64,000 nucleotides of DNA from Chloroflexota bacterium (lineage in GTDB: Bacteria > Chloroflexota > JAHJIN01). The position numbers and the translations under genes were made by a program. Shown here piece by piece: positions 1 through 64,000 of this stretch; position 1 is the first letter of the stretch, and each line of letters begins with the position of its first letter. Below the pieces are notes generated by a model that was not told where the DNA came from, made no database searches, and worked only from the letters and a program-made list of their open reading frames with translations. The stretch covers positions 1-64,000 of the forward strand of contig JAHJIN010000501.1 of NCBI GenBank assembly GCA_018823415.1. Direction: 5' to 3'.

Positions 1-489
1 GACCACGCTGGTCACCCGCGTCACCACGTTCATGGTGTTCTGTAGGACGACGGACCCCCACTGCTGAACCTGTTCCAGAATGGTCTTGGCGTCAAACATC
101 GTGTTCAGGTCTATGGGAATACCCCAACGCCCCAGTTCGCTGTCGATCTGATTGACGAACGCCAGCACCTGGTTCAGGTCCTCCGGTATCTGCTGCTCCA
201 ATTCCTGGCCCTGGTCGATGAGGATGGGGGTAAGAATCCCGCCGATGATAACCAGAAGCAGGATCAGGCTGGCATAAACGGTCAACACCGCCAGGCCGCG
301 CGGTAACCGGCGGCGCTCCAGGGCATCGGCGGCCGGGCTCAACAGGAATGCAATGAGCCAGGCCATGAAAAAGATCAGGATCACGTTGCTAAACGCCTGC
401 AACAGTTCCATGGTCCGCTCACCGATGAAAAAGATGGCCGCGATCGCCAGCAAGATGATCAGCGTGTGCGTCCAGACATTTCTGGTCAT
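1..489 (-). CDS. AI-2E family transporter-like permease, N-terminal part (partial)
   Basis: The gene runs off the left edge; 163 codons of the N-terminal half are present. The start ATG follows a good ribosome binding site (GGAGGA, 6 nt upstream). The translation begins with a hydrophobic helix, MTRNVWTHTLIILLAIAAIF, followed by a second hydrophobic segment. Next come the positively charged stretch SPAADALERRRLPRGLA and a third helix ending near GGILTPILIDQ. This helix pattern, the basic loop and the QGQELEQQIPEDLNQ region are typical of the AI-2E/PerM exporter family (about 350 residues, eight helices). The substrate cannot be told from sequence; family members export autoinducer-2, sodium or unknown solutes. 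Its gene lies 34 bases after the MFS gene on the same strand and may be cotranscribed with it. Confidence 0.75.
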   Translation of the reverse strand, partial: MTRNVWTHTLIILLAIAAIFFIGERTMELLQAFSNVILIFFMAWLIAFLLSPAADALERRRLPRGLAVLTVYASLILLLVIIGGILTPILIDQGQELEQQIPEDLNQVLAFVNQIDSELGRWGIPIDLNTMFDAKTILEQVQQWGSVVLQNTMNVVTRVTSVV

Positions 490-523
490 GAGAGTCCTCC
501 TTTGCTAAAAGCTCGGGTGAATG

Positions 524-1768
524 TCACTCGGGCGCTGCAGATTCCTGACCCAGGCGGGGCAGCCAAAAAGCCATGAGCCCGGCGGCCAGGACAGCCAAGC
601 CCGCGCCAAAGAGAAACGGCGCGCTGGCCCCGAACCCGGTCCAAGGCCCCACGCCTTGCCACAATAGCCCGGCGATAAAACTGGCCGGGAACGCCGTCAG
701 CCCCACCGCCGCATTGTACACGCCATAGGCCGTGCCCCGTTGCGCCGGCGTCACCACGTCGGCCACCAGGGCCTTGGCCGTGCCCTCCACCATGCCATAG
801 TACACGCCATACACGGCATAGGCCAGCAATACCTGCCAGCCGGCGTTCGCCAGGGCAAACCCCAGGTAGACCAGGCCATAAAGCAGCCAACCGCCCACGA
901 TGAGCTTGCGCCGGCCAATGCGGTCCGATAGCGAGCCGGCCGGGCCACTGATCACGGTATAGATAAAGTTAAAGACCAGCAGGATCCCCAGGATACCCAG
1001 CGTCGAAATGCCCAGGTCCTGCGCCCGCAAGATAAGAAAGGCATCCGAAGAGTTGCCCAGGGTGAACAGCACCACGATGACCAAAAAGATCTTGAAGCGC
1101 CGGTCGAACCCCTTGAGCGACAGGCGCGGCGCCTGCGCCTTGATACCGGGGATAGGCACGTCTCGCGCCAGCAGGATCAGAGCAATCACGGCCAGCACCG
1201 CCGGCACGATGCTCAAAAGCACCACCAGTTGAAACGTCTCGCGGGTCAGGTTCACCTGGCCGGCCTGTGTGGCCCAGATCACGATTGCCGCGATGAGCAG
1301 GCCCAGAAAAGCCCCGCCGGTGTCGGCCGCACGATGCAGCCCAAAGGCCAGGCCCCGTTGCCCCTCGGCGATGGAATCGGCCACCAGCGCGTCGCGGGGC
1401 GCGGTGCGAATGCCTTTGCCCATGCGGTCCGCAAATCGCACCAGCAGCACCAGCGGCCACGAGGTGGCAAAATAGAGAAACGGCTTGGCGATGGTCGAGA
1501 GGCTGTAGCCAGCCACCGTGAGCCATTTGCGCTCCCCCAGTTTGTCTGACAGCCAGCCGGAGAATATCTTGAGCAGGCTGGCCGTGGTCTCGGCAATACC
1601 CTCGATGAGGCCGATGATGACGGTTTTCTCGCCCAGGACATTGGCGAGGAATAGCGGGATGAGGTTGACCACCATCTCGCTCGAGATGTCGGTGAGCAGA
1701 CTGGTGATGCTGACCGCCCATACGTTGCGAGGCAATGCACGCCAGCCGGTCTTTTTAGTTGCCGTCAT
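524..1768 (-). CDS. MFS transporter
   Basis: A 414-residue membrane protein with about twelve hydrophobic segments. It has two major-facilitator loop signatures: GWLSDKLGERKW between helices 2 and 3, and the related GSLSDRIGRRKLIVGG in the second half. This is an inner-membrane secondary transporter; the substrate is unknown. The ATG at 1768 is chosen over an upstream in-frame ATG because it is preceded by AAAAGGAGGGG. It is followed after 34 bases by the AI-2E-type permease. The second half (LVADVVTPAQRGTAYGVYNAAVG) resembles MFS proteins often annotated as multidrug or arabinose-like efflux, but that is only a weak hint. Confidence 0.85.
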   Translation of the reverse strand: MTATKKTGWRALPRNVWAVSITSLLTDISSEMVVNLIPLFLANVLGEKTVIIGLIEGIAETTASLLKIFSGWLSDKLGERKWLTVAGYSLSTIAKPFLYFATSWPLVLLVRFADRMGKGIRTAPRDALVADSIAEGQRGLAFGLHRAADTGGAFLGLLIAAIVIWATQAGQVNLTRETFQLVVLLSIVPAVLAVIALILLARDVPIPGIKAQAPRLSLKGFDRRFKIFLVIVVLFTLGNSSDAFLILRAQDLGISTLGILGILLVFNFIYTVISGPAGSLSDRIGRRKLIVGGWLLYGLVYLGFALANAGWQVLLAYAVYGVYYGMVEGTAKALVADVVTPAQRGTAYGVYNAAVGLTAFPASFIAGLLWQGVGPWTGFGASAPFLFGAGLAVLAAGLMAFWLPRLGQESAAPE

Positions 1769-1807
1769 ACCCCTCCTTTTCACGATGCGGGACTCTCGCA
1801 TCATGTA

Positions 1808-2863
1808 TCATCTGTCGTGCCTGAATACCTGAGCCAAATCGGCCGGAGTCACACCGGGCGATTCGATCCCCTCGACCGCGTAGAATCGGGCGATGGCGGC
1901 CTCAGCTTCCGCGGCCGGCACGCCCTCCAAAGCCTGCTCCAGTGCCGCCAGCCGGTCCGCCGGGTAGAAAAAGAAATCGCCAGAGAGAGACACGTCGCGG
2001 AGCTGGCCGTCTTGTAGCACGCAATCACCCCGGATGAGACCGCCCGGGGTCTTGTGGACTCGGCGGATCACGTCCACGCCAGCGGCGATGCGGACCCGGC
2101 GCTCGCGTTGCGCGTGTCGTTTGCCACGTTTGAGCAGCCACTCGTCGCTGGTGAACCGGGGCGCCAGCTCGTCTACCATGTCATAGACGGCAGCGTCCAG
2201 CTCGGCTGGTTCGAGCGCGCCCACCAGTGGCGCAAACTGCCGGGCCAGCAGCCCGGCCAACTCGTGATACGACGGAACGACCGGCAGTTCGCGTCGCAAC
2301 GTGGTGAGGTTCTCCCGCATGGTGGCATGGACCTTGTCGCGGTACTTTTCGTCCGGCACCTTGAGCACACGGGCCATCGTGTCATAGTCGAAATCCAGGA
2401 TCAGGTTGCCCACCAGCACAGTGTAATCGCCCATGTCGGCCGCGCCGTTGCCGGATATTTTTCGTCCCTCGGCCGTGACGATGTCATTCACCGGGCGATA
2501 GCGGGCATCCACGCCCAGTTGGCGATAGACCGCCACCACCGGGGCCAAAAAGTGTCGGTAGAAGGCATCCTTGCCGCCGCGCGGAATCAGAGGATTATCG
2601 CGATAGATGACGAGCTGGTAGAAAAGCTGGTCGCCGTCCAGGTAGACGGCCCCGCCGCCCACCTCCCGCCGAAAGATCGGGATATAGTGGGTGCGGCAGT
2701 AGGCCAGGTTCACCTCCTGCGCCGCATCCTGGTGATAGCCGATGCAAACGTAGGGCTGGGCCGGCGCTAGGATGACGAGGCCCTCCCGCTGCAGGCGCGG
2801 CAGGGCGTGATAGACGAGTTGAGAATGCAGCCAGGGCACGTGGCCCAGGTCGTAGAGATTCAT
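1808..2863 (-). CDS. lplA: Lipoate-protein ligase A family protein
   Basis: A 351-residue protein of the BPL/LplA fold, which activates lipoate (or octanoate) with ATP and attaches it to lysine of 2-oxoacid dehydrogenase or glycine cleavage proteins. The diagnostic stretch is RREVGGGAVYLDGDQLFYQL (lipoate-binding RRxxGGGxVxHD-type motif). It is followed by the GRKISGNGAADMGDYTVLVG segment that holds the catalytic lysine. The C-terminal third fits the accessory lipoate-ligase domain. The start is taken as MNLYDLGHVPW at 2863; an upstream in-frame start would extend it by 15 residues into a repeat-containing spacer. No other lipoate gene is visible nearby. The neighbours (radC, MFS) suggest no functional link. 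Confidence 0.85.
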   Translation of the reverse strand: MNLYDLGHVPWLHSQLVYHALPRLQREGLVILAPAQPYVCIGYHQDAAQEVNLAYCRTHYIPIFRREVGGGAVYLDGDQLFYQLVIYRDNPLIPRGGKDAFYRHFLAPVVAVYRQLGVDARYRPVNDIVTAEGRKISGNGAADMGDYTVLVGNLILDFDYDTMARVLKVPDEKYRDKVHATMRENLTTLRRELPVVPSYHELAGLLARQFAPLVGALEPAELDAAVYDMVDELAPRFTSDEWLLKRGKRHAQRERRVRIAAGVDVIRRVHKTPGGLIRGDCVLQDGQLRDVSLSGDFFFYPADRLAALEQALEGVPAAEAEAAIARFYAVEGIESPGVTPADLAQVFRHDR

Positions 2864-2890
2864 AGTGGTGATGGTGTTGTGTCTGACAGG

Positions 2891-2952
2891 ACCGCCGACC
2901 GCTGACAACCGACGGCCGACACTTGGGCCGACGGCGGTCAGCGGTCGGCAGT
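2891..2952. repeat. GC-rich inverted repeat between radC and lplA
   Basis: Two 16-base arms (2891-2906 ACCGCCGACCGCTGAC and 2937-2952) are complementary at 15 of 16 positions, with a 30-base spacer that itself contains CCGACGG/CCGACGG-type repeats. The element nearly fills the gap between the radC stop and the lplA start. No T-run follows, so it is not a standard terminator. It may be a dispersed intergenic palindrome (REP-like) or an mRNA-stabilising hairpin. Confidence 0.7.
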
Positions 2953-2956
2953 CGGT

Positions 2957-3676
2957 CTACCCAAAGCCCAACCCGCGTTCCTTCATGCTCACATAGCGGC
3001 CCTCGCCAATGACCACGTGGTCCAGCACATCGATGCCCAGGATCTCGCCGGCCTTGACGAGGTCACGAGTCACGGCCACGTCCTCCGGCGACGGCGATGG
3101 GTCGCCGCTGGGATGGTTGTGCACCACCACCACGGCCGCGCAGCTTTCGCGGATGGCCTCGCGGAACAATTCGCCGGTCCGCACTACCGAGGTATTCAGG
3201 CTGCCCTGGTAGACCAGGCGCACGCCCAACACCATGTTCTTGGTGTTGAGCAAGACCACGCGGATCTGTTCCTGGTCCAACAGGCTCATTTCCAGCATGA
3301 GCAAGTTGGCGATATCGCCGGGGCTACGGATGACCGGGCGCTCTTCTGGCCCCACCACCATGAGCCGCCGGGCCAGCTCGATCACGGCCTTGATCTCGGC
3401 GGCTTTGGCAATGCCGATGCCGTGCTCGGCGCACAACTCGGACACGTTGGCCCGGGCCAGCCCGGCCAATCCGCCAAAGCGCAACAGCAAGCGCCGGCCC
3501 AGGTCCACGGCGGTCTCACCACGCTGAGTGCCGGTGCGCATGACGAGGCCCAGCAACTCGGCGTCGCTCAGGGCCGCCGGCCCCAGCTCGGCCAATCGCT
3601 CCCGGGGCCGCTCGCCGGCCGGCAGGGCCTTGATAGTGAGGTGGTATTCGGGGCGCTGGGGTGGCTCTTCAGACAT
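2957..3676 (-). CDS. radC: RadC family protein (JAB/MPN metalloprotease fold)
   Basis: 239 residues, the usual RadC length. The N-terminal part holds a helix-hairpin-helix-like region ([26 protein letters not shown], residues about 73-98). The C-terminal JAB1/MPN domain carries the metal-binding motif [14 protein letters not shown] (His186, His188, Asp199). RadC was once linked to DNA repair; its real function is unresolved, and the E. coli radC102 allele turned out to be a recG mutation. ATG at 3676 with GGAGGG upstream. It lies 12 bases after trpS, so the two are probably cotranscribed. Confidence 0.95.
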
Positions 3677-3688
3677 AGAACCCTCCGC

Positions 3689-4684
3689 TCAGAATGGCAA
3701 GACCAAGCCAATGGCTTCTTTGACCTCGCGCAGGGTCTCCACGGCGAGAGCCTCGGCCCGGTGCGCGCCATCGGCCAGCACCTCGCGGACCATGTCTTCG
3801 TTGGCGGCCAATTCAGCCCGGCGCTCGCGGAAGGGCGCCAACGCAGCGTTGAGGTTGGCGGCAAAGAGCCGCTTGCAGTCCACGCAGCCAATGCCGGCGA
3901 CCCGGCACTCCCGCTCGATTTCTGCCACCCGGTCCGGCGAATAGATGCCGTGCAGTGCAAAGACGTTGCACACCTCTGGATGGCCGGGGTCGGTGCGGTA
4001 GGCCCGGGCCGGGTCCGTGACCATGCCCATCACCCGCTTGAGGGTTTCTTCGGGTGTGGCGGCCAACTCGATCTGATTGTTCAGCGATTTGCTCATCTTG
4101 TTCGCGCCGTCGGTACCCATGACCCGGGGCACGTCGGTGAGCTTGGCCTGTGGCTCGATGAGGACCGGGCCAAAGCGGTCGTTGAATCGCCGCACGATCT
4201 CGCGCGTGAACTCGAGGTGGGGCAGCTGGTCGTCGCCCACCGGCACCGTGTCGGCCTTGTACAGCACAATGTCGGCAGCCATGAGGACCGGGTAACCCAG
4301 CAGCCCATAGTTGACATTGTCTGGCTGCTGGCGCACTTTTTCCTTGAAGGTGGGCAATCGCGACAGCCAACCCATGGGTGTAACCATGCCTAGCAAGGTA
4401 TATAGTTCCGTCACCTGGGGCACGTGGCTCTGGACAAAGATGATGGTTCGGGCCGGGTCCATCCCGGCCGCCAGCCAGTCCAGGGCCATGTCGCGCACAT
4501 CGTGCCACATGTCCGTGGGCCGCTCGATGGTGGTGAGGGCGTGCAGGTCGACGATGCAGTAGATGCAGTCGTATTCGTCTTGCAGAGCCACATAGTTGCG
4601 AATGGCCCCCAAATAGTTGCCCAGGTGTTGCTTGCCGGTGGGCCGGGCGCCACTAAAGACCCGGCCGCGTGTCGTTTCGCTCAT
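3689..4684 (-). CDS. trpS: Tryptophan--tRNA ligase
   Basis: 331 residues, normal for bacterial TrpRS, a class I synthetase that charges tRNA-Trp. The adenylate-binding signatures are present: SGARPTGKQHLGNYLG (HIGH-like, near the N-terminus) and KMSKSLNN. The Trp-pocket region VDLHAL also matches the family. The start MSETTRGRVFSG at 4684 is preferred over an ATG 15 bases upstream because GGAGGAGC sits at the right distance. The gap to the GH2 stop is 65 bases. Confidence 0.97.
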   Translation of the reverse strand: MSETTRGRVFSGARPTGKQHLGNYLGAIRNYVALQDEYDCIYCIVDLHALTTIERPTDMWHDVRDMALDWLAAGMDPARTIIFVQSHVPQVTELYTLLGMVTPMGWLSRLPTFKEKVRQQPDNVNYGLLGYPVLMAADIVLYKADTVPVGDDQLPHLEFTREIVRRFNDRFGPVLIEPQAKLTDVPRVMGTDGANKMSKSLNNQIELAATPEETLKRVMGMVTDPARAYRTDPGHPEVCNVFALHGIYSPDRVAEIERECRVAGIGCVDCKRLFAANLNAALAPFRERRAELAANEDMVREVLADGAHRAEALAVETLREVKEAIGLVLPF

Positions 4685-4749
4685 GTGCTGCTCCTCCATC
4701 CTCCGTAAATAGCCTTATGCGGTAGACCGGGCAGGTCTCATGTCCCGCG

Positions 4750-7092
4750 TCAGTGTTCCATCAGCCACTCGCCGATGCGGCTGCGCCAATAGACCCACCG
4801 GCTCACCGGCTGCTCGTCATGGTAACGCAGGTCATACTCGCTGACGGCCACCACCTCTTCGCCCCGGCGCAACTCGGCGCGCAGCAGCCAGGGGCCATCA
4901 GCCGGCAAGGTGCAGGCAACCATCGCCGCCTCGCGGTCGCACGAATCGGAGTGCAGAACCAATCCGGCCGCCTGATGCACGAGCACGTCATCCAGCGTCA
5001 CTTGCAACGCGCAATCGGCGATGGTTTCGGGCAGGTCGTTGATGAGCCACACGCTGGCGCGCCAGGTCTCGCCCGGGGCATAGGCACGCAGCGGATATTC
5101 CAGGCTGACCAGCACCGGGTTGTAGAGCTGGGTCAGCTTGTGATAGGCGAGCTTGGGCCGCCGGTCATGATCGATCACGCTCCACGAGATGGCCGGCCAG
5201 GGTTCGTTGAACTGCCAGAACAGCACGCCGGAACAGCGGTACTTGCGGCGGCGGTGGTGCTCGATGGCGACCTGGAGCCCATAGGCCTGGGCCTTTTGCG
5301 TGGCGGTCACATACTCGCCCAGGCCGTCGGGCGCAAACGCGGCCGCGTAGCGGTCCAGCTTGACCAGTTCGGCCTTGTGGTCAGTCCAGGCCGGGCCGGG
5401 CGGCCACAGTTCATCGGGGGGCAGACAACCGCGCAGCGTCAGCACGTCGGGCGCGGCTTGCAGGCCAAACTCGCTGGCAAACTGGGCCTGGTCGCGCTGG
5501 TACTCGCTCACCGGGGCCAGGCCATGCCACACGCGCCAGTTGTGGCTATCACCTCGGGCCGGCGATACCGGGTGAAACGGCCGCGAGCCGTCGTGCTCTG
5601 TCACGGCCTGGCGCACGGTTTCGACCAGGGCCCGGTTGCGATGGGGGCTGAACTCGTTGCCGCCGCACCACAACACCAGGCTGGGCCGGCCCCGCAACGC
5701 CTGCACAATGCCCGCAGCCTCATCGGCCAACAGGTCCCGAAACGCCGCGTCGCGCGGGTAATGGTCCAGGAAGGCGCAGGCCAGGGGAAACTCTTGCCAC
5801 ACCAGAATGCCGGCCCGGTCACACAGGTCGTAAAAATCGGCCTTTTCGCGCAGGCCGCCGCCCCACACGCGAAACATGTTGATGCCGACCGCGCGCGCCA
5901 GGTCGATGAGCGCCGCATAGTCGGCCCGGCGCGCCCGGCCGGGCAGCGCGTCGACAGGCACCCAGTTGGCGCCCCGGATGAACACCGGCCGGTCGTTGAC
6001 CACGAACGTCCAGTCTTCCCGATCTGCCGGGGTGGCCGGATTGCGCGCCAGTCGTACCGAGCGCACGCCAAACGTGGTGGTGTATGAATCCAGCACCAAC
6101 GAATCCAGGGGCTGCGTGTCATCCAGCGCCAGCCAGGTTGCCAGCCCATTCGAAGGCGACGCGGCGGCATCAAAGGCCCGCATGGTTAGCCGGTATAGGT
6201 GTGGCTGTCCGTGGTCCCACGGTGACCATAGGCGCGGCGATTCGATGGGCAGGTCCCACACCACCTCTTGCGAGCCAGCGTGCAGATCGAACTTGCGCGT
6301 AAAACGCAGCGGGCGCGATATGTCCTGGCTTTCGCTGGTGATCACCACCGCCATCTGGACCGACCGCGCCGTGTCGGCGTCCAGCGTCAGGTGAACGCGA
6401 GCCACAGCCCGGTGCGGCGACGGTATCTCGCTGTGCACCCACGCATCCCGGATGAACACGCCCCGGCTCACCACCAGGTACACGTCATCCCAGATACCCA
6501 TAGTCCGCAGGCGCGGCGCAAAATCCCAGCCAAAAGACATCTGGCACTTGAGAGTGCCCATACGGTCGGGAAAAGCCGGCGCACCCTGGAGCCGAGAGGC
6601 CAGCGGTGCCCAGACCCGTTCCCAGCGAGACAGGCGGGGGCCGGGCAGCGAATCGGAACCCCAGACGCGCACAGCCAGCGTATGTGTGCTGATAGAGGGA
6701 GCCAAATAGGGCGTTAGATCGTGGACGTGGTGGCTGAACATGCCCTCGTGCTGGGCAATCAACTGATCATCGAGGAAAATAGCGCTGCGGTAATCGATCC
6801 CTTCACAGACGAGGTGAACGCGCTCATCAGGCGCCAGAGGCAGGTCAAACTCGCGGATATACCACCAATCACGGTCATCTACCCACGCGCTGGCCTCACA
6901 TTGCGCGCTGACCAGCGGGTCGGGGACCTCGGACTGGGCCAGCAGGGCGCTGCGGACGTTGCCGGGGACGATGGCCGGTCGCCAGCGATCCACCTGCACC
7001 CAATCAACCTGAAACTCGGTCCCCCAGGGTTGGCGCGGTACAGCACCCAGGTGCCAGTCTGCGCCAGCCAAAGCCACGCGTCGCCGATTCAT
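4750..7092 (-). CDS. Glycoside hydrolase family 2, beta-mannosidase-like
   Basis: 780 residues with the GH2 architecture: an N-terminal sugar-binding jelly roll (about 15-210), an Ig-like domain, and a (beta/alpha)8 barrel from about residue 360. The catalytic acid/base is Glu480 in LVLWCGGNEF, and the probable nucleophile is Glu541 in QFASEFGLQ. The FRVWGGGLREKADFYDLCD and WQEFPLACAF stretches are characteristic of beta-mannosidases rather than beta-galactosidases. No signal peptide, so it probably acts on imported oligosaccharides in the cytoplasm. Its start codon overlaps the stop of the upstream response regulator (TGATG), which implies translational coupling. It is rather short for a mannosidase (commonly 800-850). 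Confidence 0.9.
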   Translation of the reverse strand: MNRRRVALAGADWHLGAVPRQPWGTEFQVDWVQVDRWRPAIVPGNVRSALLAQSEVPDPLVSAQCEASAWVDDRDWWYIREFDLPLAPDERVHLVCEGIDYRSAIFLDDQLIAQHEGMFSHHVHDLTPYLAPSISTHTLAVRVWGSDSLPGPRLSRWERVWAPLASRLQGAPAFPDRMGTLKCQMSFGWDFAPRLRTMGIWDDVYLVVSRGVFIRDAWVHSEIPSPHRAVARVHLTLDADTARSVQMAVVITSESQDISRPLRFTRKFDLHAGSQEVVWDLPIESPRLWSPWDHGQPHLYRLTMRAFDAAASPSNGLATWLALDDTQPLDSLVLDSYTTTFGVRSVRLARNPATPADREDWTFVVNDRPVFIRGANWVPVDALPGRARRADYAALIDLARAVGINMFRVWGGGLREKADFYDLCDRAGILVWQEFPLACAFLDHYPRDAAFRDLLADEAAGIVQALRGRPSLVLWCGGNEFSPHRNRALVETVRQAVTEHDGSRPFHPVSPARGDSHNWRVWHGLAPVSEYQRDQAQFASEFGLQAAPDVLTLRGCLPPDELWPPGPAWTDHKAELVKLDRYAAAFAPDGLGEYVTATQKAQAYGLQVAIEHHRRRKYRCSGVLFWQFNEPWPAISWSVIDHDRRPKLAYHKLTQLYNPVLVSLEYPLRAYAPGETWRASVWLINDLPETIADCALQVTLDDVLVHQAAGLVLHSDSCDREAAMVACTLPADGPWLLRAELRRGEEVVAVSEYDLRYHDEQPVSRWVYWRSRIGEWLMEH

Positions 7093-8021
7093 CAGGCCGA
7101 TTCGGTCACATAGCCACTCTTGCCCAGGGCTTGCGCCTTGGACCGGGCATTTCCCAGCGCCTCGTTCAGATCGCGCACGGTGCTGATCTGGCTACGCCGG
7201 CCGCCAATCGTCACCGCGCCAATAGAGAGAAAGGCCAGGGGTGCATCGCGGATCTGCACCACCTCCTCCATATCCATGCCGCCCACCTGGCGGTCTTTGA
7301 AGGGGTAAAAGAGCCGAATCTCACGCTCGAAACGGGCAATAGCGCGCTCGCAAATGGATTTGACCTTGTCTGGCGTTGTCACGATGACAAAATTATCGGT
7401 GCTCAGGTGGCCGATGAAATCCTCGCGGTTGCCGGCCTCGTTGACCACGCTGGCCAAGGCAATGCCCAGGAATTCGATGAGGTCATCGGCGGCCACAAAG
7501 CCATAATAGTCGTTGAATTTCTTGAAATGGTTGATGGTGGTGTACAGCGCGGCCCAGCGGTGCCGCCCCTCAAAGCGTTGGTGATATTCTTCTTCCAGCA
7601 GGCGCGGCCCGGGCAGTCCAGTGACCGGGTTGGCCAGGTTCTCGCGATTGGCGCAGCGCAGCGCGTTTTCCACGCGCAGGTGCAACTCTTTCATATCAAA
7701 GGGCTTGATGATATAGTCGACGGCGCCCAGTTCCAGGCCGGCGATTTTGGAGCTGCGCTCATCGCGCTGAGTGAGGAAAATGATGGGGATGTGACGACTG
7801 CGGGGGTTTTCGCGCAAGGCGCGACATACGTCATACCCGTCCATATCGGGCAGGTTTATGTCCAGGATGGCCAGCTTGGGTGGCCGCCCAACACACGCTT
7901 CCAGGGCCGACTGGCCGGTAAAGGCCCGCACCACCTCGTAGCCGGCATTGGTGAAATAGATCTGCAAGAGCCGCTGAACCTGGGGCTCATCTTCGACGAT
8001 AAGCAACCGTTCTTTGGCCAT
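7092..8021 (-). CDS. Response regulator with degenerate GGDEF domain
   Basis: 309 residues. The receiver domain (1-120) has the acidic pair (EDEP), phospho-acceptor Asp54 in LDINLPDMDG, Thr84 and Lys106 (IIKPFD). The second half follows the diguanylate cyclase fold (NPVTGLPGPRLLEEEY), but the active-site loop reads IGHLSTDNFVIV where GG(D/E)EF should be. Cyclase activity is therefore unlikely; it may bind GTP or c-di-GMP or act through protein contacts. The ATG at 8021 (MAKERLLIVEDE) has GGAGGAGC upstream. It lies downstream of the tyrosine kinase gene and is coupled to the GH2 gene. No histidine kinase is in the window. Confidence 0.88.
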   Translation of the reverse strand: MAKERLLIVEDEPQVQRLLQIYFTNAGYEVVRAFTGQSALEACVGRPPKLAILDINLPDMDGYDVCRALRENPRSRHIPIIFLTQRDERSSKIAGLELGAVDYIIKPFDMKELHLRVENALRCANRENLANPVTGLPGPRLLEEEYHQRFEGRHRWAALYTTINHFKKFNDYYGFVAADDLIEFLGIALASVVNEAGNREDFIGHLSTDNFVIVTTPDKVKSICERAIARFEREIRLFYPFKDRQVGGMDMEEVVQIRDAPLAFLSIGAVTIGGRRSQISTVRDLNEALGNARSKAQALGKSGYVTESA

Positions 8022-8100
8022 CTTGCTCCTCCGAACGAATACCGTGCTGACGATTCTTGCGGGGGCGAGCGCCCCGGACATGTGGAGCGCTCGCCAATTT

Positions 8101-9741
8101 CTACTTGCCTACAAAGGGCAGCCAGGCCCATCGCTGTTCGCCGGACTTGTGTTGCTTGGAAGACCGGCGGCGGCGCTTGCCCCCATCCTCGGAGGAATAA
8201 TAGTAATAGTAATAACCAGAGCCGCTACGGCTGGTCTTGAGGCGGTTCAACACCGCGCCCAGCACGTGTACGCCCACCTGGTCCAGCATGGCCTTGGCGC
8301 GCTCGGCCTCGCCCCGGCGCGTGTCGCCGGCGTCCACCACCAACAAGACACCGTCCACCTGAGAGCCAAGCACGGCCGCGTCGGTGACGGCTAACGCCGG
8401 TGGACTGTCAAACAAGACCACATCGGCGTGCTCTTTGAGGAGACGGATCACCTCGGCCATGCGCCGCGAGCCCAGCAGTTCAGCCGGGTTGGGCGGGATC
8501 GGCCCGCAGGTGAGCAACCCCAGGTTCTTCACGGGCGTGGGGGCCAAGAACATCTCGACGTTGGAGGCGTCGGCCACCAGGAGATTGGTCAACCCCATGG
8601 CATTGGGGGCTTCAAAGATCTTGTGCTGCACCGGGCGCCGCAAATCCGAATCCACAATGATCACACGCTTGCCAGACTCGGCCAGGGCCACACCCAGGTT
8701 GGCAATAGTGGTGCTCTTGCCTTCGCTGGGGCTGGAACTCGTCACCATCAGGGTCCGCAACGGTTCGTCTACGCTGGAGAACTCGATATTGGTGCGCAAC
8801 ACGCGGTACGCTTCGGCGATATGGGATTTGGGATGGGCGGCCACGATGAGCGTTTCGGGCGCAGATTTGGCCGGATTGATGCGGGCGATGCTGCCCAAGG
8901 TGGGCATAGCTAATACACTCTGCACATCCTCGGAGGTCTTGAGTGTGTCGTCCAGGTATTCCACCAAAAAGGCCACGCCCACGGCCAGGGCCAGACCCAC
9001 AGCCGCCGCCAGCAGGGTATTGGTCATGCGGTTAGGCCCCACCTGACGGCCCATCTGGGCCGCATCCACCACCGTAACCGTGTTGATCATTTGGGCCTCA
9101 GTCAGGCGCAACGTTTCATAGTTGCGCACCAACCCCACGTAACTGCTCTGATACTGGGCCAGAATGGTTTCCAGGCGCTTGATCTCGGCCTGACGGGCCT
9201 CTTCCGACAGATTGGCGCCGGCAGCTCCGCTCTTGTAAGCTTGTAGCGCCGTCGTCGTCGCCTCGATATCCTTGGTGGTCAGGGCCATTTCGGCTTCCAG
9301 GCTCTGCCGCGAACTGGCAAAGCGGCCGCGCTGGGTCTCATCATTGTAGCGAATGAAAACCGCCGCCACCTCGTTGGCGATGGCCTGAGCGCGTTCAGCA
9401 TTGCTGTCGGAGACATAGATCTGGAGCAACTGCGTGTCGCCCACTGCGCTCACACTCACCGCCGGGGGATAAGGCAGGCCCAGATTTTGCTGCACCTGTC
9501 CCAGCACCGCGCGCGACTGGATGACCTGCGCATAGGTTTCAGCCAGCCGCTGGCTGGCGATGATGCTCGAATAGTCGGTCACGCCAGTCCGGGCCTGGTC
9601 GATCATGAGCACGGTGCGGGATTGATACGTGGGAGGGATGGTGGATGTAACCAGGTAGGCCGTTCCACCGGCCAGGATCAGCCCCAGAACCGCCAACCAC
9701 CACCACTTGCGCACCAAATTTAGATATTGCCGTAATTCCAT
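8101..9741 (-). CDS. Polysaccharide chain-length/export tyrosine autokinase (BY-kinase)
   Basis: 546 residues, Wzz-CpsD fusion type. The N-terminal Wzz domain starts with MELRQYLNLVRKWWWLAVLG (first transmembrane helix 12-34) and ends with a second helix at about 241-261. The cytoplasmic kinase has Walker A SSSPSEGKSTT (335-345), Walker A' IIVDSDLRRP (361-370) and Walker B VVLFDSPP (441-448). A tyrosine cluster (residues 510-515, six Tyr) is the autophosphorylation tail, followed by a basic stretch. These kinases control exopolysaccharide length and export and are dephosphorylated by CpsB-type phosphatases such as the one at 15463-16245. The ATG at 9741 is chosen over an upstream TTG. A promoter lies at 9792-9820. 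Confidence 0.93.
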   Translation of the reverse strand: MELRQYLNLVRKWWWLAVLGLILAGGTAYLVTSTIPPTYQSRTVLMIDQARTGVTDYSSIIASQRLAETYAQVIQSRAVLGQVQQNLGLPYPPAVSVSAVGDTQLLQIYVSDSNAERAQAIANEVAAVFIRYNDETQRGRFASSRQSLEAEMALTTKDIEATTTALQAYKSGAAGANLSEEARQAEIKRLETILAQYQSSYVGLVRNYETLRLTEAQMINTVTVVDAAQMGRQVGPNRMTNTLLAAAVGLALAVGVAFLVEYLDDTLKTSEDVQSVLAMPTLGSIARINPAKSAPETLIVAAHPKSHIAEAYRVLRTNIEFSSVDEPLRTLMVTSSSPSEGKSTTIANLGVALAESGKRVIIVDSDLRRPVQHKIFEAPNAMGLTNLLVADASNVEMFLAPTPVKNLGLLTCGPIPPNPAELLGSRRMAEVIRLLKEHADVVLFDSPPALAVTDAAVLGSQVDGVLLVVDAGDTRRGEAERAKAMLDQVGVHVLGAVLNRLKTSRSGSGYYYYYYSSEDGGKRRRRSSKQHKSGEQRWAWLPFVGK

Positions 9742-9791
9742 TGACAACCCCTGTTATGAACTCTAACTCGGCCCACGTAGGACCGAACTGC

Positions 9792-9820
9792 ATTTTAGCA
9801 CATAGCCCCCCAACGGTCAA
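9792..9820 (-). promoter_or_regulatory. Sigma-70-type promoter of the BY-kinase gene
   Basis: On the minus strand TTGACC (9815-9820), a 17-base spacer and TAAAAT (9792-9797) with an upstream TGC (extended -10). Five of six bases match in each box. It overlaps the end of the glycosylase gene and precedes the kinase start by about 45 bases from the expected transcription start. Confidence 0.7.
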
Positions 9821-10494
9821 GCGTTCTGCCGCCGCCGCTGGCGCCAGTCACAATCGGCACACAACGGGCAGCCATCACATACCGGGCGCGTGCGGCACCG
9901 CTCCTTGCCGTGCCGCACGATGAGTGCGTGGTACTCGTTAAACATGGGTACATCTTGGGGCAGGTGCCCGACGAACAATTGCTGCAATTCGTGATAGCGC
10001 GCCGAACTGGGTGCCAGGCCCAGCCGCCCCAAGATGTGCCGGGTATAGGCATCGATCACAAAGGCCGGACGTTCGGCGGCATAAAGCAGGATGCAATCCG
10101 CCGTTTCGGGGCCAACGCCGTGAACGTCCAGCAATTGGGCGCGCAGCGATGCGGTATCGAGCGCAAACAGCGCGTCCAGGCCCCCGTGCTGCGTCACCAA
10201 TTCGACCAGGGCATGCAGGCGACGGGCCTTGACGTTGAAATATCCGGCTGGCCGGATCAGGTTGGCCAGTTCGGCCGGGGATAGCGCCAACAAACCGGCC
10301 GGCGTAAGCGCGCCGGCCGTCTGCAAGTTGACGATGGCCTTTTCTACGTTGGTCCAGGCTGTGTTTTGGGTGAGGATGGCGCCCACCATGACCTCAAAGG
10401 CCGTGTCCCCCGGCCACCAGCCCTGGGGACCATAGGCCATCAACAGCCGATCATAAAGTGGGCGCAAGCGATGCCCCGGATCATCCGGCATCAT
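9817..10494 (-). CDS. Endonuclease III-related DNA glycosylase (MagIII/COG2231-like)
   Basis: About 225 residues of the HhH-GPD superfamily with an iron-sulfur loop. The helix-hairpin-helix reads DVHGVGPETADCILLYA and is followed by the catalytic aspartate in FVIDAYTRH. The lysine that gives endonuclease III its lyase activity is replaced (GPE rather than GPK), as in the monofunctional 3-methyladenine glycosylases of the MagIII type. Four cysteines, C-x5-C-x2-C-x5-C near the C-terminus, suit a 4Fe-4S cluster. The start is uncertain: the two ATGs at 10494 and 10491 overlap the end of rmlB by 11-14 bases. Its presence at the end of a polysaccharide operon is probably positional only. Confidence 0.85.
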   Translation of the reverse strand: MMPDDPGHRLRPLYDRLLMAYGPQGWWPGDTAFEVMVGAILTQNTAWTNVEKAIVNLQTAGALTPAGLLALSPAELANLIRPAGYFNVKARRLHALVELVTQHGGLDALFALDTASLRAQLLDVHGVGPETADCILLYAAERPAFVIDAYTRHILGRLGLAPSSARYHELQQLFVGHLPQDVPMFNEYHALIVRHGKERCRTRPVCDGCPLCADCDWRQRRRQNA

Positions 10495-11530
10495 CCGCTC
10501 GCAGTTCACGCACCAGAGCGGCCCGGTCTTCATAGTTGCGACGATACCATTCCTTGTACTCGCCGCTCTTGATCTTGCGCCACCACCACTCGTTGGCCTC
10601 GTACCAGCGGACGGTCTTTTCCAGCGCTTGCTCAAAGGTGTGCGCCGGCTCCCAGCCCAGGGCCTTGAGCTTGTCGCTGTTCAGCGAATAGCGCCGGTCG
10701 TGGCCGGGCCGGTCAGTCACAAACTGGATGAGCGAGCGCGGCTTGCCCAACAGGTCCAGCAGCAGGTATGTCATGTCCAGGTTCACGGTTTCCTGATCTG
10801 GCCCCACGTTGTATGCCTCGCCCGGCGTGCCGTGATGGAGCACCACATCGATGCCCTGACAGTGGTCGAGCACGTACTGGTAGGGGCGCACCTGGCGCCC
10901 GTCGCCATAGACCGGCAGGGGCAGGTCATCGATGGCATTGGTGATGAACAGGGGCACCACGTTTTCTGGGTACTGGTAGGGACCGATGTTGTTGGCCCCC
11001 CGGGTGACGGTGACGGGCACATTATAGGTGGTATGATAAGCCTGGCAGAGCAGTTCGGCGCCGGCCTTGCTGGCTGCATAAGGGCTGCGCGCCTCCAGCT
11101 TGTCCGTTTCTACCGACGAACCGTCCAGCACCTCGCCATACACTTCGTCGGTGCTCACGTGGTGCAGACGTTCCAGGCGCAGGTCTTTGACGACCTCGAG
11201 CAGCACATAGGTACCGTACACGTCGGTCCTGATAAAAGCGTCCGCGTCAATGATGGAGCGATCGACGTGCGTTTCGGCCGCAAAGTTGACGATGGTATCG
11301 ACGTCATACTCGCGCACCACCTTTTCTACCGCTGGCCGGTCGCAGATGTCGCCACGCACAAAGGCCAGGTAACGCGGATGGCCGTCCAGGTCGCGCAGGT
11401 TGTCCAAGTTGCCGCGATAGTTCAGCACATCATAGACCACGAACCGGTAATGCGGGTATTGCTCCAGCATATAGCGCAGGAAATTGGAGCCGATAAAGCC
11501 GGCTCCCCCGGTAATCAGCAGGTTTCTCAA
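10481..11530 (-). CDS. rmlB: dTDP-glucose 4,6-dehydratase
   Basis: 349 residues of the extended short-chain dehydrogenase family; it converts dTDP-glucose to dTDP-4-keto-6-deoxyglucose for dTDP-rhamnose and related sugars. The NAD-binding motif is TGGAGFIGSNF at the N-terminus. The catalytic Thr-Asp-Glu lies in STDEVYG and the Tyr/Lys pair in SPYAASKAG. RGANNIGPYQYPEN is a family signature. The RmlA partner is in the same operon (14367-15443). No rmlC or rmlD is visible, so the final sugar cannot be deduced. Confidence 0.96.
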   Translation of the reverse strand: MRNLLITGGAGFIGSNFLRYMLEQYPHYRFVVYDVLNYRGNLDNLRDLDGHPRYLAFVRGDICDRPAVEKVVREYDVDTIVNFAAETHVDRSIIDADAFIRTDVYGTYVLLEVVKDLRLERLHHVSTDEVYGEVLDGSSVETDKLEARSPYAASKAGAELLCQAYHTTYNVPVTVTRGANNIGPYQYPENVVPLFITNAIDDLPLPVYGDGRQVRPYQYVLDHCQGIDVVLHHGTPGEAYNVGPDQETVNLDMTYLLLDLLGKPRSLIQFVTDRPGHDRRYSLNSDKLKALGWEPAHTFEQALEKTVRWYEANEWWWRKIKSGEYKEWYRRNYEDRAALVRELRADDAG

Positions 11531-11544
11531 GATAGGCTCTCCCG

Positions 11545-11793
11545 TTACAGCTTTTTGCCGCGCCGGGCATAGGCCTCGCGGAGCAGGCTTTCCAGGTCCT
11601 CTGCCGTGAGCAGATAGGTTTCGGCCTTCATCTCACCCCGGCGCTCACGGCTGACGGACGTGCCCTGGAGGATGATGCCCTCTTCGGTTTCTAGCACCCG
11701 AACGTTGGAGAACTGTTGCTGGTCGACGTAATGGCCGATGGCACGCAGAATGTCCTGATAATCAGTGCGGTTCGTCCCGGAAAATAGTTTCAT
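11545..11793 (-). CDS. Small protein of unknown function, paralogue of the next upstream gene
   Basis: 82 residues, not recognised. It has a strong ribosome binding site (GGAGGTATACG-ATG) and aligns end to end with the 72-residue product of 11806-12024. Shared features are Y-x-x-IL-x-AIG-x-x-(V/I), a central strand VRVLETEEGIILQGTSV against ICILEVDGGMIVQGTGV, and a C-terminal (T/S)-x-(E/D)-(D/E)-L helix. No signal peptide, membrane helix or cysteines. The predicted alpha-beta-alpha order suggests a small folded domain, perhaps a heterodimer with its paralogue. It sits inside the polysaccharide operon between rmlB and the other small gene. Confidence 0.8.
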   Translation of the reverse strand: MKLFSGTNRTDYQDILRAIGHYVDQQQFSNVRVLETEEGIILQGTSVSRERRGEMKAETYLLTAEDLESLLREAYARRGKKL

Positions 11794-11805
11794 CGTATAC
11801 CTCCG

Positions 11806-12024
11806 TCACTTGGCCATCATCTTGGCCAGCTCATCGTGGCTAATCAGCTTGGTCTCCATCACGTATTGATACCCATCACGTGTAGAGGCCACGCCGGTGC
11901 CCTGGACGATCATGCCGCCATCCACTTCCAGGATGCAGATGTCGCGCCAGCCTTTTTCCTGAATGTGGTTGCCGATGGCCAACAGGATGGCCCCGTAATT
12001 GCCCTTTTTTTCGCTACCTGGCAT
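11806..12024 (-). CDS. Small protein of unknown function, paralogue of the downstream gene
   Basis: 72 residues, starting MPGSEKKGNYGAILLAIG after an ideal site (AAAGGAGGT, 7 nt before ATG). It is a tandem duplicate of the 82-residue protein at 11545-11793, with 12 bases between the two genes, so translation is likely coordinated. The core EVDGGMIVQGTGV is glycine-rich and probably a beta turn. I recognise no family. Its operon partners (PHP phosphoesterase, RmlB, B12 radical SAM) suggest a role tied to surface polysaccharide or its regulation, but this is inference only. Confidence 0.8.
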   Translation of the reverse strand: MPGSEKKGNYGAILLAIGNHIQEKGWRDICILEVDGGMIVQGTGVASTRDGYQYVMETKLISHDELAKMMAK

Positions 12025-12055
12025 GGTAACGTACCTCCTTTTTTATCATCGAACT

Positions 12056-12946
12056 TTAATACCGTTTTGAGCCGACCTGCGTCTCTGGCTCGTCTATCAG
12101 CGACCACGCACCGCTGACATGCCGCCGTCGAAATGTATGCACCGCCTCGAAACCGGCCCCGCGCGCGTGGGCCAGCGCCGCCGGCCAATCTCGCCCCAGG
12201 TCACCCGCGCAATGGGCGTCTGAACCCACCGTGAGGACGTGCACGCCGGCCGACCGGGCCTGGGCCAGCAGTTCCGCGCCGGGATACGGCTCGGGCAGGC
12301 CTTTGCGCAAGGCGCCGATGTTGATCTCCAGGCCCACGCCGTGCTCGACCAGGATCGCCAGCGCCGGCCCGGCCAGCTCGCGATGGACCGTCAACACGGC
12401 ATCGCCATAGGCAGCGCGTCCATAGAGCTTGTAGATGTCCAGGTGCCCGATCACATCGAACAAACCGCTGGCGGCTGCTTCGCCGACCAGGTCAAAGTAG
12501 CGCTGGGCCATCTGGTGCAGCGAGCGATGGGCAAAACAGCCGGGGGCCTCGGCCGGCGCCGAAAGACATTGATGGTCCAGGCAATGCACCGAGCCGATGA
12601 TGAAATCGAACGGGCGGCGGGCCAACGTTTCGGCGATCAGATCCGCCACGCCGGGAAAATAGTCCACTTCCAGGCCCAGTCCCACCCACAGGCCGTGGGG
12701 CAGCCCCCACTCGCGGGCGGCCAACACGTCGTCCACATAAGAGTCCAGGGCCGACGGGCTAGGCATCAGCCGCCCGTCCACCATCATCCAGCCTTCCACG
12801 TCGCGCCGGGCCGGGTCCAGATCATAGTGAGTGGTAAAGCAAATCTCGGTCAAGCCCAACTCGAGCGCGCGCCGGGTATAGTCCGCGATGGTGGCCCGGC
12901 CATCCGTATCAATCGAGTGTGAAGGGTGAATGTGATAGTCGAACAA
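12056..12946 (-). CDS. PHP-domain phosphoesterase, histidinol-phosphatase-like
   Basis: 296 residues of the PHP superfamily. Metal ligands are visible in YHIHPSHSIDTDG at the N-terminus, TTHYDLDP, GSVHCLDHQ in the middle, and GSDAHCAGDLGRDW near the C-terminus. This pattern is that of HisJ/HisK histidinol-phosphate phosphatases. In the absence of other his genes and inside a polysaccharide operon, the substrate may be another phosphate ester. The start appears to be TTG at 12946 because the HIH motif must lie near residue 5; no good ribosome binding site is seen. It is 26 bases downstream of the radical SAM gene. Confidence 0.85.
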   Translation of the reverse strand: MFDYHIHPSHSIDTDGRATIADYTRRALELGLTEICFTTHYDLDPARRDVEGWMMVDGRLMPSPSALDSYVDDVLAAREWGLPHGLWVGLGLEVDYFPGVADLIAETLARRPFDFIIGSVHCLDHQCLSAPAEAPGCFAHRSLHQMAQRYFDLVGEAAASGLFDVIGHLDIYKLYGRAAYGDAVLTVHRELAGPALAILVEHGVGLEINIGALRKGLPEPYPGAELLAQARSAGVHVLTVGSDAHCAGDLGRDWPAALAHARGAGFEAVHTFRRRHVSGAWSLIDEPETQVGSKRY

Positions 12947-12972
12947 GGTGCCGACCGGTGCCCCCGTTGTCG

Positions 12973-14364
12973 CTAGGCCCCGGCCAGCACGCGCCGCAGC
13001 TTGCGCACGACCTTGTCAGGCCGGGCATAGCGATCCCACTTGGCACGACTCCAGCGGCGCAGGGCGTTCGCCGGCTTGCGCCGCTGCGATTCGGCCAGCG
13101 CCCACTGGAGAAAGGCCGCATCGTGGCCCTTGACCTTGGGCGCGTCGGGGTTGCGTCGGTAGCTGTCGTGGTCGGTGATAAGAGACAGGTCGTGCTCCAG
13201 ACAATAGTCATAGAGATCGCTGCCGGGGTGGGGGGTATAGAATGCCGGGCTATAATAGTCCGGGTCGATCTCGCGGAGCATCGAGATAGTATCCCGCATC
13301 TCGGCCTCGGTTTCGGTGGGCAGGCCCAGCATGTAATTGGCCCAGATGGTGATGCCATAGCGCTTGCAGATGCGCCCGGCCTCCAGGTTAATGGCCCGGG
13401 TGGTGCCTTTGCGAATAAAGCGTAGCACGCGGTCGTTGCCGCTCTCAAAGCCGATGAAATAGCCGCGCAGGCCCACCTGCACCATGCGCCGCACCACGTC
13501 CTCGTGCCGCACGATGATGTCGGCCCGGCTCTGGCAAAAGAACGGCTGCGTGAACCCGGCCGCCTGGTACGCATCGCAAAAGGCCAGTACCCAGTCGCGG
13601 TCTTCGGTGAGGGTATCATCGTGGAACATGAAACTGGCAAAACCATACCGATCGCGCAGGTGCTCCAGTTCGCCCATCACGTGGGCCACGCTGCGCCGAC
13701 GCACCTTTTTGCCAAACAGGCGGCGCTCGGCCGGCTGGCAAAAGCTGCAATTGTAGCGGCAGCCCCGGCCGGCGATGATGGTGACGAACGGCGGCGGCAG
13801 TTCTTGGGCAAATGGCGCCTCGGGCGAATCCAGCTTGTAGCCCCACTTTCGCCACTCGTTCAGGAACAGGTCATGGTCCGAATAGGGCAGGCCGTCCAGG
13901 TCCGGCGGCTCGCCCACCAGCACCCGGTCGGCCGGGGGGGTCCCGGCCGCGATATCATTCAATAAGCGGGGGAACGTGACCTCGCCCTCATGCGTCACGA
14001 CATAGTCAATGCGCGACTCGGGCAGCACCTCATCCAGCATCAGCGTGGGATGCGGGCCGCCCACCACGATGGTGGCCTGGGGTAGCACCTCGTCGATGAT
14101 GCGCACGCATTCCATCACCGGGTTGAAATCGACGCTCATCATGGTGAGGCCGCACACCTGGGGCTGGCGCGCGGCCAGTTCCTGGCGAAAATGGTCCCAC
14201 CCGCGCAGCGCCCGCAGGTCCAGCAGGTTCACCTCGTGGCCGGCCTCCTGGGCCACGGCCGACAGGATCGCCAGGCCGTGGCTGATCCAACCCGAGTCCA
14301 TGCCCTGGCCGGTGCTATCGAAACCTTTGCCGGTGATCCCGGCATAGATCAGCGTGGTCTGCAT
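12973..14364 (-). CDS. B12-binding radical SAM protein
   Basis: 463 residues. The N-terminal cobalamin-binding domain (about 1-130) has VCGLTMMSVDF and VVGGPHPTLM. The radical SAM core begins with GRGCRYNCSFCQP, giving the CxxxCxxC cluster motif, and continues with FHDDTLTED and IGFESGND. Enzymes of this group carry out methylations or rearrangements using methylcobalamin and S-adenosylmethionine; the substrate here is unknown. Only 2 bases separate it from rmlA and 26 from the PHP gene, so it belongs to the polysaccharide operon. Modification of a sugar or lipid carrier is plausible but unproven. Confidence 0.9.
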   Translation of the reverse strand: MQTTLIYAGITGKGFDSTGQGMDSGWISHGLAILSAVAQEAGHEVNLLDLRALRGWDHFRQELAARQPQVCGLTMMSVDFNPVMECVRIIDEVLPQATIVVGGPHPTLMLDEVLPESRIDYVVTHEGEVTFPRLLNDIAAGTPPADRVLVGEPPDLDGLPYSDHDLFLNEWRKWGYKLDSPEAPFAQELPPPFVTIIAGRGCRYNCSFCQPAERRLFGKKVRRRSVAHVMGELEHLRDRYGFASFMFHDDTLTEDRDWVLAFCDAYQAAGFTQPFFCQSRADIIVRHEDVVRRMVQVGLRGYFIGFESGNDRVLRFIRKGTTRAINLEAGRICKRYGITIWANYMLGLPTETEAEMRDTISMLREIDPDYYSPAFYTPHPGSDLYDYCLEHDLSLITDHDSYRRNPDAPKVKGHDAAFLQWALAESQRRKPANALRRWSRAKWDRYARPDKVVRKLRRVLAGA

Positions 14365-14366
14365 GG

Positions 14367-15443
14367 CTACCGCCCGTTGGTGATGAGGCCGACCTTGCTG
14401 TTGTCGCCCAGCATCATCTTGTAGGCCCGGGGCTTGAGAGGGCTGCGGGTGATCTCGACGTTACGGCCAATGAGGCTATCTTCGATGCGCTGGTCAATGT
14501 GCAAAATCTTGGTATGTTCCAGCACGATGGAATGCTCGATCTCGCTGCAATCGACGATCGTGTGGTGATAGATGGCCGTGAACGGCCCGACATACGAGTT
14601 GACGATACGCGCATCGCGGCCAATGATGGCCGGCCCGCGAATCACGCTGTTGATGATCTCGGCGCCGGCCTCGATGGTGACTTTGCCGCTGAGTTGCGAA
14701 TCACGATCGACATAGCCTTCGACATAGGGTTCCAGCTCGTCCAGCACCAGCCGGTTGGCGTCCAGCATGTCGCCCGGCGCGCCGGTGTCGATCCACCATC
14801 CTTCGTGCACATAGGGATAGACCTGATACTGGTGATCCACCAGGTATTGGATGGCGTCGGTGATCTCGAGTTCGCCACGCCAGGAAGGCGCAATATTGTC
14901 CACCGCCTCCCAGATGTGGTGATCGAACATATAGATGCCCACCAACGCCAGGTTGGACCGGGGCTGGCGCGGCTTTTCCACCAGGCGCTCGATGCGACCG
15001 TCCCTGAGTTCGGCCACGCCGTATTGCTCGGGATGCTCGACCCGAGTGAGGACGATCTGCGAATTCCATTCGCTGTGCTCGAACTGGCGGATCAGGTTGG
15101 CGATGCCGCCCTGGATCACATTGTCGCCCAGGAACATGACAAAGCGATCATCGCCCAAAAAATCACGCGAGACCTTGACGGCGTGGGCCAGCCCCAGGGG
15201 TGCGTCTTGCTGGATGTACGTGATGTGCACATCCCACCGGCTGCCATCGCCGACGGCCTCTTTGATCTCGGGGGCCGTGTCGCCCACCACAATGCCAATG
15301 TCGTCGATCCCGGCGTCATGGATGGCCTCGATGACCCGGAACAGGACCGGCTTGTTCGCCACCGGCACCAGTTGCTTGGCGCTGGTGTAGGTAATGGGGT
15401 ACAGGCGGGTTCCCTTGCCGCCGCTCAAAACGAGTCCCTTCAT
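14367..15443 (-). CDS. rmlA: Glucose-1-phosphate thymidylyltransferase (long form)
   Basis: 358 residues. The nucleotidyltransferase signature LSGGKGTRLYPIT opens the protein, followed by KQLVPVANKPV and a catalytic-site aspartate in FLGDN. It makes dTDP-glucose, the substrate of RmlB. The extra C-terminal 100 residues (GKVTIEAGAEIINSVIRGPA and following hexapeptide-like repeats) form a left-handed beta helix, as in the long RmlA/StrD subgroup of actinobacteria, chloroflexi and archaea. The ATG at 15443 has CGGAGG upstream; the reading frame is open 81 bases further but without a site. Confidence 0.95.
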   Translation of the reverse strand: MKGLVLSGGKGTRLYPITYTSAKQLVPVANKPVLFRVIEAIHDAGIDDIGIVVGDTAPEIKEAVGDGSRWDVHITYIQQDAPLGLAHAVKVSRDFLGDDRFVMFLGDNVIQGGIANLIRQFEHSEWNSQIVLTRVEHPEQYGVAELRDGRIERLVEKPRQPRSNLALVGIYMFDHHIWEAVDNIAPSWRGELEITDAIQYLVDHQYQVYPYVHEGWWIDTGAPGDMLDANRLVLDELEPYVEGYVDRDSQLSGKVTIEAGAEIINSVIRGPAIIGRDARIVNSYVGPFTAIYHHTIVDCSEIEHSIVLEHTKILHIDQRIEDSLIGRNVEITRSPLKPRAYKMMLGDNSKVGLITNGR

Positions 15444-15462
15444 TTTTCCTCCGTGACGAGAA

Positions 15463-16245
15463 TTACCACAGGCGCCACCGGCGGCGTTTGGAATGCCGGG
15501 GCAAAGGTTCCGGCGGCGGCACAAACAGCCGTTCGTCGGCCAGGATGCGCGCCGGCATATCCGTCACCATCGCCTGCGCCCGGTCCTCTCCGATCAACTC
15601 GGCAGCCACAGCCACCGCCTCCGAAAGCCGCGGGCTGCGCTGACCGATGCCGTGCGCATCTGAGGCAATGACGTGCGCCAACCCGTGGGTCAAGAACAGG
15701 CGCGCCGTGTCCTGCACTTCCGAGCCAAAGACCCCAACCAGGCTGGCGGCAGTGAGTTGGGTCAGCACGCCGCGTTCTACCAAGGTGTAGAGCAGCTGGG
15801 GGTTCTTGATCACGGCCGTGTAGCGTTCGGGATGGGCGATGATGGGCACCAGGCCGGCCACCTGTAGCTCAAAGACGATTTGCTCCACATAGTGCGGATA
15901 TTGCTGCAAGGGGAACTCGAGGAGCAGGTAGCGGGTGCCGCCCAAGGTACAGCCCGGCTCACGGGTAATGCGCCGGGGTAGGTCAGGGGCGATATACACT
16001 TCCAAGCCGGGTACAATCACCAGATCCAGCCCATCGTCCTGACAGGCCGTTTGCAGTCGGTCCACCGACTCGCGCACCGCAGAGGGCAACTGCATCCACA
16101 CCCCCTCCACGCTGTGCGGCGTCGCCACGATGCGCCCCACGCCATCGGCGACCGCCATGCGGGCCATGTCCAACGCCTGGGCCATATCCTGAGCCCCGTC
16201 ATCAAAGCCGGGCAGGATGTGCGAGTGCAGGTCTATGTATGGCAT
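15463..16245 (-). CDS. cpsB: CpsB/CapC-family tyrosine-protein phosphatase
   Basis: 260 residues of the PHP-type bacterial tyrosine phosphatases (Wzb analogues of Gram-positives). Metal ligands: DLHSHILPGFDDGA, ATPHSVEGV, IIAHPERY and IASDAHGIG. It would remove phosphate from the tyrosine tail of the BY-kinase at 8101-9741, so cycles of phosphorylation set polysaccharide output. The start MPYIDLHSH at 16245 is preferred over an ATG 12 bases upstream, since that upstream stretch holds the GAGGG site. First gene of the operon under the 16275-16303 promoter. The C-terminus ends in a basic run. Confidence 0.92.
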   Translation of the reverse strand: MPYIDLHSHILPGFDDGAQDMAQALDMARMAVADGVGRIVATPHSVEGVWMQLPSAVRESVDRLQTACQDDGLDLVIVPGLEVYIAPDLPRRITREPGCTLGGTRYLLLEFPLQQYPHYVEQIVFELQVAGLVPIIAHPERYTAVIKNPQLLYTLVERGVLTQLTAASLVGVFGSEVQDTARLFLTHGLAHVIASDAHGIGQRSPRLSEAVAVAAELIGEDRAQAMVTDMPARILADERLFVPPPEPLPRHSKRRRWRLW

Positions 16246-16274
16246 GACATCCCTCATGTGGCGGCTTGGCAGTC

Positions 16275-16303
16275 AGTATACCGGCTTTTGTCCAGGCTGT
16301 CAA
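16275..16303 (-). promoter_or_regulatory. Sigma-70 promoter of the polysaccharide operon
   Basis: Minus strand TTGACA (16298-16303), 17-base spacer, TATACT (16275-16280). Eleven of twelve consensus bases match. The expected transcript starts about 25 bases before the cpsB start. Spacing downstream (2-26 bases between genes to rmlB) supports a single long transcript. Confidence 0.85.
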
Positions 16304-16320
16304 GAAAAGGAGAGCGCCGT

Positions 16321-16968
16321 TCAGCCAATGAACTTGGCCCAATCTGCCAAAAAGCGCTCGATGCCCCGATCGGTGAGGGGATGCTGGATCATCTGCATGA
16401 GCACCTTGTAGGGCACTGTGGCAATGTGCGCGCCGGCCAGGGCCGCCTGGGTGACATGCAGCGGATGGCGAATGCTGGCCGCGATGATCTGGGTATCCAG
16501 GTCATGGCGCTCGAATATTTCGGCGGTCTCGACCACCACCTGCATCCCGTCATGGTTGATATCATCCAGCCGACCGACAAAGGGCGAAACATAGGCGGCG
16601 CCGGCCAGGGCTGCGAGCAGGGCCTGGTTGGCCGAAAAGATGAGCGTGGCATTGGTGGGAATCCCTTCATCGGCCAGGACACTGATGGCAGCCAGGCCTT
16701 CGGCCGTGATGGGCACCTTGACCACTACGTATTCCGACCATCGGGCAATCTCGCGGGCCTGGGCCACCATGCCTTCGGCATCAGGGGCCGTGACCTCGGC
16801 GCTCACCGGGCCGCGCACCAGATCGCAGATGGCCCGGATGGTTTCGCCGAAATCGACCCCGCTCTCTCGAGCCATCAGGCTGGGGTTGGTGGTTACGCCA
16901 CTGACCACGCCCAAGCGCACGCCAGCGCGGATCTCGTCCATGCTCGCAGTGTCGAGAAAAATACGCAT
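16321..16968 (-). CDS. fsa: Fructose-6-phosphate aldolase / small transaldolase
   Basis: 215 residues, the size of the single-domain transaldolase group. [14 protein letters not shown] and GVTTNPSLM are the N-terminal signatures; the Schiff-base lysine is Lys84 in [16 protein letters not shown] and SIRHPLHV also match. It moves dihydroxyacetone units between sugar phosphates, in the pentose phosphate pathway (TalC) or in fructose-6-phosphate cleavage (FSA); sequence alone does not separate these. The ATG at 16968 has GAAGGAG upstream. It follows the terminator of the ribosomal operon. Confidence 0.93.
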
Positions 16969-17003
16969 TGTCCCGGTTTCTCCTTCAGTGCGGTGTGGCA
17001 CGG

Positions 17004-17044
17004 AAAAAAGGCAGGCAGAACCCCGTTGATGGGGCCTGCCTGCA
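17004..17044 (-). terminator. Intrinsic terminator of the ribosomal protein operon
   Basis: On the minus strand GCAGGCAG-G-CCCC, loop, GGGG-TT-CTGCCTGC, then six T (17004-17009). The stem is about 12 bp with a small internal bulge. It stands 34 bases after the rpsI stop and marks the end of the long operon. Confidence 0.85.
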
Positions 17045-17077
17045 CTTGTGCGAACACCATAGGGTCCTCGCTCACAA

Positions 17078-17476
17078 TTAGCGCTTGGTATACTGCTTGG
17101 CGCGTCGGGCTCGCCGCAACCCGGGCTTTTTGCGCTCCTTGACCCGGGGATCGCGCGTGAGCAACCCGGCCTTTTTGAGCACAGACCGAGAGCTGGGATC
17201 GGCCACTATCAAGGCGCGAGCCAGGCCATGCCGAACCGCGCCGGCCTGACCAGAAACGCCGCCACCGCGCACCTTGACCGTGGCGCTGTATTGCTTTTCC
17301 GTGCTGGTCAGTCGCAAGGGAGTCAATACGTCCCGCTGGTGAATGGCTGTGGGAAAATACTCGCCCAACGGTTTGTCATTGACCACGATCTCGCCATTGC
17401 CGTCAAACAGGCGCACCCGGGCCACGGCAGTTTTGCGCCGTCCCGTGGCATAGTGGTATCGCTGCACGTTCACCAT
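17078..17476 (-). CDS. rpsI: 30S ribosomal protein S9
   Basis: 132 residues with [18 protein letters not shown] at the N-terminus and the basic tail ending in RAKQYTKR, whose last residues contact P-site tRNA. The last gene of the operon, 12 bases after rplM, in the conserved rplM-rpsI pair. Confidence 0.98.
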
Positions 17477-17488
17477 AACATCCGCCTC

Positions 17489-17920
17489 CTATTCTAGCTC
17501 TAACGGCTGGGGCTGCTGCGCGTCATGGGGATGCTCGCTCCCGGCATACACCTTGAGCTTTTTGAACATCTGGCGCCCCAATCGATTGTGTGGCAACATG
17601 CCGCGCACGGCCGATTCCAGCACCCGGTTGGGGTGGCGTTGCAATTGGTCACGCAAGGTGATTTGCTTGAGCCCGCCAGGGTAATTGGAATGCCGATAAT
17701 ACATTTTTTGATCCAGTTTGCGCCCGGTAACCTGAATCTTGGCGGCATTCACCACAACCACAAAATCACCCACGTCTAGATGCGGGGTATAGATCGGCTT
17801 GTGTTTGCCGCGCAAGATATGCGCGATACGGGTCGCCAGCCGGCCCAGGTTCTGCCCATCCGCATCCACCACCCACCATTTCCGCTGGATGTCAGATGCT
17901 CGCGTGGCATATGTCTTCAT
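17489..17920 (-). CDS. rplM: 50S ribosomal protein L13
   Basis: 143 residues: [20 protein letters not shown] and [19 protein letters not shown] are L13 signatures. L13 is an early assembly protein of the large subunit. The start [10 protein letters not shown] at 17920 follows GAGAGG; an alternative start lies 9 bases upstream. Confidence 0.98.
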
Positions 17921-17991
17921 CCTGTACACCTCTCTCTACCGAATTCACGTATCGTTTCAGCATCCCGGGATGGAGCATGAGGCAAACTGCC

Positions 17992-18774
17992 CTACGTCCC
18001 CGGTTTATCGAAAAGGTACGAATTCACCCATAGATCTGCCGGATACGTCACCTGCATCAAGCACAAGCCATGCCCCGGGGCGCTGGGACCAGAGCGGGAC
18101 CGGTCGCGCGTCGCCAACAGCTCGGCCACAATATCGGGAGACCGTTGCTGCCGGCCCACCAGTAACAAAGTGCCCACCAGGCCCCGCACCATGCGCCGCA
18201 GAAACGCATTCGCCTCAATGTCAAACCAGATACGCGGCCCGTCCTGGCTCCATGCGGCCCGATAGAGCACGCGCACGGTACTGCGAGAGCGCCCCACCGG
18301 CGAGCCAAAGGTGGCGAAATCGTGCTCTCCCACCAGCACCTGGCTGGCACTGTTCATAGCTGCCACATCGAGTGGGCGAGGCACGTGCAGGCTATACAGG
18401 CGCTCGGTGGGCAACCGCGCGGGCGCGTTCCATATGCGATAGCGATAGGTGCGGCTGCGGGCGCTGAACCGGGGATGAAACCCCGCCTGGACCATTGCCA
18501 CCTGCCGCACTGCAATGTCGGGCGGCAGCACAGCATTCATGGCCCGCTCTAGATCGGCCGGGTCCCATGGTGTGATCAGGTCACACGCCGCCACCTGACC
18601 CAGGGCATGCACGCCCGTATCCGTGCGGCCGGCCCCCACCACGCGCGGGACCTCGCCGGTGAGGCGGTGCAATGCAGCCTCTAACTCTCCCTGGATCGTA
18701 GGACCCTGGCGTTGGATCTGAAACCCCTGGTACCGTGTCCCATCATAGGCCACGATAAAGGCAAATCGGCCCAC
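17992..18774 (-). CDS. truA: tRNA pseudouridine(38-40) synthase
   Basis: 260 residues, standard TruA. It converts U38-U40 of tRNA anticodon arms to pseudouridine. The catalytic Asp lies in GAGRTDTGVHALGQ; FLRRMVRGLVGTLL is the conserved C-terminal segment. The start is GTG at 18774 (GTGGGCCGATTT), 18 bases after the rplQ stop. Its place between rplQ and rplM is common in bacteria. Confidence 0.96.
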   Translation of the reverse strand: MGRFAFIVAYDGTRYQGFQIQRQGPTIQGELEAALHRLTGEVPRVVGAGRTDTGVHALGQVAACDLITPWDPADLERAMNAVLPPDIAVRQVAMVQAGFHPRFSARSRTYRYRIWNAPARLPTERLYSLHVPRPLDVAAMNSASQVLVGEHDFATFGSPVGRSRSTVRVLYRAAWSQDGPRIWFDIEANAFLRRMVRGLVGTLLLVGRQQRSPDIVAELLATRDRSRSGPSAPGHGLCLMQVTYPADLWVNSYLFDKPGT

Positions 18775-18792
18775 AGCCTTGACCAGCCGCGC

Positions 18793-19173
18793 CTACTCCT
18801 CTACCAGCTCGATCCGGGCCATCTTGGCCGCATCGCCGAGACGCTGGTTTAGCTTGATAATCCGCGTATAGCCACCGGGGCGATCTTGATACCGGGGCGC
18901 CAGAACCTCGAACAGCTTGCGTGCGATCAAGGGATCGTTCAAACGCGCCACCGCCAACCGGCGAGCGTGCAATGTGCGTTCTGGCCGCTCGTCGGCCAGG
19001 CCGCGCTTGGCCAGCGTGATCAAGCGTTCGGCCAGGGGGCGAATCGCCTTGGCTTTGGCTTCTGTGGTGGTGACGTGCTCGTGGCGCAACAGGTCTGTCA
19101 CCAGGTTTCTGTATAACGCACGCCGATGTCCGCTGGAACGGCCCAGCCTGCGGCCGGCAATATGGTGTCTCAT
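18793..19173 (-). CDS. rplQ: 50S ribosomal protein L17
   Basis: 126 residues, MRHHIAGRRLGRSSGHRRALYRN..., the L17 signature, and HVTTTEAKAKAIRPLAERLI. Follows rpoA after 32 bases, the conserved alpha-operon order. Confidence 0.98.
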   Translation of the reverse strand: MRHHIAGRRLGRSSGHRRALYRNLVTDLLRHEHVTTTEAKAKAIRPLAERLITLAKRGLADERPERTLHARRLAVARLNDPLIARKLFEVLAPRYQDRPGGYTRIIKLNQRLGDAAKMARIELVEE

Positions 19174-19205
19174 AGGTTACATGCTCTCCCTGGCTTGACC
19201 CGGTC

Positions 19206-20183
19206 TTATTCTTCGGGGGCCAACTCGGCCTCTTCTACCGGGGCCAATAACGAATAGTCGATATAGCCCTTGGCTTGCAGTTGATCGCGCAACTCGTCCA
19301 AGGACTTGCGGCCAAAGTTCCACACCGCCAGCAAATCGTCTTCGCTCATCTCCAACACTTGCCCCACCCGAGTGATGCCCGAGCGTTTGAGGCAGTTGTA
19401 GGCTCGTACTGATAGGTCCAGGTCTTCGATGGGCGCATCATAGACCTGGCTGGGAATGTCCAGGACCACCGCGGTCACCTCTTCCGGGCGCCGGGTTTCG
19501 GACAAACCAAATTCCATCACCAGGCTAAAGTGGCGCACCAAAATCTGGGCTGCCCGCGAGAACGCATCGCGCGGGCGCAACGTGCCATTGGTCCAGATCG
19601 ATACCAGGAGCCGGTCATAGTCTGTGGCCTGACCGATGCGCGCCCGCTCCACTTCGTATTGGACCTTGCGTACTGGGCTAAAGATCGCGTCCACCGGAAT
19701 GGTGCCAATTGGCAATTCGCCCTCGTGGGCCTCTGCTGGCTGATAGCCCCGGCCACGTTCCACCGTCATCTCCATATCCAGCACAGCTTCTGGCGTGTCC
19801 AACGTGGCGATGTGCAATTCTGGGTTTACGATTTCGATTTCGGGCGGCGCGGTAATGTCGGCCGCTGTCACTTCTCTCTGACCGCTGGCATGCAGCCGCA
19901 TGATCACCGGTTCATCAGACAGGGACTGCACGCCCAGCCGCTTCAGATTCAACACGATCCCCATGGCGTCCTCGCGAACGTGAGGAATATCAGAGAACTC
20001 GTGCCATATCCCGCTAATGCGAACCGAGGTCACAGCCGCACCCGGCAACGATGACAGCAACACCCGGCGTAAGGCATTGCCAATGGTGATGCCGTACCCA
20101 CCTTCCATGGGGCCAACGGCAAATCGGCCAAATTCGGGCGTCTCTTCCAGACTCGTGATCTGGGGCAATATGATATCTAGCAA
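19206..20183 (-). CDS. rpoA: DNA-directed RNA polymerase alpha subunit
   Basis: 325 residues. The N-terminal domain has the dimerisation stretch GNALRRVLLSSLPGAAV; the C-terminal domain (from about 245) has LDLSVRAYNCLKRSGI and the DNA-binding helix region NFGRKSLDEL. The protein starts with TTG at 20183, after GGAGGCGGATCC. Both domains appear complete. Confidence 0.98.
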   Translation of the reverse strand: MLDIILPQITSLEETPEFGRFAVGPMEGGYGITIGNALRRVLLSSLPGAAVTSVRISGIWHEFSDIPHVREDAMGIVLNLKRLGVQSLSDEPVIMRLHASGQREVTAADITAPPEIEIVNPELHIATLDTPEAVLDMEMTVERGRGYQPAEAHEGELPIGTIPVDAIFSPVRKVQYEVERARIGQATDYDRLLVSIWTNGTLRPRDAFSRAAQILVRHFSLVMEFGLSETRRPEEVTAVVLDIPSQVYDAPIEDLDLSVRAYNCLKRSGITRVGQVLEMSEDDLLAVWNFGRKSLDELRDQLQAKGYIDYSLLAPVEEAELAPEE

Positions 20184-20300
20184 GGATCCGCCTCCTATTC
20201 TTGGCGCTAGCGGCGCTGAACTATGCTCTGACCCAACACCGCCCGGCGCGCCACTATGGGGTGCCCAACCCGATCGCTGATCGTATAGATGCGGACCTGC

Positions 20301-20939
20301 CTACCGGCTATAGTATTCCACAACCAGTTGTTCGTTCAAGGTAATATCCACATCCGAGCGCGCGGGCAAAGCCGTCACGCGACCTTCCAGGGTCTTCGGA
20401 TCCAACGTTAGCCAGGGCGGCGTAGTTCGGCGACCCAGGCTCTTGGCATGGTCTTTAAAGTAGGTATTCCCCCGACTAGTTTCGCGCACCTGGATCACAT
20501 CTCCCACGTGCACAATGTACGAGGGTATGTCAACCCGCCGGCCATTTACTGCCAAGTGGGCATGGTTGACCAGTTGGCGAGCCTGCGCCCGCGAATCGGC
20601 CAGGCCCAGGCGATATACCACATTGTCCAGGCGCCGTTCCAGCAATTGCAGCAGGTTCTCACCGGTCAAGCCGGGCATGCGCTCGGCTTCGGCGAAATAG
20701 CGTCGGAACTGGCGTTCGAGCACGCCATAGATGCGGCGCACTTTTTGCTTTTCGCGCAACTGCAAGGCATAGTCCGAAGGTTTGCGTTGGCGGCGTCCGC
20801 GAGCACTACCGTGGTCCCCGGGTGCGTATGCACGCCGCTCCATGGCGCACTTGGACGTCATACACCGATCGCCCTTGAGGAACAGTTTGGCCCCCTCACG
20901 GCGACACAGTTTGCACACGGAGCCAGTATATCTAGCCAT
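20301..20939 (-). CDS. rpsD: 30S ribosomal protein S4
   Basis: 212 residues. The N-terminal zinc-knuckle region has four cysteines ([17 protein letters not shown]), and the S4 RNA-binding domain is [13 protein letters not shown] through [15 protein letters not shown]4 nucleates 30S assembly and in many bacteria represses the alpha operon; no matching leader was identified here. A 117-base spacer separates it from rpoA. Confidence 0.98.
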
Positions 20940-20987
20940 TCATCCTCCCAAAATAGCGGCCCCCCGCAGCGGGGCGGGGCAAGAGTC

Positions 20988-21392
20988 CTACACTCGCCGG
21001 CGCTTGCGCGGCCGACAGCCATTGTGCGGGATGGGCGTCACGTCGGTGATCGACGCGACTGCCACACCCGAAGCTTGTAGCGCCCGAATCGCCGCGTCGC
21101 GCCCGGACCCGGGGCCCTTGACGAACACGTCTACCTGGCGCACGCCAAAGTCAGCGGCTTGCCGAGCCACTTGCTGGGCTGCTAACTGGGCGGCAAAGGG
21201 CGTACCTTTGCGCGCGCCCTTGAACCCGGCCGTGCCACAACTGGCCCACGTGAGCGTGTTGCCTTCTTGATCGGTCACGGTGACAATGGTGTTGTTGAAC
21301 GTGGCCATGATGTGGGCCTGCGCATGCGGCACCATCTTGCGCTCGCTGCGTTTGGCTCGGGTGCGCCGACCTGTTTTCTTTGGTGGTACCAT
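20988..21392 (-). CDS. rpsK: 30S ribosomal protein S11
   Basis: 134 residues with [19 protein letters not shown] and the C-terminal [10 protein letters not shown]. Preceded by a 130-base spacer holding a possible internal promoter and a short hairpin. Confidence 0.98.
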
Positions 21393-21438
21393 CCTCTATC
21401 TCCTGCTAAGAAACTTGAGAGCCGTGTTGAACTGTCAC

Positions 21439-21468
21439 AGTATATACCCAGCCAGAGCCTCTTGTCGA
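21439..21468 (-). promoter_or_regulatory. Possible internal promoter ahead of rpsK
   Basis: Minus strand TCGACA (21463-21468), 18-base spacer, TATACT (21439-21444). It lies in the 130-base rpsM-rpsK spacer, after a 16-base palindrome (21478-21493, CCGACA-CGAG-TGTCGG) followed on the minus strand by CTTTT, which could weaken read-through. It may adjust rpsK-rpsD-rpoA-rplQ expression. Confidence 0.4.
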
Positions 21469-21522
21469 AAAGACTGTCCGACACGAGTGTCGGGCTCGTA
21501 TGGGTATGGGTTCTATTGACCG

Positions 21523-21906
21523 CTACTTTTTGGCTACAGCGCGCCGCCGCCCAGCCACGGTCTTGCGCGGCCCACGCCGGGTGCGCGCGTTGGTGCGTGT
21601 GCGTTGCCCCCGCACCGGCAGTCCCCGGCGATGGCGCAAGCCACGGTAGCACCCAATCTCGATCAGGCGCTTGATGTTCATATCCACGGCCCGCCGCAGA
21701 TCGCCTTCCACCCGATAATCGCGCTCGATCACCTCGCGCAGACGGTTGACCTCGGCTTCGGTCAGGTCTTTGACGCGCGCCCCTGGCGTCACCGCAGCCA
21801 CCTTGACGATCTTGCTCGCCGAAGTGCGCCCAATTCCATAGATATACGTCAGCGCGATATCCACTCGCTTGTTTCTGGGGATATCCACCCCAGCGATTCT
21901 CGCCAC
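21523..21906 (-). CDS. rpsM: 30S ribosomal protein S13
   Basis: 127 residues: [26 protein letters not shown] and [24 protein letters not shown]. Contacts the P-site tRNA and the 50S head bridge. Follows rpmJ by 28 bases. Confidence 0.98.
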
Positions 21907-21934
21907 GTAGCACCTCCAGTGACTTGACTCTACC

Positions 21935-22048
21935 CTATCCCTGTCGTTGTTTGTGCTTGGGATTCTTGCAGATCACACGCACCACACCCCGGCGCCGAAT
22001 GATCTTGCAATGCTCACAACGTTTTTTTACCGATGCCGATACTTTCAT
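21935..22048 (-). CDS. rpmJ: 50S ribosomal protein L36
   Basis: A 37-residue protein: [17 protein letters not shown]... and a C-terminus ending [10 protein letters not shown]. The zinc ribbon ligands C-x2-C, C and H are intact. GAGGAGGATACG precedes the ATG. It directly follows map, with no infA between them. Confidence 0.97.
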
Positions 22049-22070
22049 CGTATCCTCCTCGCGGCACGTC

Positions 22071-22820
22071 CTACAGCCGCGTCAATACCTCTGCCTCACC
22101 ATCTGTGATCGCGATGGTATGTTCAAAGTGCGCCGATAGGCCGCCGTCACGTGTGACCACGGTCCACACATCATCCAATACCCGCGTTTGGGCAGTGCCA
22201 ATGGCCAGCATGGGTTCCAGCGCCAGAGTCATACCCGATCGCAGGCGCAAACCGCGGCGGGGCTCCCCGATGTTGGGGATATGCGGGTCTTCGTGCAGGT
22301 GCCGGCCAATGCCGTGCCCCCCATACTCGCGTACCACACCCAACCCGGCCCCCTCGGCGCAACGCTGCACCGCCCACGACACGTCGCCCAGTCGTTGGCC
22401 GGCCCGGGCCGCCGCAATGGCCGCCGCCAGCGCCTCGCGCGTTACATCCATCAAGCGCTGGGCTGCCGGCGAGATGGCCCCCACCGCCACGGTGATGGCC
22501 GTATCGCCCTGGTAGCCCTTGTAGATCACACCCTGGTCCAGGCTGACAATGTCGCCGGCCTGCAAGACCCGGTCGCCCGGAATGCCGTGCACGATCTCGT
22601 CGTTGACCGACACGCAAATAGAAGCCGGGTAGCCCCGATAGCCCTTGAACGAGGGCTCAGCGCCGCGCTTGCGGATCTCTTGCTCGCCCAGGGCGTCCAG
22701 TTCGGCGGTGGTGATACCAGGCCGCACAGCCACGCGTAGGGCCTCGCGCACTTCGGCTACGATGCGCCCGGCTTCGCGCATCAGGGCCAGCTCGTGCGCT
22801 GACTTGATGACCACAGCCAT
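22071..22820 (-). CDS. map: Methionine aminopeptidase, type I
   Basis: 249 residues; removes the initiator methionine from nascent proteins. The metal ligands are in [16 protein letters not shown] (Asp pair), [17 protein letters not shown] (His), ALEPM (Glu) and the C-terminal FEHTIAITD (Glu). The start [10 protein letters not shown] at 22820 is chosen; the frame is open slightly further. It begins 4 bases after the adk stop. Confidence 0.97.
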
Positions 22821-22824
22821 GATG

Positions 22825-23487
22825 CTAGGCTTCCACGGTCGCGACAAGCGCAGCCGTCATACCATCGATATCCAGCGTGCCATCGATCTCGGTGAGCAGG
22901 TCCCGGGTCTTGTACCAATCCACCAGCGGGGCCGTTTGCTCCTGATACACCGCAATGCGCCGGCGATGAGTCTCGGGCGTATCATCGGCGCGTTGATACA
23001 GCTCGCCGCCGCACTCGTCACACCGCCCGGCCACCCGGGGCGGGCTGAACAGCAGGTGATATACCGCTCCGCACTGCCGACAGGTCCACCGACCGCCCAG
23101 ACGGGCCAGAAGCACGTCGGCTGGTGCATCGATATAGAGCACAGTTTCCAACGCATGCCCTTGCTGAGCCAGCGCGTCTTCCAGGGCCTGGGCCTGGGCC
23201 ACGGTGCGCGGAAAGCCATCCAACAGCGCGCCGGCGGCACAATCAGGCTGAGCCAGGCGATCTACCACCATGGCGATGGTAATGTCATCGGGCACCAGCG
23301 CCCCCCGATCCATATAGGTCTTGGCTTGCAAGCCCAGCGCGGTTTCGGCCTTGAGGTTCTGCCGGAACAAGTCACCCGAAGCCACGTGCGGCAAACTCAG
23401 CCGCTCGGTCAGCCGCTCGGCTTGCGTACCTTTGCCCACGCCCGGCGGCCCCAGCAAGACGATATAACGCGGCCCGGTCTCGCCCAC
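22825..23487 (-). CDS. adk: Adenylate kinase with zinc-binding lid
   Basis: About 220 residues; interconverts AMP + ATP and 2 ADP. The P-loop is GPPGVGKGTQAERL, and the AMP-binding GDLFRQNL and DGFPRTVAQA are conserved. The lid has two CxxC pairs (CRQCGAVYH, CDECGG), as in Gram-positive and many other zinc-containing kinases. The start is likely GTG at 23487 with AGGAAGG 4-10 bases upstream; an ATG at 23517 would overlap secY by 20 bases. Confidence 0.96.
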   Translation of the reverse strand: MGETGPRYIVLLGPPGVGKGTQAERLTERLSLPHVASGDLFRQNLKAETALGLQAKTYMDRGALVPDDITIAMVVDRLAQPDCAAGALLDGFPRTVAQAQALEDALAQQGHALETVLYIDAPADVLLARLGGRWTCRQCGAVYHLLFSPPRVAGRCDECGGELYQRADDTPETHRRRIAVYQEQTAPLVDWYKTRDLLTEIDGTLDIDGMTAALVATVEA

Positions 23488-23497
23488 GTCAGCCTTC

Positions 23498-24784
23498 CTA
23501 TTTGATAAAGCCCTCATAGTGACGCATCAACAACTGGGCTTCCAACTGGCGCATGGTATCCAGCACCACGCCCACCACAATAAGCACACTGGTGCTTTCC
23601 AGAGACATGGTCTGCACGCCGGTGAACAGGCGCGCGAAAAAGGGCAACACTGCCACCAGGCCCAGAAACACAGCCCCAAACAGCGTGATGCGGTTCACGA
23701 TGCGCATCAAATAGTCCTGGGTGGGCCGGCCCGGTCGAATGCCCGGAATAAAGCCGCCCTGCTTTTGCAGGTTTTCGGCCAGATTTTGCTGTTCAAAGAT
23801 GACCATGGTATAGAAATACGTGAACCCAATGGTCATGAGAAAATAAGACGCCGCATAGATCATGCTATCCTGTGAGAACCACGCCACCATGGTCTTGCCC
23901 ACGTCGCCCACCCAGCCCTCGCTATACTGCATATAGCCGCCGATGAGCGAGGGAAAGGCCAGGATAGACAGGGCAAAGATCAGCGGGATCATGCCGGCCG
24001 ACAGGACCTTGATCGGCACATGGGTGCTGCCGCCGCCATAAATACGCCGGCCCCGCACCCGTTTGGCATAGTGGACCGGGATCCGCCGCTCGCCTTCTTG
24101 CACCATCACAATCGCCACCACGGTGATGACGGCGATGGCAAAAAAGACAATGACCCCCACCCAGTTTTGCCCCAGGATCAGCGTGCTGCCGATCTGGCTG
24201 GGCAGCCGGGCCACGATATTGGCCAGGATGATGATGGACACGCCGTTGCCGATGCCGGCCTCCGAGATTAACTCGCCAAACCACACACAGACCACGGTAC
24301 CGGCGATGACGGTTGACAGGATGGCGACGGTAGACACAGCGGACGTCAGATCGCCAAACCCCCAGTTGGTAATGATGCCCTGGCTGTAATAGACCGAGAT
24401 CTGCCCAAATGCCTGCAACAAGGCCAGGGGCACCGTCATCCAGTGCTGAATGCGGTTGATGCGCTGCCGCCCGGCTTCGCCTTCCTTCTGCCATTCTTCC
24501 AGCTTGGGGATGATGGGCGTGAGGAGCTGCATGATGATGGTGGCCGTGATGTACGGATACACGCCCATCATCACGATGGACAGGCGCGACATGGCCCCGC
24601 CGGCGAACATGTCCACCAGGCTCAAGAACTGGTTGCCCTGAAACAACTCGGCCAGCTTTTCCTGATCGACGCCGGGCACCGGCACGGCCGCGATCAGGCG
24701 AAAGACCACCAGGATAAAGATCGTAAACAGCAATCGCCGACGCAGATCTGGCAATCGAAAGACATTGAGCATCGCTTGCAGCAT
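23498..24784 (-). CDS. secY: Protein translocase subunit SecY
   Basis: 428 residues with ten hydrophobic helices, forming the central channel of the Sec system. Family motifs: PYITATIIMQLLTPIIPKLEEW, the cytoplasmic loop YAKRVRGRRIYGGGSTHVPIK, and GFIPGIRPGRPTQDYL. Genes are in the usual order rplO-secY-adk. Confidence 0.98.
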   Translation of the reverse strand: MLQAMLNVFRLPDLRRRLLFTIFILVVFRLIAAVPVPGVDQEKLAELFQGNQFLSLVDMFAGGAMSRLSIVMMGVYPYITATIIMQLLTPIIPKLEEWQKEGEAGRQRINRIQHWMTVPLALLQAFGQISVYYSQGIITNWGFGDLTSAVSTVAILSTVIAGTVVCVWFGELISEAGIGNGVSIIILANIVARLPSQIGSTLILGQNWVGVIVFFAIAVITVVAIVMVQEGERRIPVHYAKRVRGRRIYGGGSTHVPIKVLSAGMIPLIFALSILAFPSLIGGYMQYSEGWVGDVGKTMVAWFSQDSMIYAASYFLMTIGFTYFYTMVIFEQQNLAENLQKQGGFIPGIRPGRPTQDYLMRIVNRITLFGAVFLGLVAVLPFFARLFTGVQTMSLESTSVLIVVGVVLDTMRQLEAQLLMRHYEGFIK

Positions 24785-24837
24785 AGTTGATTCCTCGCGG
24801 CTCGTCTATGACTTGGCACTTGGTATGCCGGGGCCAG

Positions 24838-25278
24838 CTACAACTCGAGCACCTCGCCGCCCGCGGCCTCGATCTTGAGGCGCGCGCTGGCAGAGAAACG
24901 GTGCGCGTGCACGGTCAGCGGCCGCGACAATTCGCCGTCTCCCAGCACCTTGACTGGCAGACCATGACGTACCAGGCCCATCTCGTGCAACAGGGCTGGC
25001 GTGATCTCGGTGTGCGCCGGGAATTGCTCCAGGTACCCCACGTTCACCACAGCATATTTCACGGCAAAGATGTTGGTAAACCCACGCACATGGGGCAAAC
25101 GGCGCACCAATGGCAACTGCCCGCCTTCAAAATAGGGCCGCACACCCCCGCCGCTGCGAGAGTTCTGGCCTTTGGTGCCCCGGCCGGCCGTCTTGCCTCG
25201 GCGCCCGCCATCACCCCGGCCGGCACGGATACGATTTTTGCGACTGCCCGGGGCCGGGTGCAACTCGTGCAATTTCAT
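24838..25278 (-). CDS. rplO: 50S ribosomal protein L15
   Basis: 146 residues: [34 protein letters not shown] is typical, with glycine/arginine-rich N-terminus. The start at 25278 has AAGGAG upstream; the open frame extends 24 bases further without a site. Confidence 0.97.
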
Positions 25279-25315
25279 GTTCGTTCTCCTTGCCCGCACC
25301 AAACCAGGCCCGAGC

Positions 25316-25507
25316 CTAGTCTGTTACGGGTTCCACTGTTACCAGGTGCTTGATCTTGAACAGCATCCCCTGGATCGAAGGCGAATCATCATGGATCACC
25401 GTCTGGTTCAGCCGGCGCAGGCCCAACGCCCGGACCGTCGCCTTCTGATCCTGACCATAGCCGATGGCGCTTTTCACCCAGGTAATGCGCAGCTTTTGCT
25501 CAGCCAT
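25316..25507 (-). CDS. rpmD: 50S ribosomal protein L30
   Basis: 63 residues: [33 protein letters not shown]. Its start overlaps the rpsE stop by 8 bases, so the two are translationally coupled. Confidence 0.97.
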
Positions 25508-26057
25508 TGTCTTTCACCTTGTTCCGCGCCCACACCGGCATGATCTGGGACACGGGCTTGCCACGCCGCCGCGCTTCTTCTTCGGGGCTCTTGAGTTCAC
25601 CCAGGGCCTTCATGGTAGCGCGCACCACGTTGATGGCATTGGCGCTGCCCAGCGATTTGGTCAAGATGTCGCGGATGCCCACCGCTTCTACCACGGCACG
25701 CACACCACCGCCGGCGATAACGCCAGTGCCGGGCGAAGCGGGTTTGAGTAACACCCGGGCCGCGCCAAACTCGCCAATCACCTCGTGAGGAATGGTGTGC
25801 CCCAGCATCGGCACCGCAACCATATCGCGCCGGGCAATGTCTACCCCTTTGCGAATCGCTTCGGGCACTTCGCGGGCCTTACCCAGTCCTATGCCCACGC
25901 GACCTTGCTGGTCACCCACCACCACCATCGCGCTGAACCCAAAGCGCCGGCCGCCTTTTTGTACCTTGGCCACGCGGTTGATGGATACCACGCGCTCGGC
26001 GTATTCCATTTCTTGGGTTGGTTCTTCTTCTTCTTCTCGCCGTCTTGCTCTCGCCAT
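25500..26057 (-). CDS. rpsE: 30S ribosomal protein S5
   Basis: 185 residues. [32 protein letters not shown], then [15 protein letters not shown] (S5 double-stranded RNA-binding domain) and PVWARNK at the end. The N-terminus carries an arginine run followed by a glutamate run. The ATG at 26057 has GGAGC upstream; the longer open frame upstream overlaps rplR and is not used. Confidence 0.96.
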
Positions 26058-26089
26058 GCTTGCTCCTATTGTTAGCTCACCATTGCCGT

Positions 26090-26131
26090 CCCCAATTGGG
26101 GCAACCAGGGATGATGTTTGGATGATGTTTG
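26090..26131 (-). repeat. Palindrome and 11-base tandem repeat in the rplR-rpsE spacer
   Basis: The 79-base spacer holds a perfect 12-base palindrome, CCCCAATTGGGG (26090-26101), and two head-to-tail copies of GATGATGTTTG (plus strand, 26110-26131). No function can be assigned. Confidence 0.6.
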
Positions 26132-26136
26132 CAGAG

Positions 26137-26505
26137 CTAGAACGCCAGGCCACCCTCGCGCGCGGCCTGAGCCAGGGCCGCAATGCGGCCGTGGTACTGA
26201 TAGCCGCCCCGGTCAAAAACAACCGTGGCGATCCCTTGCTGCTGCGCGCGCTCGGCCAGCAGCTTGCCGACCATCTGCGCCTGCTCCACCTTGGACTTGC
26301 CCTGCACCGCTGCCTGCACCTCGGGTTCCATGGTCGAAACCGCCAGCAAGGTGCGGCCCTGATCATCATCGATGACCTGAGCATAGATGTGTTCGAGGCT
26401 GCGGAACACGCTGAGTCGCGGGCGCTGAGTAGTGCCTCGCACCTTGACTCGAATGCGCCGATGCCTTTTTCTCCGCGCTGCCTCGCGATCGAACTGTTTG
26501 ATCAT
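26137..26505 (-). CDS. rplR: 50S ribosomal protein L18
   Basis: 122 residues: [26 protein letters not shown] and [18 protein letters not shown]. Binds 5S rRNA with L5. The ATG at 26505 lies 8 bases after AGAGGG; a GTG two codons upstream is too close to the site. Confidence 0.97.
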
Positions 26506-26590
26506 CGCCACTACCCTCTCTGCCGATTCTCGGCCCCGCAGCCCATCATCACTGTATCGTACGCGGGCCGGGCCGTGCTGCCGCCGTAAA

Positions 26591-27133
26591 TTAGCCTACT
26601 TTGCCAGCCTTGCCAGCCTTGCGCCGGATCTGTTCGCCGGCGTACCGAATGCCCTTGCCCAAATAAGGCTCTGGCTTGCGGATAGCCCGAATTCGCGCGG
26701 CCACCTCGCCCACCAGTTCTTTGTCGATCCCCTGCACGCCCACACGCTGCGCGCCTTCCAGAGTAAACTTGATGCCCGCAGGCGGTTCCATCCGAACCGG
26801 GTGCGAATAACCAACCTGGATCTCGATCGCATCGCCGATCATCTGGGCCTTGTAGCCCACGCCGTGAATCTCCAAGTCCTTGCGATAGCCCTCGCTCACG
26901 CCGATGACCATGTTCGCCACCAGGGAGCGCGTGAGGCCATGAAATGCCTTGTGGCGTTTGCTGTCTGACGGGCGACGCACCACCAGGGTATCCCCTTCTT
27001 GTGTCACTTGCATGTCTGGCACTAATTCCCGTTCCAGCGTGCCCAGTGGCCCATGCACCGTGATATGTTGTCCTTCGAACTGGACTGTCACGCCCTGGGG
27101 CAGCGGAATGGGACGCAAACCTATTCGAGACAC
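26591..27133 (-). CDS. rplF: 50S ribosomal protein L6
   Basis: 180 residues: (V)[22 protein letters not shown], and the conserved [15 protein letters not shown] tail. The start is GTG at 27133 with GGAGGAGG upstream. An in-frame extension to 27259 would overlap rpsH and has no support. Confidence 0.97.
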
Positions 27134-27155
27134 CGCAACCTCCTCCAACCGACCT

Positions 27156-27545
27156 TTACCAGGCGAAGCACAGGACCTCGCCCCCCACGCCCAATCGGCG
27201 GGCCTGGCGCCCGGTGATGACCCCATGCGAGGTAGATAGCACGGCCACCCCCATTCCACTCAGCACCTTGGGGATATTGTCCTTGCCCACATATACCCGG
27301 CAGCCGGGCTTGCTTATCCGCTTGAGGCCAGACAGCACCGGCTCTTTGTCCGCATATTTGAGCCACACGCGCACGTTTTGCCGGGTGGCCTCGCGCTTGA
27401 CGCGAAAATCCTTAATGTAGCCCTCATCCTTGAGGATGCGCAGGACATCCAATTTGAGGCGTGATGCTGGCATCTCGACGCTTTCATGGCGCCCCATCTG
27501 CGCATTACGAATGCGGGTTAGCATATCTGCGATCGGATCTGTCAT
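27156..27545 (-). CDS. rpsH: 30S ribosomal protein S8
   Basis: 129 residues, MTDPIADMLTRIRNAQ at the start and LSTSHGVITGRQARRLGVGGEVLCFAW at the end. GGAGGG precedes the ATG. Confidence 0.98.
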   Translation of the reverse strand: MTDPIADMLTRIRNAQMGRHESVEMPASRLKLDVLRILKDEGYIKDFRVKREATRQNVRVWLKYADKEPVLSGLKRISKPGCRVYVGKDNIPKVLSGMGVAVLSTSHGVITGRQARRLGVGGEVLCFAW

Positions 27546-27561
27546 GGCTCTGAACCCTCCA

Positions 27562-27744
27562 TCACCAACTCGACTTGGTCACACCGGGGACCAAGCCCTG
27601 GGAGGCCAGATCGCGAAAGCAAATCCGGCACATGCCAAACCGCCGCATATAACCCCGCGGCCGGCCACAAATGCGACAGCGATTCCGCACCCGCACATCG
27701 TACTTGCGATTCTTTTCCCGCGCGATCATTGACTTTTTGGCCAA
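27562..27744 (-). CDS. rpsN: 30S ribosomal protein S14, zinc type
   Basis: 60 residues, with two zinc CxxC pairs, CRIC and CRIC, 12 residues apart ([12 protein letters not shown]). The start is most likely TTG at 27744: TTG-GCC-AAA-AAG gives the expected (M)AKKSMI N-terminus, and GGAGG lies 4-8 bases upstream. Confidence 0.96.
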
Positions 27745-27780
27745 CTCTACCTCCATATCAGCATACGCGCTGCCGAGCGC

Positions 27781-28329
27781 CTAATCTCGGAAAGGCAACC
27801 CTAACGCGTGCAACAAGGCCCTGCCTTCCGCATCCGTGTGAGCGGTGGTGACAATGCACACTTCTAAACCCCGCAGCTTGTCAATGCTATCGTAATCGAT
27901 CTCGGGAAAGATCAACTGCTCGCGCAGCCCAATGGTGTAATTGCCGCGCCCATCGAACGACTTGGCCGACAAGCCACGAAAGTCGCGAATACGGGGCAAT
28001 GCCACGTTGAACAGGCGATCCAGGAAATCATACATCCGGCGGCCGCGCAGGGTCACCGTCAAGCCCACCGGCATGCCGGCCCGCACCTTGAACGCAGCAA
28101 TGGATTTGCGTGCCCGCGTGACCACTGGTCGCTGGCCGGTAATGGCCACCATGTCTTTCATGGCCGCATCCAGCACTTTGGCATCGCGGATCGCTTCTCC
28201 CAACCCAATGTTGACCTTGACCTTGTGCAGGCCCGGAATTTCCATTACATTTTTGTAGCCAAACTCTTTGGCCAACACCGGCACCACTTCGTCCCGGTAA
28301 CGTTGTTGCAGCTTGGGCACCTGAGCCAT
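27781..28329 (-). CDS. rplE: 50S ribosomal protein L5
   Basis: 182 residues: [26 protein letters not shown] and [17 protein letters not shown]. Contacts 5S rRNA and the P-site tRNA. Preceded by a 107-base spacer with two predicted hairpins. Confidence 0.98.
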
Positions 28330-28349
28330 CTTTCCTCCAACTAGTCCCT

Positions 28350-28379
28350 AACCTGGATAAACCAGAGCCAACCAAGATA
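28350..28379 (-). promoter_or_regulatory. Conserved stem-loop ahead of rplE (copy 2)
   Basis: Sense-strand RNA CUUGG, a 15-base loop and CCAGG, 21 bases before the rplE start. It matches the element before rplP (30441-30470) at about 25 of 30 positions. All differences are transitions, and the one in the stem swaps a G-C for a G-U pair. Either a duplicated regulatory RNA or a repeat remnant. Confidence 0.55.
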
Positions 28380-28386
28380 ACGCTTC

Positions 28387-28418
28387 TGGAAATTCTTGCT
28401 CGTTGTACAAGAATTCCA
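28387..28418 (-). promoter_or_regulatory. Hairpin in the rplX-rplE spacer
   Basis: TGGAAATTCTTG (28387-28398) and CAAGAATTCCA (28408-28418) pair along 11 bp with one bulged base and a 9-base loop. No U-run follows on the sense strand, so it is more likely a processing or stability element than a terminator. Confidence 0.55.
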
Positions 28419-28436
28419 CGGGTTGGGCCTAAAGCG

Positions 28437-28781
28437 TCAGTCGATCAGATCGCCACACCGCCGGCAAACCCGCGACTTGGCGCCATCTTCTAGCACCTGA
28501 TTACCCACGCGAGCTGGTTTGTTACAATGCGGGCAGATCAGCGCCAGGTTTGCCACGTGGATGGATGCTTCAATGTCCACGATCCCGGCCTGCGTGCGCA
28601 CCCGGCCCGGGCGCAGGTGACGCTTGGCGATGTTTACCCCGGCCACGATGGCGCGGTCGCGATTCGAGTCTCGCTCACCGCTGCGCTTGACCTGTCCCGT
28701 GACGATCGAGCGGACCTCGCCTGTTTTGCCCCGGTCTTTGCCTTTCAAGACCAGTACCTTGTCGCCTTTTCTAATATGCAT
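28437..28781 (-). CDS. rplX: 50S ribosomal protein L24
   Basis: 114 residues: MHIRKGDKVLVLKGKDRGKTGEV (KOW motif), then VAGVNIAKRHLRP. The C-terminal part has two CxxC pairs (CPHC, CRRC), a zinc ribbon found in many L24 proteins. Confidence 0.97.
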   Translation of the reverse strand: MHIRKGDKVLVLKGKDRGKTGEVRSIVTGQVKRSGERDSNRDRAIVAGVNIAKRHLRPGRVRTQAGIVDIEASIHVANLALICPHCNKPARVGNQVLEDGAKSRVCRRCGDLID

Positions 28782-28810
28782 GCTCGTTCCTCACTTGCCG
28801 GCCCGGCGCC

Positions 28811-29179
28811 TTACAACACCTCTGGCGCCAGCGACACGATCTTCATAAAGTTCTTTTCGCGCAACTCGCGGGCCACCGGGCCAAACACGCGCGTGCCCCG
28901 GGGATTCATCCGCTCGTCCAAGATCACGGCCGCATTCTCGTCGAACCGAATATAGCTGCCATCTGAACGCCGATATTCCTTGGCGGTGCGCACGATGACG
29001 GCCTTGACGATGTCACTTTTTTTCACTGCGCCATTGGGGGTTGCTTGCTTGACGGTAGCCACGATAATATCGCCCACGCCGGCATATCGCCGCCGCGATC
29101 CTCCCAACACGCGAATACACATGATTACTTTGGCGCCCGTATTGTCGGCTACCTGGAGCCGGCTCTCTTGCTGGATCAT
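28811..29179 (-). CDS. rplN: 50S ribosomal protein L14
   Basis: 122 residues, [33 protein letters not shown]. The ATG overlaps the rpsQ stop by 4 bases (ATGA). Confidence 0.98.
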
Positions 29180-29652
29180 GCCACCACCTCAACCTCGGCG
29201 TCTGGGAGTGGAGCCTGATCCATGTCCAGGTCTTCTGGCTCAACGTCCGGCACTTGGACGTCTGCTTCCAGGTCTTCTGACTCAATGGCCGACACGTGAA
29301 CATCTGCTTCCAGATCTTCTGGCTCAATGGCCGGCACATGGGCGTCTGCTTCCAGGTCTTGCTCGGTCACCTGCAAACCATGTCCAATGATCTCGACCAC
29401 GCGCCAGCGCTTGTGGCGGCTCAGCGGTCGCGTTTCCACAATGCGCACCATATCGCCTTCTTGGCAGATTTCGTTTTCGTCGTGAGCCATAAAGCGCTTG
29501 GTCTGCTTGATGATCTTGTGATACAGAGGATGACGCGTCAAGCGTTCCACTGCCACCACCACTGTTTTGTCCATCTTGTCGCTGACCACCCGGCCCACCT
29601 GGATCTTACGACCGGTCTCTGCCGGGGTCAACCCTTGAATCTCTGCACTCAC
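29176..29652 (-). CDS. rpsQ: 30S ribosomal protein S17 with an acidic repeat tail
   Basis: 158 residues, about 70 more than usual. The S17 OB-fold core is [28 protein letters not shown] and [19 protein letters not shown]. After GHGLQVTEQ the protein continues with three 14-residue acidic repeats of the form DLEAD-x-x-V-x-x-(I/V)-E-x-E and a degenerate fourth. The start is GTG at 29652 (GGAGGCAGGAC upstream); the 16 residues before it are not needed. The DNA repeats are in frame and intact, so the tail is translated unless processed. The tail would be strongly negative at the 30S solvent side. Neighbours are standard. Confidence 0.95.
29225..29350 (-). repeat. Three 42-bp tandem repeats within rpsQ
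   Basis: Copies at 29225-29266, 29267-29308 and 29309-29350 begin TCCAG(G/A)TCTTCTG on the plus strand and encode the acidic 14-residue units. A partial fourth copy starts at 29351. Length is a multiple of 3, so copy-number changes keep the frame. Confidence 0.95.
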
Positions 29653-29677
29653 GTCCTGCCTCCTTTGCGTCTGCTGG

Positions 29678-29950
29678 CTATTCCAGCTCTCCGTACGCAC
29701 GCTCCCAGGCTTGGATCTCTAGCTCTCGGCGCAGCGTCTCCCAGCGGGCCACCTGACGACGCACCAGCCGCAGCCGCTTGTAGTTCTTGAGTTGTCGGGT
29801 CGCCAATTGAAACCGCAGATTGAACAACTCTTGCTTGTTATCCTGGATCTGCTGATCGATCTCGGCGATCACGCTGTCGAATTCATGGTCAGATCTGGCA
29901 GCGCGTTGGCGCCATTCGTCTGCCAGTTTGAGCGATTCCCAGCTCTTCAT
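29678..29950 (-). CDS. rpmC: 50S ribosomal protein L29
   Basis: 90 residues. The core [33 protein letters not shown] is L29. The N-terminus is about 20-25 residues longer than most L29 proteins ([21 protein letters not shown]...). Start overlaps nothing; 2 bases separate it from rplP. Confidence 0.93.
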
Positions 29951-29952
29951 GA

Positions 29953-30381
29953 TTACTTTTCCCCTCCGCCCTGATCCGCCCTGGTCACCAGCCGGGTCCT
30001 GATGGGTAGTTTGTGGCTGGCCAATCGCAGAGCCTCACGGGCCAGGTCCTCGCGCACACCGGCGACTTCGAACAGGATGCGGCCGGGCTTGACCACGGCC
30101 ACGTGATGATCGGGTATGCCCTTGCCGCTACCCATGCGGGTTTCGGCCGGCTTTTGGGTGACGGGTTTGTCTGGAAAGACCCGGATCCAGATCTTGCCGC
30201 CACGCCGCACATGGCGCGTGGCCGCGCGGCGGGCTGCCTCGATCTGGCGGCTGGTCAGCCAGCAAGGCTCCAATGCCTGCAATGCAAATTCGCCAAAGGC
30301 AATGGTAGCGCCCCGTTGGGCCTGGCCTTTCATCCGGCCGCGATGAACTTTGCGGTATTTTTCTTTCTTGGGCATCAACAT
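29953..30381 (-). CDS. rplP: 50S ribosomal protein L16
   Basis: 142 residues: [22 protein letters not shown] and [21 protein letters not shown]. Two possible starts (30381, 30375); AGGAG fits the first. A spacer of 103 bases with a stem-loop precedes it. Confidence 0.97.
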
Positions 30382-30440
30382 CGTCGTCTCTCCTGCCGGC
30401 GCTGGTCTTGATCGTGGAACATGCGCCGGTCGTCATACCC

Positions 30441-30470
30441 AACCTGGGTGAACCAGAACCAACCAGGTCG
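30441..30470 (-). promoter_or_regulatory. Conserved stem-loop ahead of rplP (copy 1)
   Basis: Sense-strand RNA ACCUGG, 15-base loop, CCAGGU (30442-30468). It is the counterpart of 28350-28379. The loop UUGGYUCUGGUUYAY is the conserved part. It lies 61 bases before the rplP start. Confidence 0.55.
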
Positions 30471-30484
30471 ATGCGGGCTATTGC

Positions 30485-31147
30485 CTAGGCACTGGCCGGT
30501 TCGGCCGGCGCCGATTTTTCGGGGATCACATCGCCTTTATAAATCCATACCTTGACGCCAATCTGCCCCAAGGTGGTCGAGGCTTCGGCCCGGGCATAGT
30601 CAATGTCTGCGCGCAAGGTATGCAGGGGCACCCGACCATCGTGCTGCCATTCTGAACGGCTCATCTCGGCCCCGGCCAGGCGCCCACTGCACCGTATCTT
30701 GGCCCCCTCGGCGCCGGATCGCATGGCGCGCCATACACCCTGGCGCATGGCCCGGCGGAACGAGATCCGCCGCTCGATTTGCTCGGCCACATTCTGAGCC
30801 ACCAGATAGGCGTTCAACTCGGGCTGGCGCACCTCTTGGATATCGATCCGCACGCGCGCGCCGGTCATGTTCTCCAGATCGCGCCGCAGGGCCTCTACCT
30901 TGGTGCCGCCCTTGCCGATCACCATCCCGGGCTTGGCCGCGTGCAGCGTGATATTGATCCGCCGGCCAGAGCGCTCAATGTCTACCTGGGCGAGCCCGGC
31001 TGACGCCAACTCTTTCATGAGCCACGCACGCAGACGCAGGTCCTCGTGCAATTGATTCACATAATCATCGCCCTCGGCAAACCACCGTGATCGCCAAGTT
31101 GTCGTCGTGCCCAGTCGAAAGCCAATCGGTTGTACCTTGCGTCCCAA
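30485..31147 (-). CDS. rpsC: 30S ribosomal protein S3
   Basis: 220 residues: [15 protein letters not shown] domain with [19 protein letters not shown], and [28 protein letters not shown]. Ends in a short Ala/Pro tail. Confidence 0.98.
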
Positions 31148-31190
31148 GTCGTATCCCTCCTGTCAGACTCTATGGCATGGCCCAGCCTGA

Positions 31191-31538
31191 TTACTCGTAT
31201 ACTTCGCGCACCACCACCTGGATGTGGCTGGAGCGCCGGCGCATCATCTTGTAGCGACCCCGGGCCCCGGGGCGCCAGTGCTTGGTATTGCGCGTGCGGC
31301 CGGCCCCATCAATGCTGATCTCGGCCACATACAATTCGTCGAGTTCCAGGCCAAACCGATCATCCGCATTGGCTGCCGCCGACTGCACAACCTTGGACAC
31401 GCTACGGGCCGAAGTGCCCGGCAAGTACGCCAGTGTCGCCAAGGCCTGCGGCACTGGTTTGCCGCGGACGACATCTGCGATACGCCGTAACTTGGTTGGT
31501 GATGTATGCACAAATCTTGCAACTGCTTTCGCTTCCAT
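31191..31538 (-). CDS. rplV: 50S ribosomal protein L22
   Basis: 115 residues: VHTSPTKLRRIADVVRGKPVPQAL and DGAGRTRNTKHWRPGARGRYKMMRRRSSH, the exit-tunnel hairpin. Follows rpsS by 22 bases. Confidence 0.98.
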   Translation of the reverse strand: MEAKAVARFVHTSPTKLRRIADVVRGKPVPQALATLAYLPGTSARSVSKVVQSAAANADDRFGLELDELYVAEISIDGAGRTRNTKHWRPGARGRYKMMRRRSSHIQVVVREVYE

Positions 31539-31560
31539 GGCATCCCCTCAATTACGCCTG

Positions 31561-31839
31561 CTAGCGCCGCGCCTTTTTCTCCCGGGCCGAATGCCCACGA
31601 TAGAACCGGGTGGGAGCAAACTCGCCCAGCTTGTGCCCCACCATATTCTCCGAGACATATACTGGCACGTGCCGCCGGCCATCATGCACTGCGATCGTGT
31701 GCCCCACAAACTCGGGCGAGACGGTGCTTGCCCGGGACCACGTCTTGAGCACACGCTTGCGCCCGGTACGATTCATGTCCATGACCCGCGCCAGCAACCG
31801 CTCGTCAATATAGGGGCCTTTTTTCAACGATCTAGACAC
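31561..31839 (-). CDS. rpsS: 30S ribosomal protein S19
   Basis: 92 residues: (V)[18 protein letters not shown] and FRGHSARE-like [14 protein letters not shown]. The start is GTG at 31839 with AAGGAGG upstream. The upstream open frame overlaps rplB and is not used. Confidence 0.97.
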
Positions 31840-31906
31840 AGCATTTCCTCCTTGCAGCCGCTCGGCTCGTGCAGCCCACAACGGCCACCCGGCCAGCGCA
31901 TTCTGG

Positions 31907-32737
31907 CTACTTTTTGCGTCGCCGCACAATCCACTTGCTGCTGGTTTTCTTTTTTGTCCGGGTTCGATACCCCAGGGTAGGCTTGCCCCACGGACTCTTG
32001 GGACCGGGCATACCAATGGGTGTCCGGCCTTCGCCGCCGCCGTGTGGGTGATCGCGCGGCGACATGGCCGAACCGCGGACCTCTGGTCGCCGACCCATAT
32101 GGCGCGACCGACCGGCCTTGCCCACCTTGACGCGCGCGTGGTCCAGGTTCCCCACCTGACCAACGGTGGCCATGCACCGCACGCTAATCAGGCGCACCTC
32201 GCTGGAAGGCAGACGCACGTGGGCATATGGCCCTTCTTTGGCCATCAACTGCGCCGCTACGCCGGCCGAACGCACCAATTGTCCACCCCGACCCGGCTGC
32301 AATTCGATGTTGTGGATCATGGTACCCACCGGGATGTTCTCGATCGGCAACGCATTACCCACCCGGATGTCAGCCTCGGGACCAGACATGATCCGATCAT
32401 CAACCTTGAGACCCGTGGGGGCCACGATATAGCGCTTTTCGCCATCGGCATAATGGATCAGCGCAATACGCGCCGATCGGTTGGGATCATACTCGATGGT
32501 CGCCACACGCCCCGGCACGCCAAACTTGTCGCGCTTGAAATCAATCACCCGATAACGCCGTTTATGCCCGCCGCCCCGATGTCGGACTGTGATCTTGCCG
32601 CGCACATTGCGACCGCTCGTTTTCTTGAGCGGTTTCAGCAAGGATCTTTCTGGCTTGGTCTTGGTGATCTCTTCAAATGTAGAGGCACTCATCCCACGCC
32701 GGCCCGGCGAGGTGGGCTTGTATACCTTTATCGCCAT
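31907..32737 (-). CDS. rplB: 50S ribosomal protein L2
   Basis: 276 residues: [28 protein letters not shown], and the peptidyl-transferase-near [18 protein letters not shown] with its conserved histidine. 68 bases to rpsS. Confidence 0.98.
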
Positions 32738-32777
32738 ACGCTCATCGCTCCTGCATCAATATCATGGGCCTGGCCAA

Positions 32778-33068
32778 CTAGACGCCTTCGTAAAACTCGA
32801 TGCGCTGACCTGGCTTGATTGTCACAATAGCCTTTTTTCGCTTGGGCGTCTTCCCATAAATGGGACGCCGCCAGCCCCGGCGTTTCTTGCCCGGGATGGC
32901 CACCGTGTTTACCTTGATCACATCCACACGAAAGATCGTCTCCACGGCCTCTTTGATCTGGATCTTGTTGGCCTCTGGCGCCACCTCAAAGGTGTATTTC
33001 CCATCGCGCGCCAATGCCATCGCCCGCTCGCTCACAATAGGCTGGCGAATCACCTCATAGATATTCAT
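32778..33068 (-). CDS. rplW: 50S ribosomal protein L23
   Basis: 96 residues: [17 protein letters not shown] and YTFEVAPEANKIQIKEAVETIF. Docks trigger factor and SRP at the tunnel exit. Overlaps the rplD stop by 4 bases. Confidence 0.98.
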   Translation of the reverse strand: MNIYEVIRQPIVSERAMALARDGKYTFEVAPEANKIQIKEAVETIFRVDVIKVNTVAIPGKKRRGWRRPIYGKTPKRKKAIVTIKPGQRIEFYEGV

Positions 33069-33718
33069 GCCTCATCCTCCACGGCTGGTGCTGCCACAGC
33101 ATCCCACAGATCGTGGATTACGCTCAACGCCCCCACGGGCATCAGCAGCGTGTCATACTTGAGCAAATCTCGGATGTTGAGATAATTCACGCGCAGCGTC
33201 TTCACCCCGGTGATGTTGCGCGCCGAACGCTCCACCAACTCGTCGGTCTCTGGCAACGCAATGAGCACCGAGTTGCCCACCGGCAACTGGCCCAAGATCG
33301 CCAGCATGTCTTTGGTGCGGGACTGCTCCAATGGCAATGCGTCCACCAGCACGATTTGCTTGTCGCGCGCCTTGACCGACAGGGCTGAACGCAAGGCCAG
33401 ACGACGCATGCGCTTGGGCATTTTCTGCTCATAGCTGCGCGGATGTGGCCCAAAAACGACACCCCCACCACGCCAGTGGGGCGCGCGCCGCGTACCTTGG
33501 CGGGCCCGGCCAGTGCCTTTTTGCCGCCAGGGCTTGGCCCCACCGCCCCGCACATCGCCGCGGGTCTTGGTCTGATGTGTCCCCAGACGCGCGTTGGCCT
33601 GTTGCCGCATCAATGCCTGGTGCATGACCGGGATGTTGATGGGCGCGGCAAAGATATAATCGCTCACTTGGACGCGATCCACAACCTCGCCAGTGACATT
33701 GTAAACGTCAAATTCCAC
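33065..33718 (-). CDS. rplD: 50S ribosomal protein L4
   Basis: 217 residues: the extended loop [46 protein letters not shown] is intact. GTG start at 33718 after AGGAG; the in-frame extension to 33757 has no site. In E. coli L4 represses its own operon; no equivalent leader was recognised here. Confidence 0.97.
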
Positions 33719-33789
33719 GGTACACTCCTGCCACCTACATCGCCCGCTGCCGGGCAACGGTTAAAAGTTCTTGTCCTTGTGGTGAAGGT

Positions 33790-34410
33790 TTAGGATTTCA
33801 CAGCCTGCCGAATGATCAGCAGCCCATCTTTGGCGCCGGGCACGGCCCCGCGTACGAGCAACAGGTTGCGCGCCGGATCTGCCAGCACCACTTCCAGGTT
33901 TTGCACCGTCACGCGCTCACCACCCATACGCCCGGGCATCCGCTTGCCCTTGAAGACACGGCCCGGGGTCGTGCCAGAAGCAAGGGAACCCGGGGCCCGC
34001 AGCCGGTCAGACTGCCCATGCGTGCGCGGGCCGCCCTTGAAATGATGCCGCTTGACCACGCCGGCAAAACCTTTGCCTTTGGACACACCAACCACATCTA
34101 CCTTGTCGCCCGGTTCAAACATGCCCACGTCGATCTGGTCGCCTACTTGGGCGGCCTCGTCTGGCGCAGTGCGAAACTCGCGCAAATAGCGCACCGGGTC
34201 CAGGCCCTTGAGATGCCCTCGGCGTGGCCGATTCAACCGCTTGACCGCCCCAAACCCCAATTGCACCGCTGCATAGCCATCGCGATCAGCAGTTTTGACC
34301 TGGGTCACCACGCACGGCCCGGCCTCGATCACCGTCACCGGGATCACCAGCCCCCGCTCGTCAAACACCTGGGTCATGCCCACTTTGCGGCCCAAAATGC
34401 CCTTGATCAT
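33790..34410 (-). CDS. rplC: 50S ribosomal protein L3
   Basis: 206 residues: [52 protein letters not shown] and [19 protein letters not shown]. The ATG at 34410 is preferred over a GTG four codons upstream. A spacer of 93 bases to rpsJ contains a long inverted repeat. Confidence 0.97.
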
Positions 34411-34436
34411 GTTTTCACTCACCCAAAGAGACGGCA

Positions 34437-34491
34437 GACAACTGTTGGTCGCCGGATCGGCCAGCCGATAGGACCAACGCCAACAGTTGTC
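34437..34491 (-). promoter_or_regulatory. Inverted repeat with two competing hairpins, rpsJ-rplC spacer
   Basis: Outer arms GACAACTGTTGG (34437-34448) and CCAACAGTTGTC (34480-34491) are perfect over 12 bp. Inner arms GTTGGTC (34444-34450) and GACCAAC (34472-34478) share the GTTGG and so compete with the outer stem. No U-run follows on the sense strand. The layout resembles a two-state switch in the S10 operon, ahead of rplC. Confidence 0.6.
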
Positions 34492-34503
34492 GGCCGTTTG
34501 TAG

Positions 34504-34812
34504 TTACAGCTTGATCTCGATATCGACACCGGCCGGCAGGTTCAGACGCATCAGAGCATCCACCGTCTTGGGGGCCGGCTCCACAATGTCGATGAGACGT
34601 TTGTGGGTCCGCACCTCAAACTGCTCCTGCGAGTCCTTGTCAATGAACGGGGACCGGATCACAGAGAACTTTTCGATCCGAGTCGGCAACGGCACCGGCC
34701 CGACCACTCTGGCCCCAGTCCGCTCGGCCGTCTCTACGATTTGGATAGACGACTGGTCCAAGACACGATGATCATAGGCTTTGAGCCGGATCCGGATGCG
34801 CTGTTTCGACAT
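34504..34812 (-). CDS. rpsJ: 30S ribosomal protein S10
   Basis: 102 residues: [42 protein letters not shown]. Also the NusE transcription antitermination factor. 19 bases after tuf. Confidence 0.98.
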
Positions 34813-34831
34813 AACCTATTCCCCTATACCT

Positions 34832-36055
34832 TTATTGAGTGATCTCGGTGACGGTGCCAGCGCCGATGGTGCGACCACCCTCGCGGATGGCAAATCGCAC
34901 GCCTCGATGCAACGCGACGGGCTCGATCAGTTCCACGTTCATCTCGATATGATCGCCTGGCAGCACCATCTCGACCCCTTCCGGGAGAAAGACAGAGCCA
35001 GTCACATCGGTGGTCTGGATGTAAAACTGGGGTCGATACCCATCAAAGAACGCCTTGTGCCGGCCGCCTTCTTCTTTGGTCAGCACGTACACTTCGGCCT
35101 TGAACTTGGTGTGCGGCTTGATCGAGCCGGGAGCCGCCAATACCTGCCCCCGCTGCACCTCGTCACGGTCTACACCACGCAGCAGACAACCCACGTTGTC
35201 ACCAGCTTGCCCAAAGTCCAGGCTCTTTTTGAACATTTCCACGTCGGTGACGATGGTCTTGCGAACTTCCTCGCTCTTGCCCACGATCTCGGCCGGGTCC
35301 ATGCGGTTGATCCGGCCCTGGTCAATGCGGCCGGTCACCACGGTGCCACGCCCCTTGATGCTGAACACGTCCTCGATGAACATGAGGAACGGCTTGTCCA
35401 CGTCGCGTGCCGGGGTGGGTATGTACTCGTCGATCACCCGCGCCAGCTCCCAAATACAGGCATATTCCGGAGCATCGGGGTCGGTGTTGGTGCTCGCCAG
35501 GGCCTGCAGGGCGCTGCCGCGCACAATGGGCGTCTCGTCGCCGGGGAACTCGTACTTGTTCAATAGGTCCCGCAGCTCTAGCTCCACCAGTTCCAACAGG
35601 TCCTCGTCTTCCGCGGGGACCTTGTCTACCTTGTTCAAGAAAATCACGACGGCCGGCACTTCTACCTGGTGCGCCAGCAGAATGTGCTCGCGCGTCTGCG
35701 GCATGGGGCCTTCCGACGCATCCACCACCAACACAGCGCCGTCCATCTGCGCTGCGCCGGTGATCATGTTCTTGATATAGTCATGGTGACCGGGGCAGTC
35801 CACATGGGCATAGTGCCGATTCTCGGTCTCGTATTCCACGTGGGCAATAGCTACGGTCAGGATTTTGGTGGCGTCACGGCGGAACATCTTGGCGTCCGCC
35901 TTGGCAACCTGGTCGTACGACTGGGCTGTCGCAAAGCCCTTGAGAGACAACGTCTTGGTCAGTGCCGCCGTCAACGTGGTCTTGCCATGGTCGATATGGC
36001 CGATGGTGCCCACGTTTACGTGAGGCTTGGTCCGCTCAAACTTTTTCTTCCCCAT
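34832..36055 (-). CDS. tuf: Elongation factor Tu, atypical switch I
   Basis: 407 residues, delivering aminoacyl-tRNA to the ribosome. The P-loop GHIDHGKT (19-26), DCPGH (86-90) and NKVD (141-144) are present, as are domains 2 and 3 ([36 protein letters not shown]). Switch I is abnormal: where nearly all EF-Tu proteins read E-K-x-R-G-I-T-I before HVEY, this one reads [14 protein letters not shown] before HVEY (residues 58-71). That is about five residues more, with Arg-Gly lost and only the Mg-ligand threonine (Thr67) kept. The residue after the catalytic His90 is His instead of Ala. The gene is in the normal str position after fusA. No second tuf is in the window, so a canonical copy elsewhere cannot be excluded. 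Confidence 0.93.
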
Positions 36056-36112
36056 GCTAGTTTCCTCCTACTGGTAACGATCCTTGGTAAGCAAATTTCT
36101 TTTTTTCACACG

Positions 36113-36144
36113 ATTATATGCGCGCTGCCGTTCCAGGCTGTAAA
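36113..36144 (-). promoter_or_regulatory. Possible weak promoter ahead of tuf
   Basis: In the 133-base fusA-tuf spacer the minus strand has TATAAT (36113-36118) but the best -35, TTTACA (36139-36144), is 20 bases away. A stronger -35 was not found, so activity is doubtful. Otherwise the spacer holds an A-rich tract and the tuf ribosome binding site (AGGAGGAAA). Confidence 0.3.
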
Positions 36145-36188
36145 CATGCACCGCAAATCACATTCCTGGTTCATCATACCTGATGGGC

Positions 36189-38267
36189 TTACCACCCCCG
36201 CACCCGCGCGATAATGGTCGCGGCCAGCGCCTCGGGCACCGGCTCGTAATGAGAAAATTCCATCGAGTGCGTCCCCCGCCCCTGGCTCATGGACCGTAAA
36301 TCTGTGGCATAGCCAAACATCTCGGACAGGGGCACTATGGCCCGGATGATCTGGGTCGTGCCGCGCGCCTCGGTATGATGGATCTGGCCGCGCCGGGCAT
36401 TCAGGTCGCCGATCACATCACCCAGATATTCTTCTGGCACTACAATCTCGACCTTCATAGTGGGCTCCAGGAGCACAGTCCCGGCCTGTCGCACACCATC
36501 ACGCAGTGCAATCGAACCGGCAATCTTGAACGCGGGCTCGGAGGAGTCTTCCTCGTGAAACGAGCCATCCACTAATGTCGCCCGCAGGTCGATGATGGGA
36601 TAACCCGCCAGCACGCCGGTTTCGGCCGCCTCGCGCACCCCCACCTCTACCGCCGGCACATACTCTTTGGGTACAACATCTGGGCGGGCCCGGTTCTGAA
36701 ACACGATGCCCGCGCCGCGCTCTAGCGGCTCTAGCTCCAACCATACGTGCCCATACATGCCTCGGCCACCGGTTTGCCGCACGAATCGCCCCTCGCTGCG
36801 CACTGGTCTAGTAATCGCCTCGCGATAGGCCACTTGCGGCCGCCCCACATTCGCCATCACCCGAAACTCGCGCAACATGCGGTCTACAATGACTTCCAGG
36901 TGCAATTCGCCCATGCCCGAGATCAAGATCTGTCCCGAGTTCTCGTCTGTGCGCACCCGGAACGTAGGGTCCTCTTCGGCCAGGCGCGTCAAGGCGTCGC
37001 CCATGCGGTCCTGATCGGCCTTGGTACGCGGCTCGATAGCCACCGAGATGACCGGCTCGGGGAAACGAATAGATTCCAAGACAATGAGGTGCTGCGGATC
37101 GCACAGCGTATCGCCCGTGAATGTTTGCTTGAGGCCCACTGCAGCAACAATGTCGCCCGCATAGACCTCGCTCACATCTTCGCGGTGATTGGCATGCATC
37201 CGCAATAACCGCCCGATGCGCTCGACCCGGTTTCGTGTCGAGTTCTGCACGCGCCGACCGCTGTCCAAATGTCCCGAATACACGCGCAAGTAGGCCAGGC
37301 GACCCACATAGGGATCCGACACGATCTTGAAGGCCAGGGCAGCAAACGGCTGGTCATCGGCGGCAATCCGCAAGACTTGCTCTTCGGTTTGGGGATCGAT
37401 ACCCTCAATGGGGGGGACGTCCAGGGGAGAAGGCAAATAATCGACCACGGCATCCAACACCGGCTGAATGCACTTGTTCCGCAGCGCAGAGCCGCATAGC
37501 ACGGGCACCAGTTCCAGCCGCAGGACTGCACGGCGCAGGGCGGCCCGGAGTTCTGCCGGGGCGATGGGTTTGCCCTCCAGGTATTTCGTTGTTAATGTGT
37601 CGTCGGTTTCGGCGATCCGCTCTATCAAGAGGTCTCGGTAATATTGGGCTGTATCTACCAGATCCTCTGGAATTGCACCGATCTCGGGTATAGCACCCAA
37701 ATCATCCACATAGACGATGGCCTGATTCTCGATCAGGTCAATGACCCCGCGAAACTGGGCCTCGTTGCCTATCGGCAACTGGATCGCCAGGGGTTGCGCT
37801 TCCAGCCGGTCGCGAATCATGTTCACGGCTCGCCAGAAATCTGCCCCCGTGCGATCCATCTTGTTAATGAAGCAGATACGTGGAACGTGATAGCGGTCAG
37901 CCTGGCGCCACACCGTCTCAGACTGGGGCTCTACCCCGGCTACCGCATCGAAAACTACGATGCCGCCGTCCAAGACCCGCAGGCTACGCTGGACCTCGAC
38001 CGTAAAGTCGATGTGTCCCGGCGTATCAATGATATTGATCTGATGGTCGAGCCAGTAACATGTGGTGGCCGCCGCCGTGATGGTGATGCCGCGTTCTCGC
38101 TCTTGCTCCATCCAGTCGGTGGTGGTAGTTCCATCATCCACGTTGCCCATGCGATGGGTGCGACCAGTGTAAAAGAGCACTCGTTCGGTTGTGGTGGTCT
38201 TGCCAGCATCTATATGGGCAATAATGCCGATGTTACGAACTCGATCCAGCGCAAACGCTCTGGGCAC
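36189..38267 (-). CDS. fusA: Elongation factor G
   Basis: 692 residues; translocation GTPase. G-domain motifs [24 protein letters not shown] (normal switch I), [12 protein letters not shown] and NKMDRTGAD are all intact. Five-domain length. The start is GTG at 38267 with GGGAGGGACCT upstream. The gap to rpsG is 70 bases. Confidence 0.98.
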
Positions 38268-38337
38268 AGGTCCCTCCCCCGGCTTCGATGGTCAACATAT
38301 ACAGCGGGCAGGGACTGGTGTTCCTCGGCGCCCTAGT

Positions 38338-38808
38338 TCACCACCGATAGTGAGCAAAGGCCCGGTTGGCCTCGGCCATTTTGTGGGTATCTTCTTTTCT
38401 TTTCACCGCGACACCCGTATTATTGGCGGCATCCATCAATTCGGCTGCCAACCGCTCGGCCATGGGGCGACCGCTGCGAGCACGGGCGCCCTTTAGGATC
38501 CACCGCATCGCCAGAGTCAATCGCCGGTCGCTCCGTACCTCGACTGGAACCTGATAGGTAGCACCACCCACGCGTCGAGGCCGCACCTCGAGCATTGGCG
38601 TGGCATTACGAATGGCCAACTCGAATACTTCGAGGGGTTCGCGACGCATCCGCTCGCCCATGATATCCAGCGACTGGTACACGATCTGCTGTGCGGTACC
38701 CTTTTTGCCGCGTTGCATCACCTTGCTGATGAATTTGGCCAGGGTGGCGCTATTGTATTTGGGATCCGGCAAGATCTCACGCTTGATAGCCCGTTTTCGT
38801 CTTGGCAT
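38338..38808 (-). CDS. rpsG: 30S ribosomal protein S7
   Basis: 156 residues: [40 protein letters not shown] and [20 protein letters not shown]. Abuts rpsL with no gap. Confidence 0.98.
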
Positions 38809-39243
38809 CTATTTACCTCTCGCCCCCCCGGCCTTGGGGCGCTTGGTCCCATACTTGGAGCGCCCCCGCTTGCGATCCTGAACGCCGCTGCTTTCCAATG
38901 CCCCGCGAATCACGTGATAGCGCACGCCGGGCAGGTCTTTGACGCGGCCGCCACGCACCAACACGCTCGAGTGTTCCTGCAACTCGTGTCCCTCGCCGGG
39001 GATATAGGCGGTTACTTCTACCCCATTGGTCAGCCGCACGCGAGCAATCTTGCGCATGGCCGAATTGGGTTTCTTGGGCGTCATGGTACGCACCTGGGTG
39101 CATACCCCACGACGTTGCGGGTTTCCCGCCCCACGCCGGGTGCGGTTCTTGAGCGCATTATAGTTGTAGCGCAAGGCCGGGGCCGAGGTCTTTTTACGTA
39201 CTGGCTTGCGCCCTTTGCGAACTAGTTGGCTAATGGTTGGCAT
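38809..39243 (-). CDS. rpsL: 30S ribosomal protein S12
   Basis: 144 residues: [22 protein letters not shown] and [24 protein letters not shown]. The lysines that determine streptomycin sensitivity (KKPNS and GRVKDLPG) are wild type. An insert of about 15 residues near the N-terminus ([18 protein letters not shown]) is a length variant seen in several phyla. First gene of the operon. Confidence 0.98.
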
Positions 39244-39297
39244 AGTCTCTCCCGTCTGGATCTTGGTTCTGGCGGGTCATTTGGATACCAATGACAA

Positions 39298-39326
39298 ATT
39301 ATAACACGGGTTCCCTGACCTGTCAA
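39298..39326 (-). promoter_or_regulatory. Perfect consensus promoter of the ribosomal operon
   Basis: Minus strand TTGACA (39321-39326), 17-base spacer, TATAAT (39298-39303): 12 of 12. The leader to rpsL is about 50 bases and contains a short ATTTGTCATTGGTATCCAAATG inverted segment. The -35 starts 18 bases after the tpiA stop. Confidence 0.95.
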
Positions 39327-39343
39327 ACGCAGCGCGCCTTTTT

Positions 39344-40111
39344 TCACACGCCCTTGGCCTGGGCTGTGGTCTGCACGATGCGCACAAACTGATCGGCCTT
39401 GAGGCTGGCCCCACCCACCAGCGCCCCGTCGATCTCGGGTTGGCCCATGAACTCGGCGGCATTGTCGCCGGTGACGCTACCGCCATATTGGATACGCAGC
39501 GCCTGCGCTGGTCCCGGCCCCGCCAGGCCCGCCGCCACCTCGCGGATCAGGCCAATGACCTGATTAGCCCCTTCGCCGGTGGCCGGCCGGCCGGTGCCAA
39601 TGGCCCAAATTGGTTCGTAGGCCATGACGACCCGGGATACCTGATCGCCGTTCAACCCGGCCAATACACCCCGGGCCTGGCGCGTCACCACTGCTGCGGT
39701 CTGGCCGGCTTCGTTTTCCGCCAGCGTTTCCCCAATGCAAATGATGGGCACGAGGTCATGGGTCAAGGCGGTGTGGACCTTGCGGTTCACAAACTCGTCG
39801 GTTTCACCAAAGTATTGCCGTCGCTCCGAGTGACCCAGAATCACATATTGGCACAAACCTTTGAGCATACCCGGCGAGATCTCGCCGGTGTAGGCCCCCT
39901 TGTCAGCCGGGTACATGTTCTGAGCGCCCAACCGGATAGAGGTTTCCACCAGCAGGTCCGACACGTAGGTGAGCGATACGAACGGTGGGCACAACACGCG
40001 CTCCACACCCGGCACCGCCTCCAGCCCGTCGAGCATAGACTCGACCAGCCGAATGGCCTCATCTACGTTGGTGTTCATTTTCCAGTTACCGGCAATGATG
40101 GGAATACGCAT
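39344..40111 (-). CDS. tpiA: Triosephosphate isomerase
   Basis: 255 residues, complete. Glycolytic interconversion of DHAP and glyceraldehyde-3-phosphate. N-terminal GNWKMN with the catalytic lysine, ILGHSERRQYFGE with the catalytic histidine, and the AYEPIWAIGTG loop with the catalytic glutamate. Upstream AGGAGAACCT-ATG. It has its own promoter (40173-40201) and no terminator was found before the str promoter. Confidence 0.98.
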   Translation of the reverse strand: MRIPIIAGNWKMNTNVDEAIRLVESMLDGLEAVPGVERVLCPPFVSLTYVSDLLVETSIRLGAQNMYPADKGAYTGEISPGMLKGLCQYVILGHSERRQYFGETDEFVNRKVHTALTHDLVPIICIGETLAENEAGQTAAVVTRQARGVLAGLNGDQVSRVVMAYEPIWAIGTGRPATGEGANQVIGLIREVAAGLAGPGPAQALRIQYGGSVTGDNAAEFMGQPEIDGALVGGASLKADQFVRIVQTTAQAKGV

Positions 40112-40172
40112 AGGTTCTCCTCAGATGGTTGGGTGGGCCGGTCCGCCGGTGTCTGGTACCGACCGAGCGGGT

Positions 40173-40201
40173 ATTATACACCAAAGTCTGGAACCTGTCC
40201 A
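40173..40201 (-). promoter_or_regulatory. Sigma-70 promoter of tpiA
   Basis: Minus strand TGGACA (40196-40201), 17 bases, TATAAT (40173-40178). One mismatch to consensus. The lipoprotein gene further upstream ends at 40224. Confidence 0.8.
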
Positions 40202-40223
40202 ACGCGATCCGGGCGGCGATCTC

Positions 40224-41570
40224 TTAATGCTGGTGGAGATAGTCATGCCAGGCGGCTTCCAGTTCCGGCAATGTCCAGCCCACAGCGGTTTGCAGCTCGG
40301 CCTCGAAATCCGACGCCAGGTAGATGCGCTTGAACTTGCTCACACCAAAACTCTCCAGCATGAATCCCACCAGGCTGCCGGCCTCCGGATACGTGATGGC
40401 CCCGTCGCGTTGGAACCAGCCGTCGCCGAGGAGGTCGCGGACCGGGTAAAGCTGGTCGCTGACCAGTAAATCGGCCGCCTCTTGATGATGATCGCGGCCC
40501 GAATGGTCCAACCACACGGCAATGCCCTCGCCCAACAGCGCCTCGCCGGCCTCGCCCCAGCCGTTGCCGGTGAGCACATGCACCACTTCGTGGCCGGGCG
40601 TTTGCTGTTCGTCGTCGGCCCAGAGGCTGTGAACTTCGTACTCGGGGATCATGGCAAACCCGGCATCCCGGGCCGTCATGTGGTAGCGCATGTCGCGGGT
40701 GGGATACAGGTACACGTCAACCAGCCGGTCCAGTCGAACGCCCAGGTACGCCGCGTTGTCGGCATAGGCCTCGTCATAGGCCGCGGCAATGCGCTGGATG
40801 TCGCGGGCCGGCGTGGAATCTGCCGGGGAGTGAAAGCTCAAATAGTCAAGCTCGGTGAGCAGGACGGACCACTGGTCATAAGGCACGACATCCGCAAAAT
40901 CAGCCGGCTGAAAGCTGTCCATGACGGCCACAAACGAGGCCGTGGTCGAATCCGCGGTCGCTACGGGTCCTTCGCTCAACAGCACGTAGCCGATGCGGTA
41001 GCGCACGAAACAGACCAGGGTTCCGGCCTGCTCCGCGCCATCGACCGTACGCCGGTAGTGGATCTGCCGGCCGGGCGCCCAGGCGGCGGGGGTTGGCCCA
41101 TCATCGACGGTCTGCCAGGCTGCGGCCCGGCTACGCAGCAAGTCCACGATACTCTGGGTGAATGCGTCCACGTCGCGGGCCTTGACGTGGAGCGATACGC
41201 CCAAAAAGGCCGGGCTGCTCTCCGTGGGCCGAAACTGGGTTTCGGACCCGGACTGGCGTATCGTCCAGCCGGCCGGGTAGCGGATGGACCAGAACCCGGC
41301 CGGGTCATCATACGTCTGCGACAAGACAGCCAAAGGCGCGGTCGAGGCCGCCGGTGTCAGGGAGATGATAGCCAGGGACGTGGGAGAAGGTGTGGGCGTG
41401 TCAGCCACGGCGACCGGCGTCGCTGAAGGCTGGGCCACCGGCATGGTGGATGCCGGTGCTGTGGGCGCGGTAGCCGGCGCGGTCGCCGGTGCGGGCGGCG
41501 CACAGGCCAGGAGGATGAACATCACGACCAGCAGGCTTGACATCGGCACAAGGTATCGACTCATGTTCAT
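40224..41570 (-). CDS. Lipoprotein with HExxH metallopeptidase-like domain
   Basis: 448 residues. Signal peptide with lipobox LLAC (Cys23), then a Pro/Ala/Thr linker to about residue 70. The C-terminal part has HEVVH (His327-His331) and, after a short spacer, GEGIAVWLDH with a glutamate that can be the third zinc ligand, a gluzincin pattern like the peptidase_MA group. It is therefore probably anchored outside the membrane as a zinc peptidase. An Asp/Glu-poor middle domain (PRYPAGWTIRQSGSETQF) resembles the PsbP-like fold. The ATG at 41570 has AGAGGTGGTC upstream. It follows the GT39 gene by 12 bases. Confidence 0.75.
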   Translation of the reverse strand: MNMSRYLVPMSSLLVVMFILLACAPPAPATAPATAPTAPASTMPVAQPSATPVAVADTPTPSPTSLAIISLTPAASTAPLAVLSQTYDDPAGFWSIRYPAGWTIRQSGSETQFRPTESSPAFLGVSLHVKARDVDAFTQSIVDLLRSRAAAWQTVDDGPTPAAWAPGRQIHYRRTVDGAEQAGTLVCFVRYRIGYVLLSEGPVATADSTTASFVAVMDSFQPADFADVVPYDQWSVLLTELDYLSFHSPADSTPARDIQRIAAAYDEAYADNAAYLGVRLDRLVDVYLYPTRDMRYHMTARDAGFAMIPEYEVHSLWADDEQQTPGHEVVHVLTGNGWGEAGEALLGEGIAVWLDHSGRDHHQEAADLLVSDQLYPVRDLLGDGWFQRDGAITYPEAGSLVGFMLESFGVSKFKRIYLASDFEAELQTAVGWTLPELEAAWHDYLHQH

Positions 41571-41582
41571 GACCACCTCTTT

Positions 41583-43541
41583 CTACGGAACGGTCAGGTG
41601 ACCAAGCAATACGCGGTCGCCGGGGAGAGGCTGACCAGCCTCGTCATAGACCGGGAGGCGCTGGCCGGTCTCGGCATCATATAGACCCACCTCAAAGGTG
41701 TACACGCCCGGCGGGGTATCTGGTTGGACCGGGACCCCGTGCTCGCCAAAAAGGAGCAGGCCCGGCTGCCAGCGCGTGGTGGGATATAGATAGGCCACCG
41801 GACGCTCGTCGGTTTGGCCCCACACCTGGTCAGCGGCATCGACCAGCCGCAGCGTGACCTTGTAATCCCGGCCCAGCGGGCGCAAGGCCGACCAGTACAG
41901 GGTCAGCCGGGACTCGTCCTGGTCGTATCCGTGCAGCCCAATCCCATCGCCAAAACGCGCATTCAGCGGGTGCTGGATGGCCGGCTGGGCCGAAAAGCGC
42001 GCATCCGGCGGCAGTGCATAGTGCCGGATGCGCACCTGCCACAGCACGGCGTCGGTGGGAATCTGCGCGCCGGCGTCGTCCAGCAGCTTGAACAGAAAGC
42101 CCACCGGGTCGGCCACCTCATCCTGCCAGAGCACCAGCCAGACGCCGGGCTTGCCAGCAACGGCCTGGTTCAGGTCGTCGGCCACGTCAAAGGTGAGGAT
42201 GCGATTCACGTCCAGGATACGCGTGGGCGGCAGCGGCGTCCAATCGTCGGCGCGATAATAGTAGGAAAAGACCGTGAACATGTGGCCGGAGCAAATGAGC
42301 ACCGGTTCGTCCGGGCGCTTGTGAGCCTCGATATAGCGCACGGCCTCGCGAAAGCTGGCCTTGGTAAAGGCGGGGTCGGTATAGAGGTTCCAATTGGCGT
42401 AGACAAACGAGGCCAGGATAAAGAGCAATAAAGTTAAAAACGTAAAACTTGACGCGAGACGTTTGACCGCCGCGTGTGACGCTTGACGGGTGAGAACGGC
42501 GAGACCAGCCCCCAGAACGATATAGACCGGCGGCGAAGCGAGCATGAGGTAGCGAGGGTTGAACTTGGGTATGACGGCAGCCAGGGCCAGGATGAGCACG
42601 ATGGGGACCAGCAAATACAGCGCGCAAAAGAGCAGTGAACGGCGAGTCTCGGACCGCCGGAGCAAGGCAATGACGGCCACAGCCAGGACCAGCACAAACC
42701 CGGCGGTCAGCCAGCCGGCCGGCTCTTCCAGCACGCTTTCGCCCACGCTGAAACTGATGAGCACGTGCCGCACCGCCTCATCGAGCTTGAAGATGCCCTG
42801 CCAGTAGCTGGCGTCGGTGCCCAGACGGACGAACATGAAGGGCAGCCAGGGGAGGAATGCGATGATAACGAAGAGTTGGGAAACCAGAAGATTGGAGATT
42901 GGGCGCTCCGCGTGGAGATTGGCACGGCGCGGAAGGTGGTGGGCGAGACAGTATAGGAGGTGAAAGACTAACAAAAAGACGGCAAAATAGTGGGTATAGA
43001 GAGCCAGGGCCGAGACGAGGGTGTAGGCCAGCCAGATGCGGCGCGAGGGCCGGTCGAGGGCGCGCAGCAGGAGGTAGCTGGACAAGAGACCCAGGAACGT
43101 GAGCAGCGTGTACATGCGGGCTTCTTGGGCGTACCACACGTACAGGGGCGCAGCAGCCGCCAGCAAACCGGCCAGCAGGCCGGCCCGGGGACCAAAGAGG
43201 CGCCGGGCCACCACGACCAGCAGCGGCACGGTCAGTACGCCAAAGAACAGCGAGAGGAACCGCAACACAAACTCGGAATCGCCGGCCAGGAGCAGCCAGG
43301 GGCGCAGCAGCAGATAGTAGAGCGGCGGCTGGATGTCGGTGGCGGTCCACCAGAGCATGTCGCCCGGCGACAGGCGCGCGGCCAGGTACCAGCTCACCCC
43401 CTCGTCGTACCACAGGCCCTGCGCGCCCAGTTGACACACGCGCAGGGCAAAGGCCAGGAGCGTGCCGGCCAGAATGCCTATCTGGTTGTGCCGTGAGATG
43501 CCGCTAGCGTTCACTGGTCGGGCCTCGGGTTTGATAAGCAT
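41583..43541 (-). CDS. GT39-type membrane glycosyltransferase with C-terminal beta domain
   Basis: 652 residues. About ten transmembrane helices, with the GT-C catalytic acidic motif WYDEG in the first extracytoplasmic loop (LGAQGLWYDEGVSW). QEARMYTLLTFLGLLS and PPLYYLLLRPWLL are typical of the PMT_2/ArnT family. They use polyprenyl-phosphate sugars to glycosylate proteins or lipids on the outer face. The last 130 residues form a beta domain (LHGYDQDESRLTLYW, then GVYTFEVGLYDAETGQRLPV). The same unit occurs in three copies in the next protein. Acceptor and sugar unknown. Confidence 0.88.
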   Translation of the reverse strand: MLIKPEARPVNASGISRHNQIGILAGTLLAFALRVCQLGAQGLWYDEGVSWYLAARLSPGDMLWWTATDIQPPLYYLLLRPWLLLAGDSEFVLRFLSLFFGVLTVPLLVVVARRLFGPRAGLLAGLLAAAAPLYVWYAQEARMYTLLTFLGLLSSYLLLRALDRPSRRIWLAYTLVSALALYTHYFAVFLLVFHLLYCLAHHLPRRANLHAERPISNLLVSQLFVIIAFLPWLPFMFVRLGTDASYWQGIFKLDEAVRHVLISFSVGESVLEEPAGWLTAGFVLVLAVAVIALLRRSETRRSLLFCALYLLVPIVLILALAAVIPKFNPRYLMLASPPVYIVLGAGLAVLTRQASHAAVKRLASSFTFLTLLLFILASFVYANWNLYTDPAFTKASFREAVRYIEAHKRPDEPVLICSGHMFTVFSYYYRADDWTPLPPTRILDVNRILTFDVADDLNQAVAGKPGVWLVLWQDEVADPVGFLFKLLDDAGAQIPTDAVLWQVRIRHYALPPDARFSAQPAIQHPLNARFGDGIGLHGYDQDESRLTLYWSALRPLGRDYKVTLRLVDAADQVWGQTDERPVAYLYPTTRWQPGLLLFGEHGVPVQPDTPPGVYTFEVGLYDAETGQRLPVYDEAGQPLPGDRVLLGHLTVP

Positions 43542-43566
43542 AGCGTAGCATATTCTACCCCGTTGG

Positions 43567-46389
43567 TCAACGAGCCGGTGCGATTTCTATGATGCCGGCC
43601 GGCACCGCATCGCCGCCGCCGGCCACCGGCAATCGCTGCATGGTCTGGGCATCGTACATGCCGACGTAGAGGGTGTACGCGCCGGGCGCCAGGTCGGCTG
43701 GCAGGACAATGGTGTGCTCGTCGGCGAGGACCTCGCCGGGGACCCAGCCGGTGGTGGGGCACCGGCCCAGGCAGGGCACATCGTCCTGCTGGGGGCCGAG
43801 GGCGCCGTCCGCGGCGACCAGGTGGCAGAACACGGTATACGACGTGTCCATGGGCTGTACACACTGCCAATACAGGGTCACGCGCAGGTCCACTCCGGCC
43901 CGGGGCACGGCGCCCCCATCCGCCGGCTGAAGGTCGTAGCCCAGGAGCCGCACGTCACCCAGTTGCGCCGTGAGGGGATGCGCGATGGGTGGCACATCGT
44001 AGCTGTGAGACCGGCCCACCACCGGGATCGACCCCAGGTCCGCGCCATCGGCCACGGACACGAACCACCAACGCACCGGCACCGGCGCACCGCCCGGCCC
44101 ACGCAGCACCACCCACAGGCGACATTCGCCATCGGGCGCGGTCGCCGGAACCGGGAGTGTGTGTATCTGGCGTCGCAGCTCGCCGGGCTCCCACGCCCGG
44201 TCCAGGGGCACGATGCTTTCGGTCACTATTGCCCCGGCCGCATCGCGCAGTTCCAGCGTTGCCTGGAGATCAGCGGGTATCGGGCCAGTACACTCCCAGA
44301 GCAGGTCTACCAGGAAGGGATCGCCAGCCCGGGCCGTGGGATTGCTCAACCAGGCCCCGTGCAGCCGCACGCCGTCCCAGTCGGCGTTGACGGAACGGTC
44401 CAAGGCCAGGTCGCCCGGCTCGGGCACACGCGCCGGCCGGCCCACCGTCACGCGCACCGGGGTTTGAGCCTCGGCCGGGGGCCGGTCCGGCGCATAGACC
44501 TGCACCTGAAGGACATAATCGCCGGGCGGCGTGCCCCAGGGCACCAGCAGCAAGCGCCGGTCGCGGACCTGTTCGCCCTTGGGCCAGGTGGACGTGGGAT
44601 ATAGACCACTCAACGGCTGGCCGTCTTGCAGACCCCACACGCGCCCCTGGGCATCGACCAGGCGCAGGGCAGCGCTGTAATCGGCGCGAATGCGGCCCTC
44701 CCGCTGCCAGTACAGGTCAACCGGAAGGTTCGCCCCGGCCGTCACGGCAGCCGACGTGTCCAGTCCCACCAAGGTCAGTCCTTCCTGGCGAACGTCGAGG
44801 GGGTAGGCCGGGCCGGCCGGCCCTGGCGCGCCGGGGCCTGGTACGCCAGGGGTCAAATATCGCACCAGCCGCACCTGACCGAACCAGCCTTCCCAGACCC
44901 GGGCGCAATGGCCGTTCAGCCACCCTTCCACGGCGTTGTCCGGGTCGCCGGCGGTGCTGCCATATAGGCACAGCCAAACGGCCGGGTGCTGCCCGGCCAC
45001 GGCGGCGATGGCGGCCTCGGTGCTGGCGCGATCCGGCAGTTGGCCCGGCTCCGGAACGCCGTATCGGGTCAGGGGGCCGGAGTCATAGTAATCGAACATG
45101 CTGTCCTGCCACCACGCATTCAGCACCAGAGCCTCATCGGCGGCGCTGTTGCGCCTGATGGTGGCAGTCACGCCCCGGTAATCGTCGCGGGCGAACGTCG
45201 GATTGTGATAGTTGTTGTCGAGAGAGAAACCGCTCACCAGGATCGTGAGTAACAAAATACCGACGGCAAATGTCAAACGTGGCCACTGACGTCTGACGTT
45301 CGCACAGCGCACTGTGTGTGACGAATGACGCACCTGTTGGGGGAGCAGGGCCACCAGCCCACTGGCCGCCAGCAGATAATAGGCCGGCGTGACCACCAGC
45401 AAATAGCGCGGCAAAAAGGGCGGAAACCGCACGTTGACCAGCCACGCTACCAGGACCGGCACGCCCAACCAGCAGACGAGCCAGGCGCGCCGGCGCGTGC
45501 GCGAGGACAACAAGCCGATCACGACCAGCGCCGCCAGGGGCAGCGAGAGAACCAGGGCCAGCGCCGGGTCCACCGTCGGGCCGACGCTAAAAGTCTCCAG
45601 GCACAGCCGCAAGGCCGCCAGCAGGTCCAGCGACGCAAAACCAAAGGCCGGGGCGCGCATCCGAAACGACTCGATGACGCGCGGCGCGGCGTACACGGCC
45701 CACGGCGCAAAGAGCAACGCCACGCCAAACTGGGCGGCCAGCCAGCGGCGAGCGAGCCGCCAACGGTCCTCGGCCTGCCAGAGGCGATATGCGACATACA
45801 CGTTCTGCGCCAGGATCAGCAGGGCAAAATAGTAAAAGGCCCATAGGCCGGCGGCCGTGACGAGGGCATAGGCCACTCCATCACGTATAGAAACCCGTTT
45901 TCTGGCAGAAAACAGGTTTCTCAGCAGCAGATACACGGACGCCAGGCCCAGGGCCACCACGAGGATGTGAACCCGGGCCTCCTGGGCATAGTACACTTGC
46001 AAGGGGGTGATGGCAGTCAGGAACACGGTCACGAGGATGGCGGCGCGGCGGTTAAAGATACGCCGGCCCACCGCATACGTCAGCGCCACGACCACCAGTC
46101 CGCAGAATACCGAGACAAACCGCACCGCAAACTCGCCCTGACCGGCCAGCCGCATCCATACGTGCAGGATCAGATAATACAGCGGGCTGTGGTCAGAGAC
46201 AATGTCGGTCAGGATGACAGACAGCGATTGGCCGGCCAGATGGACGCTGTACCCTTCGTCGGTCCACAAGCTCTGCGCACCCAGTTGATAGACGCGCAAG
46301 GCCCAGGCCAGGAGCAGGATCAGCGCCACCGGCCAGTCCACGCGGCGATGGAATCGGCGATAGAATCGGCGATGGAATCGGGTGTTCAT
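43567..46389 (-). CDS. GT39-type membrane glycosyltransferase with three C-terminal beta domains
   Basis: 940 residues, paralogue of the neighbour. The acidic motif is LGAQSLWTDEGYSVHL; the first helix follows the basic N-terminus MNTRFHRRFYRRFHRRVDW, encoded by a 12-15-bp tandem repeat. Transmembrane part to about residue 430. After that come about three beta domains of the type GYD..., (V/L)(D/T)LYWQ, and PPGDY(V/T)L(Q/Y)V. These include the last, GAYTLYVGMYDAQTMQRLPV, very like the single domain in 41583-43541. The start at 46389 is chosen as the first in-frame Met with a helix next; there is no good ribosome binding site, so it could be leaderless or start elsewhere. The domains may bind glycan or the acceptor. 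Confidence 0.85.
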   Translation of the reverse strand: MNTRFHRRFYRRFHRRVDWPVALILLLAWALRVYQLGAQSLWTDEGYSVHLAGQSLSVILTDIVSDHSPLYYLILHVWMRLAGQGEFAVRFVSVFCGLVVVALTYAVGRRIFNRRAAILVTVFLTAITPLQVYYAQEARVHILVVALGLASVYLLLRNLFSARKRVSIRDGVAYALVTAAGLWAFYYFALLILAQNVYVAYRLWQAEDRWRLARRWLAAQFGVALLFAPWAVYAAPRVIESFRMRAPAFGFASLDLLAALRLCLETFSVGPTVDPALALVLSLPLAALVVIGLLSSRTRRRAWLVCWLGVPVLVAWLVNVRFPPFLPRYLLVVTPAYYLLAASGLVALLPQQVRHSSHTVRCANVRRQWPRLTFAVGILLLTILVSGFSLDNNYHNPTFARDDYRGVTATIRRNSAADEALVLNAWWQDSMFDYYDSGPLTRYGVPEPGQLPDRASTEAAIAAVAGQHPAVWLCLYGSTAGDPDNAVEGWLNGHCARVWEGWFGQVRLVRYLTPGVPGPGAPGPAGPAYPLDVRQEGLTLVGLDTSAAVTAGANLPVDLYWQREGRIRADYSAALRLVDAQGRVWGLQDGQPLSGLYPTSTWPKGEQVRDRRLLLVPWGTPPGDYVLQVQVYAPDRPPAEAQTPVRVTVGRPARVPEPGDLALDRSVNADWDGVRLHGAWLSNPTARAGDPFLVDLLWECTGPIPADLQATLELRDAAGAIVTESIVPLDRAWEPGELRRQIHTLPVPATAPDGECRLWVVLRGPGGAPVPVRWWFVSVADGADLGSIPVVGRSHSYDVPPIAHPLTAQLGDVRLLGYDLQPADGGAVPRAGVDLRVTLYWQCVQPMDTSYTVFCHLVAADGALGPQQDDVPCLGRCPTTGWVPGEVLADEHTIVLPADLAPGAYTLYVGMYDAQTMQRLPVAGGGDAVPAGIIEIAPAR

Positions 46390-46446
46390 GCTGGGATCAT
46401 ACCACACCGCCGCCGGTCCGGCAAGCCAAAATCCGGCCTTCACGGC

Positions 46447-46475
46447 TTGCCAGTTGGCGCACTTTGGAGTATACT
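46447..46475 (+). promoter_or_regulatory. Sigma-70-like promoter of the lipoprotein genes
   Basis: Plus strand TTGCCA (46447-46452), 17 bases, TATACT (46470-46475). Ten of twelve consensus bases match. About 65 bases separate the expected start of transcription from the ATG at 46548. Confidence 0.7.
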
Positions 46476-46547
46476 TGCAGGCGCGCGAAGCCAGACAGGC
46501 TGTGGCGCGTATTATCGGTGAACCCAACACGATATGGAGATCTCAAC

Positions 46548-47210
46548 ATGACCAACTTGCGAATTGCATTCTGCGTGGGCTTATTGGCCCTGAGCCTGGC
46601 GCTCGCGATGGCGGGCTGCGAATCGGCGGCCGAACCCACGCCGGCGCCCACGTGGACGGCGCGCGTGGTCCAAGTGGTGGTGACGGCGACCCCGTCGCCC
46701 ACCCCCCCGGCGACACCCACGCCCACCGCCACTGAAACGCCCATCCCGTCGCCCACCGCCACCGCGACGCCGGTGCCCACTGATACGCCGGTGCCCACCG
46801 CCACCAACACCCCCAAGCCCAAACCAACCCGGACGCCGGCCCCCCCGCCCACGGCCACCACGCCGCCCTATGACTTTGTGATCCTCAGCGGCCCGGCCGG
46901 CGAGCGCACGCCAGCCACCACCAATTTCAAAGGCTATGTGTATGATGCCGCCGGCCAGCCGCTTAACGGCGTGTGGCTGTACTTGAGAGAGAATAGCGGC
47001 TGGGAAGCCTGGACCGTGACCGGCTATAGCGCCGATCCGCCGGGCTATTACAGCTATGGCCTCAAAGACTATTCCGTCAACGGCGCGTGGGGACTGTGTA
47101 TCGTGCGCGAACAAGGAAGCCGCGAGGCCATCTCCCCGTGGGCCTCGTTCCAGACCAGCTTTGACCTGGAAATTTCGACGTTCACTACCGACTGGAAACG
47201 CACGTATTGA
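46548..47210 (+). CDS. Lipoprotein with Pro/Thr-rich linker, unknown function
   Basis: 220 residues. Signal peptide with lipobox-like AMAGC (Cys23), then a long linker of P, T and A (about residues 30-105, e.g. TATPVPTDTPVPTAT) that probably spans the cell wall. The C-terminal domain (GYVYDAAGQPLNGVWLYLRE, PGYYSYGLKDY, ending WKRTY) has the look of a carboxypeptidase-regulatory-like (Ig) beta sandwich. It is a tandem paralogue of 47245-47910, and the linker is near-identical at DNA level. The gene is followed by a penicillin-binding protein. Function unknown. Confidence 0.8.
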   Translation: MTNLRIAFCVGLLALSLALAMAGCESAAEPTPAPTWTARVVQVVVTATPSPTPPATPTPTATETPIPSPTATATPVPTDTPVPTATNTPKPKPTRTPAPPPTATTPPYDFVILSGPAGERTPATTNFKGYVYDAAGQPLNGVWLYLRENSGWEAWTVTGYSADPPGYYSYGLKDYSVNGAWGLCIVREQGSREAISPWASFQTSFDLEISTFTTDWKRTY

Positions 47211-47244
47211 TGGTGGATTGGTAGATTGGTAGCGAGGAGTCGGG

Positions 47245-47910
47245 ATGCGATTTGCCATGCGTTGTAAACAAGGGTTTGTTTGGATAGTGTTGCTCATCGC
47301 CGGGGGAACGCTGCTGGCTGGCTGCGAGACCGGCCCGGCGCCGATTCCCACGCTGCCGGCTACACAGACCGCCGAGGTAGCCACGGTGGTGATCACGGCT
47401 ACCCCGTCACCCACGCCACCGGTGACGCCTACGCCTATGGCCACTGCCACGCCTACCGCGACGGCGTCGCCCACCATGACTGCGACGCCGGTGCCTACCG
47501 ACACGCCGGTGCCCACCGCCACCGACACCCCCCGGCCCCAACCAACCCGGACGCCGGCCCCGCCGCCCACTGCCACCACCCCGCCTTTCGCGTTCATGCC
47601 CGACGGTCCCACGCGCCACGAGTCCAACCCTTCGTTCACCGAGATTCGCGGCGTGGTGCGCACCGCCGACGGCACACCGCTGGACGGCGTCATCGTGATA
47701 CTGGACACCGGGGGCCAACGCATTCCGCTACCCACCGGCCAACGACCCGGCTACTACTCGTGGGTCTGGTGTGACTGGGCCCGCGATGGCATTTTTGACA
47801 TGTACGTGCTGGGGGCAGACGGCCAGCGAGCCTCACCGGTGATCAAGGTGCAAACCTTTAGCGAAGGCTGGATGGCCATCGCCATCCAGGACTGGAAACG
47901 CACCTGGTAG
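47245..47910 (+). CDS. Lipoprotein with Pro/Thr-rich linker, paralogue
   Basis: 221 residues: signal peptide with LLAGC (Cys27), a linker of PTPTATPT type to about residue 115, and a C-terminal beta-sandwich-like domain (GVVRTADGTPLDGVIVIL, PGYYSWVWCDWARDG, ending WKRTW). It shares the last residues and linker with the preceding protein. ATG at 47245 with GAGGAG upstream. Only 21 bases lie before the PBP gene, so the three genes are probably one transcript. Confidence 0.8.
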   Translation: MRFAMRCKQGFVWIVLLIAGGTLLAGCETGPAPIPTLPATQTAEVATVVITATPSPTPPVTPTPMATATPTATASPTMTATPVPTDTPVPTATDTPRPQPTRTPAPPPTATTPPFAFMPDGPTRHESNPSFTEIRGVVRTADGTPLDGVIVILDTGGQRIPLPTGQRPGYYSWVWCDWARDGIFDMYVLGADGQRASPVIKVQTFSEGWMAIAIQDWKRTW

Positions 47911-47931
47911 CCATATAACAGGGAGAATCCC

Positions 47932-50925
47932 ATGTCTGTCGTATCCACGCGCCGCAAGCGCATCTATTTGCGGCGAAATCGTCGCAAAAAAAGCAACATC
48001 CTGATCCCCATCCTATCAGTGATGGGTGGCCTGGTCTTTGCCAGCGTGTTCGGGGTATTGTTGACCATGGGCCTGGGGGTGGGCGCCGCATTTGGCATAT
48101 ACACCTACTTTGCCCAGGACTTGCCAGACCCGGAAGGCGTCGTCGCCGTGACGCGCGCTTCGTTCAAGACCACCAAGATCTATGACCGCAACGGCATCCT
48201 GCTCTACGAGATCGTAGACCCGCAAGGGGGCGACCGCATCCCGATCAAGCTGGACCAGGTGCCCAAGTACCTCATCTATGCCACCGTCGCCAGCGAAGAC
48301 GCCAGCTTTTACGAAAACCCGGGCTTTGACCCCCGGGGCGTGTTGCGCGCGGCCGTCAACAACCTCACCGGCGGTGGTCGCCAGGGCGCCAGCTCGATCA
48401 CCCAGCAATTGGTCAAGAACGTGCTGCTGGACCCAGAAGAACGCTACGAGATCTCGTACGAGCGCAAGATCCGCGAGGCGATCCTGGCCATGGAACTGTC
48501 GCGGCGCTATTCCAAAGACCAGATTCTGGAATGGTACCTCAACACCAACAACTATGGCAACCGAGCCTATGGCGTGGAGGCCGCCGCCCAGAACTATTAC
48601 GGCAAGCACGCGTGGGAGCTGGACCTGGCCGAGTGCGCCATGCTCGCCGCCATCCCCCAGTACCCGGCCGCCAACTCGCCGGTCGAAAACCCGGACCGGG
48701 CTAAAAGTGTGCGCGAGGCCGTGCTCACATCCATGGTCCGTGAAGGTTACATCACCCAGTCCCAGGCCGAAACCGCCGCCAGCCAGCCACTCAACGTCGT
48801 GACCAAAGAATACGACATCAAGGCCCCGCACTTTGTGTTCTATGTGCGGCAATTGCTGGAAGAAAAATACAGCCTGCCTATGGTCTATCGCGGCGGCCTC
48901 AAGATCTACACAACCCTGGACCTGAGCATGCAAGACAAGGTCCAGGAAATCGCCCGTGAGCACGTGGCCTCCATGAAACCCGAGCAAAACGTCCACAACG
49001 CTGCCGTGGTGGTGCTAAACACCAACACAGCCGAGATCCTTACCATGCTGGGCAGCCTGGACTATTACAACAAGGGCATCGATGGACAGGTGAACGTGGC
49101 CCTGGCCGAACGCCAGCCCGGGTCCTCCTTCAAGCCCTTTACCTATGTGACAGCGTTTTCCCTGGACTGGACCCCGGCCAATATGGTCTTGGACGTGCGC
49201 ACCTCGTTCGCTGACCCGCCGCACCCGCCCTACATCCCTGAAAACGTGGACGGCAAGTTCCTGGGACCCATTACCCTGCGCTATGCCCTGGCGAACAGCC
49301 GCAACATCCCGGCCCTCAAGGTGATGGACCATGTGGGAGTCCAGAATGTGCTGGACATGGCCCACAAAATGGGCATCAACACGCTGAACCGCGAAGGCGT
49401 GTATGGCCTTAGCCTCACGCTGGGCGGCGGCGAAGTGACGTTGCTAGACGAGGCCTTTGCCTACATGGTCTTTGCCAACGCCGGCCAGGCCCACGGCGAG
49501 CCGATCCCGGTCGAACGGCAGCGCGAAGGCTATCGCGAGGTCAACCCGGTGGCCATCTTGAAGGTGGTCGATGCCGAAGGACGCACCTTGTACGAATACC
49601 AGGAGCCTACCAAGGTCCCGGTGCTCAGCACCCAACTGGCCTGGCTCGTCACCAGCATCCTGTCCGACAACCGCGCCCGCCGCGAAACCTTTGGCTGGGA
49701 CACTCCACTGGAAATAGACCGGCCCGCCGTCGTCAAGACCGGCTCCACCAACAACTGGCGCGACTCGTGGACCCTGGGCTTTACACCCGACTATACCGTG
49801 GGCGTATGGGTGGGCAATTCCGACAACACGGCCATGGACCGCGTGCCCGGTTCCCAGGGCGCCGGCCCCATCTGGCACAATGTCATGATGGCCATCCACG
49901 AAGGTCTGGCCGTCCGCGATTTCGAGCGCCCGGCCGAAGGGCTGGTGCAGGCCACGGTCTGCCAGGAAAGCGGGCTACGGGCCACGCAAAACTGCCCGCA
50001 CGTGTACCGCGAGTGGTTCCTGGACGGGACCGAGCCCCAGGACGAGTGCAACATTCACCAAAAGCTCCGCATCTGCACCGCCTCGGGCAAGCTCGCCACG
50101 CCCAACTGCCCGTTGGATCTGGTGGAAGAAACGGTATTCATGGTATTGCCGCCCGAGGCCGCTGACTGGGTGCGAGAAAACAACGTCCTCCAGCCCCCCA
50201 CCCAATATTGCGACCTGCACGGCCCCAGCACCTCCAACGCCGACGTCGCCATCATCCAGCCCAGCACCTATGCCTATGTGGGCGGCGTCGCCGAGATCAT
50301 GGGCAACGCCCGGGGCGGCAATTTCCAGTTCTACAAGCTGGAATACGGCAAGGGCTTTGCGCCCAAGGACTGGCTCCAGATCGGCGGGCTGCACAACAAT
50401 CAGGTGAGCAACGGCCTGCTGGAATACTGGGACACCACCGGCCTGGACGAAGGACCTTACACACTCCAGCTCAGCGTGGTGGGCTGGGACGGCAGCTATC
50501 GCCAGACCAGCATCCAGGTGACGGTGGACAATACGCCGCCGGACGTACAACTGACCTATCCCATCACCGGCGAGCTGTTCATCATGGAGCTGGACAAGGT
50601 GATCAAGGTCCATGCCGACGCCACAGACAATACCTCCATGGACCGGGTCGAGTTCTATGTCGACAATATCACCCAGCCCTTTGGCATTGCCACCATGGCC
50701 CCATTCAACCAGGAATGGAAGATCGTCATGACCACCACCCTCACCGAGACGCACTCGGTCTATGTCATCGGCTATGACAGCACCGGCAACAGCACTCAGA
50801 CCTACGAAGTCCAGTTCCAGGTGATCCACAAGCCCAAGCCCACCGAGGCCAGCGCGCCGTGGTGGGACATCGACCAGCCACGACTGGTGGCAGTGGTGCC
50901 GCCAAGCCGGTGGTGGGGCACCTAG
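47932..50925 (+). CDS. Class A penicillin-binding protein with extra C-terminal domains
   Basis: 997 residues. Cytoplasmic basic N-terminus, membrane helix (about 23-58), glycosyltransferase domain with the catalytic glutamate in SEDASFYENPGFDPRG (Glu122), then a transpeptidase with Ser398 (PGSSFKPFTY), SRN, and Lys602-Thr-Gly (KTGSTNNW). It polymerises and crosslinks peptidoglycan outside the membrane. After the transpeptidase comes a cysteine-containing stretch (ATQNCPHVYREWF, PNCPLDL, QYCDLHG) and two beta-sandwich modules. The latter have the TPPDVQLTYPITGE and GYDSTGNSTQTYEV motifs of Ig/fibronectin-like repeats. ATG with GGGAG upstream. Confidence 0.95.
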   Translation: MSVVSTRRKRIYLRRNRRKKSNILIPILSVMGGLVFASVFGVLLTMGLGVGAAFGIYTYFAQDLPDPEGVVAVTRASFKTTKIYDRNGILLYEIVDPQGGDRIPIKLDQVPKYLIYATVASEDASFYENPGFDPRGVLRAAVNNLTGGGRQGASSITQQLVKNVLLDPEERYEISYERKIREAILAMELSRRYSKDQILEWYLNTNNYGNRAYGVEAAAQNYYGKHAWELDLAECAMLAAIPQYPAANSPVENPDRAKSVREAVLTSMVREGYITQSQAETAASQPLNVVTKEYDIKAPHFVFYVRQLLEEKYSLPMVYRGGLKIYTTLDLSMQDKVQEIAREHVASMKPEQNVHNAAVVVLNTNTAEILTMLGSLDYYNKGIDGQVNVALAERQPGSSFKPFTYVTAFSLDWTPANMVLDVRTSFADPPHPPYIPENVDGKFLGPITLRYALANSRNIPALKVMDHVGVQNVLDMAHKMGINTLNREGVYGLSLTLGGGEVTLLDEAFAYMVFANAGQAHGEPIPVERQREGYREVNPVAILKVVDAEGRTLYEYQEPTKVPVLSTQLAWLVTSILSDNRARRETFGWDTPLEIDRPAVVKTGSTNNWRDSWTLGFTPDYTVGVWVGNSDNTAMDRVPGSQGAGPIWHNVMMAIHEGLAVRDFERPAEGLVQATVCQESGLRATQNCPHVYREWFLDGTEPQDECNIHQKLRICTASGKLATPNCPLDLVEETVFMVLPPEAADWVRENNVLQPPTQYCDLHGPSTSNADVAIIQPSTYAYVGGVAEIMGNARGGNFQFYKLEYGKGFAPKDWLQIGGLHNNQVSNGLLEYWDTTGLDEGPYTLQLSVVGWDGSYRQTSIQVTVDNTPPDVQLTYPITGELFIMELDKVIKVHADATDNTSMDRVEFYVDNITQPFGIATMAPFNQEWKIVMTTTLTETHSVYVIGYDSTGNSTQTYEVQFQVIHKPKPTEASAPWWDIDQPRLVAVVPPSRWWGT

Positions 50926-50946
50926 GATTCTTTGTGTCAATACAGG

Positions 50947-50988
50947 GGCGGGCCGGCTCATCCGGTCTCACCGGGCGAGCGGCCCGCC
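50947..50988 (+). terminator. Hairpin after the penicillin-binding protein gene
   Basis: GGCGGGCCG (50947-50955) and CGGCCCGCC (50980-50988) pair perfectly with a 24-base loop. No T-run follows, so termination is uncertain. Confidence 0.4.
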
Positions 50989-51021
50989 TATGAATGCAAC
51001 CCTACTCTTGTTGGAGGACCT

Positions 51022-52206
51022 ATGAGCTACCGATATGCGATCCTGGGGGCCGGGCGGCAGGGCATCGCCGCGGCATATGACTTGGCCCGGTTTGGCGACG
51101 CAAGCCAGATCATCCTGGCGGACGTGGACCAAGCCACGGCCCAGGCTGCGGCCGACCGGGTGAACCGACTGGCCGGCGCCAACCTCACCGTGGCCCAGGC
51201 TGCCGACGTGACCGACGAGGCGGCGTTGACGGCACTGCTGACCGACGCCCAGATCGACGCACTGCTCTCGGCCGTGCCGTACCGGTTCAACGTGGGCATT
51301 GCCCGGGCAGCGGTGGCGGCCGGCGCGCATATGGCCGACTTGGGCGGCAACACCGACGTGGTGCGCGTCCAACTGGCGCTGCACGAACAAGCACTGGCGG
51401 CCGGCGTAAGCATTATCCCCGACTGCGGCCTCATGCCGGGTCTGGGCAACACCCTGGCCGTGTACGCCCTGGAGCAGATGGACACCCCCCGCGAGGTGCG
51501 CATCTGGGTGGGCGGTCTTCCCCAGCGGCCCCGCCCCCCGTTCCACTACCAACTCACCTTTAACATCCGGGGGCTCACCAACGAGTACAGCGGCCACGCC
51601 GTGTACCTGCGCGACGGGCGCATCACCGAGGTCGAGGCCCTCACCGAGCCGGAGTCCATCGAGTTCCCTGAGCCGGTGGGCTGCTGCGAGGCGTTCGTGA
51701 CCAGCGGCGGCACGTCCACCGGCCCCGAAACGTTCGCCGGCCGGCTCCAGGTGTACGAGGAAAAGACGGTGCGCTATCCCGGCCACCTGGCGCAACTCCA
51801 GGCCATGAAAGCCCTGGGCCTGCTGGACCCCACGCCCATCTCCATCGACGACGGTGCCGTGGCCCCACGCGACATCTTCGAGGCGCTGCTGGAACCCCGC
51901 ATCACGTTCCCCGGCGACCCCGACGTGGTGGTGTTGCGCGTACAGGCCCAAGGCCGGCGCGGCGTTGACGAGGTGCAAGTGACGCTGGACCTGCTGGATT
52001 GGTACGACAAGGGCACCGGCTTGACGGCGATGGAGCGCACTACCGGATTCCCGGCGGCAATGGTGGTGGCCATGATGGCCCAGGGCCAGACGCCTCGCGG
52101 GGCCGTGCCGCTGGAAGTGGCAGTGCCGGCCCGGCCCACCGTAGAAGGGCTGGCAGCGCGCGGCATCCACCTTACCGAGCACATCACCATCACCCACAGC
52201 CACTAA
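51022..52206 (+). CDS. Saccharopine dehydrogenase-like / L-lysine 6-dehydrogenase-like protein
   Basis: 394 residues. The Rossmann motif is GAGRQG near residue 8-13 with the NAD(P) acidic strand LADVD. The mid-part PDCGLMPGLGN and the C-terminal substrate domain match saccharopine reductase/lysine-6-dehydrogenase proteins. These oxidise lysine or saccharopine, or a related amino acid. The ATG at 51022 has GGAGG upstream. Substrate is unproven, as no other lysine gene is adjacent. Confidence 0.8.
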   Translation: MSYRYAILGAGRQGIAAAYDLARFGDASQIILADVDQATAQAAADRVNRLAGANLTVAQAADVTDEAALTALLTDAQIDALLSAVPYRFNVGIARAAVAAGAHMADLGGNTDVVRVQLALHEQALAAGVSIIPDCGLMPGLGNTLAVYALEQMDTPREVRIWVGGLPQRPRPPFHYQLTFNIRGLTNEYSGHAVYLRDGRITEVEALTEPESIEFPEPVGCCEAFVTSGGTSTGPETFAGRLQVYEEKTVRYPGHLAQLQAMKALGLLDPTPISIDDGAVAPRDIFEALLEPRITFPGDPDVVVLRVQAQGRRGVDEVQVTLDLLDWYDKGTGLTAMERTTGFPAAMVVAMMAQGQTPRGAVPLEVAVPARPTVEGLAARGIHLTEHITITHSH

Positions 52207-52225
52207 ACACAGCGGGCAGTAAACC

Positions 52226-52277
52226 AAAGGGCACCAAGGGCACAAAGGCAGCCAGCCTAGCGTCCCTGGTGTCCTTT
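52226..52277. terminator. Bidirectional hairpin between convergent genes
   Basis: AAAGGGCACCAAGGG (52226-52240) pairs with CCCTGGTGTCCTTT (52264-52277) with one bulge and one wobble. It is followed by ATTGT rather than a clean T-run. It separates the plus-strand dehydrogenase gene from the minus-strand GNAT gene. Confidence 0.5.
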
Positions 52278-52298
52278 ATTGTATGCTCCAACCAGCCC

Positions 52299-52769
52299 CT
52301 ATGCCGGTTCAACCCGCTTTTCGTAGAACATGGTCTCGTGTTCCACAAACCCCAGCGACCGATAGAGCCGGCGCGCGGCGGCGTTTTCGGGACGCGCCAG
52401 CAGGCGCACGCCGGCCAACCCCAGTTCGCCGGCCAGTTGCGCCGCGGCCTCCAACAACGCCGCTCCCACGCCATGCCGTCGATACGCCGGCAGCACGTAC
52501 ACCTCGTCCACGAACAGGAACCCGGCCCGCACGTCTAGCTTGGGGATGCGACACACGGCCACATAGCCGGCCAGCTCGCCGCTGGCCCGGGCCACCAATA
52601 CCCAGAACCAATCGGACCCGGTCACGTCATGACGGGCCAGGGCTTGCCTCAACCCGGCCACGGCCCGGTCCGGGACTTGCGGGTCAGCCGGCGTTTCGGC
52701 GCTGGCGATGGCCCGGACCAGTTCGGTCAACTCGTGGGCCGTTTCGGGCCGGATGATAGTGACGGACAT
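52299..52769 (-). CDS. GNAT family N-acetyltransferase
   Basis: 156 residues. The acetyl-CoA pyrophosphate loop is RRHGVGAALLEAA, preceded by the strand VDEVYVLPAYR and followed by ARPENAAARRLYRSLGF, which is the GNAT C-terminal signature. Substrate unknown. The ATG at 52769 has GGAGGG upstream; an in-frame extension upstream is not supported. Confidence 0.9.
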   Translation of the reverse strand: MSVTIIRPETAHELTELVRAIASAETPADPQVPDRAVAGLRQALARHDVTGSDWFWVLVARASGELAGYVAVCRIPKLDVRAGFLFVDEVYVLPAYRRHGVGAALLEAAAQLAGELGLAGVRLLARPENAAARRLYRSLGFVEHETMFYEKRVEPA

Positions 52770-52832
52770 GGGCACCCTCCGCGTCTGGACTCGGGCCATT
52801 ATACCCGATCCGCGCGTGCCGGTCCACAATAT

Positions 52833-52862
52833 GAGGGCCGGAACCTTGCGGTCCCGGCCCTC
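52833..52862. terminator. Hairpin between the repeat protein and GNAT genes
   Basis: GAGGGCCGG (52833-52841) and CCGGCCCTC (52854-52862) with a 12-base loop whose inner CC/GG can also pair. It lies 25 bases after the end of the minus-strand repeat protein gene. No T-run. Confidence 0.5.
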
Positions 52863-52887
52863 GAAGTGCGCTAGTGGTGCTTGTGGT

Positions 52888-53766
52888 TTACTGGGTCTCG
52901 GTCTTGTTGCCCGGGGGACACCAAGATCCACCCCGGCCGCCATGTCCCATCATACCTGGGCCACCCCGGCCGCCAAACTTGCCTCCGACCTTGTCGGCGC
53001 CTTCCAGATAGCTGGGGGCCATGACGCGCGTGACGTTCAAAAGCGCGTCTGCCTGGGCCTGGGTCAGCCGACCGTCAGTCACCGCCTGGTCCAACCGTTC
53101 TTTTTCCGCCGCCACAATGGCGTTCACCAGCGTGTCGGTGGAAACACCCTTTTCCTGGGCCAGTTCAGTGATGGTCTTGCCATCCCGCATAGCGGTCATC
53201 AGCTCGGTCTGGGTTATCCCCAGGGCCTTGGCCATGACCGACATGGGGTTGTTGTCGGCAAAGGACTGCTCCAGATACGTGGGCGCAAAGACGCGCACGG
53301 CTTCCAGGATGGCATCGGCCTGGGTCTGGGTCAGGTCGCCATTGGTCACAGATAGATCCAGGCTGGTCTTGTAGGCCGCCACGATGTCGTTGACGATAGC
53401 ATCGGTGGAGACACTCTTGGCCTGGGCCAGTTGAGCAATCGACTTGCCGTTCTGGAGTTCTGTTTGCAGGTCAGACTGCGTCATCCCCAGAGACGTGGCG
53501 ACCACGTTCATGATGTTGACGTTGCCGGTGCCGGGCAGTCCTCGCAGACCAAACCCGCCGGGCCGGCCACCGCGCATGAAATCCCCCCCATCGAACCCGC
53601 GCCCCATCATGGGCCAGCCTTCGTGACCGCCCGGATTACGCGCGCCAGGTTCCGGCGTGGGGGTCTGGGCCAGGGCCGCACCACCCACCACCAGCGTAAA
53701 CAACACCGCCAGCGTCAGGGCGCCCGATAGGCCAAAGCCCAGCAAACCAATACGCTTCCAATTCAT
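52888..53766 (-). CDS. Secreted protein with two repeated helical units, unknown function
   Basis: 292 residues. Signal peptide (MNWKRIGLLGFGLSGALTLA..., cleavage after about residue 33, ALAQ), then a Gly/Arg/Met-rich segment. Two similar units follow: one with GKSIAQLAQAKSVSTDAIVN and GDLTQTQADAILEAV, the other with GKTITELAQEKGVSTDTLVN and GRLTQAQADALLNV. The C-terminus is Gly-rich (GGRGGPGMMGHGGRGGSWCP). The repeats resemble the helix-turn-helix-like DUF2680-type secreted proteins of actinobacteria and chloroflexi. I cannot assign a function. A perfect 8-bp hairpin (53815-53833) lies in its leader. ATG with AAAGGAGG upstream. Confidence 0.75.
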   Translation of the reverse strand: MNWKRIGLLGFGLSGALTLAVLFTLVVGGAALAQTPTPEPGARNPGGHEGWPMMGRGFDGGDFMRGGRPGGFGLRGLPGTGNVNIMNVVATSLGMTQSDLQTELQNGKSIAQLAQAKSVSTDAIVNDIVAAYKTSLDLSVTNGDLTQTQADAILEAVRVFAPTYLEQSFADNNPMSVMAKALGITQTELMTAMRDGKTITELAQEKGVSTDTLVNAIVAAEKERLDQAVTDGRLTQAQADALLNVTRVMAPSYLEGADKVGGKFGGRGGPGMMGHGGRGGSWCPPGNKTETQ

Positions 53767-53814
53767 AGATACACCTCCTTTTTCGTGTGTTCGTCTTGTT
53801 GCTCTTGGAAGCCA

Positions 53815-53849
53815 TCGAGGGACCGTCCCTCGACTCTGACCCAAGTATA
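53815..53849 (-). promoter_or_regulatory. Possible promoter with 5' UTR hairpin
   Basis: Minus strand TGC-TATACT (53844-53849), an extended -10 with no good -35. Downstream is a perfect hairpin TCGAGGGA-CCG-TCCCTCGA (53815-53833). It would head the transcript of the 52888-53766 gene. Confidence 0.45.
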
Positions 53850-53902
53850 GCAGATGATTATGGAGAACCGATGGAAAACCTGTTGGGATCGTGTGGAGTT
53901 TA

Positions 53903-53931
53903 TTGACAGCGTTGGCCCCAGGCGGTATAAT
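53903..53931 (+). promoter_or_regulatory. Perfect consensus promoter of the STAS gene
   Basis: Plus strand TTGACA (53903-53908), a 17-base spacer and TATAAT (53926-53931). The expected start is about 30 bases before the ATG. Confidence 0.9.
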
Positions 53932-53967
53932 GAAGGCTGTTATCCACACGGGGAGGAGCGGTTGAAC

Positions 53968-54324
53968 ATGGGAGAGATCACAGTCCACACACGCTGGACC
54001 GAGGAAGGGATTGCTGTCCTGAGCCTGACTGGCCGGCTCGACGCCCAGTCTGCGCCAGTGGTCCAGCAGACCTTGTGCGCGCTGATGGAGCGCGATGGGC
54101 ACCACGTGCTGGTCAACATGGCCGAGGTCAATTTTATCGACAGTACCGGGCTGACGGCGCTGATGGCCGGGTTTCAACTGGCCGCAGCGCAAGGCCGATC
54201 GGTGCGGGTGTGCTGCGTCCAGCCTAACGTACGCGTGGTGCTCCAGTTAACCATGCTCGACCGGCTCCTGTCCGTCCACGACGACGAGGCCGGAGCCCTA
54301 GCCAACTTTCCTCAGTCCACATAG
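53968..54324 (+). CDS. STAS-domain protein (anti-sigma factor antagonist-like)
   Basis: 118 residues. STAS fold with the conserved phosphoserine site in FIDSTGLTALM, and the SLTGRLDAQSAP strand. Homologues (SpoIIAA/RsbV) bind a kinase-type anti-sigma factor and free the sigma factor. Neither a partner kinase nor a sigma factor is in the window. ATG at 53968, GGGGAGGAG upstream. The unusually strong promoter implies continuous expression. Confidence 0.88.
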   Translation: MGEITVHTRWTEEGIAVLSLTGRLDAQSAPVVQQTLCALMERDGHHVLVNMAEVNFIDSTGLTALMAGFQLAAAQGRSVRVCCVQPNVRVVLQLTMLDRLLSVHDDEAGALANFPQST

Positions 54325-54333
54325 CGCTTGGAA

Positions 54334-54404
54334 AGAGATAGAGGCGGGTCTTTGCCCCTGTCTCTGTTTCTGTCTCTATCTCTATTTCGCTTCCATCTCT
54401 ATCC
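54334..54404 (+). terminator. Hairpin then pyrimidine tract between STAS and GH35 genes
   Basis: AGAGATAGAGGC (54334-54345) and GCCCCTGTCTCT (54354-54365) form a 12-bp stem with one wobble and one mismatch. It is followed by a T/C tract (TCTCTGTTTCTGTCTCTATC...). It may end the STAS transcript. The tract precedes the GH35 ribosome binding site. Confidence 0.5.
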
Positions 54405-54416
54405 CCAGGAGTTACA

Positions 54417-57044
54417 ATGCCCCACGTCACCTGTGACCGCCGCAGTTTCTTGATCGACGGCGAGCGTATTCTCCTCCAGTGTGGCGCGTTCCAGTACTTT
54501 CGACTGCCGACCCCCGACGCTGGCGCGTGGCGCGACGCCCTGCTGCGCCTGCGCCGGGCCGGCTATAACGCCATAGACCTGTATTTCCCCTGGAACTATC
54601 ACTCCCCGGCCCCCGGCGTGTACGACTTTGCCGGCATTCGTGACGTAGCGCGGCTGCTCCGGCTCGTGGACAAAGTGGGACTCTACCTGGTGGCCCGGCC
54701 CGGCCCTTACATCTGCGCCGAGGTGGACGCCGGGGGGCTGCCAGGCTGGCTCGTCGCCCGGGACGACGTGATCTCCCGCTGCCGCCGCGACATGCACCAC
54801 GCCGATTCGCCGGCGTACCTGCGCCACGTGACCGAATGGTACGAGCAGATCGTCCCCCTCATCCTCCAGTGCCGCAACCTGATCATGTTCCAGATCGAGA
54901 ACGAGTATTTCACCGAAGAGATGAGCGACGAGCCATCGTATATGCAATTTCTGTACGACCTGGCCCGGCGGCTGGGTGTAACCGTGCCCATCATGCACAA
55001 CGACGCCTTTTTGCCGCTGCTGGGCGGCTGGGCCGACGTGGTGGACGTGACCACGGTGGACATGTACCCGGTGAATTTCAAGACCATGACCACCTGGCGG
55101 CAACAGCCAGAGGCGTTCTTTCACGTGGACAGCCTGGCTGAGGGCTGGGCCGACCTGGGCCTGGACTGCCCTATCGGCCTGGGGGAATACCAGGGCGGCT
55201 GGTTCGACGCCTGGGGCGGCCCCGGCTACGAGGTTCTGCGCGCGTGCCTGGGCGAGGACTATCACCGGCTGCTGGTGGGCAGCGCGTTGGGGCAGGGCGC
55301 CACGTTATACAGCCTGTACATGTTCCACGGCGGCACCACCTGGGGATTCTGGGGCGAGCCGCGCGTGTATACGTCGTACGATTACGCGGCCCCGGCCGGC
55401 GAGGCCGGCACCCTCGCGCGCCGCTACTACCAGGCCAAGCGCCTGGCCATGACCGCCGAGGTTCTGGCCCCGGTCCTGGCCGATGCCGTCGCAGTGGATG
55501 ACGTGACCGATCTAGACTCCGATCTGCTCTATGCCGCCCGCACCGACGGCCGCGCCATCGCCGTCTTTTTGCGCAACCTGACGGACCGGCCCCAATCGAC
55601 CGAACTGCCCTGGCGCGAACACGTCGTGCCGGTGACGGTCCCGGCCCACGGGCTGCACATCGTGCCACTGGACCTGCCGCTGGGCCCGGCCACGCTGGTC
55701 TACTCCACCGCCGAGCCGATCTTGAACCACGTGAGTGGCGATCACCGGCTCCTGGTCCTGGCCCGCAATCCCAACGGCGACGAAGAGACGGTTTTCGAGG
55801 GACCACCCCATCCCGACGCGCGCAGCTCGCTCCGCACCCGGGGATTGCTTTGGGATGGGGATGATTTGGCAATGAATCGCCTGCGGTGGGACGGCGAGAC
55901 CCTGGATCTGCTCATGCTGCCGCCGGCGCAAGCCGAGCGCGTGTGGCCGGCCGGTGACGTGGTACTCGTCGGCGCGGACTATGTGGGGGATGTGCGCGCC
56001 GGGAATAATGGCGTGGAGGCCGACGTCGAGATGGCAGCCCCGGGCCAGGTGCTCATCTGGTCCCCGGAGCCGGTGCGCGTCAGGGTGAACGGGCGACTCA
56101 CACCCGACCGGTGGGATTCCGAGCACCACCTGGTCACGATACAGCTTCCCGGCCCGGACCCCACCGCTCGCCCCCGCCGGGGACGGGGTGGAGCGGGGGG
56201 CTATCTCCCGGCGTTAGGGCCGTGGGAGAGCAACCCCGGCAGCCCGGAACGCCTCCCCGAGTTCGACGACGGCGACTGGCAGCGTATCCCGCCGGGCGCG
56301 CCGCTCCACATGGATGCCCACGGCATCCATCGCGGCGTGGCCTGGTATCGCGGGCGGTTCACGCGCCCGGTCGAGCGCATCGTCATCGACGCCCGGCACT
56401 GCTACGACGTGTTTCTCAACGGCGTGCGCCTGACCGCGGCGGATAGCGCCATCGAGGGCCTGGGTATGGGATCGTCGGAACCGCCGGTCATCGAGGTGCC
56501 GCCGGGTCTGTGTCGCGCTGGCGAGAACGTGCTGATCGTGCTGGTGGAGAGCCTGGGCCACGGCACCGGGTTCGAGAGCGACGAGGCCGCCCCCTGTGGT
56601 CTGCTCTCGTGCGAACTGGAGCCAGCCCGGTCCGTGGCGTGGCGCGTGCGCGGCGGCTTGTGGCACTCGGACACGCCGGATACCCTGGTCTGGTGCGACA
56701 AGTCGCTCCCCGAAAGCGACCCGGCCGTCGTGTGGCATCGCACGTCGTTCGCGCTGGACCTGCCCGCCAACCATCGCGTGCCGGTGGGCCTGCGCATCAA
56801 GGACACACCCGGCAAGGTGTTCATTTACCTCAACGGCCTGCTGGTGGGCCGTTACTGGCACCCGATGGGGCCTCAGACGTTGTTCTATCTGCCCGAGGGC
56901 CTGCTCCACGCGCAAGGGCACAACGAGCTGGTCCTGGCCCACTGGCGGCACGCGCCGGATGCCGCCCGCGATTCGCTGGGGCCGGTCAGCCTGGAAGCCT
57001 ACCCGGCCTACCGCCACGCCACCCTCTGTGTGCAGCGTTCGTAG
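54417..57044 (+). CDS. Glycoside hydrolase family 35 beta-galactosidase
   Basis: 875 residues. The GH35 TIM barrel covers the N-terminal third: ARPGPYICAEVDAGGLPGWL, acid/base Glu163 in MFQIENEY, and nucleophile Glu257 in LGEYQGGWFDAWGG. The C-terminal two thirds contain beta-sandwich modules, including KVFIYLNGLLVGRYWHPMGPQ, typical of the family. No signal peptide, suggesting a cytoplasmic enzyme that releases terminal beta-linked galactose. AGGAG lies 5 bases before the ATG. Next to GT4 and other sugar genes. Confidence 0.93.
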   Translation: MPHVTCDRRSFLIDGERILLQCGAFQYFRLPTPDAGAWRDALLRLRRAGYNAIDLYFPWNYHSPAPGVYDFAGIRDVARLLRLVDKVGLYLVARPGPYICAEVDAGGLPGWLVARDDVISRCRRDMHHADSPAYLRHVTEWYEQIVPLILQCRNLIMFQIENEYFTEEMSDEPSYMQFLYDLARRLGVTVPIMHNDAFLPLLGGWADVVDVTTVDMYPVNFKTMTTWRQQPEAFFHVDSLAEGWADLGLDCPIGLGEYQGGWFDAWGGPGYEVLRACLGEDYHRLLVGSALGQGATLYSLYMFHGGTTWGFWGEPRVYTSYDYAAPAGEAGTLARRYYQAKRLAMTAEVLAPVLADAVAVDDVTDLDSDLLYAARTDGRAIAVFLRNLTDRPQSTELPWREHVVPVTVPAHGLHIVPLDLPLGPATLVYSTAEPILNHVSGDHRLLVLARNPNGDEETVFEGPPHPDARSSLRTRGLLWDGDDLAMNRLRWDGETLDLLMLPPAQAERVWPAGDVVLVGADYVGDVRAGNNGVEADVEMAAPGQVLIWSPEPVRVRVNGRLTPDRWDSEHHLVTIQLPGPDPTARPRRGRGGAGGYLPALGPWESNPGSPERLPEFDDGDWQRIPPGAPLHMDAHGIHRGVAWYRGRFTRPVERIVIDARHCYDVFLNGVRLTAADSAIEGLGMGSSEPPVIEVPPGLCRAGENVLIVLVESLGHGTGFESDEAAPCGLLSCELEPARSVAWRVRGGLWHSDTPDTLVWCDKSLPESDPAVVWHRTSFALDLPANHRVPVGLRIKDTPGKVFIYLNGLLVGRYWHPMGPQTLFYLPEGLLHAQGHNELVLAHWRHAPDAARDSLGPVSLEAYPAYRHATLCVQRS

Positions 57045-57068
57045 GTCAAACTGGCTAATTGCCCTACC

Positions 57069-57100
57069 AGAAGGCCCCGCCGGTTCCGGTGGGGCCTTCT
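57069..57100. terminator. Hairpin between convergent GH35 and GT4 genes
   Basis: AGAAGGCCCC (57069-57078) and GGGGCCTTCT (57091-57100) with a 12-base GC-rich loop. It spans the end of the GT4 coding region, and no T-run is present on either strand. Confidence 0.5.
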
Positions 57101-58260
57101 CACGTGAGCGGGCCGCTCAACACCTGTTCATACAGGGATTCGACCCGGTCCACGTGCACCTCAACGCTGAAACCCGCTGACAGGGCCAGCGCGTTCCTGG
57201 AGAACGCGCGCCATTGGGCCTCGTCGTTCAGGATTTCCCACACGCGCGCGGCGATCTGGGAATCTGCGTCCACCAGGTAGCCGTTATAGCCATCTCGAAC
57301 CAGGTCCAGATAGCTATCATCGCGCCGCGCCACGATGGGCCGGCCGCACATGGCTGCCTCGATCACTGTGATGGGGTGTACCTCGCTCAGGGAGGCAGTA
57401 ACGAACACGCCAGCCATCGCATAGACCCTGGGCATCTGCTCCCACTCGACATATCCTGGGAAGAGGACCTGATCCCGCAGGTCGTTTCCCCCGGCTGCTC
57501 TGATCATCCGGTTCTGGGAAGGCCCACCGCCCACAAACATGGCCTTCACGTGGGGGTGCGTCTGCAAGAGAGGCGTCAGGGCGCGCAGCAGCTCCACGAC
57601 CCGCTTTTCCGGCGCCAGCCGGCCGACAAAAAGGATCACCTTGTCCGACGGCGACAGGCCCAGCGTGTGCCGGGCCTGCGCTTTTTCTGCGTCGGTGAGG
57701 AGGTCCGGCCTGAACCGGGTCGGGCACACGCCGTTGCCGATGATCACGGTCCGGGCATGGGGCATGAACGACTGGAAATGCTTTTGCGCCTTGATCGACG
57801 GGCAAACCAGAAGGTTGTGGTTTCGCAAGAAGAGCTTGAGCCATCCCCTGATCATCGCGGCCGGCACCAACTCGCCCCCCGGCACATAGTGGCGATAGTC
57901 CTGGTACATGGTGTGCGCGGTGTGGACCAGCGGCAGCCCCAGCTTGCCGGCGGCGAGTCGCCCGGCCCACCCCACGCTGAACTCGGTGTGAGTGTGGATG
58001 AGGTCGATGCGCTCCTGTCGAACGATCTGGTACACGGTTCTCGGGTTTACCAGCCCCAGCCGGATCTCGATGTCCGGTCGAAACGGGATGGAGGGAAACC
58101 GATAGACGGAGGCATCCCCATCCTCCTGATGCGGTGTATCCACCGTCACGACGACGACGTGGTGTCCTCGTTGTTCCAGTCCTTCCTTCAACTGAATGAT
58201 GGAGGTGACCACGCCGTTCTTGGTGGGCGTGTAGCAGTCTGTCATGATCCCAACGCGCAT
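57100..58260 (-). CDS. Glycosyltransferase family 4
   Basis: 386 residues, GT-B fold. The N-terminal MRVGIMTDCYTPTKNGVVTSI, the acceptor-region HTHTEFSVGWAG, and the donor-binding region of the GT4 family (VGRLAPEKR, FVTASLSEVHPITVIEAAMCGRP with the E-x7-E-like acidic pair). Similar to the diacylglycerol glucosyltransferases and to other GT4 enzymes acting on lipids or polysaccharides. The ATG at 58260 has GGGAGGCGGC upstream. A terminator precedes it at 58290. Confidence 0.9.
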   Translation of the reverse strand: MRVGIMTDCYTPTKNGVVTSIIQLKEGLEQRGHHVVVVTVDTPHQEDGDASVYRFPSIPFRPDIEIRLGLVNPRTVYQIVRQERIDLIHTHTEFSVGWAGRLAAGKLGLPLVHTAHTMYQDYRHYVPGGELVPAAMIRGWLKLFLRNHNLLVCPSIKAQKHFQSFMPHARTVIIGNGVCPTRFRPDLLTDAEKAQARHTLGLSPSDKVILFVGRLAPEKRVVELLRALTPLLQTHPHVKAMFVGGGPSQNRMIRAAGGNDLRDQVLFPGYVEWEQMPRVYAMAGVFVTASLSEVHPITVIEAAMCGRPIVARRDDSYLDLVRDGYNGYLVDADSQIAARVWEILNDEAQWRAFSRNALALSAGFSVEVHVDRVESLYEQVLSGPLT

Positions 58261-58289
58261 GCCGCCTCCCGATGCCCCGGTCCCCAAGC

Positions 58290-58323
58290 GAAAATTGCGC
58301 CTCACCGTTGGGTGAGGCGCAAT
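58290..58323 (-). terminator. Intrinsic terminator of the GT-B-like gene
   Basis: On the minus strand ATTGCGCCTCAC, a 6-base loop, GTGAGGCGCAAT (12 bp perfect) followed by TTTT. It separates the GT-B-like gene from the GT4 gene, so the GT4 gene needs read-through or a promoter of its own. Confidence 0.8.
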
Positions 58324-58353
58324 GAGGATGCTTTTGTCGATGTTTGCGAACCT

Positions 58354-59886
58354 TTACCCGGCCGGTTGGCGCTCGAACTTGGTTCCCGTCGCCAGCTCTA
58401 CGCACCTGTACGCGCCGTCATAGATGCCAATGCTCTTGTTTTTGACAATGCAACCGCAGAACAGCTCCATCAGGTCGTGGTTCTGGGTGAGCAGGTCAAT
58501 GGCCTGGAGGGTGTGGGGGATGCTCCGGGCCTCCACGGTGCCATCGCCCAGTTCGGCGCCCCGGATCGCGCCCCACATCTCGTGACCGCCCACGCGCTCG
58601 TTGAAAATCTTGGGCACCGGGTAAAACGCCAGCTCGCTGGGCTTGGTGATCATGACGTCCACCACCCGCATGAGATAGTTGGTGGCATAGACGGCGTGAA
58701 AAATGTTATCGTGCAGGAACACGTGGAGCCCGTGGGCCGGCCCGGTCCGGATCTCGTCGGCAAAGGCCTGCGTGTCCTCCCACGTAAAGTGGGTCTGGAT
58801 CAGGTCCTGATGCTCGGCCAGCTCGGCCTGGAGCCAATCCCAGTTCGTCTTGTGGTCCCCCAGGTTGACAAACAGAGACACCTGATCACGCTGGATGAGG
58901 GGTATGCAGTGCTCGATCACGGCCTTGAACAGTTCCTTTTGCGCGCCGGCGCCGCCCATGGTGATGAGGAACCGGCGCGGCTCGTTGTCTTTCATGCGCC
59001 GGAGCCGGGCGGCACAGTCCACCTCGATGTTTTCCACCAGTTCGTGGTCCACGTGATGCCCTACGTAGAAAAGAGCGTCCGGCGGCACCGGGTTCATCAC
59101 CTTGCCGGACTCGTCAAAGCCCCGCATGGTCCGGAACCCATAGTAGCCCGATGGCGATTGCACGCCGTGTTTCGCGCCCTCGGTCAGTTGAAAGGCCATG
59201 GGCCAGTTGTCGAACATCATGTCCACCACGTTGGTCATGCCGCCGGCCACGGCCCCCATGCAGTTCCACATGTGCGAGGTAAGCACCGGCATGTCGGAGG
59301 GCAGAGCCTCGTGCAGGTTTCTGAATAGCTCGCTCATCTTGTAGTCTTTGACGTTGGTCTTGAGGAATCGCCAGGGCCAGCCCACGATCCAGGTATTGAG
59401 AAACCAGTACAGGCCGGGGAGGGTGGGCTCGCCGGTGGTGACCGGCTCCCACACGTACTTGTTGAACAGCCCACTCCTTTGCGATAGCCGGGACCACCGG
59501 CTGTACCACGTGTTGCACCAGTTGATCACATCGGTGGTGATGCCGGGGATAGCCAGCAGGTCCAGCCAATACGGGTTAAAGCCCATCGCCCGGGCGCAGG
59601 ATGCGCCGGCCATGGCGATCCGATAGTGACCGAACCCCATGCGGATCGTGCTGCAAATCACGGCGTTCTCCGGGTCAATAGGTGCGCCCTGATCGCCGCG
59701 AACGATGTTTTTCACCCCGAAAATCGGTCCCAGGTATTCGTTTTCTTGCACGCTCAGCGTATATTTTTCGTCCGGATCATAGCCAAACTTGTTCACAAAC
59801 ATCTCTTGCCATTTCGTTGCCTTCTTCGAGTGCGATGCGGCGATGGCATTCCCATATACGACAAAACGGCCGTTTTCCAACCTCAT
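58354..59886 (-). CDS. GT-B-like protein of unknown function
   Basis: 510 residues. I do not recognise a named family. The sequence has parts of a GT-B glycosyltransferase fold: STIRMGFGHYRIAMAGASCARAMG (79-102), like the N-terminal phosphate loop of MGDG synthase/MurG-type enzymes; FLITMGGAGAQKELF (307-320), like a donor-binding start; and DVMITKPSELAF (410-421), like the conserved glycan-donor loop. The central part is unusually rich in tryptophan and aromatic residues (WYSRW, WFLNTW, GWPWRFLK). The ATG at 59886 has AGGAGGATGT upstream; longer starts have no site. It is divergent from the LacI gene. Confidence 0.6.
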   Translation of the reverse strand: MRLENGRFVVYGNAIAASHSKKATKWQEMFVNKFGYDPDEKYTLSVQENEYLGPIFGVKNIVRGDQGAPIDPENAVICSTIRMGFGHYRIAMAGASCARAMGFNPYWLDLLAIPGITTDVINWCNTWYSRWSRLSQRSGLFNKYVWEPVTTGEPTLPGLYWFLNTWIVGWPWRFLKTNVKDYKMSELFRNLHEALPSDMPVLTSHMWNCMGAVAGGMTNVVDMMFDNWPMAFQLTEGAKHGVQSPSGYYGFRTMRGFDESGKVMNPVPPDALFYVGHHVDHELVENIEVDCAARLRRMKDNEPRRFLITMGGAGAQKELFKAVIEHCIPLIQRDQVSLFVNLGDHKTNWDWLQAELAEHQDLIQTHFTWEDTQAFADEIRTGPAHGLHVFLHDNIFHAVYATNYLMRVVDVMITKPSELAFYPVPKIFNERVGGHEMWGAIRGAELGDGTVEARSIPHTLQAIDLLTQNHDLMELFCGCIVKNKSIGIYDGAYRCVELATGTKFERQPAG

Positions 59887-59934
59887 ACATCCTCCTGGTG
59901 CCGGCGCGCCCAAAGTATGACGAATCAGAACAAT

Positions 59935-59953
59935 GGTCGGGGACCACCCGACC
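59935..59953 (-). promoter_or_regulatory. 5' leader hairpin of the GT-B-like gene
   Basis: GGTCGGG (59935-59941) and CCCGACC (59947-59953), 7 bp with a 5-base loop, just downstream of the predicted transcription start. A hairpin at the 5' end of a message often gives stability. Confidence 0.5.
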
Positions 59954-59959
59954 AGGCGC

Positions 59960-59988
59960 AGTATAGCACAAAACGAGAGGTCGGGCAA
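59960..59988 (-). promoter_or_regulatory. Promoter of the GT-B-like gene
   Basis: Minus strand TTGCCC (59983-59988), 17 bases, TATACT (59960-59965) with TGC upstream (extended -10). It lies within the divergent region with the LacI promoter; the -35 boxes of the two promoters are 31 bases apart. Confidence 0.7.
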
Positions 59989-60019
59989 GCCAGATCCGGT
60001 CGATTATGTCGCCAAAATA

Positions 60020-60048
60020 TTGACACCGCTCCCCACATATGCTATAAT
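60020..60048 (+). promoter_or_regulatory. Perfect consensus promoter of the LacI-family gene
   Basis: Plus strand TTGACA (60020-60025), 17-base spacer, TATAAT (60043-60048). The palindromic operator begins 2 bases after the -10 box. Confidence 0.95.
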
Positions 60049-60050
60049 AA

Positions 60051-60060
60051 CACACGTGTG
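60051..60060 (+). promoter_or_regulatory. Operator 1 of the LacI-family regulator
   Basis: Core CACACGTGTG (perfect palindrome), context ACACACGTGTGCAA. It overlaps the transcription start of the lacI-type gene, where a bound repressor would block initiation. Confidence 0.85.
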
Positions 60061-60106
60061 CAACGCCCTCCCAATCCCCCGAGGGCACTATTATACCCTG
60101 TGATTG

Positions 60107-60116
60107 CACACGTGTG
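60107..60116 (+). promoter_or_regulatory. Operator 2 of the LacI-family regulator
   Basis: Core CACACGTGTG in the context TTGCACACGTGTGT, the reverse complement of the operator 1 context. Centres are 56 bp apart, about 5.3 helical turns, close to half-integral, so looping between identical faces would need some torsion. It is 12 bases before the start codon, so it also lies in the transcribed leader. Confidence 0.85.
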
Positions 60117-60127
60117 TAGAGATAGCG

Positions 60128-61162
60128 ATGGTCCCCGTATCGATCAAAGACATTGCCAAAAACGCCGGCGTCTCTCACTCCACCGTGTCCCGCGCCTTGC
60201 GAGACAGCCCCCTGGTGGCCGAGACCACGCGCGCACGTATCCAGCGCCTGGCCCGCGAGATGGGCTATAGCCCCAGCAGCATTGGCCGCAGCCTGGTTAT
60301 GGGTCGCACCCAGACCATCGGTGTGGTCGTAACCGCCATTACAGACCCCTTTATCGCCGAAATCGTGCAAGCCATCGAGGACAAGGCCCGCGAGTTTGCC
60401 TACTCGGTCATCTTGACCAGTTCGGGCGCAGAGCCCACCCGCGAGTTTGCCGCCGTGGACATGTTGCAATCCAAGCGCGTCGATGGGGTCATTGTGATCT
60501 CGTCGCGCATTGGAGCCAGTTACGTGAGCGACCTGGAACGATTGGGCGTGCCAGTGGTGCTGGTCAACAATCACCAGGCCCAGAGCGGCCCGTATATCCT
60601 GGCTGTGAACGTAGACAATCATCACGGTGGCTGTGTGGCGACCGAACACCTGGTACAACTGGGCCACCGGCGTATTGCCTACATCACCGGGCCGGCGGAG
60701 CACAGCGATAACCGCGAACGGTTGGCCGGCTATCGCCATGTCTTGACCCAGGCTGGCCTGGGTTTCGATGCCGCCCTGGTGGTGGATGGGACCGGCACCG
60801 CCAGCGGCGGGGAGCAGGCTTTGCCCGGGCTGCTGGCCCTGGCCAAACCGCCTACCGCCGTTTTTTGTTACAACGACATGACCGCCGTGGGCCTGCTGCG
60901 AGCGGCCCGGCGCGTGGGTCTGGCGGTCCCGCAGGACATGGCAGTGGTGGGCTTTGACGACATTGCCCTGGCTGCCTACTTTTATCCCTCTCTGACCACC
61001 GTGGCCCAACCCATTGTCGACATGGGCCAGTTTGCCGTCGAGATGGTGCTGACCTCGTTGGACGGCCGCAATCCCCCGGACCAAGATGCCCGGCCAGACA
61101 TCCTGGTGCAGGGCCAACTGGTGATACGAGAATCGTCGGTGGGTAGGCCTGGACCGGCGTGA
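60128..61162 (+). CDS. LacI-family transcriptional regulator
   Basis: 344 residues. N-terminal helix-turn-helix VSIKDIAKNAGVSHSTVSRALRDSPLVAETT (4-34) and hinge helix, followed by a periplasmic-binding-protein-like effector domain (QTIGVVVTAITDPFIAEIVQ..., PTAVFCYNDMTAVGLL, AVVGFDDIALAAYFYPSLTTV). Probably represses itself and the sugar importer downstream until a sugar binds. The start MVPVSIKDIA at 60128 is preferred; an upstream in-frame start would lie in the operator. Next to the importer operon. Confidence 0.93.
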   Translation: MVPVSIKDIAKNAGVSHSTVSRALRDSPLVAETTRARIQRLAREMGYSPSSIGRSLVMGRTQTIGVVVTAITDPFIAEIVQAIEDKAREFAYSVILTSSGAEPTREFAAVDMLQSKRVDGVIVISSRIGASYVSDLERLGVPVVLVNNHQAQSGPYILAVNVDNHHGGCVATEHLVQLGHRRIAYITGPAEHSDNRERLAGYRHVLTQAGLGFDAALVVDGTGTASGGEQALPGLLALAKPPTAVFCYNDMTAVGLLRAARRVGLAVPQDMAVVGFDDIALAAYFYPSLTTVAQPIVDMGQFAVEMVLTSLDGRNPPDQDARPDILVQGQLVIRESSVGRPGPA

Positions 61163-61187
61163 CTGGATGGCTCGCGCTGGCGCGCTA

Positions 61188-61202
61188 CCGGCCACTGGCC
61201 GG
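61188..61202 (+). other. Short palindrome after the LacI gene
   Basis: CCGGCC-ACT-GGCCGG, a 6-bp stem with a 3-base loop, 26 bases after the regulator stop. No T-run, so it is a weak terminator at most. The region 61163-61325 otherwise holds the extended ribosome binding-like motif described next and no clear promoter. Confidence 0.4.
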
Positions 61203-61221
61203 CGACTAGTCAAATCGACAG

Positions 61222-61235
61222 AAAGGAGGTGATCC
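61222..61235 (+). promoter_or_regulatory. Extended anti-16S sequence (AAAGGAGGTGATCC)
   Basis: The 14 bases are the exact complement of the 16S rRNA 3' end (GGATCACCTCCTTT), far longer than a usual ribosome binding site. No ATG follows at a normal distance; the nearest ATG with its own site (AAGGAGGAG) is the binding-protein start at 61326. A CTG at 61237 would open a 39-codon frame that overlaps that start. Possibly a leader ORF, ribosome standby site or chance. Confidence 0.7.
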
Positions 61236-61325
61236 CCTGCAAAATCCGGTTTGGCGTGCGGCATTGGCAGAACCACTAGTGTCTGATTTCCATTCGACCA
61301 GTATGACAAATCAAGGAGGAGAAAC

Positions 61326-62345
61326 ATGTCTCGTGGCAAGATGCTTTCGTTGTTCCTGGTAACTGCGGTGGTGTTGGCCGGCCTGATCGGGGCGCAGTGC
61401 CCCTCGACAACAACCGAGCCCACCAAAAGCGTAGCGCCCACCCAGGGCACGGTCCCCACGCAGGTCACCCAGACCAAGATGGTCATTGGCTTGGCGGTGC
61501 ACTCGAACCCGGCTGAGGACGCCTTCTGGGGCGTGGTGGAAAAAGGCGCCAAGGATGCGGCAGCCACCTACGGGATCACCCTCAAGTCCGGCGGCAGCGG
61601 CGACCCGGTGGAACAGTCGCAGTTGATAGAGAACTATATCGCGGACAAGGTAGACGGCATCATCGTCTCCCTGGCTAACCCCGACGCGCTCACGGACGCC
61701 GTGAAAAAGGCCGTGGCGGCCGGCATCCCGGTGATCACCGTCAACTCGGGCGTGGATGTATACAAGGAGCTCGGGGCCTTGAATCACGTGGGCCAGACCG
61801 AGTTTGTGGCCGGCCAGGGCGCCGGACTCAAGTTCAACGACGCTGGCGCCAAAAAGGTGCTGGTGGTCATTCACGAAGAGAGCAACATCGGCCTGGAGCA
61901 GCGCGCCGATGGCCTGGCGGACTCGTTCAAGGGCGAGATGGTGCGCTTTAACATTGCCTCCACCGGCGTGCGCGACGTGGCCGGCACGGTAGCGGCCATC
62001 CAGAACAAGCTCATCGCCGACAAGGACATCGACGGCATTTTGACGCTGAACCCGGTTATTGCCATGGCGGCGCGCGATGCCATCAAGGCGGCCGGCGGCA
62101 GCCAAAAGCTGGCGACCTTTGACCTGAGCCCCGACGTGCTGGCAGCCCTGGAAGCCGATGAGATGCTGTTCGCCATCGACCAGCAGCAATATCTACAGGG
62201 CTATTTGCCCGTCGTCTTTTTGTACCTGTACAAGACCAACCTGAACACCGTGGGCGGCGGCCTGCCGGTGCTCACTGGCCCTGGTTTTGTCGACAAGAGC
62301 AATGCCGCGGCCGTGAAGGACCTGTCGGCCAAGGGCACCCGGTAA
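61326..62345 (+). CDS. Sugar ABC transporter substrate-binding lipoprotein
   Basis: 339 residues. Signal peptide with a lipobox-like end (LIGAQC, Cys25) and a short Thr/Pro linker. The mature part is a Peripla_BP_4 (ribose/RbsB-like) domain: IGLAVHSNPAEDAFWGVVEKGAKDAA, DGIIVSLANPDALTDAVKKA, and DGILTLNPVIAMAARDAI. It delivers a sugar to the permease at 62427. Similar to fructose-, ribose- or inositol-type binding proteins; the substrate is not determined. AAGGAGGAG precedes ATG. Confidence 0.9.
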   Translation: MSRGKMLSLFLVTAVVLAGLIGAQCPSTTTEPTKSVAPTQGTVPTQVTQTKMVIGLAVHSNPAEDAFWGVVEKGAKDAAATYGITLKSGGSGDPVEQSQLIENYIADKVDGIIVSLANPDALTDAVKKAVAAGIPVITVNSGVDVYKELGALNHVGQTEFVAGQGAGLKFNDAGAKKVLVVIHEESNIGLEQRADGLADSFKGEMVRFNIASTGVRDVAGTVAAIQNKLIADKDIDGILTLNPVIAMAARDAIKAAGGSQKLATFDLSPDVLAALEADEMLFAIDQQQYLQGYLPVVFLYLYKTNLNTVGGGLPVLTGPGFVDKSNAAAVKDLSAKGTR

Positions 62346-62365
62346 ACACCCGTAACATATCAAGC

Positions 62366-62396
62366 GATGCGGGGTGGGACCATCCCACCCCGCATC
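62366..62396 (+). promoter_or_regulatory. 14-bp hairpin between binding-protein and permease genes
   Basis: GATGCGGGGTGGGA (62366-62379), loop CCA, then TCCCACCCCGCATC (62383-62396). It is perfect, and it is followed by CTCTTGG. Such hairpins behind binding-protein genes raise the 5' mRNA level relative to the permease. Confidence 0.8.
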
Positions 62397-62426
62397 CTCT
62401 TGGCCCACAAGATAGGAGGTTGGCCT

Positions 62427-63503
62427 ATGACGACCAACACACAGGCCCGGTCCGACGAGCGCGTGGTGCGAATTGGCCTGATCAGAGGGCTGTTCCGGCG
62501 CGTCGAGATTGGGGCCATCATTGGCGCTGTGGTAGTGTGGTGCCTGTTTGCGGCAGTGGCGCCGGAGAACTGGATCAGCGTGACCGGTGTGGCGCGCATC
62601 CTGGACCCGGCCTCTACCCTGGGGATCATGGCCATTGGCGTGGCACTGCTCATGATCGGCGGCGAGTTTGACCTGTCTACCGGCGTCATGACCGGGACCA
62701 CCGGGCTGGTGGCTGGCCTGTTGGCCACCCGGTTGGGCGTCAACCTGTGGGTGGCCATGCTGGCAGCGCTCGTCTTTGCCCTGGCCGTGGGCTATATCAA
62801 CGGCGTCATGGTGAACCGCACCGGGCTACCCAGCTTTATCGTGACCTTGGCGACCTTTTTTGTGCTGCGCGGGGCCAACGTGGGCGTCACCCGAATGGTG
62901 ACCGAGCAAGTCTATGTGGGCGGCATTGACAAAGCCGAGGGATTTGAATTGGCCCGGGCCTTTTTCAACACGGGCATTGATATATTCGGGATCGAGTTCA
63001 GGAGTGCGATCATCTGGTGGGTAGTCATTGCGCTCATTGCCACGTGGATCCTGTTACGCACCAAGTATGGGAGCTGGATATTTGCCACAGGCGGCGATGC
63101 CAATGCCGCTCGCAATGTGGGGGTGCCAGCCAATCGAGTCAAGGTCGCCCTGTTCATGACCACGGCCGGCTGTGCGTGGCTGGTGGGCATGATGAACATT
63201 GTGCGGCTGCGCTCGGCCGTCGCCAGCCAGGGTATCGGCCAAGAGTTTGTCTATATCATTGCGGCAACCATCGGGGGTTGCTTGCTGACTGGCGGTTATG
63301 GTTCGGTGATTGGCGCCTCCATCGGCGCCGTGATCTTTGGCATGGCCCAGGTAGGCATCGTCTTTGCCGGCTGGGATACCGACTGGTTCTATAGCTTTTT
63401 GGGCATCATGCTGCTCGCCGCCGTGCTGGTGAACAACTATACGCGGCGTCACGCCGAGCAGATCAGTGTCGCCGCCGCCAAAGCCCGGACGGAGGGAGAG
63501 TGA
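62427..63503 (+). CDS. Sugar ABC transporter permease (RbsC-like)
   Basis: 358 residues, about ten hydrophobic segments, BPD_transp_2 family. IGVALLMIGGEFDLSTGVMTG is the family signature, followed by ALAVGYINGVMVNRTGLPSFIVTLATFFVLRG; ATGGDANAARNVGVPANRVK is the cytoplasmic loop contacting the ATPase. ATG at 62427 with GGAGGTTGGCCT upstream. It belongs to the CUT2 subfamily, which normally uses one ATPase with two nucleotide-binding domains. Confidence 0.93.
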   Translation: MTTNTQARSDERVVRIGLIRGLFRRVEIGAIIGAVVVWCLFAAVAPENWISVTGVARILDPASTLGIMAIGVALLMIGGEFDLSTGVMTGTTGLVAGLLATRLGVNLWVAMLAALVFALAVGYINGVMVNRTGLPSFIVTLATFFVLRGANVGVTRMVTEQVYVGGIDKAEGFELARAFFNTGIDIFGIEFRSAIIWWVVIALIATWILLRTKYGSWIFATGGDANAARNVGVPANRVKVALFMTTAGCAWLVGMMNIVRLRSAVASQGIGQEFVYIIAATIGGCLLTGGYGSVIGASIGAVIFGMAQVGIVFAGWDTDWFYSFLGIMLLAAVLVNNYTRRHAEQISVAAAKARTEGE

Positions 63504-63506
63504 CAC

Positions 63507-64000
63507 ATGGCCGAACCGATCTTGGAAGTCCGCAATGTCACCAAGATGTTTGGCAGCGTCATCGCGTTGAGCGACGTATCGGCCCAGGTCTACCCCGGCC
63601 AGGTGACGTGTTTGCTGGGCGATAATGGCGCCGGCAAATCGACCCTGATCAAGATCTTTGCCGGGGTTCACCAGCCCACCGAGGGCGATTATCTGTTCGA
63701 GGGCCAAAAGGTCACCTTTAACTCGCCGCGCGACGCGCTGAACATGGGCATTGCCACCGTGTACCAGGACCTATCGCTCATCCCCCTCATGCCCATCTGG
63801 CGCAACTTTTTCCTGGGGTCCGAGCCGGAAAAGGGTTGGGGGCCGTTCAAGCGCTATGACACGGTTCTGGCCAAACGCACGGTGCGCCAGGAAATGAGCA
63901 AGATGGGCATCGACATCCGCGATCCCGACCAGCCGGTGGGCACCATGTCGGGCGGCGAGCGTCAATCCATCGCCATCAGTCGGGCCATCTATTTTGGGGC
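63507..64000 (+). CDS. Sugar ABC transporter ATP-binding protein, N-terminal part (partial)
   Basis: The window ends after 164 codons. Walker A is [15 protein letters not shown]-loop TVYQDLSL, and the LSGGQ-like signature [14 protein letters not shown] is close to the edge. It is the first or only ATPase half of a CUT2 sugar importer. It starts 4 bases after the permease stop, so translation is probably coupled. Its second domain, if present, lies outside. Confidence 0.93.

Follow-up and report, generated by a model that had tools for sequence, protein, structure and literature searches.

A tandem gene pair from a Chloroflexota polysaccharide operon belongs to an undescribed domain family and may encode a heteromeric accessory module

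Related systems and predicted structure

MRP1/MRP2 form a heterotetramer of the Whirly fold in which related chains make up one complex, and VtrA/VtrC is a bile-sensing heterodimer, encoded by adjacent genes, whose small alpha/beta chains complete a single fold. VtrA and VtrC are periplasmic proteins with a membrane anchor. Here we compare these systems with two small proteins, A and B, encoded side by side in a polysaccharide operon within a 64,000-nt stretch of a Chloroflexota contig (JAHJIN010000501.1), referred to below as the window. An earlier note on this DNA, made from the sequence alone, had proposed for them a heterodimeric accessory of polysaccharide synthesis, a regulator or an adapter for the BY-kinase, and had regarded predicted disorder as speaking against such a role. 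AlphaFold2 single-chain models, for which the input sequences came from the window and related loci only, together with DSSP assignment, instead predict an ordered helix-strand-strand-strand-helix domain for both A (pLDDT 81) and B (pLDDT 89).

Foldseek comparison of the two models with the PDB gave nothing at E<=0.001, and TM scores were below 0.5 throughout. The best PDB match of A was MRP1/MRP2 (2gia), at E=0.033 and a TM score of only 0.37; a sheet plus a helix is present in both, but domain size and repeat layout differ and we claim no membership. VtrA/VtrC (5kew) was matched at E=0.22 and TM 0.43, and unlike these membrane-anchored, periplasmic proteins neither A nor B has a targeting signal that is apparent by eye. 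The alpha-beta-beta-beta-alpha order of elements assigned by DSSP to both AlphaFold2 models is shared with the dsRBD/HicA-like fold, but no significant superposition with solved members of that fold was obtained (dsRBD 5npg, E=0.40, TM 0.26). A Foldseek comparison of the B model with viral structures likewise returned nothing significant.

The gene pair and its operon

ORF B, the first gene of the pair, encodes 72 aa (11806..12024, minus strand) and ORF A, the second, encodes 82 aa (11545..11793, minus strand). The ribosome binding site of B is AAGGAGG, located 9 nt 5' of its ATG. The two genes are separated by a 12-nt junction (11794..11805, minus strand) containing the ribosome binding site of A, GGAGG, which is located 6 nt 5' of the ATG and starts adjoining the TGA of B, so that translational coupling is likely. 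No further copy of the pair was detected elsewhere in the genome.

The pair is part of a polysaccharide unit in which the genes given below with Pfam matches lie on the minus strand. The strongest promoter-like site on that strand, a sigma-70-like TTGACA-17-TATACT that agrees with the consensus at 11/12 positions and is a consensus match only (16275..16303), is found just 5' of the first gene, which encodes a CpsB/CapC capsular polysaccharide protein (15463..16257; PF19567, E=4e-58). This is followed by genes for a sugar nucleotidyltransferase of the RmlA type with a hexapeptide-like tail (14367..15524; PF00483, E=3.5e-57), a B12-binding radical SAM protein (12973..14364; PF02310 and PF04055) and a PHP-domain protein (12056..12946; PF02811, E=1.8e-18) that is directly upstream of B. 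Directly downstream of A is a gene for an RmlB-like dTDP-glucose 4,6-dehydratase (10481..11530; PF16363 and PF01370). The rest of the unit encodes an endonuclease III-like HhH-GPD protein, a Wzz/BY-kinase type polysaccharide co-polymerase (8101..9747; PF02706 and AAA_31/ParA matches), a response regulator-GGDEF protein and a glycoside hydrolase of family 2. Short gaps and a shared direction imply that the pair is co-transcribed with the operon, and it would be transcribed from the promoter-like site 5' of CpsB/CapC.

What the earlier note had described is borne out at this locus: the two ORFs of 82 and 72 residues, a strong and properly spaced ribosome binding site for each, the PHP and RmlB-like neighbours (from Pfam matches) and a gene content, from CpsB/CapC through to the BY-kinase, that is that of a polysaccharide operon. 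Its statement that the pair lies under the operon promoter holds as far as the promoter-like site is concerned, transcription from that site being the part that we would only infer.

Several other features of the unit can be mentioned. It encodes two different PHP-type phosphoesterases, CpsB/CapC and the PHP-domain protein, the second of which is missing at the corresponding place in three related contigs (L061, G014 and G002). The HhH-GPD gene (9817-10635) overlaps the end of rmlB; the ORF lister gave it a TTG start, and the actual start may be more internal. Wzz and BY-kinase form a single fused protein of 548 aa in the window and two separate ORFs in the closest relative (L061:1556-3140). 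A long ribosomal-protein/rpoA/secY/adk cluster with a transaldolase gene occupies positions 16257-30400, and the polysaccharide unit comes directly after it on the same strand.

Paralogy and the domain family

A and B are true paralogues, as had been proposed previously. They share 31% identity across 64 aa (BLASTP, E=2e-12), and their Smith-Waterman score of 95 is 16.7 standard deviations over the mean of 10,000 shuffles (mean 23, s.d. 4.3, maximum 51). They belong to an undescribed family of alpha-beta-beta-beta-alpha domains in the Chloroflexota. Neither protein has a Pfam match even at E=10, and no family in Pfam, NCBIfam, PHROG or PADLOC was matched by the pair or by 21 aligned family members, which gave isolated, single-member, weak matches only; the earlier reader, working without such libraries, had likewise recognised no family. 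A profile search of PDB sequences returned nothing below E=0.09, and no literature on the pair was found under generic terms.

Family alignments (A3 and A4) share a profile with a conserved Y-x4-R-x2-G helix and E-x3-G hairpin. The near-invariant residues (Tyr, Leu, Arg, Gly and Glu) include a Tyr and an Arg in helix 1 with a Gly that follows, as well as a Glu and a Gly in the region of the first hairpin; B of the window has Leu where the family has the helix-1 Arg. No conserved Cys, His or other catalytic signature is present in these alignments.

Distribution and history

Profile searches, which covered 400 Chloroflexota genomes, detected homologues in 96 of them. A pattern scan with the A alignment against contigs of 84,980 species gave matches confined to the Chloroflexota; a contig scan with B alone as query found no relatives, and none of A were found in viral contigs. 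The sole match in a plasmid search was to the Thermomicrobium roseum megaplasmid (E=3e-4); the homologue of this species is annotated only as 'hypothetical protein'.

A tree was built from 93 domains; it has only 86 columns and a number of long branches. One group, with moderate support (89/93), is made up of the B proteins of the window, L061, G014/G002, Roseiflexaceae, L064 and L074, and the A proteins of the same loci group likewise with weak support (97/48). Since A and B fall into separate groups, the duplication is probably old, and the tree suggests that it probably predates these Chloroflexota lineages. B precedes A in all 12 tandem loci besides the window. The two genes overlap by 4 nt (ATGA) in Roseiflexus and Kouleothrix; the gap is 11-35 nt in most other tandem loci and 480 nt in L074, and in most of the non-overlapping loci the short gap carries a ribosome binding site.

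Among 89 surveyed homologue loci, 44 encode two or more domains fused in a single ORF and 32 encode a single domain only. The second domain of the fused forms is a long branch that does not group with B, so that fusion is no proof of A-B pairing. Homologues of A and B are under strong purifying selection: dN/dS values are mostly 0.02-0.05 for both genes in comparisons of Roseiflexus pairs, and 0.15-0.19 for Kouleothrix pairs.

Genomic contexts

Besides the window, the pair is found in the same polysaccharide operon in three contigs representing two lineages. In the window and in L061 it lies between the radical SAM gene and rmlB; in G014 and G002 it comes directly after the radical SAM gene, and there the contigs end. 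Orthologues of the radical SAM protein are present in 12 of the 400 genomes at E<=1e-120, and neither A nor B was detectable at nine of these loci. Polysaccharide operons of other families with the same synteny lack the pair, and the radical SAM gene abuts rmlB directly in G120, G018 and G135. Carriers of the pair do not form one clade in the radical SAM tree (AU p=1.5e-9), which indicates that the pair was gained or lost while the operon persisted. The presence of the pair in this operon is thus optional.

Across the family, the contexts are diverse. Neighbour lists are approximate, because gene calls in related loci came from a simple codon-position heuristic, and with this proviso the same polysaccharide genes were found beside a homologue at only three of the 89 loci (L007, L008 and L061, from two lineages), with an RmlA-like fragment approximately 9 kb from the homologue in L042. 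Consistent linkage of homologues to polysaccharide genes was thus not seen in the survey, nor are homologues found exclusively outside such operons, a distribution that the earlier note would have taken as contrary to its proposal. In the Chloroflexia the B-A pair adjoins genes for SelB and a Zincin_2 peptidase; in Roseiflexaceae and relatives it is preceded by SelB or a large helicase-like gene, and the peptidase gene usually follows it. Single-domain members of the Thermomicrobium type come after a MoxR-like AAA gene and a VWA gene, fused members often come after ABC-2 permeases, and MFS transporters adjoin some other homologues.

Possible function

We consider it somewhat probable (about 0.55) that A and B are translated together and form a heteromeric pair with an accessory or adaptor role, reused across operons. 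One small alpha-beta-beta-beta-alpha domain would have been duplicated long ago to give the two chains, which would combine in a heteromeric module, most likely 1:1. Joint transcription and translational coupling of the genes, with B preceding A, would allow the chains to be produced in matching quantities. Once assembled, the pair would probably act in the cytoplasm as an adaptor or regulatory subunit, and not as an enzyme, for another protein of its operon; this partner would lie within the radical SAM/RmlB/BY-kinase polysaccharide unit in the genome of the window and would be a different protein in other Chloroflexota. We infer physical association because the pair is an old, order-conserved, probably co-translated unit whose domains are predicted to be ordered, so that a heterodimer is plausible; coupling and fusion lend indirect support. 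The widely differing contexts are what a portable accessory module would be expected to show. A single domain is all that is present in 32 of the 89 loci, and part of the family may therefore function alone or as homodimers.

A role dedicated to polysaccharide assembly, in which the pair would for example regulate or serve as an adapter for the BY-kinase, the nucleotidyltransferase or the radical SAM enzyme, would account for the recurrence of the pair within this operon in L061, G014 and G002 and for the implied co-transcription, but we think it unlikely, given that such genes are near only three of the 89 loci, that orthologous operons in G120, G018 and G135 lack the pair and that its carriers are split in the radical SAM tree. 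The operon setting in the earlier proposal is thus real and its heterodimer plausible, whereas the specificity for polysaccharide or BY-kinase is not supported for a family that is mostly found in other operons. A dedicated role of this sort is possible in the lineage of the window, although the family as a whole does not indicate it.

Less probable still is a reading in which each protein acts independently as a small regulator or nucleic-acid-binding protein and the two genes are neighbours by chance. The element order of A and B does recall dsRBD or HicA-type domains, and RNA-binding proteins (MRP1/MRP2 and a dsRBD) appear in the weak Foldseek lists; these matches are all below significance, however, no sequence match to the Pfam dsRBD or HicA models was found, and the conserved gene order and the overlap speak against independent action. 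A toxin-antitoxin-like or selfish pair might also be suggested by the small size and adjacency of the two genes and by their patchy occurrence in an operon that is otherwise conserved, but this is highly improbable for chains that are homologous to one another, have relatives fused in many genomes and homologues under strong purifying selection, and gave neither a PADLOC match nor a relative of A in viral contigs.

An extension of the adaptor reading, which we offer as speculation and do not expect to hold, is that the heterodimer is a phylum-wide Chloroflexota plug-in module, connected to partners that differ from operon to operon (polysaccharide synthesis, SelB/zincin peptidase, MoxR-VWA and ABC-2 exporter loci) and are unrelated to one another, and possibly serving them all as a regulatory or assembly subunit. 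The analysis delineates a domain family that has no name and occurs in roughly a quarter of the sampled Chloroflexota genomes, and it corrects a tempting assignment by guilt of association, as the polysaccharide setting is optional and one of several. The conserved gene order makes a direct A-B interaction easy to test.

A small membrane protein near fused homologues

A conserved single-span membrane protein of 50 residues is encoded near the fused homologue in 25 of the 44 fused loci, generally directly downstream, and it is possible that it acts as a membrane anchor for the fused two-domain homologue. Examples of approximately 50 residues with an acidic tail are found at L009:7247-7402, L010:4012-4167, L051:8683-8835, L052:8535-8687 and L059:7308-7463.
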